Shown here in pieces: positions 1 to 64,000 of a stretch of DNA of 64,000 bases (positions are counted from its first letter, which is position 1; the number at the start of each line of letters is the position of its first letter). A program made the translations under genes and the position numbers. Source of the stretch: Mytilinidion resinicola. Its lineage: Eukaryota > Ascomycota > Dothideomycetes > Mytilinidiales > Mytilinidiaceae. The stretch lies in contig NW_022985470.1 in NCBI RefSeq assembly GCF_010093595.1, forward strand, positions 72,736 through 136,735, written 5' to 3'. Below the pieces are notes generated by a model, which made no database searches, was not told where the DNA came from, and saw only the letters and a list, made by a program, of their open reading frames with translations.

Positions 1-2
1 AG

Positions 3-215
3 TACTGGGTTATCACAAGAGATCGCTATCCTATTCTAGGCCAGCTAGCCCTTGATATCTACTCCATCCCAGCCTCCTCAGCTGATTGTGAGAGAATTTT
101 CAGCGAACTTGGCGATCTCCTGGGCGTACGACGCCTTAATATGAAGCCTGAGTTACTTAGTGCTCTGCAATCTATACGCTCCTGGCGTCGAATTGGCATC
201 AAACCTCCTAAGTAG
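3..215 (+). pseudogene. hAT transposase, C-terminal dimerisation region (5' part outside window)
   Basis: An open frame runs from the window edge to TAG at 213-215, 70 codons. It reads like the hAT C-terminal dimerisation domain: W near the start, YP, a run LALDIYSIPASSADCERIFS, then R-RLN and a terminal RSWRRIGI. The A-S-x-x-x-E-R-x-F-S core is the family hallmark. In hAT elements this region holds transposase subunits together. The upstream catalytic part lies outside the window, so I cannot tell whether the element is active. Confidence 0.85.
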
Positions 216-356
216 TAATCAACTTATCAATCAATCTATCAATCAAACCAATCAATTCAACTTGGGGGTCAAAAAGTATCAATCTCATCAACTCAACTTG
301 AGCATCTCAGAAATTAATCAAATCAAATCAAATCAATCACAGCCTGTTCAACGAAG

Positions 357-410
357 CAATCAATCAACTTGGAGACGTCAAAGTTGATTGATTGATTGAT
401 CCCCACTCTG
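357..410 (+). mobile_element. Probable 3' end of the hAT element with subterminal hairpin
   Basis: A perfect 14-bp inverted repeat (357-370 and 381-394, loop 371-380) made of CAAT-type repeats lies 142 bp after the transposase stop. It is followed by GATCCCCACTCTG ending at 410. Read on the other strand the end starts CAGAGTGGGG, and a CAG start is usual for hAT termini. The stretch 216-356 is full of AATCAATC/AATCAAATC repeats, like hAT subterminal repeats. The left end is outside the window, so the 8-bp target duplication cannot be tested. Confidence 0.5.
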
Positions 411-644
411 ATCTAGGAATCAAAGTGCAATGAGCGTCTGTTTTAGGCCAAAGCAATTGAAGAACAGTGTTACGATATTGTCTATACCGCGGACACATTC
501 AACTATCTAATGATTTTGCCGCGCTTCCTGTGCTACTCAAGTAACCTCATGGCTCCCAAGATTTACACTTAACCAATTGCCTACGAGAACCTCCATCGAA
601 TATCCGAGTTCAGATACGTGTTTCTGCTAAGGGTCTTAGCCGTC

Positions 645-1033
645 TTAAACCTCCCATAATGTCCATTGGTATCCCCAGTATTCCTCCTCTGGTGTCTCGA
701 GAAGCCAACGAACTATCGAATAAGGCATATTCGTATCTGATCGCTGAGATTGGGAATGAAGCTGGCGGTGGAAGCTAGCAGTATGGGGCGCTTCGAGACC
801 AGGCTTCTTTTCTGATGCAACTTGATGAACTGGAAGTTTTTCCTGGATGAAAGAACTCGGTCAGTCAAAGCAAGGCTGTTGGGAAGGTTTGGCTTCAGTA
901 CCTTGGGTGCATCGGACTTCAACGAAGAATCAACAGTTGCGACCAAAGAAGCACCAGTGCTCAGGTCCTCAGCATTCCGGGTTTTTGGTCTAGCATCTCC
1001 AGCGTTCGGCTGGTCTTGTCGGTGACTAGCCAT
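645..1033 (-). CDS. EYW1: small two-exon protein of the EYW family, 109 aa
   Basis: Exon 1 is 902-1033 (44 codons from ATG, starting MASHRQDQP) and exon 2 is 645-842 (65 codons and stop). The 59-bp intron 843-901 has GTACTG donor, CTGAC branch site and CATCCAG acceptor, phase 0. The product is hydrophilic with no signal peptide or membrane segment. The C-terminus holds the family motif MPYSIVRWLLETPEEEYW (residues about 83-100) and then a tryptophan-rich tail. The same layout recurs at EYW2, EYW4 and EYW6. The fit of splice sites, reading frame and motif supports a real gene. Function is unknown; I recognise no homologue. Confidence 0.7.
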
Positions 1034-3273
1034 GGGGACTTTGTACGAGTAGGAAGTCTTCCTATCCGAAGGATAATAGGTCTTGAAAGGATTTGGGGGA
1101 AATGAGCTAAACCTCTAAAGAGCACAGAAAGATGAAACGAAGTCAAAGAAGCCGCGGGCAATTCCCATTCGTATGCCACGGCAAAGCAGAGCTCAACGAA
1201 AGGGGAATGATATGCTCGTGTCTGTATCAACGCTTCATTTTGCCCAGCAAAGGATTTCCACGCCCTACTCGAGAAGGCAAACTCACCGGATACATGGTAT
1301 GGCCGCATTTGCTTGAATCAGTTCGATACACCCAGACCGTATGGAATCGGGCCTTGTCGGCCGTATTCTCCGACAGCACCTGCAGTTCACCCAGACTATG
1401 ATCTTTCGTTGGATCACCCAGGATTACGGCCGGGGTGGCTATCTTTCCCTACCACTAAACGTTGATGGAGGAGCGAGTCGAAGGAGTCCGCTGATCGCAA
1501 TGTGCCGACCGAGCGACTTGAGCGGTGTACCAACTGGTAGGCAGGAATCAGTATGGCAGAAAACGTATTCGTAGATCCGCAAAATGACACATCCGATGAA
1601 CACGCAGCGGCTCCTTGAAAGCCGCTGTAGGGGTACAGGGAACCTCCTTGCACCCTGCCTGGTATATTGGCGCTGACTCGTGCTTCCTGGCAAGTTCTCA
1701 GCCTTGACGGGCCGGAATGCTGGGGGTTGGTGACCCACCCTACGGGCCGCCCCCCTGGCGGGTTCTTACTTGGAGTCTGAGCATGACACTTTACCAAGGG
1801 TCTGCAGGGCTAACAAGCCTTTCTCGTTACAAAGGCTGCGATCGCAGTACGATTCGAGTCGCGTATTTTGCAAACGACCTTTCAACGGTCAGTGAAAGGG
1901 CACATCAATAACGCTGAATGATTCAAAAAATAGCCTCCGATACTCCGTAAAACTCCGTTCGACTGTTCCAAGTTGCTCTTAGACTTGGCATACCTGCAAG
2001 GATAAGGCCGAGGAATAACGCGACACGTAGGAGGCGCACATCCGTCGGCGACAGAGCCGACGACTTCGAACGCAAAAGGCAAATTCAGCGACTCGCAGCG
2101 GCGCCACCAATCAACTGACTACGCCGCAATATACAGAGCGCACGGATACAACAATTGCAGCGGACTGGATCTCCCGTTCCTGCCCGCATTACCGTTTGTG
2201 GTCGCGGCTCTAGTCCCAGCCTTCTAACTGCGATGAAGCCGTCTCCGACATCTGTTATTTCCGAAGAGCACTCTCCCTCATGAGCGAAATCTTGGCACGG
2301 GATAATGGGTCCGAGTCTATGCCTCGACAGTTTCGTCCGCGATCGTTAGAATTGTCATACCGAGCCTGAAAGTAACGACCGTCGGGCGCAAGACCACGAG
2401 AGGAACACGTGGAAGTATGTACGATCTGGGTGGACGATTCAATTGTCCCTCAAACGAGAGAAAGTCCAATACGAATGGGAAATCACGTGCTCCCGACTAA
2501 CCGACGATGTCGAAAGTCTTCAGAAGTCTGAAAACACTGACATGGCTCCACGTACTCTACTTAAGAAGTATGTCATCTTTCAACTCTTCCCTCAATGACC
2601 TCAAGTTTCCACCTGAATTGAAACTGATTCATTCTTTAGTGAGAATGGGCTACAGTCTCTCAAGCCCGATAAATCTCTTCAAGATCGAGTCAGACGCGTG
2701 CCCGCCCACCCTCGAATTCATTTATCCTTGCGCTAAAGCTGTGTTCATGCAGTTCCGTTAGCGATGATGTGGTTTACGTGTCGCGAACGAAAGTTGAAAG
2801 ACGGCACGACGTGCGAGAAGAGTTGCACTACCGACGCTATCAATGTGACGGCGCCAGCGGCTCGGCCCCTGGGACGAAGACGACCCACTCTTGGCCGTCC
2901 GTGCGAGTGGGATGCGTGGGGGCGGGGGCACCACCCGAACCTCAGCCTTACCCCTCAGCTTCCCCGCAAGCACTTAACACGGTCTCTCACACGGTCTTAC
3001 AGGTCAGTGTCGGTGGCTTGAGCTGTAGGCCATCTTCTCCGAATGGCTACTTCTTGGCTCTCGTTCTTTTCGTCTCCTCCGCAGTTACACGTTTATTCAG
3101 AGACACTCTAGATTATGTCCACCATCTAAGCACATTCAATCGAAACGAAATGCGAAAAAGGGCTTTCATGTATAGCAGATCTCTCTCTGGCTATCGAAAT
3201 CAAAACTTTTACTAACATTCTCCCTCTCCGCCCAATAATCGCCATCCCAGCGACTGACAGGAAGTAGGTACCA
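1034..3273. other. Gene-poor stretch between EYW1 and EYW2
   Basis: No open frame here has a start, codon pattern or domain I can support. The longest frames overlap on both strands and look like chance. No further EYW motif was found. Confidence 0.5.
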
Positions 3274-3623
3274 TTAGGTACCCCTGCCAGAGCCTTCAGG
3301 ATTCCAATATTCCTCCTCTGGCGCCTGGTTAAGCCATCGAATCATCGAATACGGTAGACCGTTTCTCGGAACTTGCAATTCGTCCATGGAATGGCCCCCG
3401 AAGTTTCCAGCGGTGGGATCAGAGCAGTCATTAATTGCCTGCGCCTGCTAAAGAACATGACTGACGTTAAAGGCCCAAACATTTCAGAGAACAATGTAAA
3501 TCGTACCTTGATGCCATTGGCTTTCGAATGCGGGTCGATTTTTGCATCGGATGCCAGCGGAGGCTTCAACTCTTTAGTCTCAGCATTGCTTCCATTGGAC
3601 TTGCACGCATGGTCATTCGCCAT
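3274..3623 (-). CDS. EYW2: small two-exon protein of the EYW family, 96 aa
   Basis: Exon 1 is 3507-3623 (39 codons from ATG, MANDHACKSN..., ending NGIK) and exon 2 is 3274-3447 (57 codons and stop). The 59-bp intron 3448-3506 has GTACGA donor, TTAAC branch-like site and TTTAG acceptor, phase 0. Two more AG acceptors 3 and 9 bp downstream keep the frame. Exon 2 carries PYSMIRWLNQAPEEEYWN and a short Gly/Arg-rich tail. The exon 1 end NGIK is shared with EYW3, suggesting these two are the closest pair. No signal peptide or recognised domain. Confidence 0.68.
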
Positions 3624-5002
3624 GGTACAGTTGCGTGTGTTTTGTGGGTATGTCCGGAGCTGAGGAAATGAAGGCTGGAAAGATCGGTATCAAGAAACAG
3701 ATTGAAGATCGAAATGCCGGCCACTGCATGTCAAGAAAGGAAGCGGGTTCCAAGTCGAGGAGAGAGGGCCCTTTTATGCCACATCAAAGTGATCCTTACA
3801 ACGACCGCGGAAGACTGCGCCGGACTTTCCTCGTATTTCCCACTCCTGCATGGTGGAAATGCAAGTGATAATCGAACTGCAAGTTGGCTTGCAAGGCAAC
3901 AGAAGGCAGATGGACCGATTCGGAAAGCTGCGTGCTCCATGTGCTGCATTTCAGCGCCGTCATCACCATGCGACGCATATGCCATGCGGTGGGCTTGCCC
4001 ATGCACCTGTAAGTAGGTCCAACGATACTGCTAATTGGTTCGGCTAGCTGTCGAGCAGTCCGAGCGCTCCCTTGGCTGGGACACTAATTTCCCTCATTTT
4101 CCCCCCACGCTCCCTTCACGCTGCCCGCAAGGTTGAGGACGAAGCCCCCCACTTTCCCAGGGCACTTCATCAAATCCAACGCTTTCCGGACGTTTGCTCC
4201 TACTTGAGTAGCAAACTCTCCCTCCCACTGGGAGGTTCACGCCGATCTCGATGTACCACCGTGCATACGCGCAAGGCTGAAGTAGGTAGCCAAGCACGGT
4301 CGCTAATCTACCAAGCCGGGCCGCCTTTCCTTTCCAGCTCTGACGTATGCCCGATCTGTTGGGGAGGCCTGGCTCTACCATGAGTGAAATGAAAGAAAAG
4401 ACACCTTGCAACGTTCCTCAAACCTAGCTACTGTTAGGTCATACCTCGTCTCATCCAGCGAAGATCAATGAGAGGAATGCAGTGAAAGTATGGCTCCAAC
4501 AGACGATGTAAATGGTCTGGATTCAACCCATGTCTTACGTCAGGAAGCGTCCTCGGCGACTCCTGTAAACTTTCGAATCGGCGGGCAAGGCACGGCTCTC
4601 AAAACATGCTGTTAGATAGCCTGAAGGTTTTGTGCTGGATATCATCTTCAGCAGCCAGCTTTTTTCCAGATTGCACTCAGTGCGGTTCAATTCTCTTCCC
4701 ATCGCAGGATCCCTCCGTTATTCCACAATGCCTAGAGTACTGCCTACATTATCAACGGTCGGAGCGATGTCTGAAATTCTCAGATGACGCAGAAATAGAA
4801 TGATGATTGTGGATGTCGGCATTGTGGAAGCTCAATTGACATGACTCGTGTTTATTTTCTCGACTTCTAAGCTGTTTCTTTCAACGAATGGAATAGCAAA
4901 GATAAAACAAACCCAAGCAGTCTCTAGCCACCACGTACGACGGAGGTCTTTCCGAGGTCTCGAAAACTTCCGAGCACGGACAAGAAAGCTTGACTAGTCA
5001 TC
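3624..5002. other. Gene-poor stretch between EYW2 and EYW3
   Basis: No supportable gene. Short overlapping frames on both strands only. Confidence 0.5.
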
Positions 5003-5387
5003 TCACGTACTACCACGTCCTTCAATGTGCCAGTATTCCTCTTTTACTTCTTGGAGAAGCCTGCGAGCCATTGACTAGGGCTTACCGGGCGTCTCCAAGG
5101 ACTGCGCTCGAAGCCGCAGGTGACGCTGGAAGGCAGCGGTCTCCGTATCATCTTTGGCGGGTGGGGCTTGATTAGGTTTGCGCGGACTCTAGAAGAATGA
5201 GTTCCGCTAGGAGTAGCAAATGTGTTGGGGTGAGTCCAATTTGTTCACTTTACCTTGATTCCGTTAAGTTTCCACGAAGTATCAATATCCGCATTTGCAG
5301 ATTTCCCAGCCTCATCAACTTTGGTGCCAGTATCTCTTCCCCCCTGGCGATCTCCCGGGTGTATATTCCGCAACACTCTGCGGGCAT
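5003..5387 (-). pseudogene. EYW3: disrupted EYW family member
   Basis: Exon 1 sequence (5254-5387) ends NGIK as in EYW2; the intron 5189-5253 has GTAAAG donor and TTCTAG acceptor, phase 0. Exon 2 (5003-5188) is open except for TAG at 5075-5077. That stop sits exactly where siblings have Tyr of the YSM motif; the frame then continues SMARRLLQEVKEEYWH to TGA at 5003-5005. The only nearby ATG (5385-5387) is one frame off the conserved part of exon 1, so an indel is also likely. A TATATA box about 70 bp upstream (near 5460) fits this start. A Tyr-to-stop change plus a frameshift would make it a pseudogene. Confidence 0.6.
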
Positions 5388-6204
5388 GGTGGTCTCTTCG
5401 TAGAGCGTTCAGAAAGAAGAGAATGCGTAGAGCCCAGAGAGCTTTGAACGTCAGGGATATATAAGCAATTTGGCCCCGGGACAGCATGACAAGCTCTTAT
5501 GTTGCAAGAACAGAGTGACCTAAGAATCAGTGAGAAGGATACCCGACTCCTGCCACCCCTCCTACAGCTACATGACGCTATTCTTACTAGGCAAAAGAAG
5601 GCAACATTGCCAACTGGCCGATTGCAACGTGGGGGTAATCAACCACTTGCTACTTCTCAAAGCTGCTAGAGTTACTACGGTGGCGCCGACACTACGTGAG
5701 CCACTCAGACGAACAACCTTGCAGATGTGGCTGCGTCTACCGTGCTTCCAATTGGTTCACAGGCCGTTGCGACGTTTACCCCACTGCTCGCGCCCTGTCA
5801 CCCGCGCAAGGCTGAAAGCAGAAGGCCTTCCCCACCGGAAAAAGTTATTTGTTGCTTCAAACTCGTGCAAAAGAGCATCACGTTGTCGTGACGAAGCTGC
5901 AACATACCCCAGAGTCACGGGATTAGTTATGTGACGTCAGACGCGCTATCAAGTGCAAGTCGCGATCTTCTAGCTCCTTAAAATGACACATCATGACTGG
6001 ACATGTGTAGTAAGCCAAGATCAACCATCACTCGTAGGTACTGCTTCTATTCTCGTCTATTTCATGCTCTACGTCCAGCAGGATATCCATATTGAAAGCC
6101 AGCATCACTGACCAATATACTCTAAGGAAAGTAATATCTCCGCAGCCTAGCGCTATGGGCATATCTATCTTTGCATTGCTTATATGTTGCATAGACATTG
6201 AGCC
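5388..6204. other. Gene-poor stretch between EYW3 and EYW4
   Basis: A plus-strand open frame at 5530-5934 has no recognisable domain and resembles chance. Nothing else supported. Confidence 0.45.
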
Positions 6205-6515
6205 TTACAGGACGTTAGGCCGACTCTCAGTGTGCCAGTATTCCTGCTTCGCGGTCTCGTTCAGCCAACGTTCAATAGGACTGCTGATGTTTCCTTCCGG
6301 ATCGTGTTTGTCGAATTCGAGGGGTTCGGGGCCGTGCTTGTCGTTCTAGGATAAGAGAAATGTCAGTAACGGCAAAGAGTTGGGCGGAAATGGCATAGTA
6401 CCGGTTCACGGCGATTTTTCGCAAGACTGGCTGCGGATTTCGAAGACGTCTCATTTTCCTGAATTTCGAGCCCAGAACTCTCTTTCTCGGGCTGTGGGCT
6501 CTGATCTGGAGCCAT
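6205..6515 (-). CDS. EYW4: small two-exon protein of the EYW family, 84 aa
   Basis: This is the cleanest family member. Exon 1 (6402-6515) gives 38 codons from an ATG in good context (MAPDQSPQPEKES...). Exon 2 (6205-6345) gives 46 codons and TAA. The 56-bp intron 6346-6401 has GTACTA donor, TTACTGACA branch site and TCCTAG acceptor, phase 0. The product is very polar, rich in E, K, S and N, with no signal peptide, and is likely disordered in the first half. The C-terminal motif reads SSPIERWLNETAKQEYWH. A TATAAGAG box lies about 190 bp upstream on the minus strand. Function unknown. Confidence 0.75.
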
Positions 6516-8003
6516 GGGCGTCTTGCGACAGAGAGGGTGTTTCCCTGGTAGAGGCAAAGGTACCTAGAGAAGCAGTGCTGAGCTGGCTGAAGTAATGAAG
6601 AGACAAGACCTAAAGATGATTTTTGGAAGGGAGAATCAGACTTGAAAGACTGGATGCGTATTGAGGGATGGTGGGGTTAGTCTGAGGATGGTGCTCTTAT
6701 ACCACAGCGAGGGAGATTCCGGGGCGGCGAGGGCAAGCTCAAGTCTCCACTGGCATCCTTGCACTCTCAGGTTGAGAGAGGGATACAATGATCTTATCTT
6801 ACGCTGTCTTGCAGGGTGCAAGAAGGCAATTGACTGGATGCGAGACATGTTGCTTCTTTTTTGCTACACTTCGTTGGCCAGTCGGCCCGCGCGACTCGCT
6901 CGAGGGAGTTGAGTGGGCTGCGCGAACTCGCTCGAGGAAGTTGAGTGGCCCGTTCATCTGCGGCCCGTTCACACGACTCGCTCGAGGGCGTCGAGTGGCC
7001 CGTTCATCCGTTCATCTGCCTTGCGGCCCGTTCACGGACCGTTCGCTCGCTCTGTCGGACTTACTGCGTCCGCTAGTCAAGATACGGTACTGAGGTCAGC
7101 CGCTCTAGGTTAGCTGCTGATACAGAATTTAGCGATTTACCGTCACTGTGATTGCGGCCGCTAAAGTTTCACATCAGCGACTAGATCTCTTCACGGGAGT
7201 CCTGGACACCTCACGGTTCGTAATTGAATTACTTTGGGCATACTAGCTGGTATAGATTAGCAATCGACCGTCACTAGAGCGATGTCCATCAGCCGTTCAA
7301 TCTGCGGGCTAAGCTATGCGCGATGTCCTTTTTGAAGAACAGCCCTGAAAAGCCACAGCAGCACTGGAACGGATTGAGTACTGCTTCACACGTACTCTCG
7401 GGCCGTACTCACCCCACCCTGCCGCTAATCCCCCAAGTCTCAGCCTTGTGAGGTCATCGCTCACCACATCTACTCTACGGCTTGTTTAACACTCGACTTA
7501 GGCTGTAAAATGGCTGAAATATCGCGAACGCCCTGGTTCGCATCTGCTCGACGGCGCCACCTTCGGCGCAATTAGTATCACAGTGACCGAAAACAAACTT
7601 TTGCACCAACTAAATAGCATATTGTCACCTCTTAGGCGATTCATACACATGGCCGAGCAGTCGAAGGCCGACACGGCATTCCGCGCAACGTAACTCCATC
7701 GATGTGTTCATCGTTGCTTAGTGTGTACATCGGGTTTATTGAATTTGCAGTGTCGATGGTCTATATGCGTCAAATATCTTGAGCTCCTTGGTAGCTCCTT
7801 ATCTTTCTTCCTAGTAATCTCAATCACGGAGATATTACGATTCATTTCAGAAGGCTTGATTTCAATACAAGTGTTGAATCGTTGATTGTCAGGCGCCGGA
7901 TTGGAGTATTCCTGTTGAGGTCATCTAGACCACGTCTCTTCTCTGAGATTAAACGAAGATCTAATCGCTATTTTATAGCTAGGCTTACTTAAACTCTTAG
8001 GAA
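6516..8003. other. Gene-poor stretch between EYW4 and EYW5
   Basis: Holds the direct repeats at 6894-7045. Bases 7050-8000 contain no supportable gene. Confidence 0.5.
6894..7045. repeat. Three diverged direct repeats
   Basis: ACTCGCTCGAGG followed by a GTTGAGTGG-like block occurs at 6894, 6925 and 6975. The second and third copies extend through GCCCGTTCATC and CGGCCCGTTCA. Unit length varies (about 31, 50 and 60 bp), so this is an irregular tandem expansion. Confidence 0.75.
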
Positions 8004-8407
8004 TCAAGTCCCACCACAAGTATGCCAGTATTCCTCTTCCAGACTCCCGTAGAACCAGCGTGCCATAGAGTAGGAGATTTCTGCTTTGGTGTTGGACTCG
8101 GCACATTCATGTCGTTTGAATATCGTCTTGGTATCCTAGATGAGACAAGTGCCAGAACTAGAAATACACTATACTATATAGCAGCCGCCGGTCCTAAGAC
8201 CCGCAGCGCTCGGAGGTTCCTGCTTTCCCCGATACAGCTCGCGACGAGCTTTCGAAGCTCCAGTGGTGCTTGATACTTCTTCGTCGTAAAGGATGAGCTT
8301 GAGAGGTCAATCAAATTAGATTTGGGTGAATCTTGGTTAGATCTCACTGAAGAATGATCACTGTCAGTGACAATTTCGGCGTTCTTCACGGTCCTCGTCG
8401 CCTCCAT
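8004..8407 (-). CDS. EYW5: probable EYW family member, exon structure uncertain
   Basis: The last exon (8004-8135) is clear: after CATCTAG it reads open to TGA and carries ISYSMARWFYGSLEEEYWH. A first exon 8348-8407 (ATG, MEATRTVKNAE...) ends at a GTGAGA donor. A middle exon 8175-8297 after CTCAAG keeps phase 0 throughout and would give 104 aa. The second intron would then be only 39 bp, and the frame stays open well upstream of the ATG, so start and middle exon are tentative. The tail HTCGGT resembles EYW6 (NTCSRG). Confidence 0.5.
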
Positions 8408-10894
8408 GGATTCGCCATCTATGGTATTTGACGTTCCATTTGTAGCCACGTTAACCTTAACACTGCTTCCAGATACGGTGACTTGTTTGGGGTGGGACTT
8501 GTTGCCGCAACCTCACGCACCGCGCGGACTTCACGGGTCACATCGATCCTCTAGATGTTCCCGTGATGTCAGGCAAGGGATACCGTAGCAATACGGCTCG
8601 CATCGACGACAAGGACGACGGTCTTCTAGATGGGATGAGGAAGTTAACACACAGAGAAATCTCAATAAAAAGCGTTTCCTTGGTGCTACGAAACTGCCTG
8701 TATATTTGTTTGGTTGTTGTCAGCATATGTTCCGGCACTTGCGTCGTAAAGTTCTGACTGGGTAAGTGTATTCCGAAATCTTCCTATATAACCCCAGAAA
8801 CCATTAGCGGGGTAATTCTTGAAACGTTGGCCTCCCTAGACCCTTTCTGTCGCTACCCGAAGCGGCGAACTCTCGTTTCCGACGTCGAGCAAGGAACCCT
8901 TAACCTCCAAGTGTTTCAAAGCCAGTCGAGTCGACCATCGCCCACTTCTGGCTGGGTAAAGCAATTCTGTTGCCTCGCTCTCCCTTGTAGCCAATCAACG
9001 GCTAGTAGTAGGAAACTAGTCTAGCTCTAGCGGAAGAATGTCTCGCGTATCACAGGACGGCTTTGAATGCTCGATGTACTACTCCCTAATCTACCAGAGC
9101 AAGATTTCTCTCTCGAACCGCAATGCGCCGCCTTTCATAGAAATTCAAAGCGGCTACACAGCTGATTATATTCACATTGACGGTGTCGTGGTCTAAATGG
9201 GAACAGAACCGTGATTGAAGCCTTCGGCGTAGGCAAAATATCCTCGTGATATATAAGGGCTTTCCTTTCTATGTTAAGCCAGATAAATCATAGTATGACT
9301 TGAAGAACTGGTTGGGTACCTTCAGAGTCACGTGCGGTATGAGTCAGCGGATCCCGTGATCAGGCTGAACGTCAGCCTTTCCCGAATTTTCTTCCTCATC
9401 CTTCATCCATCCGCCATCATCACAGATCGACAAAGTCAGCCAATTCCCATCACAGCGGTCATCTCTAAAGAGAGCTGCTTAATATTTTCAGCCTGCAAGC
9501 TCTACGCCTTAGAAGTCTTCGCTGGTTCTTTTGCCCACTACCCCACTAGAGGCTTTAGTGACGCCTTGAGCTTAGGCTCCACTCACTCCGGCAATTTTAA
9601 TGCCCGTCCAGCTCTTCCGTGCTTCTCATAATCCTGCTTAGGAAGGATAGGTAACATGATCTCGTAAGGTTCCTTAAGGAGTTAGCAGAGTTGAATAACT
9701 GTCTAAAATAATACTCACAGGCAATCTTAGCACGCTAAGAACCAACTCCCCAGGATCATACTTCTCTAGAAGACGAATGAAATCAACCGGGTTGGTTAAA
9801 GTCCAAACGCGTGCGCGGTGCTGTGTAGGGGGCTGGAAGTTGGAGCTAGCCCAGAAGGTTTGCCGAAGGGTGTAAACACCCTTCGGCAATTTTTTTTAGA
9901 TTAGTCTCATGTAGGCGTATTACCCGTGCGCCTATTCTATTCATTGTCTTAACAGAGATTGGCTAGCCCCCCTAGTGGCGGCATCGAGCTGCGCATTCCG
10001 AACTCGAAAGACCGTCAGCTACTTCAACCCCAGAGACGCTTGCATACGACATCGTAGGATTTCTGTTCGCGCAGCATGCTAGGCAGGTTTTTAGAGCTGA
10101 ATAATTTCGAGAAAATTTCTTGCAAGAAAAAACATTTGTAGCAAATATATGAAGGTTTGAGTTTACAGCTCTGTCATATTCTTGGAAGTCTACTTCTCGT
10201 ATTTCGACACCGACATTCATATTTTCAACGTTTCTTAAGGAGATGCTGCTTTGCTATCTTGAAGTCCTGCCGCGGAGACAACGGTGGTGCTCACGCTTGC
10301 AGAGTCGGTTAGAAACTACTACTTATAACATTGAGCGAAGGCACTTACCACCTCGGTTTCCGGTGATAGCAGGTCGTTACTGCGGCGGACAGAGAAAGCT
10401 TATTTAAGTTTTTCAAACTGGCCACGTAAGTGTTGTTGCTTGATGAGTCGGTGTATCCCATGTTACATCGACCTAGGAGGAGTCGTTCTCGCGACTTCAC
10501 GACAGCACGCGTCCTACATTATTAAAGGATTCAACCAAAAGTCCAAATTGACAGTGTTTTATCCAATAAGATTGCTTAAATGCTTCTTCTGGGCTGCCCA
10601 TTTTCCAGTTTATAGATTGCGACAAAATCCGCGAGTCACGGCGATTGGGAACAGCAATGAGGGAGAGCATGCATTGTCAGCGAAGAAGAGCAGAATCATA
10701 ACTAAGAAAGGAACCAAAAGCCAAATATTCCTGTCCATGTTTCGAGGCGGCAATTGAACATGCTTATGTCCAGCTCCGACTAGAAAGACGATGCAGTGAC
10801 GAGTCACAGCCCCAGGGCCCCTTGAAAGCATATCAAGGGTATTTAGGTATAGTGTCCAACCACTGAAAGAGACCGCCTTCTGTGACTATCGATG
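8408..10894. other. Gene-poor stretch between EYW5 and EYW6
   Basis: Contains the hairpin at 9860-9889. Short frames at 9332-9631 (+), 9674-9889 (-), 9972-10220 (-) and 10440-10757 (+) match nothing I recognise; some lack ATG starts. No EYW motif found. Confidence 0.45.
9860..9889. repeat. Perfect 14-bp inverted repeat followed by a T-run
   Basis: TTGCCGAAGGGTGT (9860-9873) pairs perfectly with 9876-9889 around a 2-base loop, followed by eight Ts. It looks like an intrinsic terminator, but that mechanism does not end Pol II transcripts. A transposon terminus or RNA hairpin is more likely. Confidence 0.8.
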
Positions 10895-11214
10895 TCACCC
10901 ACGGCTGCATGTGTTCCAATGTTCCTCCTTAGAAGTCTCGTCAAGCCAACGTGCCATAGAGTACGAGACACCATCTTCAGGATTGCGGTTGGTTTCCTCA
11001 TTGCAGGTGCTCGGGAGTCTTTGGTCTGTGGTGGTTTGACCCTGAGTGGCATTTTGTCAGTCTAAGTTGTATCAAAGAGTCGGTGATGTCAATGAGGGTA
11101 TATTACCTGGCTCTGGTCACCGATGCGATCGTTTGAGTCTTCGTAGACACCAGAAGCTGCACTAGAATCTTGCTCTAGAGCCACCTTGGTCGGAGCGATG
11201 AGCTTCCCGGGCAT
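10895..11214 (-). CDS. EYW6: small two-exon protein of the EYW family, 84 aa
   Basis: Exon 1 (11107-11214) is 36 codons from ATG (MPGKLIAPTK...). Exon 2 (10895-11041) is 48 codons and TGA. The 65-bp intron 11042-11106 has GTAATA donor, ACTGAC branch site and ACTCAG acceptor, phase 0. Length is identical to EYW4. The C-terminal motif reads VSYSMARWLDETSKEEHWN, with His for the usual Tyr. A TATAAG box lies about 200 bp upstream on the minus strand (near 11415), as at EYW4. Polar protein with no signal peptide; function unknown. Confidence 0.72.
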
Positions 11215-13684
11215 GATGTTGTCCTTTCCCTTGAACCCTGCTGCGGAAGATGTGGGTGGAGTGAGAGTATCTCGGAAGGGATGTTAAGGGCGAGATGTTT
11301 TCAACACTTGCAACAGGTTATGAACGCAGAGCAAGGCTGACAACCTATCGAAAGGTAAAGAGAGGGAGTGGATAGACAAGAAACTGCATCCTTTATTTGA
11401 GCGGGTTACTGAAGTACTTATAAGCTGGCCAGCGTGAGTGTCAGCAAGCAGCACAGTGAGTGATCGAAAATAAGGCAACGGCCATAGACGCATTGCCGAA
11501 GAAAACGAGGAGCAAAGTCTAGCTGACGGGGCCAGTGAATACGCATTCTGTGCTGGTGGTTGAGTCCAAAAACTCCAGCACCCTGCCGATTAACATCCCA
11601 TGCCGCGGCGCTGCATCACACCAATCACATCACCCCGGGGGCGACGGCGACGGCGTCAGGGGGCGGACGGCGGCAGCGCGTGTGCCCGTGCCTTTCCCAG
11701 AGCGTCGACAGCACGCCGAGCGCCTTGCGCAGCCTTCTGCACCAGCTGCATGTCCCAGCGCGCCCTGACGCTGCGCGAAAGGGCCTCGATCCCCGTGCGC
11801 TCCTACTGCCCTAGCTCGAGGGGATCATGCTCCCCACGTCTCTCCCACACAGACTATACTGTATCGCTTGCTCATCTATATGTATGCTATCTCTCCTACA
11901 TTCGACCACGCAGCAGTATGCAGTCGGTCAGTCTGTGAGCTTCCGCTGAGTAGCTTGCCGAAAGAATCGTGTGGCGCGCACTCGATGTCCCACGTCACCC
12001 GTCTTAGGGCGCTGTTGCGGGCCCAAGACCGCTCCCCACAGCTGACCTCCTCGGTGTTGTCGTTGTAAAAAGTCGCTCTCCATACGCTATCCATCACGCC
12101 AGGTGCCCCTAATCTTTAATACACTTTTAGGCGAGGTTGTCAGGAAAGGGGACTTGATCGTTCCTGATCAGCTTCCTCCAATGACACTTGAAGGATGACG
12201 CTGAAGAGTATGTTTACTACAATACTGGACGTTCGTGAGAGAGGAAAATATGGCCAAATCTTGGGGTCCGCATCGTTGGCGTTAATGAACGAGAGCCTAA
12301 CCCTCGACAGACGCTATGATAGACCAAACAGAACACGTGTTGGAGCAGATTGACGGCAACGGCGGGGTTTGAGTCTGCCTATGTCCAATCCGAGCAAGGG
12401 GGGCTGTGATCGAAGGCGATCGCGAGAGGCGCCGTAACGCCCATGCTGCGTGACACTGCTCCGTGTGCACCACACCCGTCGTGCTATCGGCAAGCATGGG
12501 TGTGGCGTATTGCGCATCATGACGGGCGCCAGCTCAGCCGGCCCTGGGGGCAGAGGGTAGACGAGCTATGTAAGATCCGTGACTCGTATTGCGGTAGAAC
12601 AGCTGGAGCCCTGCGCGCTGGGACGGCCTCCCGACTGAATCGCACCCCCACGAGGGCCTAGGCCACCGCCAGGAATTATCCATCCACGCACCCGAGCTAG
12701 CTCTGTTCATCTCGCGCCAGCGTAGGGGGCCTTCTGGCGGTGTTCGGCGATCTTGGAGAACCTCATGCAGGTGGTTCCTGACGCCCACTCCGCGCGTGCC
12801 AAGACTGTAACATACCCGTCGGGAATGTCACGGTCTTGGCGAGTGTGCATTGCGCAAGTGTAGCTGTATAGAAAAGGTAAATAGAAAAGTGATGAGCGGG
12901 GAATGTGTCGATCATGTGACTACTTTTGAGTACCAAGTACGGAAACATGAACACGTCTTTCTTGAAACACTGTCGATAAGGGCTCACCGATATCGAATAG
13001 AGCTTTTCGAAAACAACAGCAACTGAACACAAGTAAACTGTCACGTGCGCAATGCCCTGGGCCTACTTGAGTTCCCGGACCTCGGAGGTGAATGGATGGG
13101 TCCAGCCACAATGCGCCACGCCATCGGCGAAACGTTCTTCCCTCAGCAGAGGCGCCCTGTCGTACATCCCATCACCACTTCAATCATCGTCCCTCCACGA
13201 CGCTTCATGCCGCGCACGACTCCGATGTCCGAGCAGAGTTGCAATAACACGTCTCTTGACCATCCAGATTCTTGCGCTGACCGCCCGATGGTACCCGGTG
13301 CGCTGCTCAGAACGCGACATGCTAGCCGAAATAGGTCACTCCACTTGAAAACTCTTATTTCCCGTCCAATTCTAGGCTTGGCTCCGCGCCCAAAACTCTA
13401 AAAGGGCTTCATGTAGTATTCCCTACACGTTACATGTGGGCCCACGGCTAAAACTCTGAAATGGTAACCTTTCAAGTTTTTCTATTGTTTTTCTTCGCGT
13501 GGGTGTGGTGTTCTGGATTGATCGTCATGGCCTGCACGTTCATATATAGCCAAGATGCCATGGCCAAGCTCTCACGTCATTAAGCTTTCAAGTCTTATTT
13601 CACCGCCAAGTCAATATATTACAAACGTAGAGCCTCGCGAACGTGCTCTATATCTAATTCTAATTCTAAAACTATACTACCCCA
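11215..13684. other. Gene-poor stretch between the EYW region and the permease
   Basis: Bases 11,560-11,940 and 12,300-12,800 are GC-rich and open in several frames at once, which argues against coding. The imperfect palindrome at 12798-12840 lies here. Bases 13,400-13,684 should hold the permease promoter; TATATAG occurs near 13,543. Confidence 0.45.
12798..12840. repeat. Imperfect 20-bp palindrome
   Basis: GCCAAGACTGTAACATACCC (12798-12817) and 12821-12840 are inverted repeats with 3 mismatches and a 3-base loop. Possibly the remains of a small inverted-repeat element. Confidence 0.6.
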
Positions 13685-15390
13685 ATGGAGTTCAACACCC
13701 TTCCCGTGCCCTCTCCTCCAACCAAATCAACGGCAGATAATGCAGAGAAATCATCTATCCACTCATCGAGTGACGTAGAGAAACAAATCCCGGGGACGAC
13801 TAACACACTTCATCGTACCCTCAAAGGCCGGCATCTCCAATTGATCGCCGTTGGTACGCAGTCCCTCCTCATGTGCTATCAGTTACTTGAAGACTAACAT
13901 CACTAGGTGGCACCGTCGGCACTGGTATCTTTATTGCCTCAGGCACATCCCTCTCCACCGCTGGACCTGCTGGAGCTCTCATAGGATATGCTTTCGTCGG
14001 CACCATCGTCTACGTCGTCACCTTCTCACTGGCTGAACTCTCCACCGCATATCCGCTGGCCGGCTCCTTCACACAACACGCGTCACGATTCGTCGATCCA
14101 TCTCTCGGCTTTGCTCTTGGATGGATATACTGGTTCAGCTGGGCGATCACCTACGCGCTCGAGCTTACGGCTGCGGGACTAGTAATGCAATACTGGACGC
14201 AGAAAGTCAGCATCGGTGTCTGGATCGCAATCTTCTGGGTACCTATCACAGCCCTCAACTTCCTCCCCGTCAACGTGTACGCCGAATGCGAGGTCTGGTT
14301 CGCCAGCATCAAAGTCATCGCCCTAGCCGGATTCGCCATCTTCGCCATATGCATCAACGCGGGCGCAGGAGATGACGGATACATCGGTTTCCGGTACTGG
14401 CGTACCCCAGGCGCATTCGCACCTTACCCTTCCCTCGCCGACACCTCCGCCTCCTCGGCCGGCGCCAAAGCCGTGGGATGCCTCGCCGTACTCATCCAAG
14501 CCGGTTTCGCCTACCAAGGCACCGAACTCGTGGGTGTCGGAGCTGGCGAGAGCGAGAACCCAGGCAAGACGATGCCCAGCGCCATCCGCCGCACTTTCTG
14601 GACAATCTTATCGTGCTTCATCTCCACCATCTTCTTCATCGGCATCCTCGTGCCGTACAATAACGAGGCCCTCCTAACCGGCACCACCAACGCCGCGGCC
14701 TCGCCTCTCGTCATCGCCGCGAAGCTCGCCGGCGTCAAAGCACTCCCCGACATCATTAACGCGATTCTACTCACCGTCGTCCTCTCCGCCGCCCTCTCAA
14801 ACGTCTACTCCGGCTCCCGCATCCTCATCGCGCTCGCCGACTCCTCTTCCGCACCGGCGTGCCTCAGCAAAACGAATCGCCGGGGCGTCCCCATCTACGC
14901 CGTCGCATTCACCTCCGCCTTCGGCCTCCTCGGCTTCATGAACCTCAGCAACAACGGCGGCGAAGTCTTCAACTGGTTCCTGAATATCATCGCCGTCGCC
15001 GGCTTCATCGCCTGGGCATGCATCTGCGGCTCACACATTGCTTTCATGCGGGCCCTGAAAGTGCAGAATAGATCGCGGGCCGATCTTCCATACAGAGCTC
15101 CGTGCCAGCCGTACGCAGCGTGGTACGGGCTGGTGTGGTGTGTGATTATTATCTTTGGCCAAGGGTTCACGGCGTTTTTGCCGTGGAGCACTAAGGGATT
15201 CTTTGTGGCGTATGTTAGTTTGATACTTTTCGCAGTTGCGTACGGAGGACATAAGATCGTGACGCGGACTGGGTTCGTCAAAGCACACGATGTGGATCTA
15301 GATGATGGGAGGTGGATTGGTCTAGGGACGGATAGCGAGGAGGAAGGCGAGAAGGCCGGATGGAGGAAGATGCTGGCTAGGCTTCATTGA
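13685..15390 (+). CDS. Amino-acid permease, YAT/AGP type, 550 aa
   Basis: Plasma-membrane proton-coupled amino-acid transporter of the fungal YAT group (APC superfamily). Exon 1 is 13685-13853 and exon 2 is 13907-15390. The 53-bp intron has GTACGC donor, GACTAAC branch site and CACTAG acceptor and splits a Gly codon. After a polar cytosolic N-terminus comes HRTLKGRHLQLIAVGGTVGTGIF, the conserved entry into TM1 with the GTGIF substrate-binding turn. About twelve hydrophobic segments follow, with ELSTAYPLAGSF in TM3 and a YQGTELVGVGAGES block in the TM6 region. The C-terminus is acidic. Substrate is not clear: basic or general amino acids are both possible. Confidence 0.93.
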
Positions 15391-16480
15391 TTGAGGCGAT
15401 GAGGAGTGGAGGAAAAGCGTAACAACACATGTTCAATACCATAGCTAATCTAATAGTAATCTGTTCGAAATAATCACGAGCACTTGTGGCATCAAATTGA
15501 TCAAGACGTGGAAGTCTCAGGTAGCACAACAGCAACCAACCCAACCCCATCCTTCCCCACAGTCCCACAACCAAGGCACCGACCAGACTCTGTCCAATCG
15601 ATCCCTCGTCCCACGCCCCGCACGTGCAGCACGTTCCCGCCCCACTTCCTTTGTGTCTCCCGACATCTCGGACCTTTCCGATCCTAGCGCCGATCTCGTG
15701 CAGCACGAACCCCTGCAGTGCTGCAGCCCATTACCCACTTAAGCAAGTCTTGGCCACGGGCCGCATAAGTGTTGAGTCCATGAAGATTGCACAGTACGCT
15801 AGTTGCGGAGCCGCACCCGTGGCAAACCCACAGCTAAGAAGCTTCTAGCACGTGATGGGGCGACTGAGATCTGACGATGAGTTATGGGGGATCTAAGGAA
15901 TGTAATGAGGTTAGTTTCCATTTAATGCTGCAAAAATTTCCTTAAACACATAATCTGAGAGTTGAGAATTTGACGAACTGAACGGTGCATTAACTCACGT
16001 GAGGAGCTCGCTTAGCCATTTTACCGCGATGGGCTAGTGACACGTGAGGGGAATTTTCAGGATTTTAGCTGTAATATTCGTCAAGAGATACCTCAGACCC
16101 GTGAGGGGAGTTCCCTAGTTAAGAAAGTCTTGGCGGACAGGGACGCAAAGTGTGGAGTCTTGTTGTAGAATAATATCCGCCAAGAGATACTTCCAGTACG
16201 CGAGCTTCCCATGCAGAGGCACGTGTTTATAATGGCGTAGAGTCTTCAACTGTCGCGCATGAATACCCGCGTATCTAGGTGATTCAGAGACGCGACAATG
16301 GCATTGGTGGAGTGGTTTCTTCATGACCACATTCTGCACAGCATTCGTCTTACTAGACACGTTATCAGCTCTGGCCTAAGAGATACAGTGTGCCTATGCC
16401 ATTCACGATCTCATAATGCATCTATCATTTACTCATCACCTACATGATCCAAGCATGCAGTTGTCACCCAACCATCCCCA
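15391..16480. other. Intergenic region with a diverged repeat
   Basis: A block around AAGTCTTGGC...GTGTTGAGTC at 15741-15780 recurs in diverged form at 16120-16160, and GTGAGG-type motifs recur at 16000, 16042 and 16100. No gene supported. Confidence 0.4.
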
Positions 16481-17640
16481 CTACCCCTTCCGTCCTCCCT
16501 TCTTCCCCATCAACCCAAATATCCCCTTCCTCTCCTTGCCCCGCTCCCCACCATCTTCATCCTCCACAACTCTAACCTCTACGAACCCCCCCTTCTTCCG
16601 CCCATCAACCGGTGAATGCAGATCATACCGCATCTCACCCTCCCTCCCGATCTCCATCGGCTGCGCACGCGGCCCACCCGCATACATCTGCGGCGCCGGC
16701 ACCGCCACATACCCCATCCGTGGCGCTGAACCAGCAGAGAAAGCTGCAGGATCAAAGTTTATCTTCCTCGCCTTCCGCTCACGACGGCGCTTGAGGCAGC
16801 CGCAGCAGTGTTTCACGATTAAGCTGATGGAGGTGAAGGCGAAGAGTAACCTGCAGCCATTAGCTTCTGAACTGTCTTCGAAATTTGTTGAGAAGCGGAG
16901 GATCGGTTTTATTTACCATGTTAGTCCGCTCATAGTAGCTTCGACTTTGCTGATGGGGCAAACCTTCACGAATGCGAGTGTCTCCGGGGCTGCGAAGTCG
17001 AGAGCGACGCAGACGGGCTCTAGTGATAGAGCTAGAGAGGCGATGGCAGCGAAGGCGCCGGCTAGGAGGAGGGTGGTAAGGAGGTCGAGGGTTAGGTGCA
17101 GGGGAGTTGGGAGCGGGTGGGGGCGTTTTGGGGTGGATATGGAGTTAGATGCTGGATCTGTGTAGGAGGGAGGAATGCTCCGGTTTTTGCGTGCGCGGCG
17201 GCGAGAGACAAGGTAGGTGATGGTTAGGAGAAGGAGGTAGAGGAGGGTCCAGGTGCCCTGCGGTTGGCTATTAATTAGATGCATTGAGGAGACGCCCTAA
17301 TTGAGGGACATGAAGGGACGAAGAAGGGTACATACAGCGCCGATAGTAAACCACACTCTCTTTGGCGTCTGAAGGAGAGAATCGAAGAAGTTTCGAACCA
17401 GCTTCTCCCGGTCTGGGTCCTCGAAGATGGCGTTGATGACATCGTCGCCTTTTTCGCGGGCGCTGGTGACGGTGTGGTTGACTACGGAAAAATTAGCTTC
17501 GAGCCCTGCGATACGCACTTGACGAAGAAGGTTAAGAGATGTGAGGGATACGTACTCCATGCACCCAGCGCTATCATGTTGATGGCGCAAAGGGCTTGGA
17601 AAAGCCGAAGCGTGATCATAAGACAGGATCCGCAGCCCAT
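16481..17640 (-). CDS. Four-TM MARVEL-like membrane protein, 313 aa
   Basis: Exons are 17556-17640, 17336-17481, 16917-17257 and 16481-16850. All three introns have good borders (GTACGT..GTAG, GTATGT..GCAG, GTAAAT..TGCAG; the last has a GCTAATG branch site), and frames join cleanly. Hydrophobic stretches lie near residues 5-30, 70-95, 140-165 and 185-205. The last is followed by CCGCLKRRRERKARK and a long polar, glycine-rich tail with lysines. Fungal MARVEL-domain proteins have this four-helix layout with a cytosolic tail and sit at the plasma membrane. Assignment rests on topology, not a sharp motif. Confidence 0.7.
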
Positions 17641-18612
17641 GCTGTCTGATTTGATTCGTCGTCAAGCCAATTGCTCGAAGAAGTTTCTGAGATCTCAAAG
17701 TCAAGCTCTGAGAGCTGTAGCAATCGACTAATTCGAAAGATTGGAACGTGTAGTGGAGATGAGATTAGCAGTACCAGGTGATGCACTACTAGATATACCC
17801 GCTGCGAACCTTTTCCTCTATCCGCAGCCATACTCCTGGCTTCTTAGTCCCGCAGACTTACATTACCTCCACGCTGCTGGGGCAGAAGACGTGATAGAAT
17901 ATGCAGTCGGACCATGGATTGCGCAACGCCCCATCCGCAGACGCCACCAACTGTCTTCCGTTCTACAATCCTATTGGAACGCAAGGCACACTACCTCGAG
18001 AGAGCCTTATCTCTGCTCGCTGTTCATTTATTCTTAGCAAGGCAGACATGCGGAACGAGACGGGTGGCGCCGCTATTCCGCAGTTCCTGAAAGCAAGGGT
18101 CGGCTGTGCCTCTTCAGCCCTCGCTCAATTGGAGCGAACCCGGTCAGGCGCTTCTAAAGCTGTTGGATGCCAGGTACTTGAAACCTTATTGAAGCGTTGT
18201 GGACGTGGTGTTGCTGTGCCGCACCTTATCGCCCCAATTCGCGGGAGGTGGCTTGGCGTGGAGACGGGATGTGTCGCGGATCAACCCCTGCAGGATCGCG
18301 ATCCCAGTGAACATGCCTGATCGCATGCCATAAGTTTTTGTGGTACGATGAGAATTCAGCGTTGTTAAAGAGAATGCATATTTTTTGGAATTGATAGGAG
18401 GTTGAGCAATTGAGGTCTCGAGACGGCTTGGCAAGGAGAAACGCATGGGTTGTGAAGCTTCAAATGGTATCTGTGACGAGAAAAAGATCACATAACATGG
18501 AAGAGAGCGGGCAAGGACATCCGGATATCATCGCTATATGATCATGGCCATCGCAACTTCGAATACGGAAAATGCGTCCGCCGGCGCAATCGCTTCAACA
18601 CCCATCCGATGA
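17641..18612. other. Intergenic region
   Basis: Only short overlapping frames without recognisable features; it includes the 3' flank of the arylsulfotransferase gene. Confidence 0.4.
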
Positions 18613-20403
18613 CTATCGCCGTTGTAACACATGCAAGAAGGCCGATGAAAAACACAATAGGCCTGCTGGCTGAACTGGTAAGTTGAAGTTCCTGCAAGAC
18701 AGTTTCCTAAGAAATTGGTAAGCAGAGTAGTGGCGCCATGTCTCGTTGGGAATACGCACGCCGTCGAAGGGGACTGATTCGGTAGTTCCAATGGTATGAC
18801 CCTCCTCGTCAAGAGCCGCAATTCTAATATAGGGCCCCAGAACTTTGGTGAGGGGGATCATCGTCTCAAAGCCATCCTTCTTGGCGTTAATGGATGGCTG
18901 CCACAACTCCTCTCTTCCATTCTGGTATTCACAGTTATTCACCACCCATTGGTGAACTTCAGTTGCTCCGTTCCAGCTCACGTACGCGGAGCCGTCGACG
19001 ATCGCCATGCTTGGGTTTGTATGTGGTCGGCCAGTCCAGTTGAACTTCATTGTGCGATAGCTCTGAACTTCGCCGGTATGAAAACTACTTGCGGAGCCAA
19101 AGTGCGCATCGCATAACGTATCGCCGTTGGCAGCGTATTCAGTGAAGGCCCCGTTGTATCCATATCCAACTAACACGTTGCCGTTCGGGAGAATTTGGGT
19201 ACTGCCTTGCGATGAGCTGAGGAGCTTCTCTGGGTTGATGTATTCGGTCACTAGTCGCGCAGTCATCTTCTCGTCGTCGATAGCGATCTTCATTCCACGG
19301 CTATATGGTGCATTTTCATCGTGACTTGGGTACTGGGCACCGTTATCAAAAAGACTGATGACGGTGTAGTTATTGTGCCATCGCGCGTCGTGTTGAAAAG
19401 TAAAGTCCGTTGCTCGACCATCCGAGACGTCTTTAAAATCGTTGCGCTTGCCACCGAGTCTCCAATCAATGGATCCGGAGGTGCCGTTGACGTATGTAAT
19501 GGTGTGCATATAGCGCGATGATACCAGATAGTTGCCCCAGGGGTCCTTCTCAACGCTGTTGATGTGGAAGAAATCCCAAGGTCTGTCTTGTGCTCCTTCA
19601 TCTCCAATGTCGTGAAAGGATTCAACGACATCGTAGTGGTCGGACGCACGCCATTGGAAGATTAGTTCTCCGTTGGAAATGCTGATCTCTTGGAAAAGAC
19701 TATCCCAGACGTATCCGTCTTTTGACTTTCCGACCGAGGTGAGATCAACTTGATGGACATCGTACACGGTGATCAGAGCAGTTTCTTGGTCTGTAAAGCG
19801 AAATTCGTGGAGGTCGGCGGCCATTCCAGAGGCGGCGCCAATCTTGGCGGTCTGTTTGTATGTTGAATCGATCTACATTGTATTAGGCATATCGTACAAG
19901 ATCACCTTGTACTGACATGGAGGGGATGATAATCAAGTGACGCGATGGAAGGATAGGCTTAAAAGGCTTCATACCATGTAGTAATCGCCAGCACCGTGGC
20001 CGCCTATAGCATCGTTACCGCCCCAAAATGTCAAATACTGCTGGCCGCCATATTCCTGAACCATCAAATCATAGGTTTGCTCGTATCCAGTTACAGCCCA
20101 GACCAGATCACCACGGTGGTCGAGGATCATTGGACCCCGAGCTTCATCTGGAACGCGATGACCTCGCGGAGTCATTAGAGTGTACGATCCATCATCACAT
20201 CGTGAGCTTGTGCTGAGGACGTTGATTCGCGGTGCTACGAGCTTCGACGAGTGAAACGTCTGCATAGGGTAAGAACCGTATTCACCATTGTCGAATTTCT
20301 TGTCGCTGAAATATGGAGATAAATCAGCCAAGACATGGGTGATGTTCTGGAGCAAGAAAGAAAGAAGGATTGAGTTTGGAGGAAGACATAGTCGGGAAAA
20401 CAT
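18613..20403 (-). CDS. Secreted arylsulfotransferase (ASST-type), 562 aa
   Basis: Exon 1 is 19975-20403 and exon 2 is 18613-19872; the intron 19873-19974 has GTATGA donor and AATGTAG acceptor, phase 0. The N-terminus (MFSRLCLPPNSILLSFLL...) is a signal peptide, followed by LADLSPYFSD. Typical of the fungal ASST family are GPMILDHRGDLVW, YLTFWGGND, DLHEFRFTDQETALITVYD, RPWDFFHINSVEKDPWGNY, GSIDWRLGGKRNDF and FQHDARWHN. The His-rich stretches correspond to the beta-propeller active-site region. The C-terminus ends in a hydrophobic stretch and QRR. The family transfers sulfate between phenols; fungal members are largely uncharacterised. Confidence 0.88.
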
Positions 20404-22311
20404 GGGACTGAGATTGTGGGAAATGGCATGGACAATGATTAACGAGTATAGAGGGAAGGTATTAACAGAATGCTATTTTAGAGGTGTTAAAAGGTGCGGC
20501 TACACAGCAGAGGCATCGGGAAGCGGTATAGTATAAGAGAAGGAAGTGCCGCGTCACGGAAGCTCTTCAGCAGACATTGCCGGCGTCGTCAGCTGGATAG
20601 CCAAGTTTCTGGGAGTTTCGGCTTGGCAAAGGCTTGTCGCAGCTGGAGTCGAGTCATGGATGAAAGCGGGTTCAGCACGATCAAACAGTAACATGAACAA
20701 CTTTCAAAATACGCCGCTTGCATAGAGATGCTCGTTCTTAGTGATAGCGACTAGAAGTATGGATACCGCTAGAAAGGATCCTTCGCGAAGCTTACTGTCT
20801 CGGCACTGCCACCTTGGTGTTGCCAGAAAGCGATGCCTTTCCCGTCGAGAGCAAAAGGAGGTATGTTGCATGGAAGGCTAGCCAAGGTGTACGTGGCTGG
20901 GCCCCTTGCCGCCGCCCTGGTGATGGCGCCGCGTCAACCAGCATCCTCGGAAGTGGAGCTGGCCGCGTGGGTTCCCTGTTGGCAGTCTTGGAGTTGCATG
21001 AGGTGGTGAGGACATGTCGAGGCGTCGCAAGATGGGCGTATGAAACGCGATGCGTCATGGTAGCTGTGGAGCTGTTGCTGTGTGTTGCTGTGTTGTTGCT
21101 GGAGAGCGAAGGGATGAACGAAGTTCCGAAGTCTTGCGCGCTGACAGTCACGAGGGGCATGGAAAAGGTAGCACACTAATTCTAGAACAAGCTGTCTCGT
21201 GTGTACACCTGTCTGCCACTGCTTAGGTTGTTTCAATATATTTTCAGGGATCTAAAGAAGACAAATGCTCTTCGCCTTGGGCTATATGGAAATTTCTTGA
21301 AGCCCCTTTTTTCGTGCCTAGCGTGACAGTCTAACGAGGTTCGATCCCCAAGTTACCTTGTCCACGGCGTAGCCCCATACAGACTAGGGCGCCGACGACC
21401 CCATCCAACGTCGCCTCCTCTCTTCTGGCGATCTTCATTACACAAACGCGTCAATTGTGGGCAATCTGCACGTCTCTTGTATCAAGAGCACTCACCAAAC
21501 TCGCCTCATTCGAGGTCTCACTTCCTTCAGCTCTAGCCATCGCCGGCTGACCGCGATCCCCTTCGCTCTTCACCGATCGTTCAGGCCATGGCGGCGCCAT
21601 TATCATCACGAACCCTCGTGAAGTCTCAATGTAGGATGCAGTGATGCACGTATAGGACCCCTTCTCACCGTATTTCCATGTGACTTTCCGTCTGCTGTCA
21701 GCCGGGCTTACATTCTGCCTTTTCAGCTGAACGCCCGTGGCCTTGGATCCTGCCAAGTCGTTTCATGCGTGGTCAGCTCGTTCGAAAAGTGCCCATATGT
21801 GGTAATTCGTGAATGAAGGCGAGGTTGTCTCTAGACTTATATTTCTTAAAACAATGTTAACGTCGCGCGATTTGCATTGAGGACTCGACATTTGGTGGGA
21901 TATCCACTTCATTAATGTAAATCTTATGACGAAATAGACCTTTCCTTTTTACAGAGGCTGGAACTCAGCTGGTTGGCTCGATTGGAGTCCTATGTTACAC
22001 AACATCTGACAGGCGGCGCCTGGGCCCAAGAAGGTAAGATAGGCGGTCAGCATACCCAAGCCATTTTCAGAACAGCAACCAGTAGGATTCGCCCTCTTAC
22101 CCGCTACATAGCTATCATCTCGTCGTTCGTCTTCTCACCGTTACCAACCTTGATCTTCAGCTCTGGGCCGCCTTCTTGACGGAAGGCAAAGGCAAATGGA
22201 CCCCACCCCGAAGGGCGGCCGCCTACATAAACCTTCGCTATTATCCAGATCACTACACCTACCTTGCTCTGCTCTCATATCAGGATACCTGACCGCATAC
22301 CTTCCCCCACC
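20404..22311. other. Intergenic region with a MITE
   Basis: Long frames at 20,792-21,179 overlap on both strands; the plus frame runs into the MITE and lacks domains. Nothing supported except the element at 21149-21325. Confidence 0.4.
21149..21325. mobile_element. MITE copy a, 177 bp, 5-bp target duplication ACAGT
   Basis: Left end CACGAGGGGCATGGAAAA and right end (reverse complement) CACGCTAGGCACGAAAAA are inverted. The element is flanked by ACAGT at 21144-21148 and 21326-21330. Its internal part (CTGTCTCGTGTGTACACC...CCACTGCTT) resembles part of the longer copy at 62343. It has no coding capacity. Confidence 0.8.
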
Positions 22312-24677
22312 ATGGCGCCACAACACGTAGCAGCCCCGGAAGCATCGAATCTAGAACGCACCCATATTCTTCAGCAGATTCTAGACCACATCGATGACTA
22401 CCACGACGAATTCAATCTAGTCGACTTTTCTGCCCTCAAGGACGACGTACTCAAGCCAATTCTTCAAGAAGCCTTCGATCCAGAAGTCCAGATTCGTGGT
22501 TTTCTCCGCGCGTTTCGACAGACCGACGCCTATAAGGCTTCCTTCGAGCAGATCCCAAGTGCTGATCTAAAGAGCCAGATCAATTCTTTTGTTGGCGGTC
22601 AAAATTCCAAAGATGTGCTTCGTGGTGAAGAGTTTCATCTCGTGTCGCACCAAAGTCCGCCTGTTGTTCATCATTTTTCTCTTTTGAACGCTTTGAAAGA
22701 GCTCTTCCTTGGGCCACTCGAATTGAAAGCTGCTATTAAAGATTCTCTCCATCCATACCATGCTCATGTCAAAGACATTCCCATCGTGTTCGAAAATGCT
22801 GAGAAGAAAGTTGTCGAGGTGAGCTTATTCAATGGCACCACGTGGCCATAGTAGTCTTCCGGAGTTGCTTTTTGTCTACACGTCGTTCTTACAGTTTAGC
22901 AGTGCTTTTCCAACGTCCCCTTCGAAAATTGGGGCTCATCCGTCCAGAATACTCCACGATATACATTCCTACCCCAAACGGTTGTCGGAGTCCAAAACGT
23001 TGTTCGCTTTAGCAAGTCCAAGAATCTCCGAGTGAGATGTGCAGGATATCGACATAGCTGGTCCAGCACATTCTCTGAAGACAGTCAAGTTCTCATCTCG
23101 CTCGTCAATCTGGATACGGTGACCACGATTCCGGACCCTATGTCTATCATCCCAGGCGAGTACAACGCAGCTACGACACCGGAACTGAAGACGATTGAGC
23201 TCAAAGAAGAAACTGGTCCTGGAAAGAGGCTTTGCCGACTTGGTGTCTCCGTAACGAACGAGGAATTCCGACGTTGGTCCGTCGCGAACAAGGCTTGGGC
23301 GATTCCCGTCGATGTCATCCTCGTTGAAGTCACCATTGGAGGTGTGAACGGCCCTATCTGCCACGGTGCAGGCATCTCCCACAAGACTATCTCCGATTAT
23401 GTTCGTCGTGTTGAATACGTTGACTGCAATGGGGAGCTCCGCGTAGTTGATGACTCATACTTGATTAAAGCCGCTGCTGGAGCATTTGGTCTGCTTGGCG
23501 TCGTCACGCATATCACGATAGAACTTGATGCGATGACCTACGCCATAATGGTAACTTGTTTCATCTTCCGCGTGGGGCAGTGATGTTGATAACTTCCAGC
23601 AACCTATCAAAATCGACGTTGGTCTTGCTGTACCCCCGGCAAGCCTCGATCAAATCCCCGAGGCCCTCCGAGAGAGTTGGTTCAACGATTCCAACGCCCA
23701 GGAGATAATTGCCTCAGCAAAGAAGGACTTTGAAAGGCGTGCCACTGAAGACTACTATAGCGAGTATGTTCTAAACTCCACAAATCTTACTTCAATATTC
23801 CCCAAAGTCTCCGACAGTGTTAACATTCTCTAGATGGTTCTGGTTCACCTACCAGAAGAAAGCCTGGGTGAACACCTTCAACACTACCTCCGACCCTACC
23901 GACGCCATCGATTATCCCTCCGACGCCAACACCTTCCTGCAATGGATCCAAGGCTGGCTCGGCGGCGTCATCACCGGCGTACCCTTCTTCAACGCCATCC
24001 CAGGCTACTGGCAGGCCCAACTCATCGCATCGCTCGGCATGGCCGCCCTACCCCCGACCCTCGGCGAAAGCAAAACTCCTACATATAAGACACTACTGCC
24101 CAACGCGCTGCACTTCCGCCGTGGAGTCCAGAACATGCGGGTGCGTGATATGGAATTCCAGATCCCGCTTCCACCGCGTGCGGACGATGCATCAAAGCCG
24201 GATTTCAGCGTTGTACAGAAGGCGTGGTGGGATGTCATCAACTTAGTCTACGCTGCTGCGGACAACAAAGACGATCCGTCAAGCCCCATGCGGTTGACGC
24301 TCGAGCTCCGCATCATGGCTGGCAGCGACATGCTGATGGCGCCACAGCGCGAGAATGATCTCGGCACCGCTAGTATCGAGATCTTGACGCTTCCGGATGC
24401 AGTGACGGATGATGAGTGGATAGGTTTCTCACAGCGGGTCTGTGATCTGTGGATGAGTTACGGGAATGTGCGACCGCATTGGGCAAAGGAGTGGGAGGGC
24501 ATCAGGTTCAAGGGGATGGAGGCGAGGCAGTATATGAGGGAAATTGCGTACAAGAGTCAGATTGCGGAGTTCAAGAACGCCTTGACGGAGATTGGGAAAG
24601 GGCAAGACTGGGGCTTGGGGGAGCTGAGGGAGAGATTTTCGAATCCTCTTTGGGATGAGGTCATCTTCGAGGGCTGA
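22312..24677 (+). CDS. FAD-linked oxidase with lactone-oxidase-like C-terminus, 721 aa
   Basis: Exons are 22312-22818, 22900-23550, 23600-23763 and 23834-24677; introns begin GTGAGC, GTAACT and GTATGT and end in TTTAG, TTCCAG and CTCTAG. Start ATG is in CCACCATGG context. Residues 1 to about 190 have no domain I know. Then comes the FAD-binding fold: LPQTVVGVQNVVRFSKSKN, VRCAGYRHSWSSTF and GGVNGPICHGAG. The C-terminal half (LHFRRGVQNMRVRDMEFQIP to LWDEVIFEG) resembles the D-arabinono-1,4-lactone oxidase domain, including the W-x-K-x-W-E segment. A sugar-lactone or related alcohol substrate is likely. The N-terminal extension is unusual for ALO-type enzymes. No signal peptide. Confidence 0.85.
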
Positions 24678-24938
24678 GGGCAGGCTTGAGGAGCTTTGGT
24701 GGATTGCATACGGTCCTTCATCGCTATTTTTGCCGATTTGAACGGTCAAGGCATTGACAGTACACTGTCACTTTCTTTCGCTCGTCATTTGCCTCTTCAA
24801 AATCAGTAGCATCTTATTCCGTTCTCAGAAGTACCCTTCGTCATAATTTCCTGCTTGCGACTGCACCAAGAGGGCGATCTTGTCATATGCAATGTGTTGC
24901 ATAGGGTCAAGCGCTGATTAAGCCTTGGTTTCTTGGTT
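24678..24938. other. Short intergenic region
   Basis: No feature seen. Confidence 0.4.
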
Positions 24939-25936
24939 ATGAACACCGACAGCAAACGCAGCCTCCTGCGCGTCGACGCGGGCCAGCAGCGCGAAATAGC
25001 CGACCACGCCACCGACAAGACCGCCAACGCCGCCATCACGTTCATCGAGCAGCAGCCCCTCGCCTCCCAAGACGCCGTCGCTAACGCCTGGATCGTCGGC
25101 GCCACTATCATCGCCGACGCCGTCGAGGTCTGCCTCGCCGGGATCCGCGACATGGAGGACTGGCGCGACGACTTCATCGCCATGGAGTACGCGTGGGGCT
25201 CCATGCAGTCCGCGGTCGATGGCGCGGCGTGTTCTCGCTGATGGAGCGCAGCGGGAGCATCTCGTCTATCTCGTCTATCCAGATGGGGTTCGAGAACGGG
25301 TTCTTGTCGAGTCGACGGACGAGTAGGAGCTCGAGCAATGCGAGCGCGGCGTTTGGTCTAATCAAACGCGCATTCAGCCATTCGCACGATATGCCTGTGA
25401 CGTCAAACCCGAATCCGGCGCCCGCGTCGCCGAAGGGGTGGCGCACGAGTTCTGTTAGCTCGGTCACGAATCCAAGTTCTTTACGGCAGAGCATCAGCGC
25501 AGCATGTCCGACAAAGATTCCGAATATGCCACAAGCTCCTCAGGCGGTGCATGCGAATCAACATCATATTCAGCGGCTGTCGACGATCCCACCGACGCCG
25601 AGCGCGGAAGATGTAAGGATGAGTCCGTTTTTCTCGACAGCGGAGAGTGGAGGGAGCAAGATGGAGGGGGAGGGGGATTACTTTAAGTTTACGAGTAAGA
25701 GCGCTGCGGTTGATGGGGAGGGGGGTGAGCGGGCTGATTGGGACGAGGGGGAGGATATGCATATGCGAGTTTCAATTCAATAGTCTGGGAGTGAGGAAAA
25801 GTTGCTAATGTGTAGCAGTGAGAGTCTTGATCCGCTATACTCGCCTGAGTTGGATCCGTATAATCCCGCGCCTCTGACGACAAGAAGGCTTAGTTCGGCG
25901 TTTGGGGGGAGTCTGGGAGAGGCGATTACGGTGTGA
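24939..25936 (+). pseudogene. Hypothetical protein gene with frameshift near 25,220 and an in-frame TAG
   Basis: From ATG 24939 a frame with natural-looking protein (AITFIEQQPLASQDAVANAW..., DMEDWRDDFIAMEYAWGS) runs to about 25,220. The coding signal then moves to another frame (GVFSLMERSGSISSISSIQM..., then a Ser/Pro-rich low-complexity tail). One extra base in GGCGCGGCGTG would rejoin the two. The second frame meets TAG at 25781-25783, but coding-like sequence (ESLDPLYSPELDPYNPAP...) continues in that frame to TGA at 25936. No intron with good borders removes both breaks. It is a decayed gene or a sequence error; I recognise no family. Confidence 0.5.
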
Positions 25937-27628
25937 AGACCTGGTAATATGAGTCTATGAAGGGTTCCGATTTCGAAGTTTTGGTATTTGACTTGTAGGA
26001 TGAGCTTCTTATTTAGTCTTTCAGGCTCTTTTTTCATGGGGCAGGACGGTAATAAGAGCGGTAGGACAATCCTGTTGCCAAGATATTCATATTGCTGAAG
26101 CATGTTGCACAGTTCCTTAGTATCTTCGATAACACGATCTACTTGATAGTGATTCAAAGTGCGATGAAGTTGACGAAGGTTCTTTCATCATTTCATTATA
26201 CTGGAACGCCCGCAACGGTGTCATCACATAGGCAAAACGAGGAGTCCAAGAGGTTCATTCCGGTGACTGACCCTGGATTGTCAAGCTTTGAAGCCTTCCC
26301 GTTCTTTTGTGTCCTGACCTTGGATGGGAAGCTTCGAAAGAACCCGAATAAATGTCTCGGGGTGCCTCTGCACCGTGATCTGCTGCGCAGCGAAAACGAA
26401 TTTCGCAAACGGTTTGGGGGTCCTTGAGTGGACAACTCGATGCACCCATCGCCGCGGGCAGAATCTGACTCGTGCGCACAGGATGACCTCGAAAGCTCAA
26501 ATCTCTACGCTAACTTTGAATGTTCTCGAGTCTTGTGCGAAATCGAACGCGTTCGACCGTCTTTTGCCAATGCGCGTGGAGAGTGGAGGTTCCTCGGAGG
26601 TGGCAATGATATTCTACAAAGGTATGGAAAGAAGCAGCTGGAAGAAGCGAGGCCCTCTCTTTTTTCCGTCCCGACTTTCTTCCTCTTCAACCTCATTCCA
26701 TCTCGTTCTATCAGAAGTGTCACTTTGCACGCATCTTACGTATTGCGAGGTGCCTCAATTCTCTTAATCAGTATGAAAGCCATCTGCTAAGTTCGTGAGA
26801 TAAGTGCAGCACTTTCCATAAGACTTGAAAGAAGAGAAAATCACGAAGCTCAACAATGACATACTAAAATAGGTCGGAAGAGTGGTTCAGAGGGGGCCCA
26901 AGGGGGTCTGAAATAGTGCAGAAGTGAAGGACACGAGAGTGGGTTTGTACTGATTGATTGAGCGTCTTGATGAACCTCTCCACCTTCCGTAAGTCTCCGC
27001 ACAGAAAAAGGAGTAAGTTTGAGCACCCTTTTTCGGGGATACTTTGAGTGAAATGAGCAATGTCATATCTTATGACTAAAGCATTCAAGAGCATGTTAAT
27101 GTGCTAATTCAAAGATGTTTGCTGCTAGGGGGGTACTTGGCATGCTTGCCCGCTGTCGCAAAATACCAAAATCCTACCCCCCGATTCTCAACGTCAGCGC
27201 GTCTATATCGCTCGGTCAAACTCTTTCGTATATACCTCCTGGGAATAGCTGTTTCGCATAGTCCTTGTCGTAATGTAAGAACTCTTCTGTGATGCCACTC
27301 GTTGTGCTTTGTTGAGGTGGAGGCGGACCCTGTACGCGCCAAGCGTTCCCAACTCTTCACACGCACCCCTTTCGTCTGAACTCACGATAGGGAAATCGGA
27401 GCGGAGTTTCCTCACGGAACAGCATTACCTAGGCAACTGGCTGCCCAGCAACCAGCAACGACGCTAGAGATACAAATAATCTCAGCGCCCTCGAACCCTC
27501 CTGTTCTCCTTCACGACTTCTGTTGTTCAGCTTCGCATCGTTTCACAGCATTTGCAAGCACGCTTCGTACACGCACTACACACGCCATCATTCACGTTCC
27601 AACTTCTATCGACTCGACGACTTCTAAA
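25937..27628. other. Intergenic region
   Basis: Frames up to 147 codons overlap on both strands and have no recognisable domain. Bases 27,400-27,628 probably hold the promoter and leader of the next gene. Confidence 0.4.
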
Positions 27629-29334
27629 ATGTCCCTTTCATACGATCGGTACATTGCCTGCTTGGAGGCTCCAGCCGTAAGTCCCCGTCCTGTTCACTCC
27701 TTCATCCCACCAAAGCAGCACACTGACCTCATGTAACCTGTAGTCCTGCAGCCAAGTCAAGTTCGATACTGAGGTGGACCTCGAATTGCTTACGCAACTG
27801 ACAATTGCGGCCACTCTCGCCGGACTGGCAGTTCCGGGTCTGTACCTTATTGGTCGCAGACTCTTCGTAGCAGCCAAGAATACCTACGCAAAGTCCATGG
27901 CGAGGGCCCTGGCCCAACACACAGCCGTCGTCAGGGGGTTCGCTTCCAAAGTGACCCCTTCCATGAACCGCTTTCGTTCATGTGGTCTTCTTCGTGCCCG
28001 GACTGACCCCCCGGTGCTTGAAGTCGCCAACCTCGAAGAGCACGTCCAGCAGCTCGACCCCCTGGACACTCTCTTCTGGAAAGCTCCCGTCCGTCCCGAC
28101 ATCTGCCCACGGACACCAGAGTCACTCGCCTTTTCATGCCAAGAGTGCGCCTACGACCCCGTCAAAGGCCACTTCCACAGGATCACTGAAGACCCTGTCA
28201 AGATCAAGAGGTACGAGCAGTATCTGGCCCGCAAGAACGCGGAGGAGTTGTCTTGGCAAGTCAAGAAGGAGGGTCGTGTTGCCGCGATCATGGGTAAGCC
28301 TGCTCCCCTTCCAATCATTCACTGCATCAAATAATGCTAACCAAAGACCAGAGCAACGACGCCGCGAGGGTGCTCATGTTCCATGCATCACAGAGCCTAG
28401 GCACGTACCCACTGCCCGTTACAGCCGGGAGACTACGCAGCCCAGCGCGCTCAAGCGACGGGATATGGAAGGTAAAGCCACGAATCCCTCTCTTATCAAA
28501 ACAGGGCTAATACTTAACTTTGCAGTGAGGCGACAAGGCCGTCGGGTGACCTTTGGGGAGCCCGAGATCCGAGACCTCTACGACCTTTTACCCGCTCTGG
28601 CAATCAGCAACACGGTTTCACGGCCGCGAGCACCCACGCCAGCCTGGCCCCAGGCCTTGACGGACGACTCGATTGAGGAGCTGATCGATCCCGACGAAAT
28701 GGACACAGGCGAGGACATGCCCGTCGAACTTGATTCGGACACGGATGAGTTCTTTCGTCGGAATCAGCCCGAGAACCCCCAGCGAAGTGAGATCTCGCCA
28801 GAGGAACTCCTCTTCGAGTCATGGACCAGACAGCGTGAGGAACACGACAAAAAATTCCTGGAAGAGTGCAAGGCACTGCGGAAGGATGAAGCTATGTGGT
28901 TTTTAGCCGCAAACATCATCTTTGTGCGCCACTCTCTGACCACGAACTCCTTTAACACCGAGGAGAGGTTAAAGCAACGCGTTTCTCACGCTGAGGCGTG
29001 CATCGAGGCTCGCATCGACATGCTCATTAACATGATGAATAAGCACCGGATCGAGATCCTGACAGAGGAGCATGTTGAGATCCTTCAGTGGAATGAGTAC
29101 TTCAACACGTTCTATTTCGGCTGCGCCAAATTGGCAGGAACTCGTCATATCTCCGATGTTTCGAGGGATCGTCTCCGGAATATTCTGTCGGTTCTCGCTC
29201 AGATCGGGTATCGCTTTCGCCTGGCCCTCCCCCTTGTTAACTTCATGGAGGTCCGCCCAGACAACGCCAACGCTCTCGAAATCCCCGCCGATCTCCAGGC
29301 GACGATTGAGAGAAACTGGGTAGTGCTTGGTTGA
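27629..29334 (+). CDS. Hypothetical protein with one hydrophobic segment, 508 aa
   Basis: Exons are 27629-27676, 27744-28293, 28352-28471 and 28526-29334. Introns start GTAAGT, GTAAGC and GTAAAG and end TGTAG, CCAG and TGCAG; frames join only with this model. The first exon is just 16 codons. A hydrophobic stretch (LTQLTIAATLAGLAVPGLYLI, near residues 29-49) is followed by RR, so the N-terminus may be membrane-anchored. Middle residues are basic, followed by an acidic stretch (EELIDPDEMDTGEDMPVELDS). The C-terminal 200 residues look helical (FLEECKALRKDEAMWFLAAN, RIDMLINMMNKHR). I do not recognise the family; it is probably lineage-specific. Confidence 0.75.
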
Positions 29335-29752
29335 ATGCTTGATCGGTTGCCATGGAAACCACGGAAGTTGACATCAGGTCATTCGACAGACTAGGACCAC
29401 GACCACTTGAGTCTCTTGGGGATTGTGATGAGGTCCCAACTCACGGAAAGTGTCCCTGTCGGCACGGATCTGCGGCCTATGGATTGGATTGAAGGATGGA
29501 TTTTGGATTTTCACGAGACGCCCGAGGATTGTGATGAGGCTTCGGCTCGCGGAAACGGATTCGACCAGCATCTGATGGAGAGAGGACTGGCTGGAGGATT
29601 GGATACGACACGTAAGTCTTCCTTCACTGTTCTATCAGACTTCACCTTTCTAACCATTCACAGCGCGGGACCTTCGTAGGATCTGAGGCCTACGCTCACG
29701 GAGACGGATTCGACCACCACCCAGAACGATGGACCACTGGAGGAGACATATG

Positions 29753-30007
29753 GCAGGTGCCTGATGGTTTGTGATGGCCACGGCTTGCGGTCTTTCAAGA
29801 GTGGAGGAGAGATACTGCAGGTGCCTGATGGTTTGTGATGGCCACGGCTTGCAGTGTTTCAAGAGAGAAGGAGATACGGCGGGCGCCTGATGGTTTGCGA
29901 TGGCCACGGCTTGCGGTGTTTCAAGAGAGGAGGAGATGCAGCAGGTGCCTGAGGGTTTGTGATGGCCACGGCTTGCGGTATTTTAAGAGTGGAGGAGAGA
30001 TCATACT
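29753..30007. repeat. Minisatellite, four units of about 61-64 bp
   Basis: Units start at 29753, 29817, 29879 and 29941. Each reads GCAGGTGCCTGATGGTTTGT, then GATGGCCACGGCTTGCGGT and a TTTCAAGAG-GGAGGAGA block. Confidence 0.9.
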
Positions 30008-30217
30008 GCTAACGACACGCCCACTGGACCGACCGACGATCGAACGACCGAGCCTGACTGGGATGCCGACTGATTCCCACGCCTTGTGCTATGGACGACC
30101 GAACGAAGAGAGGATTGGAGGGTATGGAGTGGTTTGTATGGGTGCTGTGAGAGAGTTCAAAAAACACAAAAAGTCAAAAAAGGGCAGACGGCCTGGGATG
30201 GATTTCCTTTGTTACAA

Positions 30218-30412
30218 AAGTTTTGCTTTTTCGGATATTGGACGATGGAGCCGCCCAGATGAATCCCTTCTCTTTTCCTTTGTTAAGTTTTGCCTTTTTC
30301 GAGAGTGGATGATGGAGCCGCCCAGATGATTCCTCTTCTCTTTTTCTATGTCAAGTTTTGCTTTTTTCGAGAGTGGATGATGGAGCCGCCCAGATGATTC
30401 CTTTTCTCTTTT
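30218..30412. repeat. Minisatellite, three units of about 67 bp
   Basis: Units start near 30218, 30285 and 30353. Each reads AAGTTTTGCTTTTTTCGAGA, then GTGGATGATGGAGCCGCCCA, GATGATTCC and a CT-rich tail. Confidence 0.88.
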
Positions 30413-30728
30413 TTTTTTGTTATCCGTAGTTCATAGTGTTTAATATTTAATTTGAGGGTTGGGGGGAGAGAGTCCACTGGGACGGAAGGGCCGGGAGATA
30501 CCTTATTAGGGACTCTCTCGGGCAAGAGGTGGCATTTGTATTCTTGCCTTGTGCTGGATGCAGAAGTCGCCCGATTGAGTAGATAGATAAGAATGGCTAG
30601 TGTAGCTTTTTTCTCAGTTTAATAAAGTCTATTATCCTTTTGCACTGCTACAAGATGTTACTGCATATCTCGCTTTCCACATCTTTCTTGTCCCCGCTCG
30701 ATGATACATGCTATCACAATCGCTTTTT

Positions 30729-31576
30729 CTACTCCCCACGCTCACACACAACCGAGTCCTGATCCACATCGCTTTTGGTATCTTTAACTACCCCGTATGC
30801 AAGGTATTCGTTCGTGGCAATCCCTCCCTGCAACTGTTTATTGATCCAGCCGTCGCGGTACTTTCCATCAAGCTCCAGGGGTATTACAGCGCTCCGTGGA
30901 TTATGCAGTAACTCAGCAAGAAACATGATCTGATCAATAGTGCGCCTGCTTCCAAACTCATTCTGCAGCTGACGAACGGCCTTCTTAACGAGGTTGAGAT
31001 TTGACGGTTCCATATAATGAAAATCTCCGATACGCTGCTCCATAATGAATAGGGCGAGGAACAAGTGGTGGTTCGACTGGAAATCTGGAATATCGTCTCT
31101 GACGAAAATAGGTTGTGTGGGTAGGCCGGTTGGGAAAGAGGAGATGCATCTATATGAAGTACATATCAAGCGGAAGTTTGTGTTGACACATGGTTTCTAG
31201 ACGAGCGGCTGGAAACTACGAGATCCGTCGTGATAAGACTGTATCAAGGAAATGATTAGAACGAAAAACCTCGCGACCGCTCATGGGCACATGAAACTGT
31301 GGAATCTACAGATTCGTGACTGCGACACAATTCTGGGTACGTTTTGGAAAGTAATCTTCGCAGACTTCTTTTGCATACCGGATTTGGGATGGGCTGGCGT
31401 GGGAAGAATCGTTCGTCTGGAAGTCGTTGTGAGAAATATGTAAGAAACTTGATTCCTTCATCAGGGAAAAGGTCAGAAAGAGAAGCCTTGGGAAAGACAA
31501 GATATGAATAGACTGCAATGCTTATAGTGTGCAGGGGTATTTCGAAGATCGAAACGACCAAGAACTGATGGCGCAC
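30729..31576 (-). CDS. Hypothetical multi-exon gene, model incomplete
   Basis: The 3' part (30729 to about 31,110) reads as a well-formed protein: NHHLFLALFIMEQRIGDFHY, NLNLVKKAVRQLQNEFGSRR, TIDQIMFLAELLHNP, and ends VVCERGE. An upstream block (about 31,380-31,576) reads IPLHTISIAVYSYLVFPKAS and FPDEGIKFLTYFSQRLPDER, then meets a GTATGC donor. The linking exons and the start codon are not resolved: the open frames begin at non-ATG codons. No known domain. Confidence 0.45.
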
Positions 31577-31730
31577 ATCTCTAAAGAACTTCCCTGCTTC
31601 AGAAAAAGGTAGATGTCTCTGGCCGAGTGAGCGCCATTGTGGCGATCACGTGACTCGGCCACACGTGATCACTACGTCGTCAATTAAAGGTCGAATGATG
31701 TTCAACTGCTCTTCTTCAAATCTCCAAAAT

Positions 31731-31740
31731 TATATAAATA
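31731..31740 (+). promoter_or_regulatory. TATA-like box
   Basis: TATATAAATA lies 18 bp before the ATG at 31758. That is closer than usual and implies a very short leader, or a start further down. Confidence 0.4.
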
Positions 31741-31757
31741 ATTCAGACTCCAACGAA

Positions 31758-32271
31758 ATGACTAGCGCTGCTCCCAATTCGCCCAACGGAACTCTTTTCG
31801 GCCTCTACGAGTCTCACAATCCCTAACAACCTTCTGAACGACGGCTTCTCGCGCACCCTCACGGCAACAGAACGCGATCGTCTTTCGACCACTTTCGCAC
31901 AAGTCCAGCAACTCACCACCCGAAAGCTCAATGCTGTTCGCGATGAGCTGTCGAACACAACTTTGCCCAGACTTCTCCGCATCCGCGAACTAGCCGTCTT
32001 CTTACTCCAGCATCTAACCGAGGACGAACGCGAAACGCTTTGCCCGGGCAGCAAAGACTCGAATAAGGAAGATGATGCAGGAGTTGAGGGTCACGATGAG
32101 GCTCAGCTTGTGGACGTGCTGAACGTCATCCTGTCCAATTTTTCAGGCCGGATCGATAAGGAGCGCGGAGGATCTTGGCCAACGCCGGAAGGAGCGCCGA
32201 TGGGGATGTTTACGGTATTTGATCAGTGGCAGGACTATGTTGAAGCATGCGTGCCCAAGAGTCAGACATGA
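31758..32271 (+). pseudogene. Small hypothetical gene with +1 shift in a T-run (about 170 aa if intact)
   Basis: ATG 31758 opens MTSAAPNSPNGTL but the frame stops within 23 codons. After the TTTT run (31795-31798) a long open frame continues one base later: SASTSLTIPNNLLNDGF, then LTTRKLNAVRDELSNTTLPR, LLRIRELAVFLLQHL, and ends VEACVPKSQT at 32271. One T fewer would make one continuous gene. No other ATG or intron explains the long frame. It is soluble and helical, with no domain recognised. Either a sequencing indel or a recent pseudogene. Confidence 0.55.
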
Positions 32272-34474
32272 GGTGGGTTCAAAGGGGACGATGATGGAGG
32301 TTGAAGGTTTGAGGCCGAGCTGAAGTCGGGCTGATTTCGTGTGGCAGAGCGAGGTTGCGTCCTACATCAACCACATTCCATTTCAATAACTATCTATGTT
32401 TTCATCGCGTTTTCTATCACCTCCGAGCTGCGTCTTCAAGACGAGACAATGTTGTTTTCGGCCTTATTTGAGCGACACTCGAAGGCGCTTGATGAGGATT
32501 CTACGGTAATGTGAGCACATGGAATTGGGGACCAACCATAGCAATGAACAGGTTCAATGAAACGTTCTGCTGGAAAACAACACATTTGAGAAACTTTAAG
32601 ATGCTTGTACGTGACCTTCGGACAATGAGGGGGTGGGGTAGTCATATACCCCCAGTCTGGATCATCGCTGGCGCGTTTGGCTTCCCATTCTGCCAGATGA
32701 CTTCGAGATAGAATTGCAGCAAGCGTACTGAAACAAAGACGATTGGCTGAGAAATAACAACATGGGAGAGGAAGATAATACCAAGATTCTCAAGCAGATA
32801 AATACGAGAACATTTAGCCGAACGTGAGCCCACATAGTCCTCTACAGGCTTCCTACCTCTAAAGATTCCCCCTTGAACTCTTGTAACTCCGTTATCCTAA
32901 TTCATTTTGAATGCACGAGGTCTGCCGCTCCCTTTTAAGCATCAAGGAGACGTCTTTTACGCGTATTAACAAGCCGTTCTTGACCCAGCGAAAAGTTCGT
33001 GTATTTCTAAGTCCGCAGATCCAAACAAGCTTATTCAGAATTATTCGAAGTCTTTGGTTTCATGATCTTTCGAAATCATTATTATTTCCCTCTCTTGTTC
33101 GGCCGTATCAGTGGCTTCGGCCGCAGTAGGTGCTTTGGCTATGAGCTAGCTCGGACGGCTTAGACCGATGCGCACACTCGTAAGACCGAGGCCCAATGCT
33201 CCGAGAAAGGGTTTCATAAACGGGGGGAAAGGCTGAAGGTTTGCAGTGATGGACGAGTTGCGAGCTTTGAAGGCTGTCATTCTCCCACTGGGAAATGCCA
33301 CTGGGGCCTTAAGGAGGCAAGGCGCTGTCCTAGCGTCGTAGAGTGAGGGGCAACTATGAGCGATGAGTTGACCTCAAAAGAAATACCTATTCAACCACAA
33401 TAACGCGCAATATCAGCGTGTTTGAATGAAAAATTCTGGACTAAGAAGGGATCAAAGAAAGTAAAAGGCCGGACTGGACTGGGTTGAACTACAGCGTCAT
33501 GTTTAGTGAGCCCCATCTGCTGGCAAACAGATGAGTGGTCCGTCTAACTAGATAGTCTACTGGAAATTGACCACTTCGACGGTGAGAGGGGAAAGAGGAA
33601 TGTGTCATGAAGTTGGAATAGAGTCGAGCAGTACAAGTCATGCATTTGATTGCACGAATCGCGCAATCAGTCAGCGCACCGCCCTAATATTGACGGCGCA
33701 GACATCTGCCCAGATCGACGGTGCGAAACTCTATCCCGTTGTGCCTTACACATGGTAACAAGCCACACGCGGCAAGCTACAAGCCACAAGCCAGTATCAT
33801 GAGTAATGCGTTAGAGGATGGTGGATGGGAATCAATCACCAATTGGAAATCGAGATTGGTGCCTAGTCGGTGGCTATCTAGCAATTATAGAATCATGCTA
33901 GAGTAGCAGGGAATATGAGCTGAGTGTTAGAAACTTCGGGAGCTGCGCGACGCAGATGAAGAAGAAGAAAGGACGACGATCGACAGTACCACCGTAAGAT
34001 ATCAAGGCGCCGAACATGAACACTAGCAGGTTGTTATCTGGCAAAGTCTGAATCATGCTAGAGAAGCAGGGAATAAGCTCGAGTGTTGGGGAACTTAGGC
34101 TGTTGCGCGACGCCGATGAAGGGAGAGAAAAGACAATGATCGACGATACCACCGGGAGATATAAAGTGGCCGAACACCGACGAAGGGGCTTCAAGCGCCA
34201 GACCAATAGACGTTAGTGAAAGAATCTCCTTAAGCGTCCAAGGGTCCATAGTGTTGCCCTTTCTTGCCCCGCGCTGAGCCTCATGCTTAGAAGAATAGGA
34301 TTTACGCATTACAGCAATACTCGTAAGAGTCTACGGAATCTATGAAGTTTTCGTAAACTAGGTAATAAGAGCGCAACCATGTTTCCATTCTCGCCGATAT
34401 TCGAAGTCCCAGGTACGCATAGCAATGTACATGTTTCTACCCGCCCAAAAACATACTGTCTTTTTCAAGTCCCC
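32272..34474. other. Intergenic region with a 160-bp duplication
   Basis: Only short frames; the duplication at 33875-34178 is the one clear structure. Confidence 0.45.
33875..34178. repeat. Diverged tandem duplication, period 160 bp
   Basis: AATCATGCTAGAG-AGCAGGG occurs at 33891 and 34051, and TGCGCGACGC-GATGAAG and GATCGACR.TACCACCG recur at the same offset. The two copies are roughly 75-80% alike by eye. Confidence 0.8.
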
Positions 34475-35932
34475 TCAAGCCCCCCGCACTATGGCATCCA
34501 GCCCATCCTGCCTCTCCAGCTCCCCCACAGCATCCTTGTCATCACTCGTAATCGCCACATTTGTCGTCACCTTGATCTGTCCCCCGAGGCCCTGTCCCCC
34601 GATGCCCGCCTGCCGAAACAGCTCCTCCTCGCTCTCACTCCCCCGCTCCAGTTTGCTGACTGTGAAACTCCCTCTTGACTTGTGCATCTTCGAGCCCCCG
34701 GTTCTGCTCCCGGGCTCAAAACTCGACAGCTTATACCCCTTGCTCCGATTCTCCTTGGAGTAGCCCATGGCGCCACTCCCTGCCGAGCTCCCACCGCCAA
34801 CCATCTTGTTCCATAGCGCCTTGACGCTCGGCAGGTTGACGGCCATGATGGCGAACTCGATTTCCAGCGAAGCGATGATGACCATTTTGCCGAGGATGTA
34901 GGCTATATCGGAGGAGACGTGGAGCTGGTAGAGGATGATGATGCGGCAGCCAGAGATGAGGACAGCGGCAGCACCGAAACCGATGACGGCCAGGACACCG
35001 ACCTTGCGTCGCGTGGACATTTGCAGCTGCCAGACGGTAGGGATGGGCAGAACGAGGATGATGACATCGGTTATGATGTTCTAGGTGGGTCCAGTTAGGA
35101 GGGGTTCCCATCTGGTGATCCTGAAAGCAGGAGGGACTAATTGAGACACAGGGAGCAGGATGGAGAAGGGAAACGTACGAGGATAGACGGGATAATGAGG
35201 AGAACGAGTGAGTTCATGCAATGGGCCTCTGGATGGTTCTCCGGGTGGAAGATTGCGTCGAATGGGGTGCACTGCAAGAACGCGAGAAGCCTGTTCACAT
35301 CAGCATTCATCCTTGTAGGAGCAATTCTGTGGTGCCCCTTACCAATTGATAATCAAGAACGCAGTGTTGAGGCCCATAGTAATCCACACCATTTTCTGGA
35401 AATTCGGTCGCTGTGACAAACGAAGGTAGAAGAGCAGGAAGGCTTGTTTGATGACCCAGTGCGTGAAATAATAGAAGACTTCTTCTACAAAGAGCCACTG
35501 CCACTAATTAGGTTCCGGCTAGTTGGAGGGGCACACGGGGCTAGTACCTTGAGAATCTGGTGGATTTGCTCTGAGCTGAGGAGCCACGTGTGTCTTCCAA
35601 GGTCAGTACGACACAGGCTATGTGAGCTCAGACCTGGACGTGTGACTTACATGCCGCAGCCGTGGTGAAGGAACATGAAGAGAATGACTTGCTGTATCGT
35701 GTTGACCGCCTGCAGTGACCAAAATTGTCAGTCCGGGGAAGTTCGAGATCACACTGGTTGCACGGAATTGGGCTGTGCATACCAGCAAAAATATAGCCAT
35801 TACATCGTCCCAGCCAAAGGTTTTCAGGATGAAGCCTCTAGTATAGAGGCGCAGGAATATAGACGCGGTTCCCAGAAGGAACAGCGTTATGGAAATGCCA
35901 TAGGACAAGGGCTGCAGGTTCTCGAAAGCCAT
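34475..35932 (-). CDS. Fungal rhodopsin-type seven-TM protein (PTH11-like), 378 aa
   Basis: Six exons: 35783-35932, 35651-35709, 35548-35596, 35343-35503, 35179-35290 and 34475-35080. All introns are GT-AG and frames join. The N-terminus has YTRGFILKTFGWDDVMAI, the family's R-x-Y-x-R...GWDD signature. Then come HHGCGIHTWLLSSEQIHQIL, QAFLLFYLRL, a cysteine pair (LLAFLQCTPFDAIF and HCMNS) and NIITDVIILVLPIPTVWQLQ, the hallmark TM6 motif. Seven hydrophobic segments end near residue 295; the rest is a Ser/Gly-rich cytosolic tail. Such proteins are putative receptors at the plasma membrane; no ligand can be inferred. No CFEM domain is present. Confidence 0.92.
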
Positions 35933-38070
35933 GGTAATGAAGGCAACAACGGGCCCAACAAACGGTAGAAGGCTGTAGGAGAAAAGTGCTTGGCGGAAGA
36001 CTGAGCAACGGCGGGCAGGCCAGAGACGCCGAAGTATAAGTTCGCTCGTTGCCAAAGCCGATCGTCCTGGCGTAGGAGTGGAAGCCTCATAGTTTCAGAT
36101 ACATGACTCTGTGCAGAATCAAACCTTGGGCGTACTGCGGTCGCTGAGGCCATGTGCGTTGGGGACGCTCTGCCAATTTGCCGCTTTCGGCAGCGCCGTC
36201 CTCTTGGGAAGAATTCCATGAGTCGGCTAGGCTGTGAAACGCAGAAAGCCAGACTGCCGGCATTTCCCCACAGGCGTGCGATTCAGCCTTCAGCAGGAGC
36301 AGTGCAGATCCAGCAGAATATACTTTCGACCTGCATTGCTTTGCGCAAGCGAGACCAGTGGCGGGGGCCGGCAGTGTGACGGCGCATCCCCGCCACGATC
36401 CCCCAGACACACTCCATGCGCATCACATGTCGCAAGCGCGGATCTGGGGGAGCCATTGGGTGGCGGCCGCAGGACATCGGCGCAGAAGGTTGACGCCGTC
36501 CATTGTCCCCAAGCTAGCGCCGCACCGTTCCCCAAGTCGGCTGCCGGCTATGCCCCTTCTCGCATCCGGTGGTTAGCACATCTCGTAAATGTTGTGTAAC
36601 ACATCTTCGCCCTTGCAAAAGCTAGTCATGCCGACCAGATTCCTCATATTGACTTCCAGAACTGCGTCGTACCCTTGCCGTTATCTGCACGCTAAACGCA
36701 GCGTGCGAGAAGGGGCTGCACACCGTCGCAGAACCTCTCGAACACCGACCGGAGGGGTCTTTGCGAGGATCCCTCGAACACCGGCTGAAGGGGTCTTTGC
36801 GAGAATCTGTGTGCCAAACATGGGCTCTCACGTGCTGCGCCTAAGATAATCATAACCACGCCTCCAGCCCTCTTCATGAGCCGCTTCAAGTGGTAAGAAA
36901 CAAGAGCCTATACTCACAGGTCTCCGCCTTTTTCTACAAAGGTGGCCTTCTCGAACATAACTGGGAACTTGTATCTACTCACGTGTGATTTGGAATTCTC
37001 TGGATATTCTACCAGAGATATCATGGTTTACAGGGTATGGCTCCGTCGGAAACAGCATATCTTGTCGCTTATGAAGACCCTGGAAGCCGGATATTATGCT
37101 CGGGCGGCCCCTCGACACCCCTCAGAATCCGTCGGCACGTGTCGCAGCACAGCAGCCTTCGACCCGTGTACCGTCTGCGGGTGGCTGATGCACCGTGGTG
37201 GGCTTTTCCGCAACCGCGCCAGAGTCCTGCATGCGTTGGACTGCAGGCCGGGCCAGCGCGAGCAACGGGCCGCCTCGCGAAAGGGCTTCCTCCGAATGCA
37301 ACGCCCAGGCCCCCCTCGCTGATCGCTGCCAGTTTGCGCTGCGGCGCTCGACGAAGTCCACAACTATTCGGGTCTGACAGGCTGAACCTAGGCCTGGCTG
37401 TTTCGAGATGGGCCTGATAGACCTAACTGGCTTTTGCCCAGTTAGAGCCCGTTGAGAACAGAGAAGTTCAAAACCTTCGTACTTCTGATAACTCTGGACG
37501 CCTTAGCCACCTCCCTTATCCCTCCTCTTTCCTTTCTCCTCCTGAAACTTTTGCTAGCCATAGAGAGATAAACTACCTTCCTTCTCTATTACAGGCAAGC
37601 AAGATACCTAATAATCGCGGTACGTGAACGGATGGGTAAACAGCGGAGGAGCGGGCCAGTATTTACCTAGGTGCCCACCTTACTGGCCTAGGCTTAGCGG
37701 TATCCTATAGGGGCTTAACGCATTAGGTCTGGTTAGTGACCAGGTGACAACCTTTGACAGTTCTGAACCAGGTGAGATCGCCTAAACCCAGTTCCAAGAC
37801 CATGACTATCTGAACCTCATTCAGGTGCTCCTGCAGCAGGGCCAGGTTGTCCACAGCCAGGATACGACTCGCATGCGAGGGGTATGTACTTAAGCGATGC
37901 TGACGGTTGTTGATATGATGTACATAGGTACGGCAGTGGAGCTCTGAGCTTTCCTGCGCACCCCTCAAATACTGAGACCCCTCGGGCAACTGGAGTTGAA
38001 CGGCGTGGTTCTCACTTCTCCCATCTTTCCTACTCTTTCTGCTTCAACCGCTTCGACACCTCTTCACGCC
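35933..38070. other. Intergenic region
   Basis: Many frames overlap on both strands at 36,090-37,400 (GC-rich, non-discriminating). The stretch 37,430-37,720 is rich in CCTA/TAGG and may be degraded transposon. A minus frame at 37,723-37,989 lacks an ATG and a recognised domain. Confidence 0.4.
36736..36809. repeat. Tandem duplication of a 37-bp unit
   Basis: CTCGAACACCG followed by GGGGTCTTTGCGAG occurs at 36736 and 36773 with a few differences. Confidence 0.85.
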
Positions 38071-40101
38071 ATGGCTGCCTCGTCTGCGCTCTCGCTGGAG
38101 GGGCTCCAGGGTGCGGCGCACGCCAATGCTCTTCCCACCGCGCTTGCTGCAGCCTCCTTTGGCGTCGTCTTCCACCAATTCATTCGAAATATCGAGTTCG
38201 ACGCCCTGATGTATCACTTCATGGCCCTGTCCATAGCGGCCTTCGTAGGCATCGCCTACACATACTTCTCCCTCGGCGAGCTTAGTCCCATCGGAGCACT
38301 TGGAAAAGCATCCTTAGCCGCCGCCTCTTTCAACGCAGGGCTCATTGTCTCCATTGGCATCTACCGCCTCTTCTTCCACCGACTTCGCAGGTTCCCAGGT
38401 CCGTTTTGGGCGAAGCTGTCACGATTCTACAACGCGCGCTTGGCAGCCAAGAACGTGCAGTACTTCAAGGAAGTGGAGAAGATGCACGAAAAGTACGGGG
38501 ACTTCGTGAGGACTGGTGAGTGATCTCCATGTACCATTCCGAAACGTGTTCCGAGACCGAAATGTTCTCCGAAATATGTTCCGAGATGTGCCCCGGAACA
38601 CATTGGTTAACAGTCGCGATCATCAGGACCCCGAGAACTCCTCATTGCACGCAAGTCCGCGGTGCCAATCATCTACGGTCCAAATTCGGAATGTCGCAAG
38701 TCGACCTGGTACGGCCAGACGGGCAACGATCCCAAGAAATGTTCGATCCACATGACCAGAGACTTCAACGACCATAGGCTCAGGCGCCGGGCGTGGGATA
38801 AGGGCTTTAGTATCAAAGGTATGCATGCGTGCACCGGTTGTAGAAGATCCCTGTAAATCTGGCTAACAGCCTGACAGCCCTTTCCACGTATGAGCCAAGA
38901 ATCAAAGCAAAGGCGGACCTGTTCATGTCCCAGCTTTCACAGCGTTCCGGACAGCCAATGGATATGTCGGCATGGTCAATGTTTTTTAGCTTCGACGTCA
39001 TGGGAGAGGTTGGCTTCGGAAAAGACTTCAACAACCTGACGAGTGGCGTTGAGCACCCCGCAATCGCGGCCGTTCATGAACACATGACCATGTTAGGTGT
39101 GCTTAGCAATGTTCCGTGGCTGCTGAATTTGCTCGGCTCAATTCCTGGCGCTGCGGCGGGATACTCTGGTTTCTTCAATTGGTGTGGTAGCCAAATTAAG
39201 GATAAGCAGAAGGTAAGTTCCTGAAGCGGCGTAGTGAAAGCTTGGTCACTAACTGAATGCACTAGTCCTGGGATCCTGAAAAGTATCCCCAAGATATTGT
39301 GTCATGGCTCCTGAAGGCTTTCAATGAGAAAGACGTGTCGTCTTCGCCCTCGGAAGAGGCACTGCATGACGACTCCCGGGTAGTCATTATCGCTGGCAGG
39401 TAAGTTCCCATCTCACGATAAAACTCATATTTTGGACCTAACAGGACGTTAGCGAAACAACTGCTACTTCGCTCGCCACTATCCTTTGGTATTTCGCGAA
39501 ATATCCCGCCACGTTCAAAAAGCTCCAAGGATTAGTCGACAAGGCCATGCCCGGCGGCGTCGCCGAATGGTCCTACGACAAAGTTAAGTCCGTCACCTTC
39601 ATCGACGACATCATCAACGAGAGTCTCCGACTCAAGCCAGCTCTCCTGACCGGTGGTTATCGCGTCACGCCCGCGAAAGGCATCAAGATCGACGAAGTGT
39701 ACATCCCCGGCGACACCAATGTGTTCGTGCCCATGCAAGTGATCCAAACGCACCCGCGCTACTACAAGCAGGGCAAAGAGTTCATTCCCGAGCGCTTCGG
39801 AGAGAGGCGAGAGGAAATGGGAACAGACGAGGCGCCCTTCTTGCCATTTTCTCTAGGTTCGTTTACCATCATGAACTTAAGACTCGCAGCACTAACAGTA
39901 TACATAGGCGCATACAGCTGTCCCGGCAAAAATCTGGCGTTGTTGAGCCTGAGGATTACGGTTTCGCACATCGCGCTACTGTACGACGTGGGTTTTGCTC
40001 CAGGGGAGACGGGAAAAGCGTTCGACGAAGACGTCTTGGATACGTTCACGACGACGCTAGCGCCTCTGCAGCTTGTTTTCACACCGAGAGAGCGAAAGTA
40101 G
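38071..40101 (+). CDS. P450-1: cytochrome P450 monooxygenase, 567 aa
   Basis: Six exons: 38071-38515, 38627-38818, 38878-39212, 39266-39399, 39453-39856 and 39908-40101. Several hydrophobic N-terminal segments anchor it in the ER, followed by the proline hinge FPGPFWAKLSRFYN. The I-helix reads IIAGSETTATS, the ExxR element ESLRLKPALL, the PERF block FIPERFGE and the haem loop FSLGAYSCPGK with its cysteine near residue 508. ATG 38071 sits in GCCATGG; an in-frame ATG 75 bp upstream is possible. Closely related to P450-2 in this window. The substrate is not known; this type often serves secondary metabolism. Confidence 0.92.
38516..38626 (+). repeat. Short repeats inside P450-1 intron 1
   Basis: The intron contains four to five copies of a 12-16 bp unit like TTCCGAGACCGAAATG and TTCCGAGATGTG, so it is unusually repetitive. 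Its borders (GTGAGT, CATCAG) are normal. Confidence 0.6.
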
Positions 40102-42488
40102 ATATTCGACTGAGATCGCCTCAGAAAATGCTAAATGAGGACGTCCGGAATACCATCGATGTAGTTGGAAAGCGTTTACACTCGCTACTAGGAATATAAT
40201 TGAATCGAACAAGTGATGGGTAGACTATGCCCTCCCACTATAGTGGTACGTGCGACTGGATCCACGAAGTTGATGACAGAACAAATATTTGGTGGTGTCC
40301 GTTTGGGCCGACCTGAGACGTCTCGGCCTTTGGCTGCCAAAGTAGCTGAAGACAATGGAAATAGTGGAGCGGGAAATAGGAAGAATGTTTTCAGAGCTGA
40401 GTGGCCGGAATGATTGGCTGGGGAGAAAGACTTTCGATTAGCATTGGTACAGAAGAGGATAACTCTTACGTACATAGCTACGACCATGGTTTTGCAATGT
40501 GTCAAACGCCTAGTCACACTATTCAAAGTATATCGTAGCAAGTTCTGCAATATCTGCGGGGTAGCTCTTGACGGAAGGGCGCATACTATAGACGCGCACA
40601 GACATGGCAGGCGTTAGAATCGCTTCGAAGACTTGGTACTAATCTAGCTACCCAGCAGGCAGCCTAGTTGAATATGAATATTCAAGAAAATGGCTTGAAT
40701 ATCACGAGCATTCGAGTAGCACAGAGGTGGCGCGTCTTTGGTGGGTTGACCTGGTGGAAAAGAGAAAGGGATATGGGTCCTATTAATAGAAATTGATCAT
40801 GCATAGGGACCCACGGTATAACTTGACAGAACTGTGGAGCGATCAGGGTAGTCAAGTCGTCCCACAAGAATATCTAGTATTGCTCCCAGTAGGACGGAGA
40901 TCAGAGGTGTCGTCGATCAATGGCGGCTGCTACATTGCACAAGCTGCGGTGGCGATAGTGACCCTGGATCTGTGGTGGCCGAGTGGATGAAGCACGAGAG
41001 TGAATAGATGAAGCAGGGACAAAGAAAAGGAGTGAATGACGTCGATCGGAGGCGATTCTCCCGGGCTCCACCGGATCCACCGCAGAGCGGCCGACGATCT
41101 GTACCTCGACTCAACTCTAACTCCATCCCCCATACCCACAGCTCGGCCAAGGCGACGGCTGGTATCCCAACGACGCTGGGTGTCACAGGGCGAACCCTCT
41201 TGATCAGCTCTGCTCGACGAGAAATGCCATCTGTGGCGCGGAGAGGCCCCGAACGAGGCTGAGCCCCCGTTAATCTTATAGGTATTCCTTTCATATACCA
41301 GAGTTCCAAGTCTACAGTCCCTGATAATCGGCGGCGAAGTTTGTCATTTTGCATCGTTTGGTTTTCTTACTCGTCACATCTGTCCTATCAAAATCGGGTT
41401 CCTCGACAATACTTGCTTCTTGCTGGTGCCACATCAGATCTGCACCCCAAGTTTCAACGGTCCCGGCTCCAATGCTCCACAGGGCCTGCCGATCTCGACT
41501 AGACGTCTTGAATAGCTTCAATTGATGTGGTATTGCCACCACAAGGCCACAAGGAAGATGCCTTGAGGCGACTCACACTTGCGTTGGTGTAAGGGAACGA
41601 CCGTTGGAGCGTTGACTGTCCACCTGCATCCTTGCCACAAGGCGACCCCGGCTTGTCGCAGTTGCCACCATCGCACAGCTATTGTACCTGCTTATGATTC
41701 GCGCATGGTGGTTTACCAGTCCTCTAACGTTTCGCGGCCGGGGGAGCACACACACAATTCACGTCGATCAATAAACGGGCCGGAGATGAGTGTTCATGCG
41801 TTCGAGAGAACTACACAGTACAGAAACCCAACTCACGTCATTAATGAACGGGCAACTCTCGATCAGGCCATACTCCTTGCAATAATACTACCATTTCTGT
41901 GCTGACTATGCGCCATTCATTCGCCGCGCTGCTTCGCGCCGAGCGGTCCCTTGCAAGCACAAAAATTTTCTAGCTTTACGACTAAAACGTAGCCTCCGCT
42001 GAGGGTAGCATTGCCTTCTAGAAACCGCGTCCAATCCCTTCCAAGCCACTTCTCCGCGATTGATCAACTAGAGTTATTGACGACGCGACCACGAAGGTGC
42101 CGCAGGGCAACCGGTGCCGCACGTTTCTTGATCTTGCCAACTAGCTACCCACTCACAACACACCTAGGGGAACATGAGAGCTGAGATATCGCGATCGGCA
42201 CGCTGCAGAGCTGGGGATATCTTGGATATCTGCCCAGAACTTACGTGTGCCCATGTTCAACCACTGTGCTCCTGGACGGCATCCATCGATCTTGCTTCTC
42301 TAGCCTCGCCCCGATGACGATGGCAAAAGAAAGCAGTGGTATATGCGCTGACTACTGAATGTCTATAAAAGCTCGACGTACTGAACTGTTGAAGACGCCA
42401 TCCAAACATCAAAGCACGCTTCTCTCTACCATCAACTCTTAATATCCAATCATCTACTCCATTTCACCTCGTTCATCAAACGTCCAAG
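40102..42488. other. Intergenic region upstream of the hydrophobin
   Basis: No frame is supported. The last 130 bp hold the hydrophobin core promoter. Confidence 0.4.
42364..42370 (+). promoter_or_regulatory. TATA box of the hydrophobin gene
   Basis: TATAAAA lies 125 bp before the ATG, leaving room for a normal leader; hydrophobin genes are often strong and regulated. Confidence 0.6.
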
Positions 42489-42899
42489 ATGCAGTTCACC
42501 ACCATCCTCGCAACCGCCATCCTGGCCACCTCCTCCGTCCTTGCGGTGCCCGCTTTCAACGCCGACAAGCGCCAGCAAGCTGTCTGCACCGAGGGCCTGT
42601 ACACGACTCCCCTCTGCTGCGCAACTGACGTGCTCGGCATCGCAGATCTGGACTGTGCTGCTCGTGCGTTTCTCAATCACTCTTCCTCGATGCATAACTT
42701 TCTTCTAACTTTCTCTAGCCAATCCTACCCCTAGCGACAATAAAGACTTCATCAACATCTGTGCCGAGGTTGCAGGCGGCCAGCAGGCTCAGTGCTGCCT
42801 CTTGCCCATCGTAAGTAGTCACTCGCTCTTGGTCCATTTCGGATTCTAACGACCATACAGCTCGGCCAGGCGCTCGTCTGCGAAGGCGTCGTCGCATGA
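42489..42899 (+). CDS. Class II hydrophobin, 101 aa
   Basis: Small secreted surfactant protein that coats hyphae and spores. Exons are 42489-42663, 42719-42810 and 42861-42899; introns start GTGCGT and GTAAGT and end CTCTAG and TACAG. The signal peptide (MQFTTILATAILATSSVLA) is followed by a Lys-Arg Kex2-like site (DKRQQ). Eight cysteines follow in the pattern C..CC..C..C..CC..C: VCTEG, LCCAT, LDCAA, ICAEV, AQCCL, LVCEG. The close spacing (CTEGLY...LCC) and the GQALVCEG end are those of class II, not class I. Confidence 0.93.
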
Positions 42900-43961
42900 T
42901 TTGATGTCGAAGAATCAAGGTCGAGCGCAAGGGCATGATGCGCGCATCGGACCACGCAGAGTCGAGTCGGATAGGGATATGGAACGCATATATCGGCGTC
43001 GGTGACCGCCTGTAGTTACTTGGCTTAATCACTTGGGATATCTCTGGCTGGACATTCAGTTCGCAAGGAGAAGGAATAATGTGTCTGGGAAAATCTGTAT
43101 AAAAAAAATGCGATTCAATGTTGTTCTTGAACTCTTGCAATGTCGCCCAGCGTCACCATTCCCTTGCTTAGGTGCTCTTGTGAGTCTATGAAAGTGATCG
43201 ACACCACACTAGTAAGGGCTGTGCTTTTCCTTGTCCTATTTACTAATAACGCCTCCCCATCTGATTGAGGCATTCTAAAGAGGTACCTGGGTGGATCGAT
43301 CGCGGCCGCTAGCTACCTTTGTAGCTCCCGTCCGCCACCACCTCAGCGAGTAGGGTGGGTCTATGGGGGCCGGAATGAGAGAGCTGTGAGACGTTCGCGC
43401 AACCTCCATGCAGAAAAACGTTAGGAAATGGATAGGTTGGGTGTAAATTGATAGACACGGCTCTAATCACCAAGAACCAGTACATCAGGTGGCCAGCGAC
43501 GTTTAACAAAAAAGAGATCGCAGAAGACGGATGAAAACTTCAAATGTGGAAATATTCGTATAAGATACACGCCCTAGTGAAAGTGTTTCTATCAATACAG
43601 GTATGTTGTCGATGCAGCGTATGGCAAAACTCCACCACCCGCGAAGCGCGTTGTCGCAAGAAGAGGGTATCCCAAACACCGCGCCCAAAACGCTCAGATA
43701 GCCCAGTCCATGACGTACACACAATCCCCCATCTCCTAACGAACTCCAAAATCATCAAACGACTCCACTTCTCTCCCAATCGCAACGCTGTCGTGCGCAG
43801 GACAAACCCGTCTACACGCGCCCAGTCGCGTCATCTCAACGCATCGTACACCGCCAATTTTCCAACTCGAATCGCGCGCGAATACATACTGCAATCCCGT
43901 CAGCGCCGACGCCCTCGAATTGCCCGGGATATGGATGCACGAACGTGACTTGGGGGTTTCT
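42900..43961. other. Intergenic region
   Basis: Overlapping frames at 43,540-43,948 have no domain. Nothing supported. Confidence 0.4.
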
Positions 43962-44126
43962 CTAATTCAGATACACCCACAGCCCAGCCAGCGCCGCGGT
44001 GCCAGCAACACTGTACTGCGCAACCTGCACATTCGCCGCAGCGCTCTTGTTGCCGCCACTCTTCTTCTTCGCCTCGACGGACGCGACGGCGGCGAGGACG
44101 GTGAGGACGAGGGGTGTGAGTTTCAT
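43962..44126 (-). CDS. Tiny secreted or membrane protein, 54 aa
   Basis: A single exon from ATG 44126 to TAG 43962-43964. It starts MKLTPLVLTVLAAVASVEA, a clear signal peptide, then a KKKSGGNKSAAAN linker and a second hydrophobic stretch (YSVAGTAALAGLWVYL) at the end. The tail could be a membrane anchor or a GPI signal. A TATATA box lies about 140 bp upstream (near 44,270, minus strand). Fungal genomes hold many such short genes; function unknown. Confidence 0.65.
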   Translation of the reverse strand: MKLTPLVLTVLAAVASVEAKKKSGGNKSAAANVQVAQYSVAGTAALAGLWVYLN

Positions 44127-45314
44127 AATGTCTGTCTGTCTGTCTTTCTGTACTCGGCGCGCGTATTTTTGGGTTGCTTGATGCGACCGGAGGAGGAATT
44201 GGTGAGGTATGCGTAGAAAAATTGTAAATGTGTCGATTGCTGAAGTGCACGACGGGCGCTATCGTGCATATATATCTCCCGCGAGCGGCGCAGCACAGCC
44301 GTCATTCCCACCGCCGCGAAACCGGCCAGGTTGCTCGCAAGAACGATGACAGTCGCCAAGCGGCTCCGCCAAAACTTGCAAAGCGATGGCGGGGCTTGGC
44401 TGCAGCGTGGGCGATCTTGGCGTTGGGGCTGAGATGCTGCAGCCGTGTAGATCGGGTGTGGGATGTTGAAGGGGCGCGGTGAGTGGTGGGATTTGAGTGG
44501 CGGTGAGCGGGTTTTAGGTTGTGATGAGGGTGATTTTGTGCAGAGTAGATAGAGGGCTTAGCCTCGGGGACTTTTGGGGTTGGATGGGCCGAGAAAGGGG
44601 AAGTTGATGCTCCGATATTTTGTGCTGGTGTCAGGGCTGTTATGTATTGAGCATGAAGGTAGAGGGAAAGATAAGCGCAGGGCGGATCAGAATGTAAGTT
44701 TAGCTTCTTTGAAGACACAAAACATCAATTTGCAACCAGAAACTTTGAAGCGCAAAGGCGAAGCAGAATCCTGGGTATTGGTGAAACCAAATCTTTCAGC
44801 TACAACCGACGTTTCTCAGCTGTCATTCTTCAACTCCCACATCATGACTCGCCCATCGCGAGGCGTAGAGTAATAAGCAACACACCAGAAATCTTGTTTC
44901 TGGCCTTAATTCAATCCTATATAGGGCCCCGCATACCCGAAGGAGCGTTATCTTCCGAGAAAGCTGGCAGGGCAGGGATTGCCTCTGCCCCTCAGTCCCT
45001 GCATTTGTAAATTGCCGTGTCCCGTGTCGCCCGAGGCTGATGATAGGTATGAACGTGGCGGCCTGTCGCGATTTGGCTTCCTTCCGACAGTCTGGGAAGA
45101 GACTTCGGAGCACGAAGCTGGCTGAAGGCACAGTTACGAGAAACATAGGCTTGGTACTGATGTATGCGGAGAAATGCGGATTACAAGGGAACGGCAAGAA
45201 GAGAGAAGTAATTGTGAATGATTGGTAAATGGCTTGAGTGGTTATCAAACAAGTGTTCAGTATCAATTAAATGGCGTATATAACGATGACGCAAAGGTTG
45301 CAAGTAGATATGAA
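44127..45314. other. Intergenic region
   Basis: No supported gene; frames at 44,302-44,718 and 44,823-45,266 are on both strands and without features. Confidence 0.4.
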
Positions 45315-45990
45315 TCAACAAACATTATTCAAAGCTGAACCAAGACTCGCGGAAGTCGGAGCTGATGGCTGAGCTGTGGAAGCCGTCTCGCTGGTAGGTA
45401 GTGCCGTAGTTAGAGTCCAAATTCCCGCCGAAGTAATCCTCGCAGAGCTAGTCGTCGATGTAACAGTAGCTAGAGACGACTTAGAGGAGCTCGACGAAGC
45501 GGTTTGCGACGCAATGTCTCCATTGCCACCCACATCCATCATTTGCACTGTGAAATGGCACGCGAGGCATGGAAGAGGTGGCACACTAATTCCAGAACAA
45601 GATGAGTACTTGCTGAGTGTGCCACTTTTTTCATGCCCAGCGTGAATGGATTTGTTGTCACCACGCCTGGCAAGCCTTCTGGCCCAACTGTTTCATGTCT
45701 GCTGCTTAAGCATTTCCGATTGTAGTAGGCTGAGTAGGCCATCGTATGCCAGAGCCTGTATTCTGAGTGGTTGTTCGGCGACCAGCCGTTGACCGCCGAA
45801 ACGATGAAGCCGCAACGGGTTGGTATGTGCTGTTGAATTCTTGGGCGCGGATTTGGTAGTTTGAACCATCGGGACCGATGGCAGGTGGGACGTTTACCGC
45901 GGTTCTTGCGATGTTCCACGTCAAGAGGGCTCAAGAGACCTAGAAATGCAATATCAGCGACTGTTCAGCTCGAAAAGGCGTTCGGAAGAC
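45315..45990 (-). pseudogene. Decayed Ser/Thr-rich secreted-type gene interrupted by a MITE
   Basis: The 5' part (about 45,700-45,930) reads TWNIARTAVNVPPAIGPDGS and YQIRAQEFNSTY, then its good frame switches to one reading SAVNGWSPNNHSEYRLWHTM, suggesting a 1-base shift. A plausible intron (GTAAGT..TTTCTAG) precedes it at about 45,935-45,990. On the other side of the MITE the sequence reads VQMMDVGGNGDIASQTASSS, then a Ser/Thr-rich tail ending SLGSALNNVC at 45315. The tail resembles GPI-anchored fungal wall proteins. The MITE at 45559-45644 lies between the two parts, in an old intron or exon. Confidence 0.45.
45559..45644. mobile_element. MITE copy b, 86 bp, 5-bp target duplication AATGG
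   Basis: Nearly all inverted repeat: left CACGCGAGGCATGGAAGAGG, right (reverse complement) CACGCTGGGCATGAAAAAAG, both continuing TGGCACACT. Flanked by AATGG at 45554-45558 and 45645-45649. Confidence 0.88.
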
Positions 45991-46774
45991 TTACGCATTG
46001 GCTCTAAGACATCGGGTACCTGATCTTCACGCATATAGAGCAAGTAATGTCCCCATTGCGCGTCCAATTAGTGCCTCCCTTTCGCCGACTTCCGTTACGA
46101 TAGATACAGGGACATCAGTGCTCAAATGAGCTATACTGACAGAGCCAGTGGCAGGGGTGATGTTCGTCAAAGCCAAAAAGACTGCTTCTTTTGTTCTGAT
46201 TCGCATTCTGGTGAGTAGAGGCTAGAGGAGAAGAGTCTCCGGCTTGGTGCTCGAAGGTATAAGAGGGTGGTCGGGAGAGTCGCAGGAGCGCGCCAAACTC
46301 CTCAAGAAGCGATCATGGCGTCGAACACGAGCAGCTCTTGCTACAGAAGCGAAAAAAATCTGCAAAGACGATATCTTGGTGCTCGTTGTGCCGTCTGCCG
46401 CGAAGACGAAGTCTTAGAGCTCCTGTTCTAATTTTGGCGCATCGGGCCGAAAGGAAGGTATCTTGGCGCTACAAGGGGTAATCATTCACTCCGACTGTCT
46501 CCTCAACATTCATCTCTGGCTCATCACCATGTCATCAACGAATCGTCTCAATTTCTATGAACAGCATACAATGATCGAAGAAGCTCTTTGCTTCACTAGA
46601 GGTATCAAGCATTGGATGCGTGGAACTGTAGCAAGCAAAGTTATCATCAAAGGAAACCTCTCGACATAGTTTCTTCGTACAAACGATCCATTCCCGTATA
46701 CATATGTTCCAAGTCTCAGAACTCAGGATCCTACTCTAGTATCTCTTGCGCTCAGGGAAATTCACTGCCCTCGA
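45991..46774. other. Intergenic region
   Basis: A minus-strand frame near 46,020-46,210 (MRIRTKEAVFLAL...) could be an upstream exon of the decayed gene; otherwise nothing. Confidence 0.35.
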
Positions 46775-48771
46775 TCATCCATTCCTCGGAGTAATCAGCA
46801 GCGGCAACTTCACCCTCGACGAGATCACACTATCCTTGATCGCGTCCGCGTACGTCGATGGATCATAATCCGGAGCGAACTTCATGTCGAAAGCTCTTAC
46901 CAACGCCGCAGTGACGTCGCAAAGCTCCATGTAGGCCAAGTGCTTTCCGACGCACGAGTACGGACCATGGGAAAACGTCATGAAGGCGTTGCGATCGAAG
47001 GGCTCAGGGCCTTCGCCCAGCCATCTTTCGGGGATGAACTCGTCGGGTTTTCCGTAGTAGCGTGGATCCCGTTGGAGCTCATAAGCTCCGATTCCTACGT
47101 TCATATTACCTGGGATGTAGGTGCCGTCGATAGTGATGCCCTCTGGTGGAGTGGTGCGATGTAATAAGCCGCTTCCACTAAGCACGATTATTAGCTGCTG
47201 ATAAACAGAAACATTGGAGTCTTAGAACTCACATAGGTGGTAGAATTCGCAGAGCCTCCCTGACTATTGCGTTCAAGTAGGCAAACTGTGACAGGGTTTG
47301 ATGGTTCAGTGGACCATGATATGGGTCGATTTCAGCCTTCAGCTTTGCGAACTTGTCCGGGTTGGCGATTAACATGTAGATTATGGTTCTAGGAGGCTCA
47401 TCAGCTACGTCATCTATGAGCAGAGAGCGATAAATCTTACGCCAAACTACTAGATGTAGTATCAGAGCCTGGAAGAGCCGTAAGTAAATATACCTCATTA
47501 TCGGTATTTGTACACTTACCTCCAATCGAAAGCATTAGGGACTCCACGACAAGCTCCGGCTCCGAATACTTCTTCTTGGTAACGCGATCTTCAACCAGAA
47601 GATAGCTGAACACGTCCTTCACAGTCTGCCCGAGCGGCAATCTCTCCTTGACTCTCTCTTTAGCAAACGTGAAGAGGCCCTCCGCTGCCTTATTCCTCGG
47701 GATATAGGCGAAGGTCGTCGCGATCCAAGGGATCGTACTTATCATGCCGCCGAAAACCGCGAACCCTTGGACAATCGTCATATAGTCGTGCTCTTTCCCG
47801 TGTTTGAGCATCTCGAAACTCTTTCCAAACCTAAAGCCGGGTCAGACACGAGGTCCGGTCGAAATGGTAATAGAAAATAACATACCCGAGGTCTCCCATG
47901 ATGTCAAACGTAAAGAATGACAGGTAGAGGCCGAGATCCACCACACCCTCCTTACTTCGCTCGGTTACTTCCCTGATGAGCTCATCCACAAAATGCATCA
48001 CACGGGGCTCGTAGCCACGAAGCGCCTTGGTGTTGAATCCAGCCTCCCAAATCCGTCTCTTCCACAGATGCTCCGACGGAGTCTCATTCTGGAGGAAACG
48101 CTCGTGGCTGCCCATCACGCTCCCCTCATAGAAGGGTCCTTTGGTGCACTTCGTAGAGGTGCTGTAGAGGGCCTGAATGGCGTGCACATTGCAGATATCG
48201 ATCTCCCGCGGGCCCACACGAACGAAATCGCCGTATTTCTGGTGCAACGCACGAGTGGTCCGATGGTAGTTACCACTGTATAGAGTAAAGAAGGCCCAGA
48301 ACTTGGTGAGAGACGCAAACAGGGGACCGGGGAAGTGGCGAGCTCGGTGGAAGAAGCGACGGTAGATGGCGACGGAGAGGCTGTATTGGTCAGATCGAAT
48401 AGGACGTAAGAGCTCTACTCTACTCACAAAAGCGTAGCAGTATAGAGAAGGTTGATCTTGAAAATTAAGGAAAGCAGAGAAACGGAGGCATCTTGGCCGC
48501 CTGTCGTTGATTCGAGGTATTTGAACAGGCCTGCATTGGTAAGGAGACTGAGGATCAAGACCTCATGAGGTTGTGGTTCGTAAAGCTGGGTAATTGCGTG
48601 CGTGCCCTAGAGCTAATCAGCATCGCTCTTAGCACGCAACATTTAGAGTTATAGATCCATCAAACCTACCAGCGCAGCAGCAACAACGGAGGGATAAATG
48701 GGCGTTTCCTTGAGGAATGCAAGAGCTTGGTGGCCTGCCACAAGGGCAGAAGCGTACAGCTCTTCAGCCAT
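46775..48771 (-). CDS. P450-2: cytochrome P450 monooxygenase, 557 aa
   Basis: Seven exons: 48670-48771, 48428-48606, 47886-48380, 47520-47830, 47441-47468, 47233-47388 and 46775-47177. One is only 28 bp and encodes the I-helix core. Introns are GT-AG and frames join. Features in order: hydrophobic N-terminus, FPGPLFASLTKF hinge, KYGDFVRVGPREIDI, I-helix LSIGGSDTTSSSLA, ExxR (REALRILPP), FIPERW, and haem loop FSHGPYSCVGK with cysteine near residue 499. Same subgroup as P450-1 (both have IYR.FFHR...FPGP and KYGDFVR.GPRE). It is not CYP51 or CYP61 by motif, so despite its sterol-gene neighbours a sterol role is not indicated. Confidence 0.92.
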
Positions 48772-49267
48772 CTTCGAAGATGTTCCGGTTGGCTGCGAGG
48801 ACAAGACTGGATATCATGGTGGTACAAACTTCACTGATAAGTATTATTGAGTGCAAGGACTCGTGAAGGGCCCCGCTATGTTTTCTCTTCCATAACCTCC
48901 GACCCTCATTTGATTGACGGCCCTTAACCCGGAAACGGGAAGGTATGCCACGCGGTAGATGAAAATAGCAGGGGAGGTAAGGGCAATATCTTCAAAGTTC
49001 GTGCATAACGTTCGGGTCGGCTTCTTGGGTTCCGCTAAAACAAATACACTCGCCGTCATCTTATAATGAGTAGTCATTCAATTTCCTCTTCCTGTAACAG
49101 TTCTAGCGCGCCATAGCGTCGATCATAGCGGGCTTACTGTCATCTGAGTCTCGGCAGCCGTGAGTGGGCGTCCAATCATGGTATCACGTGATCATCGGTG
49201 TATTTCGGAGCTTTACCGGCAGTGTCAAGAATTGTGCAATTGAGGTACAAACATCAGTCTGTCATAG
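48772..49267. other. Intergenic region between P450-2 and ERG26
   Basis: Upstream of P450-2 and downstream of ERG26; nothing distinctive seen. Confidence 0.4.
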
Positions 49268-50427
49268 CTATACTGTCTTCTTTTCCTCCTTGAACGAACC
49301 TCCTGCCCTCCTGATTGCATCTGGCAAGCTAACTATCGGCTTATATCCCAGTACCCTTTTCGCCTTGGCGATGTTATACGTCCTTGTCATGGTACTATAC
49401 CGAATGGCCAAGCTTTCCATCGATGAAGTCTTGCGTCCAAAGCTCGAGAGCCAAATCCACCACTCAGTCGCAATGGCCAACCCAAGCATCAAGCCCCTCG
49501 GGAGACTCCGCACTTTTTCCCTGTCTGTTGGATAGCCCGCCGCATCCCCAATCTGTCGCGCAAACTCCCAGAACGTGATGTGCTGGTCATTAGTAATTAA
49601 GAACCCCTCTCCACCAACGCGCAGTTCAGGCGGGGGCTCCTTCTCGAAGCTCTCTAGCAGCTTCTGCGCGGCAAGGAAATGCGCATGAATAACGTTCTCG
49701 TTGAACGTCCAATCGAATAGGTTCTGCCCGTTGCCGATTTGGACCTTCAACTTCCCGGCCTTGGCACTGTCGGCAAAGCGCTGGGCTGACGGGTCGCGCT
49801 CGCCAAAGATGCCGGAGGGCCGGATGCAGGCCGTCAGCATGGTGCCGGGGGCATTGCTGTCGAGCACGAGCTGGTCGGCTAGGGCTTTGGTGTGCGAGTA
49901 CATTTCGCGCTGGACAGGCATGTACAGCAGGGGGCTGTTGTCGTCGGCTTCGATTAGGTCGTGGAAGGAGTCGTGGACGACCGAGGCGCTGGAGGTGTAG
50001 ACGAAGGCTTTTGTGCCGTGCTCCTGCGCGAATGGTCAGATTCTTGACTCTGATAGTTCCAGTTCGCAATATTTCACGTGACATAGCGAAAGATCAAGCT
50101 TACTTTCGCGCTCTTCACTAAAGTCCGCGTCCCTTCCACGTTGACCTTCAAATAAAGCGGAAGATCAGACAATGCCGGCGGAGGGGATGCGGTGTGGAAA
50201 ACGACCTGCGGCCGAGCTTTGCTCATCGCCGCATCAACCTGGCTCTTGTTTGTGATATCCACATCGTAATATTCCACGCCCGGCTGGCGGTTCTGCGTGG
50301 TTCTTAAATCAAAAACGGATACTTTTGGTTGAGGCTCTAGCTTCAGGAGTTGCTTGACGACATTGTGGCCGAGATTACCACAGCCGCCAATTACGAGGGC
50401 GGAGGTTATGCTTTGTTTGCTGGACAT
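49268..50427 (-). CDS. ERG26: Sterol-4-alpha-carboxylate 3-dehydrogenase (decarboxylating), 359 aa
   Basis: Removes the C-4 carboxyl and oxidises the 3-hydroxyl during C-4 demethylation in ergosterol synthesis, at the ER with Erg25, Erg27 and Erg28. Exon 1 is 50104-50427 and exon 2 is 49268-50023; the intron has GTAAGC donor and GCGCAG acceptor, phase 0. NAD-binding GGCGNLG is at residues 14-20, VFHTASPP near 76-83 and the catalytic YSHTK at 150-154. Strong Erg26 signatures are IRPSGIFGERD, NLFDWTFNENVIHAHFLAAQ, GEGFLITNDQHITFWEFARQ and TYNIAKAKRVLGYKP. Length fits the family. A TATAAG box lies about 75 bp upstream. It is divergent from ERG28, with 826 bp between the starts. Confidence 0.88.
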
Positions 50428-51253
50428 AGTGAAGTAGAAAGACTATTAGAGAGGACGAGAAGGTCGGGAAAACGGAGGTTAGTGGGTCCTGCTCGAGCTT
50501 ATATCTATTTACCGTTTCGGCCCGCACGTTTTTCCGACCAGGCTTCTCTGCGGCCCGGGCGAGGATGAAGTGCCCGGCACATTCGCCTCAACATAACTTT
50601 TCTCCGACTCTTGTCGACCGGGAAAGCGCAATAGCGAGGCCGCATAGCCATATGAGATGCATTCGTGTTCCTGTTGTCTCTTCTAATACCGTATCCGGGC
50701 ATGAATCGATTTTCAGATGCGGGAGGGCGGTGTACACGTTTGAGCTGGCAAAAACTCAATCTGGGAATAAGATAGTTTATGCATCCAGTTATTCTAAGGT
50801 TTGAGGGTTGCATTCACTCAGACTTCAAGAATTGCACAACTCAGGTGCGGACTTCAGAGTCCCGAGAACCCCCTCCATGAGAGGCGCAGGGTGCTAACTA
50901 GTGTCGGCCGAGCATAGTATATTGCGGGGTATGCCCCTGACGTGCAGCTCTTATATACCGATTCGGACCGAAGTGCACCTCCAAGCTTCCTAGTTTCGAG
51001 GTCGTGAAGAAGTCAGCAAATTATCATAAAGCCAGAGTCTTTGGTATTCCTTTTGCTTTGAACAGTCGCAGCCGCCTGGATTCCCATCACCAGCCTCTGA
51101 TCCCGTGCCTACCAGGTCAGCATCTACTAGCCTATCCTGTACTCGTTTTTAATCTCGATTCCCCATTTTCAACGAATTGCACTTGTGGTACACATTTGAG
51201 CACCAACTTCTACACATCGCTCATTAAGTTTCAGCCAAAAACGACGATCAACA
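50428..51253. promoter_or_regulatory. Shared intergenic region of divergent ERG26 and ERG28
   Basis: Two genes of one complex start from this 826-bp stretch. TATA-like sites lie near 50,500 (for ERG26) and 50,947 (for ERG28). I could not identify a convincing sterol response element by eye. Confidence 0.5.
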
Positions 51254-51788
51254 ATGGCCGCAACCGATATACTATCTGCTCTCATCCCCAGCTCCCCCGG
51301 CCTCCTCCCCTACTGGCTTCTCATCGTTCGTTCCCTCATATCATACGCCCTTATCTTATCTAACCCATGATCTAACCAATTTCCAGACATCATTTCTCTC
51401 AATTCTCAACTTCATCGCCTGTTACACCTCTCCCCCCTTCTTCCTCCGCACTTACTCAAACCCATTCCCCAATTCTCCCCCACCAAAACCGACTACCCGC
51501 TCCTCTCAAAAGTCTTCCACTTCTGCGTCGGAGTCTACGGTTCTCCCCGCCCGCATTTTCGGCACCTGGACCCTACTCGCCTGTATTCTCCGAACGTATG
51601 CCGCTTATGCCCTCGATCATACGGATATCTACGCCATCACGCTTAGCACGTATCTCATTGCTCTAGGTCATTTCACGAGCGAGTGGTTGATTTATGGGAC
51701 GATGACTTTGAAGGGTGGCTTGGCGCCGCCGCTGTTCTTCTCCACCACGACGACGTTGTGGATGCTTTCGCAGTGGGGAACGTATTAG
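51254..51788 (+). CDS. ERG28: Ergosterol biosynthesis scaffold protein Erg28, 157 aa
   Basis: ER membrane protein that tethers the C-4 demethylation enzymes. Exon 1 is 51254-51325 and exon 2 is 51387-51788; the intron has GTTCGT donor, TCTAAC branch site and TTCCAG acceptor, phase 0. The product has about four hydrophobic segments. Family motifs are FGTWTLLACILRTYAAY, YAITLSTYLIALGHFTSEWL and YGTMTLKGGLAPPL, ending in a Ser/Thr-rich helix and QWGTY. A low-complexity Ser/Pro insert (PNSPPPKPTTRSSQKSSTSA) sits between TM1 and TM2, as in other filamentous fungi. Confidence 0.93.
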
Positions 51789-52288
51789 AGGTGGGATGGT
51801 GATGTATTGGTCGGATCTACGGCATTCACGTCGAGATCCACATCAATGTCCAGGGTCCCGATTCGTTGTCCAACCACATTCTTGATGGGCCATGAGTGTG
51901 GATTGTGAATGCTGATCGGGAACTCTCTCGCAAGCTTACTTGTATTTCTATCAATAATGAGACAATCTCATCTAGCCGCTTTCATTGTATTCATCTTAGA
52001 TGTAGACTTACTCTTCCAAAGTAAGCATTTTCCAGACGGCCAACCTTTCATGCATACCCTCTCCATAGCATTGTATTTCTCACGACGCTCATCACAATGT
52101 GGTGCATAAAACGTCGCTAGCATGGACTCTTACATTGTTCGGGGTTGGTATATGTTGATACACAATTCAAAAGAGCCTGTATATAACTGGGAACATCCCC
52201 GATCATCTTGCATCATTCCAACCCACCCTCGCTTGTCAAGATTCAGCTATTCAACTACTCCTCCCTTGGCAAGAACCCTTCCATAATC
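51789..52288. other. Intergenic region
   Basis: TATATAA near 52,178, about 110 bp before the next ATG, may be that gene's TATA box. Confidence 0.4.
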
Positions 52289-53407
52289 ATGCCAACCAAA
52301 CGAAGTCTCCATCAGTACGGCGACATCCCTCACGCTCCGCTGAGCGCATTCATAGGCAAGCTGGAAATTTGTCGTCAGTTCAAGGAACTTGACTTCGACG
52401 ACATGCCATCAATACCTGAAGTGCCACTCATGGACTTAGAAGATGTTGACGAGATATCTCCCCAGCAAAGTTGCACGACCCTTGTAAGCAACTCTAAGAA
52501 GGCTGGGTACAAAGACGTGTGGGTGCAAGCCTACACAGACCAGCAGACAGCATTTGAGACAGCAAATGTCAGCATGGTTCACGTGAACCTGGTCGATGAT
52601 GAGGGCGGTCTGATGGCCCTCATTCAATGGCCCCTTGCGACTCCAGAATCAAACTCTGCACTGGCCTATTCAAATCTATGCAATAGCTCGAGAGAGATTC
52701 TCTGGAGCCACCCCATGGACTATGAGATTCTTCAGATTCCCGCCATCGACCTCCGTATGTTCTCAAGCGCGGAAGCTTTTGGTTGGCGAAAGGCAAGTGT
52801 GGAAAGTATTTTACACTCTGGATTGTACGACCGCTTCGTGGCTTGCAAATTCTCCCTAGTCACAAAACTGGGAAGCTTTCCAGTGCAGGCTCTCTTACGA
52901 TGTGTTCCATATTCTCATCGTCCCGAGACCGGAGATAAGGAAGCTGACAAGAAGCAATTAGTCGACTTCCTCACTCAGCCGCGTCTATCATTCTACGGAA
53001 AGAAGGCGGACTGGACGAGCAAAACGAATGCCGATATCATCAGCACTACTACAGATGCATACATTGCGCTTGGGGATGCTGATTGGTATGCTAGCACAGA
53101 GTCCTCAAAAGTTAAGCGCGTACTCGTTTGCGCTTGTTTGCTTGGATTGACAGCTCGTGTGAACGACAATCATACCGCTGCTAATGGGTTCTCCATGTCT
53201 GGCAGTACGAATTCCGCAGACACGGTTCTGACAAAGGAGGACTGGATCTACGCCGACGCCGCGCAGGTTCTCCCTGTGTTCGAGATTCAATTCGAATGGC
53301 GCCCCGAAAAAAAATATCAGCTTCAGATGTACGCAGTGCATGCGAGTGCCCTTCTCTCGGGCCGTGCCCGCGAAAACAAAGCTCCAGAGTGGTGTTGCGT
53401 GCTGTAA
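52289..53407 (+). CDS. Hypothetical protein with C-terminal CaaX box, 372 aa
   Basis: A single-exon gene from ATG 52289; an in-frame upstream CTG-type start is not needed. The protein is soluble by eye, with no signal peptide. Blocks such as WVQAYTDQQTAFETANVSMV, AFGWRKASVESILHSGLYDR and WIYADAAQVLPVFEIQFEWR look like a folded domain, but I cannot name it. The last four residues, CCVL, fit a CaaX prenylation signal with Leu, which is preferred by geranylgeranyltransferase I. Membrane attachment is therefore possible but unproven. Confidence 0.75.
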   Translation: MPTKRSLHQYGDIPHAPLSAFIGKLEICRQFKELDFDDMPSIPEVPLMDLEDVDEISPQQSCTTLVSNSKKAGYKDVWVQAYTDQQTAFETANVSMVHVNLVDDEGGLMALIQWPLATPESNSALAYSNLCNSSREILWSHPMDYEILQIPAIDLRMFSSAEAFGWRKASVESILHSGLYDRFVACKFSLVTKLGSFPVQALLRCVPYSHRPETGDKEADKKQLVDFLTQPRLSFYGKKADWTSKTNADIISTTTDAYIALGDADWYASTESSKVKRVLVCACLLGLTARVNDNHTAANGFSMSGSTNSADTVLTKEDWIYADAAQVLPVFEIQFEWRPEKKYQLQMYAVHASALLSGRARENKAPEWCCVL

Positions 53408-54689
53408 GTTCCAGTGTCTTCAACAGTCACCCTGACTGATCGTGGAGTCAAGCTATCCCATCTTCCTAATCTGGGCATCATTAGGTCGTCCTTTCACCTT
53501 ATCTAGTGATCAATCAATGAGCCTACTAAAGTAGGTATCCATCTTCTCTCCACCTGCATGTCCATGTATTGTAATCAGTGTCCTCACGTGATTCATCAAA
53601 TGTGTTACAGTCCACAGATCATCTTGGTTTTTCCGAACTTTCTTGGTCTATTTGCGACTAAAAAGGTGCCTTGTACAGTGATCACCTATCCACGTACGTC
53701 TTTGAATAGCTGGTCTATAAATGTCACATGAAATATGCTTACGTAAGTAGGAACTCGTGTCTCACAAACCTGAACTTGCAACGCCTTCAGCACCGATATA
53801 GGAAAGTTGATCCAATGCGCTATCAGGATATCCACGTTTAGCATACTACTGCCACGATGCATATCAAAGCATCCCCAGAGCTTGCTTCTTACGCGATAGC
53901 AGGGCGGAGCTGATGTGCCGGAATTTTCTATGCCGGAGATTGAAGGAAAAGATTCCTGTGGAAGTCTAAAGTGTTATGACTGTATTCTGTTATAGTGGCA
54001 ATCACTGGTAAAGTGTACATTCGTCTAGTCTATAGGATGTGCTCTATGTTCCAAAACTTCGCCCCTCAAGTTATCATCATCCAGGGCTTTTGAAGGTGTT
54101 GTGCCTTAGGACTACCACGTTGGACATGGCACAGACGGATCGATTCATTTCAATTCCAGAATCAAAGCATTTACTGCTGTCGTTTGCAGCCTTTAGGTTC
54201 TTTCATCTTTGTCAACAGCTTTATCAGCATTCTTTAACAGGTCACGTGCCGAGCGCTCCGCCTAATCACCTCACCATTGACATTTTTCTTTCTTCCAAAG
54301 CTAACTACCAGAGAAACAGTTAGTTCATGGTCCCCAACTTCTAAACTCTGGCCGAATGCAGAAGTAAGGCATCCTATCTGGGGAGGCTTAGGCGAAACGT
54401 GCGAGGTCTGGCTTTGTTATATAGCCGCAAAAGGATTGATTCTTGGTTACAACACTGATTTCAATCCTTATGTTGCGCTTCCGCTTATTTCAGACCTCTT
54501 TACCCCACCTAGAGAATCCTCTCTGCTAATGAGGCCCATAATGTCGATTGCTTAGCTTGACTTTTGGTGGCTGAATATTGTAGCGCAACCGTCCAGCTTA
54601 TAGCTTCTCTTTCAAGCCGCTATGGTACTTAGTCTGTGGAAACCCGCGTTCACGTTAACGACAGCTACTAACCTTTAACATTAGAAAGA
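53408..54689. other. Intergenic region
   Basis: AT-richer than neighbours; frames at 54,039-54,555 have no recognisable features. Confidence 0.4.
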
Positions 54690-55292
54690 ATGTATCTCAA
54701 TTTCCTCGTCATTCTAGCCTTCTACTTCTGCGGCTTCGGAGCAAGCGTCGGTTTCCCCGGTCCCGCACCAACACCCGGTCCCGTTCTGCCCGCTGCACGC
54801 GATCCACAGTTCGGTCCATTCAACTACGCCTCCTACTTCCCGGAGATCGAATCATACATCAGTAAATATGCGAGCGACATCCCCGCGAATATTAGATCTG
54901 AATATGATGCCATCCCTTCCGACATCGACGCCCTCATCAGCGACTTCGCCACGGCTCTCCCCTCAGATGTTTTGTCGTATATCAGCGAATAAGCCTCCGA
55001 GTACGAGTCATATGTGAGCGAGTACGCTACGCTTCGCAGTGATATTCGCAGTGATATTAGCAGGGTCCGTACCGACTCATGCACGACTGACTCGTCCAAT
55101 TCTACGGCGACTGGAAGCTCGGATTCGAAGTCGAAAAGCGATTCGAGGACCTCAACCACAACGGTGACTGGGCCGAACACTAACGCGGGAGCTGCTACTG
55201 CTACTTCAGGGAATGGGGCGGTGGCTACGGGTGCGGTCGGATCAGGCATGGGCGGCCTTGTTGTAGCGGTGGTTGTAGCAATGCTAGGCTGA
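54690..55292 (+). pseudogene. Secreted GPI-type Ser-rich protein split by an in-frame TAA
   Basis: From ATG 54690 the product has a signal peptide (MYLNFLVILAFYFCGFGASV), a Pro/Gly stretch and Tyr/Ser/Asp repeats (SYISKYASDIPANI, EYDAIPSDIDALISDF). TAA at 54990-54992 ends it after 100 codons. The same frame then continues with the same repeat style (ASEYESYVSEYATLRSDI), a Ser/Thr-rich stalk and a hydrophobic end (GGLVVAVVVAMLG) suited to GPI anchoring, up to TGA 55290-55292. Without the stop it would be a 200-aa wall protein. A nonsense mutation, stop readthrough or sequence error are the options; I see no intron with good borders over the stop. Confidence 0.6.
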
Positions 55293-56263
55293 CGAAGGTT
55301 TCCGTTTTAGTTTACGAGTTGACGTCTGTCGTTATCGGGGTCTGGTAATGGTAAAAGCTGCTTCTCGGTTTCGTCTCAAACGATAATGTCTTAGTTTATT
55401 AGCCGTATGAGATCTTATCACGTAGAACTACATGCTTCTCTCAAAACAAGAAATGAAGTAGCTGTTTCCTATTGCCAAGATTGATGAAAGGAATATAAAC
55501 AAATTGGCGCCGTAAAGTTGTTTCGAATGATAGAGTTCATAAGCAAGTCGCGGCGGGAATATGAACTCTCGGGAGTGCTCCCAATAATCACTGATAAATT
55601 TTCTCTTTGTCTGATCACGAATTGCTGCGAATTCACTACGGCCGAATCTGACGAGATCAGCTAGGCCTCGTAGCTACGTTTAACGGTTCACGATATCGAG
55701 TCGAACACTGATCGGTTACCTGTCAAATGACTGAGCGCCACGGATCGCTCCCGCTCTTGGGCCCTGGTAATTGATGGTGCTCCGATCTCTGGATGAGGGG
55801 CTCTTGCGCAAGCAGAAATGAGGTAACTCCAAGTTGGGCAGTTTCCGTCCGACGACGCGGTGATTAGGCTCACCTCAGAATAGCTTCAACAAGGCTTTGT
55901 CGGTAACGAAGACTTGGAAATAGGCGATCCTGTAACGGCAAGGTTGCAGCAAATCGTGAGACCAGCATGTCTCCTCGAAGTGGTACCGAGAAGTTCAAAG
56001 GTGCTCCGCTAGCCTGAACAAGCAACTTTACAAACTTCAGTCAAGCACGAGCAGGATATCGTATACAACCACTAACTGTCAAGATTCGGTACATCTCACG
56101 AGATTTTGAAGCACCACACATAGACATGGATAGAGGGTATTAAAAGACTTCAAAAACTTCAGCTATTCTTCTTGTCTCGATATGATTCAACTAAGCCGTT
56201 GACGTAGCCATTCTGTAAGCAAATGATTATACCACATCAATAAAATCCCCGTCTCCACAACCT
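55293..56263. other. Intergenic region
   Basis: No supported gene. Confidence 0.4.
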
Positions 56264-56742
56264 CTAGCGACTACGAGACCTGAGAACGTTGAGCAAAGCA
56301 GTGTTACCATTTGCTGTTCCGATGGTGCTTGGGTCCAGGCCCACTTCCGCGGCCATAGCTCGACGAGATTCCAGGTCCGAAGGCATTCCAAGACCGTTGA
56401 GAAAGTTGATGATGGACGGATCTGAACAAAGGTCAGCCTGATGTGGCGTGGTAGTACGAGAATCTATTACTTCCCTTGCCCATTGGGTACGCTTGGGGAA
56501 GCAGACATAGCCCTCCAAACCGCATTGGAAATTGCAACGCCATTGAAGTAGAATGTGCCGTCATACATTTCAAAAGCCGGCCCTGTGGCAGTAACCTTAA
56601 CCCGGCCGAAGAGCCATTCCAGCATACCTGGCTCCGACTCTGACGGATCGGATGTTGACTGGTGTGACTGCGGCGGGGGATCCTGAAGCTGGTCGCCCTG
56701 AGCACCACGTCTGGGGGTGGTGGAAGAGGATGGAGAAGGCAT
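56264..56742 (-). CDS. Small hypothetical two-exon protein, about 140 aa
   Basis: From ATG 56742 exon 1 gives a Ser/Pro/Gln-rich start (MPSPSSSTTPRRGAQ...) and then PGMLEWLFGRVKVTATGPAF, EMYDGTFYFNGVAIS. A second exon reads DPSIINFLNGLGMPSDLESR, RAMAAEVGLDPSTIG and ends LLNVLRSRSR at TAG 56264-56266. The two are in different frames. An intron from GTACCC to CATCAG (about 54 bp) joins them in phase, though the donor is weak. No family recognised. Confidence 0.5.
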
Positions 56743-57358
56743 TGGAAGTTGAGTGATGATTCACAGAGTGGAGGGCTTGGGTTTCTTCAGACTCTGTCTT
56801 TTGAACTGTCTTTTGAACTGTCTTTTTCAGACCCAGATTTGATCAGAGTAGGCTCTGCTTTAAATGTTGATCATTGCAGCAGCATCCGTGATGAGGTAGA
56901 CCCATGTGAATTCCACCGAACATGCACTACCATTACCATAGCATTGAACCAACGTATTAGAGTCGCACGCCGAGAAGCTAACCAAAGCGACATGCATGCA
57001 CAGAGGGAAGCGAACGAAATTGACAAGGATCAATACGAACAAAAGTGTGAGCCAATTGAAAAGAGTGTACGGAGGGTCGCTCTGATAAGCACTAGCCTGA
57101 TGCGTCATCATCTCTCCGGTGAACCTACAATCGTTTTAGAGGAAAGCATCGCATTGGAGACGAACGGATCAACTTGCAGTTTATGTGGCCTGAAAAGAGG
57201 CAATCACATGTCACGGCCTGACCGCAGCGTGTATGTTGACGTGTCCTTTTGGGGCCCGACTCTCGATCTCGTTCTTATCGCACGTTGTATAACAACGGGA
57301 TCAGAAACGGCGGAGCTCGTCAATCTTCAATACAGCTCTAAGGAGCAGTACTAGAACG
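56743..57358. other. Intergenic region; long frame without ATG
   Basis: A 200-codon plus frame (56,749-57,354) begins at a TTG and has no early ATG, so I do not call it a gene. An 18-bp unit (TTTTGAACTGTC) is repeated near 56,800. Confidence 0.4.
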
Positions 57359-58904
57359 ATGAGTACAGCTTCAATTGCCGATCAGTGGTCACATCGCCGC
57401 CTCGATGTAATTTGCCTGTATATTCTTGAAGACATGGAACTCAAGCAGCTGATCCGGGAGGTGAAAATCGAACGAGATGGGCGTGAGCTTACGTTTGTAA
57501 TCCCTCGATAACGGTGTCATCGACCGACATGCTAAATATGGCCCTAGATTGGATGACTGGAAAAAAATCCTGCTACCGTCATGGGGTATCTTCAAAAACA
57601 ACTGCGCAACAGAGGCCAGCTTCATTCTTGCAGAGAAGCGAAGAATTGGAAGAGAAGAGCCCTGGGACTGCTTAGTTTTAGCAGGCGGAGTCCTTCTCAG
57701 TATCCACGATGTGAAGAGCTGCAGCAAACGAACTAAACGTGCCGCGCCCCATACCACCCGTCCGCCTCGAAGACTTCTCACATTTGTTCCTATGCCATTC
57801 AATATCGCCAGTCTCGAGGAAATTGGAATCTTCAGAGATTTCCGACGTCTGCTCTGGTTTACGGGGGTTCACTTCGACAGTTGCTTCGACACTGGGACAT
57901 GGTCGAAAGACGAAAACGGACTCTACGGCAGAAGCGACGAGCTCCGGTCTGGGCTGACAAAGCTTAGCAAACTACACAACATGCTATGCGACGCCTTCAA
58001 GCACTTTAAGAGAGGCTCAGTTAGCACCGGATTTGCCTTGACGCGTTCCGCCTTCCTGTTGAACGAGCTCATCGTGCAGATCTACCACCATCGACAGTTT
58101 CCCGATATCCTGGCCCTCATTCTCCTCGCCCAGAGACAGGGACATGCAGAAATCGGTATGTCGCTGTGTAACAATTTATGCAAATTGGCCGAAAAACTCT
58201 TACCCTCGAACGATCCACGCGGACACATCTTCCAGATTCTGACGACGTTAAAGCTGGACTTAGCAGGTGATCTCTACGTCGCCTTCGACACTTATTGTCG
58301 ACATTTGTGGATGTCAAGAGCAGGAACCAATGAGATCAAAGCGCACTACTCGTACAATCAGGCCAGTTTTCCTCGGGCAGATACAGGGCGATTCTACGAC
58401 CTGTATGCGAGAAAGACGTTAGACGAACTTGATCGCGTTTTGGAACAAGTCAACGAGGCATTTGATGAGTACAATACAGCGCGCTTCGTTATGTGGCACA
58501 CTGCGATCCGATATCTCTTAAAGGAAGCGAGACATGCAGATGCGGAAAAATTCAGCCAAACACTATGTTCCCGTCTGTGCAAGCCTGGCATTATGAAACA
58601 CTGCAGCCAACAGCCGCAGATGAATGTGAACGTTTCTCTCAGCTTCTATCTGTTTGGTGTGACACAGTTTGCACAGCTGAAATATCAAGACAGCATGGAA
58701 AACTTCCAAATGTGCATCAACACTCGAAGGGTACTTGTGCAAGGGTATAATTGGGATCCGACACTTGGGGCGGCACTGGAAAAATTGGGTTTGGCGGCAG
58801 AAAGAATGGGTCATCCTGAGCTGGCGAAAAAATCCTCGCAACATCTTCAGGGAATGTATTCTGCTCTTGTTGAGAAGGATAGAATGGAACAAGCTCTTAA
58901 GTAG
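57359..58904 (+). pseudogene. Clr5-domain-like protein with apparent indel in an A7 run
   Basis: ATG 57359 opens a Clr5-like N-terminus (QWSHRRLDVICLYILEDMEL, KQLIREVKIERDG). A textbook intron 57483-57547 (GTGAGC, GCTAAAT branch site, CCTAG) follows. The spliced frame reaches AAAAAAA at 57561-57567; the long open frame to 58904 is offset there by one base, and one more A would join them. The join gives LLPSWGIFKN, matching the W-G-x-x-K-N end of Clr5. The 440-codon body has helical repeats and ends ALEKLGLAAERMGHPELAKK, as in Clr5-family fungal proteins. The long frame itself has no ATG near its start. Probably one gene with a sequence indel or recent frameshift; likely nuclear and regulatory, but unproven. 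Confidence 0.6.
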
Positions 58905-59594
58905 ATCCATCAAGGTCTACTACTACCGTTCGGCCCTTCTTTCTATGGAGTGCCGTTTTCTTTTCGAATAATTTGAATGACGAATAAAGATCGCTCGATT
59001 CCACTGTTCCTTACTCCCCGTAGAACGAAGATTTGTACGTCCCTTATGTTGAGAGTACTTCATGGAGCAGCTGGAGATCATCCCAGGGGTTGGTACTGGT
59101 AGTAGCTGGAGAATATGTCGTCGGTCCTGCCTTCATACCCTCAGGACCAGAAAGCCTGGAAACGGATTCTTTATATTCTCGCACGAGAACAGGCGTGTGT
59201 CTCAATGGAGCATAAGATTTGTGGTCAAGTTTCCATAGTGCTCATCCGAAGCCGAAGAAAGGTGGTTCCGCTCTATGGATGCACCCGTTAGCCAGATAAG
59301 AAGGTCTGGGCATTGCTGAGGTGGAAGTCGAACTAAGCAGCGAGATCAGATGCGCTAAGCGACCCCCTATCTCGGCGTCGTCCTGCGATATCGGACCTTC
59401 TCCCGAAGCGCTGGACACGACATCCCTCTACCGCATCACCACTTTACAAATATGCAATCGTGGACCCTGGAAGCCACGTGGATTTCCAATCGGTCCCTTG
59501 GATGATGGATTCCAACATCCGTTGGACAACTTTATTTCAACCTCGCTCAAGTCCGCATCCACTTAGACTACTTCAAAGCTGATCACTCGCTCGG
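58905..59594. other. Intergenic region
   Basis: Nothing supported. Confidence 0.4.
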
Positions 59595-60810
59595 TCTCAC
59601 CGATGAGTCAAAGACATCATTCACGATTGTCACGATGCAGACAGCTTCGCTTTATCCGAAAAGAGAGCTGCCCTGATCCTGGGGCAGCGAGCAATCCCCA
59701 TACCTACCGGAGGCCAGATTCAAATACGAATAGAAAGTGCAGCGCTGAATCCGGTTCGTAGCAGAAGTTCCCCGATATCAGCATACCCTAATGCCCCTGT
59801 AAGTAGACTGGAAGATTCCCGCGAGAGGCTTTCACGTCTCGATCTACCCGGCGGTTCTGGGATCGGATATCGCTGGGGTAGTCTCAGCGATCGGACCGGA
59901 TGTGAAGAACTTCAAAGTTAGCGACAGAGCGTAAGTAGACACGTTGGACCTCTCTATCTCAACTAACTTCGATCTAGTATGTGTCAAGGCGATATGCTCA
60001 ATCCCGACAAGTGTGCTTTCCAGCAATACATGGTCGTCTCGAGTATCATTGCCTGCAATATTCCAGAAAATATTACCAACGACGAGGCATCAACGGTCTG
60101 TGTAGCCTCAATTGCGGCTCGAGTATCTCGTACGCCGTTGTATTCCTGTGGGGAGCTAAATAGTAACATGTTCTTCAGTATTTCACGAAACTGGACTTGC
60201 CATCTCCCCTCCGTTTTGGCCCGGAGTGCCATCTCGGAAAAGGTCTGACATGATCTTGATCACGGGAGGCTCAACGTCTGTGGGCCAGTACTGCATTCAG
60301 TTCTGCGTTTTAGCAGGCTTCAAGCGCATCCTCACCACTGCAGCCCTAAGAACTGCGAATTCGTAAAAGCAGCGGGCACAACCCACGTATTCGACCGGGA
60401 TGCCGAGAATCTGAATACGTAAATACGAGAGATCACTGGAGACGACCTCATCTACGCCGTAGATTCTGCGGCCGCCGATGACACTCAAATGCCGTCATAC
60501 ACTGCGCTTTCGGATACCAAGCCTGGGGTCTGCGCGATATTGCTGCATTCCGTCCTATCATATGGAGGACGAGGCCGACCAAGCCTTTCGGAATGAGGCA
60601 AACCTGGAAGATCGATGGTTTCGCTAACCTTTGGACGGAGCTTTCGGAGGAGTACTTCAAAGTGCTTCCAGCATGGTTACAGAGCGGTGCTGTGACGCCG
60701 ATGCGACATCAATTTCTTCCAGGTGGCCTTGCGGCGATTCCAAAAGGTAGCAAAATGCTTATGGACAACGAAATCAGTGGCGCAAAAATGGTCATCCATC
60801 CGCAGGAAGG
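59595..60810 (+). pseudogene. Decayed medium-chain dehydrogenase/enoyl reductase-like gene (MDR 1)
   Basis: Fragments in order and on one strand cover the family: QRAIPIPTGGQIQIRIESAA (N-terminal GroES-like part), GSDIAGVVSAIGPDVKNFKV, an intron-like gap (GTAAGTAG..GATCTAG, about 59,931-59,979), NPDKCAFQQYMVV, then ILITGGSTSVGQYCIQ (Rossmann GGSTSVGQ motif) and a C-terminal SGAKMVIHPQE near 60,800. Frames change at least twice and a TAA occurs at about 60,420-60,423. It resembles fungal zinc-less MDR trans-enoyl reductases. Not functional as read. Confidence 0.7.
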
Positions 60811-61257
60811 TCTTTCAACTGTTCTCATGGGTTTAACGATCAGTTCACGGCCATCCGAAGTCTGCCTTATCATTCAGAAATTATCTCGAATTGATTTGGG
60901 TTCATTCGTGACTTTTCTTCCAACCAACCTGTATGTCTCCAATCAGAAAAGTCGCCAAGCGAGCTAGAAGTGCTGCGTGACTTGCTTCATGAGAGCGTTC
61001 CCGGTGTGCCCAGCGAATGATCGGGTTCCGCATCCGACCCGAAGTCCCACTTTTCAACCTTGTCACATGACTTGACTGGTACTTGGTATTCTAGAAACAA
61101 CTTCACAGACAGTTCGGCAGCACCAAGAGCCATTTATATCAGTGATTAGATCAGAAATACTAGCCGGGTCCCGGATTGGCAATTCACGATCGCTACGCCT
61201 CCAAGATCTCACCTACTATTCCATGGTTCTGCCCTTCCACGAAATCTCAAGCTCAGT
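60811..61257. other. Region between the two decayed dehydrogenases
   Basis: No feature seen beyond the tail of the open frame from MDR 1. Confidence 0.35.
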
Positions 61258-62304
61258 ATGTCAGTCCTTACAACGACCCGCCCCTGGGTCAGCGATCTAG
61301 CGTCCGGATACCAGGGCCTAGAATTCCAAGCTTCCGCACCTATCCCCGCCCTCCTTTCGCATCAAGTCCTCGTCCGGATCAAGGTAGTATCTCTTAATTA
61401 TCGCGACCTCGACGCGATGACCGGCTACTACAACAGCTTCCGCAAACATAGAAAATGCCTCTGCCCCTAGTACCCTGTAGTGATGGCGCTGGCATCATCG
61501 TCGCAGTCGGAAGCGATGTCGGCCCAGAAGAGACAAGCATCGCCGTTGGGGATGAAGTGTTGTGTTTATACAACAAGGAGCACATGTCTGGTCCCGCGAC
61601 AGCGTATCACATGCAGATGGGCAGTGAGCTACCACTGGAAGGGTGTTTGACAGAGTATAAGGTCCTGCCGCATTATTCAACGGTGAAAAAGCCGGTGTAT
61701 CTGAGCTAGGATCAGGCGGTTACGCTGGTAGGAGGTGGGAGCACGTGTTGGAGTTCGTTTTTTCATGGGCTTCAATCGCTGGGGCCCGGGATGACGATCT
61801 TGATTCTGGGAACTGGGGGAGGCGTGTTAACATGCTGTTTGTGAGGGTCATGGCCGATCTCCTGCAGTTTCGATGGTGGCGCTGCAGATAGCAAAGACGA
61901 TGCATGTGACTACGATAGTCACTTCGTCGTCGGGTGAGAAGCTGGTCCGATGAAGTTCTCAGAATTACGAACGGCAAAGGGGTCAACATGGGCCAGAAAA
62001 CTATCATCCAATCACTGAAGAGCCTGAAGTGGTGAGGCTTGATCAATGATATTGGGTATGTGAGCGGAAAAGGATCAGATTTTGAGCCACTTGGAGTTAG
62101 TTTGATGCTGATAAGGAAGCATGCTATGATGCAAGGTGTGATTGTGGGGGGGAATGACGTACTGCAAGAAGTTGCGAATTTCTACGAAAAGGCAGGATTA
62201 TGCCATTCGTTGATAGGGTATTTCCCTTTGATCAAGCGAAGAAAGCGTTTGCGTATCTAGAAATTCAGAAACATATGGGGAAGGTCATCATCAGTTTGGA
62301 GTAA
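61258..62304 (+). pseudogene. Second decayed medium-chain alcohol dehydrogenase-like gene (MDR 2)
   Basis: Starting near ATG 61258, pieces match an NADP-type MDR in order: HQVLVRIKVVSLNYRDLDAM, then in another frame PLVPCSDGAGIIVAVGSDVG and GDEVLCLYNKEH, then SLGPGMTILILGTGGGV (cofactor loop), IRKHAMMQGVIVG, and VFPFDQAKKAFAYLEIQKHM to TAA at 62302-62304. At least three frame changes and several stops separate them. It is not a copy of MDR 1: the cofactor loop differs (GTGGGV versus GGSTSV). Confidence 0.72.
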
Positions 62305-62342
62305 AACAAACCAGGGCTTTACTCGCTAGACCGTCTGACAGG

Positions 62343-62768
62343 CACGTGGGGCATAAAAAAGGTAGCACACTCAGCAGCTCAACACCGTCTGGGGTGCCCT
62401 AGAGAGCTATCAGGCTTGCCAAAGCTGGTCTTTCATGAATAACAATAGCATACCAGAGGATCTTAAACTGTGCTAAATAAGCGTACATAAGCATAAAAAC
62501 AGCTGGGGTGTGTATATCCCTCACGGGGTTTCTGGCCTGCCACTTTCTGTTGACACTTATCAACCACGCTGTCTCATAGGCACACCTATCTACCACTGCT
62601 TGAAATGCTTTAATGAGTTTCCAGATAGCCTAGAGTGAAGAGCTTCTATCTCGTTTAGATTTCTAAAAATGTATCAAAGCACCTCAAGCAGTGGCATACA
62701 CGCACACATCATTTGCCCTCCCTACGCACACACCCATGTAGAGTGCCACGTTTTTCATGCCCCGCGTG
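62343..62768. mobile_element. MITE copy c, 426 bp, 5-bp target duplication ACAGG
   Basis: Left end CACGTGGGGCATAAAAAAGG, right end (reverse complement) CACGCGGGGCATGAAAAACG, each followed by TRGCACWCT. Flanked by ACAGG at 62338-62342 and 62769-62773. The interior has an AT-rich core and a block (CTGTCTCATAGGCACACC..CCACTGCTT) shared with copy a, so this may be the longer parent form. No intact transposase frame. Confidence 0.85.
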
Positions 62769-63144
62769 ACAGGAAACCGAAAAAAGTTCAACGCCACATC
62801 GTGAACGTAGCTACGAAGCCTAGCTGATCTTGTCACAACAGAGATAGGTCACATCGACCTATGATCAGTCAGGGCATCTAGGGTGAATCAACACGGGAAA
62901 ATGCCACCAAAGACGTTACACTAAGTCAAAGAAATCGTAGCAGAATCTTGTATTAGACGTATAGAGCACGGCCTCCGGGGGATCTATATCTACGCACCAT
63001 GTGAGTGAAGAGACATTGACAACATAAACACACTAATCCATCTCATCCATCCCGACCGCCCATGCCGTCACCCAAAGAACCCCAGTGGCTACTCCACATA
63101 TTCAAGCCGGAACACCTTAAACACACCCATCACGAACAATCCCA
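62769..63144. other. Intergenic region 3' of MCM4
   Basis: No feature beyond the right flank of the MITE. Confidence 0.4.
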
Positions 63145-64000
63145 CTATCCACGCACCCGTTTCACAACTCTCCGTCCCCCCTCCCCACTAACCTGCACCG
63201 TCCCCTCCGCTTCAGCCACCCTCAGCACTTCCGTGAGCTCATTGCTCTCGAAACTCTCACTCGCGCCCTCTCTGATTTTCTTGATAAGCTCATTAACCCT
63301 AACAGTTCCATGAGCATCATCAAGCACGTCCAGCACCGCCCTCTTGAGCTCCTCTCTCCTCTTGCGGTCACCGCTACCGGCACCTTCGGTCAGCAGACCC
63401 ATATCAATGAGACCAGTTCGAGCATCAGTTGCGGCTTGTTTCAGAGCGCTCTTGATCAGTCGCACAGCCTCAGCGACATCGTGTTCTGTGACAACGGTAC
63501 TGAGTCGCATCTTGGCATGCGCTTCTGCTAAACGGATCATGCTTTCAAGTTGTCGGGTAGTAGCTGTGATGCGGCGCTCCTGACTACGCACATCGGCACC
63601 TAACGCACGCATGGCCACGTACGCGTCTACGAGCGCTCTCGAAGCTTCGGTGTTGAGCTTCGGGTGAATGTGTGCGCGAGCGTACGAGATGTATGCTGTC
63701 AGGAACTCGATTGGAAGGATCTCGGCCGCGGACGCGTTCTGTGGCGTGTCTTCGAGATACATGCTCACAAGATGGCGAGCCATGCGGCGATCGGTGTTCT
63801 CATCGATGCGGTCCAGAACGAGGTAGACAAGATCGAAACGGGAGAGGAGGGTAGGCGGGAGGTCGATGTTCTGTGGGACAGGGAGGTTGATGTTGTACTT
63901 AGAACCGATGGGATTGGCGGAGGCGAGGATCGAGGTGCGGGCGTTGAGGGTAGTGATGATACCTGCTTTTGCAATGGAGACAGTTTGCTGTTCCATTACT
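63145..64000 (-). CDS. MCM4: DNA replication licensing factor Mcm4, C-terminal part (5' end outside window)
   Basis: Subunit of the MCM2-7 replicative helicase. The frame is open from the window edge through VMEQQTVSIAKAGIITTLNA, the AAA+ segment after Walker B. Then come RTSILASANPIGSKYN, the arginine-finger motif LSRFDLVYLVLD, EILPIEFLTAYISYARAHIH, and RITATTRQLESMIRLAEAHA (sensor 2 and lid), then a winged-helix tail ending VVKRVRG at 63145. These blocks match Mcm4 rather than other MCMs (the IDLPP-LLSRFDLVYLVLD and ITATTRQLESMIRLAEAHAKM context). About 285 residues are in view. Confidence 0.95.
   Translation of the reverse strand, partial: VMEQQTVSIAKAGIITTLNARTSILASANPIGSKYNINLPVPQNIDLPPTLLSRFDLVYLVLDRIDENTDRRMARHLVSMYLEDTPQNASAAEILPIEFLTAYISYARAHIHPKLNTEASRALVDAYVAMRALGADVRSQERRITATTRQLESMIRLAEAHAKMRLSTVVTEHDVAEAVRLIKSALKQAATDARTGLIDMGLLTEGAGSGDRKRREELKRAVLDVLDDAHGTVRVNELIKKIREGASESFESNELTEVLRVAEAEGTVQVSGEGGRRVVKRVRG

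What the first reader, a model, noticed from the sequence alone, without database searches (positions are those of the whole stretch)
645..11214. Dispersed array of six small two-exon genes with a conserved C-terminal W..E-Y-W motif
Within 10.6 kb, six loci (645, 3274, 5003, 6205, 8004, 10895), all on the minus strand, encode polar proteins of about 84-109 aa. Five share the same plan: a variable first exon of about 36-44 codons, one phase-0 intron of 56-65 bp, and a second exon with SM/I-x-R-W-L-x-E-x-x-x-E-E-Y/H-W near the C-terminus. Splice sites, frame and motif agree at each locus, which is unlikely by chance. I know no described family with this motif and cannot suggest a function. No signal peptides, so an intracellular role is more likely.
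Basis: partly seen in the sequence, partly recalled or inferred. Interest (0 to 1): 0.9.

Follow-up and report, generated by a model that had tools for sequence, protein, structure and literature searches.

The report
Fungal array of small motif-sharing genes
A bark-dwelling fungus carries a row of a dozen small, apparently mostly unannotated genes whose protein products have drifted apart except for one short tail motif, which looks like the part that does the work, probably by docking onto a partner that is still unknown.

Summary
The window lies on a contig of Mytilinidion resinicola (Dothideomycetes); g1 equals its public 109-aa protein BDZ99DRAFT_577044, intron included. The array is twice as long as reported: 12 copies over about 31 kb on one strand, six in the window and six to its left, plus one copy on another contig. 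Among 12 copies (pseudogene g3 left out) motif differences are 0.23 at codon position 2 and 0.58 at position 3, with synonymous sites saturated and flanks near chance identity: an old coding family under purifying selection, not repeat DNA. Two-exon models beat shuffled sequence for g1, g2, g4 and g6, not for g5. Relatives found: a Lophium ortholog of g2 (64% identity) and two metagenomic proteins; no credible Pfam, NCBIfam or PDB match. AlphaFold gives disorder plus one short helix in the motif. Nine of 12 array copies share the upstream 7-mer GCCTTCT in one orientation. Best reading: disordered intracellular proteins, perhaps co-regulated, that present a conserved docking helix to an unknown partner. 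Partner and function are inferred.

The parts
645..1033 (-). g1: two-exon gene, 109 aa (exon 1 1033-902, intron 901-843 GTACTG..CCAG 59 nt phase 0, exon 2 842-645)
   Evidence: identical to public protein P0001 BDZ99DRAFT_577044; 5 of 200 shuffles reach its gene-model score
3274..3623 (-). g2: two-exon gene, 96 aa (exon 1 3623-3507, intron 3506-3448 GTACGA 59 nt, exon 2 3447-3274; two alternative acceptors 3 and 9 nt further on)
   Evidence: 0 of 200 shuffles; 61 of 96 identical to Lophium P0002 across the junction
5003..5400 (-). g3: pseudogene copy (in-frame TAG at 5077-5075 before SMARRL, first W of the motif is R, no open two-exon model; upper boundary approximate)
6205..6515 (-). g4: two-exon gene, 84 aa (exon 1 6515-6402, intron 6401-6346 GTACTA 56 nt, exon 2 6345-6205)
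   Evidence: 0 of 200 shuffles
8004..8407 (-). g5: motif exon 8135-8004 open; upstream exon and intron not supported
   Evidence: 77 of 200 shuffles reach its score
10895..11214 (-). g6: two-exon gene, 84 aa (exon 1 11214-11107, intron 11106-11042 GTAATA 65 nt, exon 2 11041-10895)
   Evidence: 1 of 200 shuffles
675..725 (-). conserved motif of g1, PYSIVRWLLETPEEEYW
3304..3354 (-). conserved motif of g2, PYSMIRWLNQAPEEEYW
5030..5080 (-). decayed motif of g3
6235..6285 (-). conserved motif of g4, SSPIERWLNETAKQEYW
8025..8075 (-). conserved motif of g5, SYSMARWFYGSLEEEYW
10916..10966 (-). conserved motif of g6, SYSMARWLDETSKEEHW
1272..1278 (-). shared upstream 7-mer GCCTTCT (gene sense) of g1
3901..3907 (-). 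shared upstream 7-mer of g2
5596..5602 (-). shared upstream 7-mer of g3
6821..6827 (-). shared upstream 7-mer of g4

Best explanation
A lineage-restricted multigene family in Mytilinidion resinicola: 12 copies in one same-strand array (C34:53.4-84.0 kb, six of them in the window) and one on C27. Each intact gene, as modelled, encodes a soluble, disordered, probably intracellular protein of about 80-110 residues. The only part conserved across the whole family is a C-terminal stretch, YSMxRWLxETPxEEYW, predicted as a short helix followed by an acidic, aromatic tail. Most likely mechanism: this stretch is a docking peptide for a conserved cellular partner, and the diverging rest of the protein is a spacer, a tuning region or a variable second binding face. 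The copies may be co-regulated through a shared upstream element. Shown by computation: coding constraint on the motif, loss of family-wide similarity elsewhere, two-exon structure for several copies, a cross-species ortholog, predicted disorder with one helix. Inferred: docking, a single partner, co-regulation, the role of the variable part.
For: Motif of 12 copies (g3 left out): pairwise differences per codon position 0.337/0.233/0.583; pooled uncorrected pS 0.792, pN 0.286; identity falls to about 0.25-0.30 within some 45 nt on either side. Both W invariant in 13 aligned rows, R and E in at least 90% (g3 not among the rows). Public g1 with the same intron. Lophium ortholog of g2, 61 of 96 identical, colinear across the exon junction. 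Two metagenomic proteins with the same C-terminal motif. Gene-model scores against shuffles: Fisher combined p 6.3e-8 over 12 copies, 200 shuffles each. AlphaFold of g1: one helix, residues 85-92; pLDDT 78 over 81-100 against 55-63 over 1-80. GRAVY -0.93 to -1.48 in six sequences. GCCTTCT within 800 nt upstream, gene strand, in 9 of 12 array copies; no 7-mer reached 9 in 500 random sets from the same contig or 300 shuffled sets.
Against: No partner, expression or localisation data. AlphaFold mean pLDDT is 62.9 and pTM 0.21, from 15 rows, some of which include unspliced upstream frame. Subgroups share more than the motif (h3, h5, h6 and g1; h1 and h2), so the body is not wholly free. For the upstream 7-mer: it was chosen after inspection; 6-mers show no excess and the best 8-mer only equals the largest null value; the 7-mer is about as dense elsewhere on the contig (2-5 per 10 kb outside the array against 4-6 in it); leave-one-out support reaches p<0.05 for 5 of 12 copies (h2, h3, h6, g2, g3) and not for 7; several assumed start codons are uncertain. 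At least one copy is a pseudogene and g5 lacks a credible intron. A single partner is an assumption.
Confidence: 0.45

Rival explanations
1. Partly decaying tandem array: one or a few copies still work and the rest are relics whose motif is the last part to erode.
For: g3 is a pseudogene; g5 has no credible donor; the first exons of h2 and h4 are uncertain, and DNA at h4 (C34:63459-63597) matches a dispersed repeat at 47802-47940.
Against: Synonymous sites are saturated while the motif stays constrained across 12 copies; unconstrained relics of that age should have lost it.
Confidence: 0.2
2. Cytosolic precursors of a ribosomally made peptide (RiPP): the C-terminal motif is the recognition tail for a processing enzyme and part of the variable region is the core peptide.
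For: Conserved tail with a variable body, several copies, no signal-peptide-like stretch; small precursor families with conserved recognition parts are known in fungi (recalled).
Against: By eye, no bounded core flanked by conserved ends and no repeated cores in the models. A UstYa (PF11807) search lists 32 matches in the genome and none on contig C34. Pfam scans of 45 open frames (not all) in the window, left of it and around the C27 copy show no enzyme of that kind beside the array; two P450 fragments lie some 28 kb or more to the right. The bodies are very polar.
Confidence: 0.1
3. Effectors released without a classical signal peptide that act outside the fungus.
For: Small, apparently lineage-restricted, fast-diverging, in a stretch of the contig where few other long open frames were found.
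Against: No signal-peptide-like stretch, 0 or 2 cysteines in six sequences. Mytilinidioid fungi are described as growing on bark (start of an abstract seen) and the species is recalled as a saprobe. The array sits between ordinary genes: DDHD/WWE open frames on the left, an amino acid permease on the right.
Confidence: 0.1
4. Non-coding repeat or structured RNA that happens to keep an open frame.
For: The conserved block is only about 51 nt.
Against: Codon-position pattern and pN/pS, public protein and Lophium ortholog, no Rfam match in window 1-12000.
Confidence: 0.02

Closest known systems
BDZ99DRAFT_577044, uncharacterized protein of Mytilinidion resinicola (P0001)
   Same: It is g1 itself, letter for letter, with the same intron removed
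   Different: Named only as uncharacterized in the record line seen; no family, motif or array given there
BU16DRAFT_561707, hypothetical protein of Lophium mytilinum (P0002)
   Same: Ortholog of g2, 61 of 96 identical, no gap at the exon junction
   Different: Other species; its genomic context could not be read here
Metagenomic proteins P0003 (71 aa) and P0004 (112 aa)
   Same: Same C-terminal motif YSMARWLxxKPxEExW in a small protein
   Different: Little similarity elsewhere; source organism unknown
eIF4E-binding motif YxxxxL-hydrophobic (recalled)
   Same: Short helix with Y and, after four residues, a hydrophobic pair
   Different: W takes the place of L in all 12 motifs, and the Y is not kept: S in g4, H in C27, and h3 reads SATT
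Fungal dikaritin RiPP precursors (UstA-like, recalled)
   Same: Small precursors with variable parts
   Different: No signal-peptide-like stretch, no core repeats seen, no UstYa match on this contig

Membership tests
Any Pfam or NCBIfam family | Profile score over the curated cut-off | tested here: not met
   Pfam: 0 families for 4 models at E<=5; over 15 rows 3 families, each in one row, best E 0.014. NCBIfam over 15 rows: 2 families, each in one row, best E 0.016. Scores against the cut-offs were printed for the first row only, which had no match
Dikaritin-type RiPP precursor | Signal peptide and repeated core peptides between KR sites (recalled) | tested here: not met
   No hydrophobic N-terminal stretch in six sequences; no repeated cores seen by eye in the models
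Dikaritin-type RiPP precursor | UstYa (DUF3328) gene in the cluster | tested here: not met
   32 matches listed genome-wide, none on C34 (the tool calls such lists lower bounds)
eIF4E-binding proteins | YxxxxL-hydrophobic with conserved Y (recalled) | tested here: not met
   Y is S in g4 and H in C27, h3 reads SATT; the position of L is W in 12 of 12
Family of P0001/P0002 (undescribed) | C-terminal RWLxE...W motif after a polar exon 1 and a phase-0 intron | tested here: met
   g1, g2, g4, g6; g5 motif only; g3 decayed
Family of P0001/P0002 (undescribed) | Transcribed and translated | not testable with these tools
   no RNA-seq or proteomics at hand

The most novel reading that the evidence does not exclude
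The array is a genomic repertoire: a dozen co-regulated proteins that all plug into one conserved machine through the same C-terminal docking helix, while each brings its own diverged body, so that the array sets the range of targets or self-markers that the machine recognises, as in a recognition, defence or allorecognition system not yet described in fungi.
Probability: 0.1. Interest if true: 0.8.

Novelty: new variant of a known kind. Interest (0 to 1): 0.45.

Why it matters
Same-strand arrays of small fungal genes are easily missed by annotation: of the 13 copies found here only g1 turned up as a public protein, although the query held full models of g2, g4 and g6 and those held motif pieces of nearly every copy (the search sees only relatives that share 5-residue words). 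The family keeps one short motif while the rest changes almost beyond recognition, which makes the motif a precise handle: a 17-residue peptide whose two tryptophans are kept in every copy but the pseudogene can be used to fish for a partner. If a partner is found, the family becomes a testable case of a gene array that varies one half of a protein and freezes the docking half.

Tried and rejected
Tried without result: Pfam, NCBIfam and PDB sequence searches (the best PDB profile match is myosin heavy chain at E 0.17); Foldseek of the g1 model against PDB, 0 matches; Rfam on window 1-12000, 0 matches. Papers: motif strings and locus-tag prefix, 0 papers; 'Lophium mytilinum' with 'genome', 0; a five-term topic search, 0; Mytilinidion resinicola, 6 papers, Lophium mytilinum, 3, and two topic searches with 10 of 104 and 10 of 25 listed: I saw the listings and the starts of abstracts, opened no paper.

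Self-BLASTN of C34:45-90 kb gave 13 pairs. Two are motif DNA (h1-h2, g1-g2). One pair (66307-66427 and 68590-68709) lies upstream of h5 and of h6 in the same orientation and may be a remnant of a larger duplicated unit. One links h4 (63459-63597) to a repeat at 47802-47940. The rest do not track the copies. Protein comparison of cluster open frames found mainly the family (45 best rows looked at); other pairs were not followed.

Considered and rejected: eIF4E-binding motif (Y not kept); dikaritin RiPP (no UstYa on C34, no signal-peptide-like stretch); repeat DNA (flanks near chance identity). Pattern hits on C1, C5, C10 and C14 and the hits outside C34 and C27 were judged chance from profile scores and reading. 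Weak single matches in other contigs (C12 at E 0.078; C4, C32 and C2 at E 0.79 or more) were not followed. Neighbouring copies are only slightly more alike than in permuted order (10.7 against 9.6 of 21 residues, p 0.041), with no distance gradient (Mantel r 0.02, p 0.55), so recent tandem duplication is only weakly supported.

Caveats: the gene-model score weights were set by hand after first models had been seen; g3 was left out; pairwise comparisons are not independent and are ungapped. The upstream 7-mer was picked after inspection; one search compares the maximum over all 7-mers to allow for that. The database search is limited to shared 5-residue words, so the narrow distribution is what was found, not what exists.

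Full report
Where it is. The window is bases 72736-136735 of contig C34 (444,505 bases) of a 47.1-Mb genome in 44 contigs. The public protein identical to g1 names the organism: uncharacterized protein BDZ99DRAFT_577044 of Mytilinidion resinicola, on a contig of the same length.

The observation. All six loci are present at the stated coordinates on the minus strand. In six-frame translation of C34:1-136735 the regex [RQ]W[LF]x6[EG]xW, written after the copies were known, occurs 11 times, all on the minus strand, and 0 times in 10 shuffled sequences. A profile made from the six window copies finds six further copies to the left of the window, here h1 to h6, with motifs starting at contig positions 53.5, 56.3, 59.2, 63.4, 65.3 and 67.1 kb, and a thirteenth copy on C27 near 535.8 kb (patterns and single proteins). 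h3 and h5 score only E 0.0088 with that profile, close to the best score in shuffled sequence (14.1 against 13.4 bits), but resemble h6 beyond the motif (E 2.8e-7 and 2.9e-10 in a small comparison). Searches of the whole genome with g2, P0004 and pieces of h6 and h1, with a 20-residue piece of g1 and with two patterns gave no further convincing copy; the tool calls such counts lower bounds. The array is therefore 12 copies in about 31 kb, with a run of N at 70556-72735 inside it.

Is it coding. Twelve copies (11 on C34 and the one on C27; the pseudogene g3 left out) were compared over 17 codons. Differences per codon position are 0.337, 0.233 and 0.583; pooled pS is 0.792, that is saturated, and pN 0.286. 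Identity in ungapped 15-nt bins is 0.53-0.67 in the motif and 0.24-0.34 elsewhere. Selection on the protein is the straightforward explanation. Some subgroups share more of exon 2 (h3, h5, h6 and g1; h1 and h2).

Gene structure. ATG-GT-AG models were enumerated, scored and compared with 200 shuffles of each upstream region. Shuffles reaching the real score, of 200 each: g1 5, g2 0, g4 0, g5 77, g6 1, h1 9, h2 1, h3 20, h4 4, h5 23, h6 22, C27 17; Fisher combined p 6.3e-8 (weights set by hand after first inspection). In the window four genes are supported, g5 is not, and g3 has no open model. The g1 intron is the one used in the public record. The Lophium mytilinum protein BU16DRAFT_561707 matches g2 at 61 of 96 residues, in register across the exon junction.

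What the protein looks like. Six sequences (models g1, g2, g4, g6, h1 and the Lophium protein) have GRAVY from -0.93 to -1.48 and no strongly hydrophobic stretch. AlphaFold with 15 rows gives mean pLDDT 62.9, pTM 0.21, no helix except residues 85-92 inside the motif, and the best confidence, 78, over residues 81-100. The model matches nothing in PDB by Foldseek. Over 13 aligned rows (g3 not among them) both tryptophans are invariant and the R and E are kept in at least 90%.

Regulation. The 7-mer GCCTTCT lies upstream on the gene strand in 9 of 12 array copies (h1, h2, h3, h4, h6, g1, g2, g3, g4; not h5 or g5, and in g6 only in the other orientation), 196-529 nt from the assumed ATG in eight and 749 nt in h4, whose start is uncertain. 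The C27 copy has one 393 nt upstream in gene sense, not counted in the tests. With 800-nt regions no 7-mer reached 9 of 12 in 500 random sets from the same contig (largest 8, in 5 sets) or in 300 shuffled sets (largest 7, in 2 sets). A matrix from eight sites has as its best other match in the 136.7 kb the h4 site, 21.3 bits against 15.4 for the next. Against it: 6-mers show no excess and the best 8-mer only equals the largest null value, the 7-mer is not much denser in the array than elsewhere on the contig, and leave-one-out support reaches p<0.05 for 5 of 12 copies only. Co-regulation is plausible, not proved.

Surroundings. Left of the array are an open frame with a HET domain (C34:40.7-43.5 kb) and two adjacent open frames with a DDHD and a WWE domain (48.9-51.8 kb; perhaps one gene). 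To the right are an amino acid permease (window 13891-15390), an arylsulfotransferase-like frame and frames of an FAD-dependent lactone oxidase, and further off cytochrome P450, 3-beta-HSD, Erg28 and MCM4. The first 214 bases of the window are the end of a hAT transposase. Around the C27 copy lie a short-chain dehydrogenase, a DAO-type oxidoreductase and a Peroxidase_2 frame. Nothing there names the function. UstYa, the mark of dikaritin peptides (recalled), has 32 listed matches in the genome and none on C34.

How it most likely works. One short stretch is frozen while the rest of the protein drifts; the frozen stretch holds the only predicted helix in a disordered chain; no export signal is apparent. 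The simplest mechanism is a docking peptide for a conserved partner, with the variable body as spacer or second face. Shown: constraint, structure prediction, gene models, cross-species ortholog. Inferred: docking, partner, co-regulation. I put 0.45 on this reading, 0.2 on a partly decaying array, 0.1 each on peptide precursors and on unconventional effectors.

Novelty. No named family fits, and a search of the paper library for motif strings and the locus-tag prefix returned nothing. Convincing relatives found are four database proteins: g1 itself, the Lophium ortholog and two metagenomic proteins; two further rows (E 2.3 and 8.1) are repeats of SMARWLDG and were judged unrelated. Arrays of lineage-specific genes are a known kind (recalled); this one is an undescribed family, as far as these searches reach, with a sharp contrast between a fixed motif and a drifting body.

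Noticed in passing
window 3-212 (+): C-terminal dimerisation region of a hAT transposase (PF05699, E 6.6e-14), next to a run of N just left of the window.
   Followed up: partly
window 6889-7008: Direct repeats of about 32-33 nt (ACTCGCTCGAGG.AGTTGAGTGGCCCGTTCATC type), three copies between g4 and g5.
   Followed up: no
window 217-410: Low-complexity AATCA-type repeats, with inverted stretches by eye, just after the hAT end.
   Followed up: no
C34:40748-43465 (L026 748-3465, minus): 905-aa open frame with a HET (heterokaryon incompatibility) domain, about 10 kb left of the array.
   Followed up: no
C34:47582-48691 and 63459-63597: Diverged DNA repeats of about 60-200 nt at 67-79% identity; one member overlaps the upstream part of copy h4 and may explain its unclear first exon.
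   Followed up: no
C34:66307-66427 and 68590-68709: 121-nt pair at 74% identity upstream of h5 and h6, same orientation: possible remnant of a larger duplicated unit.
   Followed up: no
window 39442-50035: Two cytochrome P450 fragments and a 3-beta-HSD-like gene within about 11 kb, followed by Erg28 at 51228-51788.
   Followed up: no
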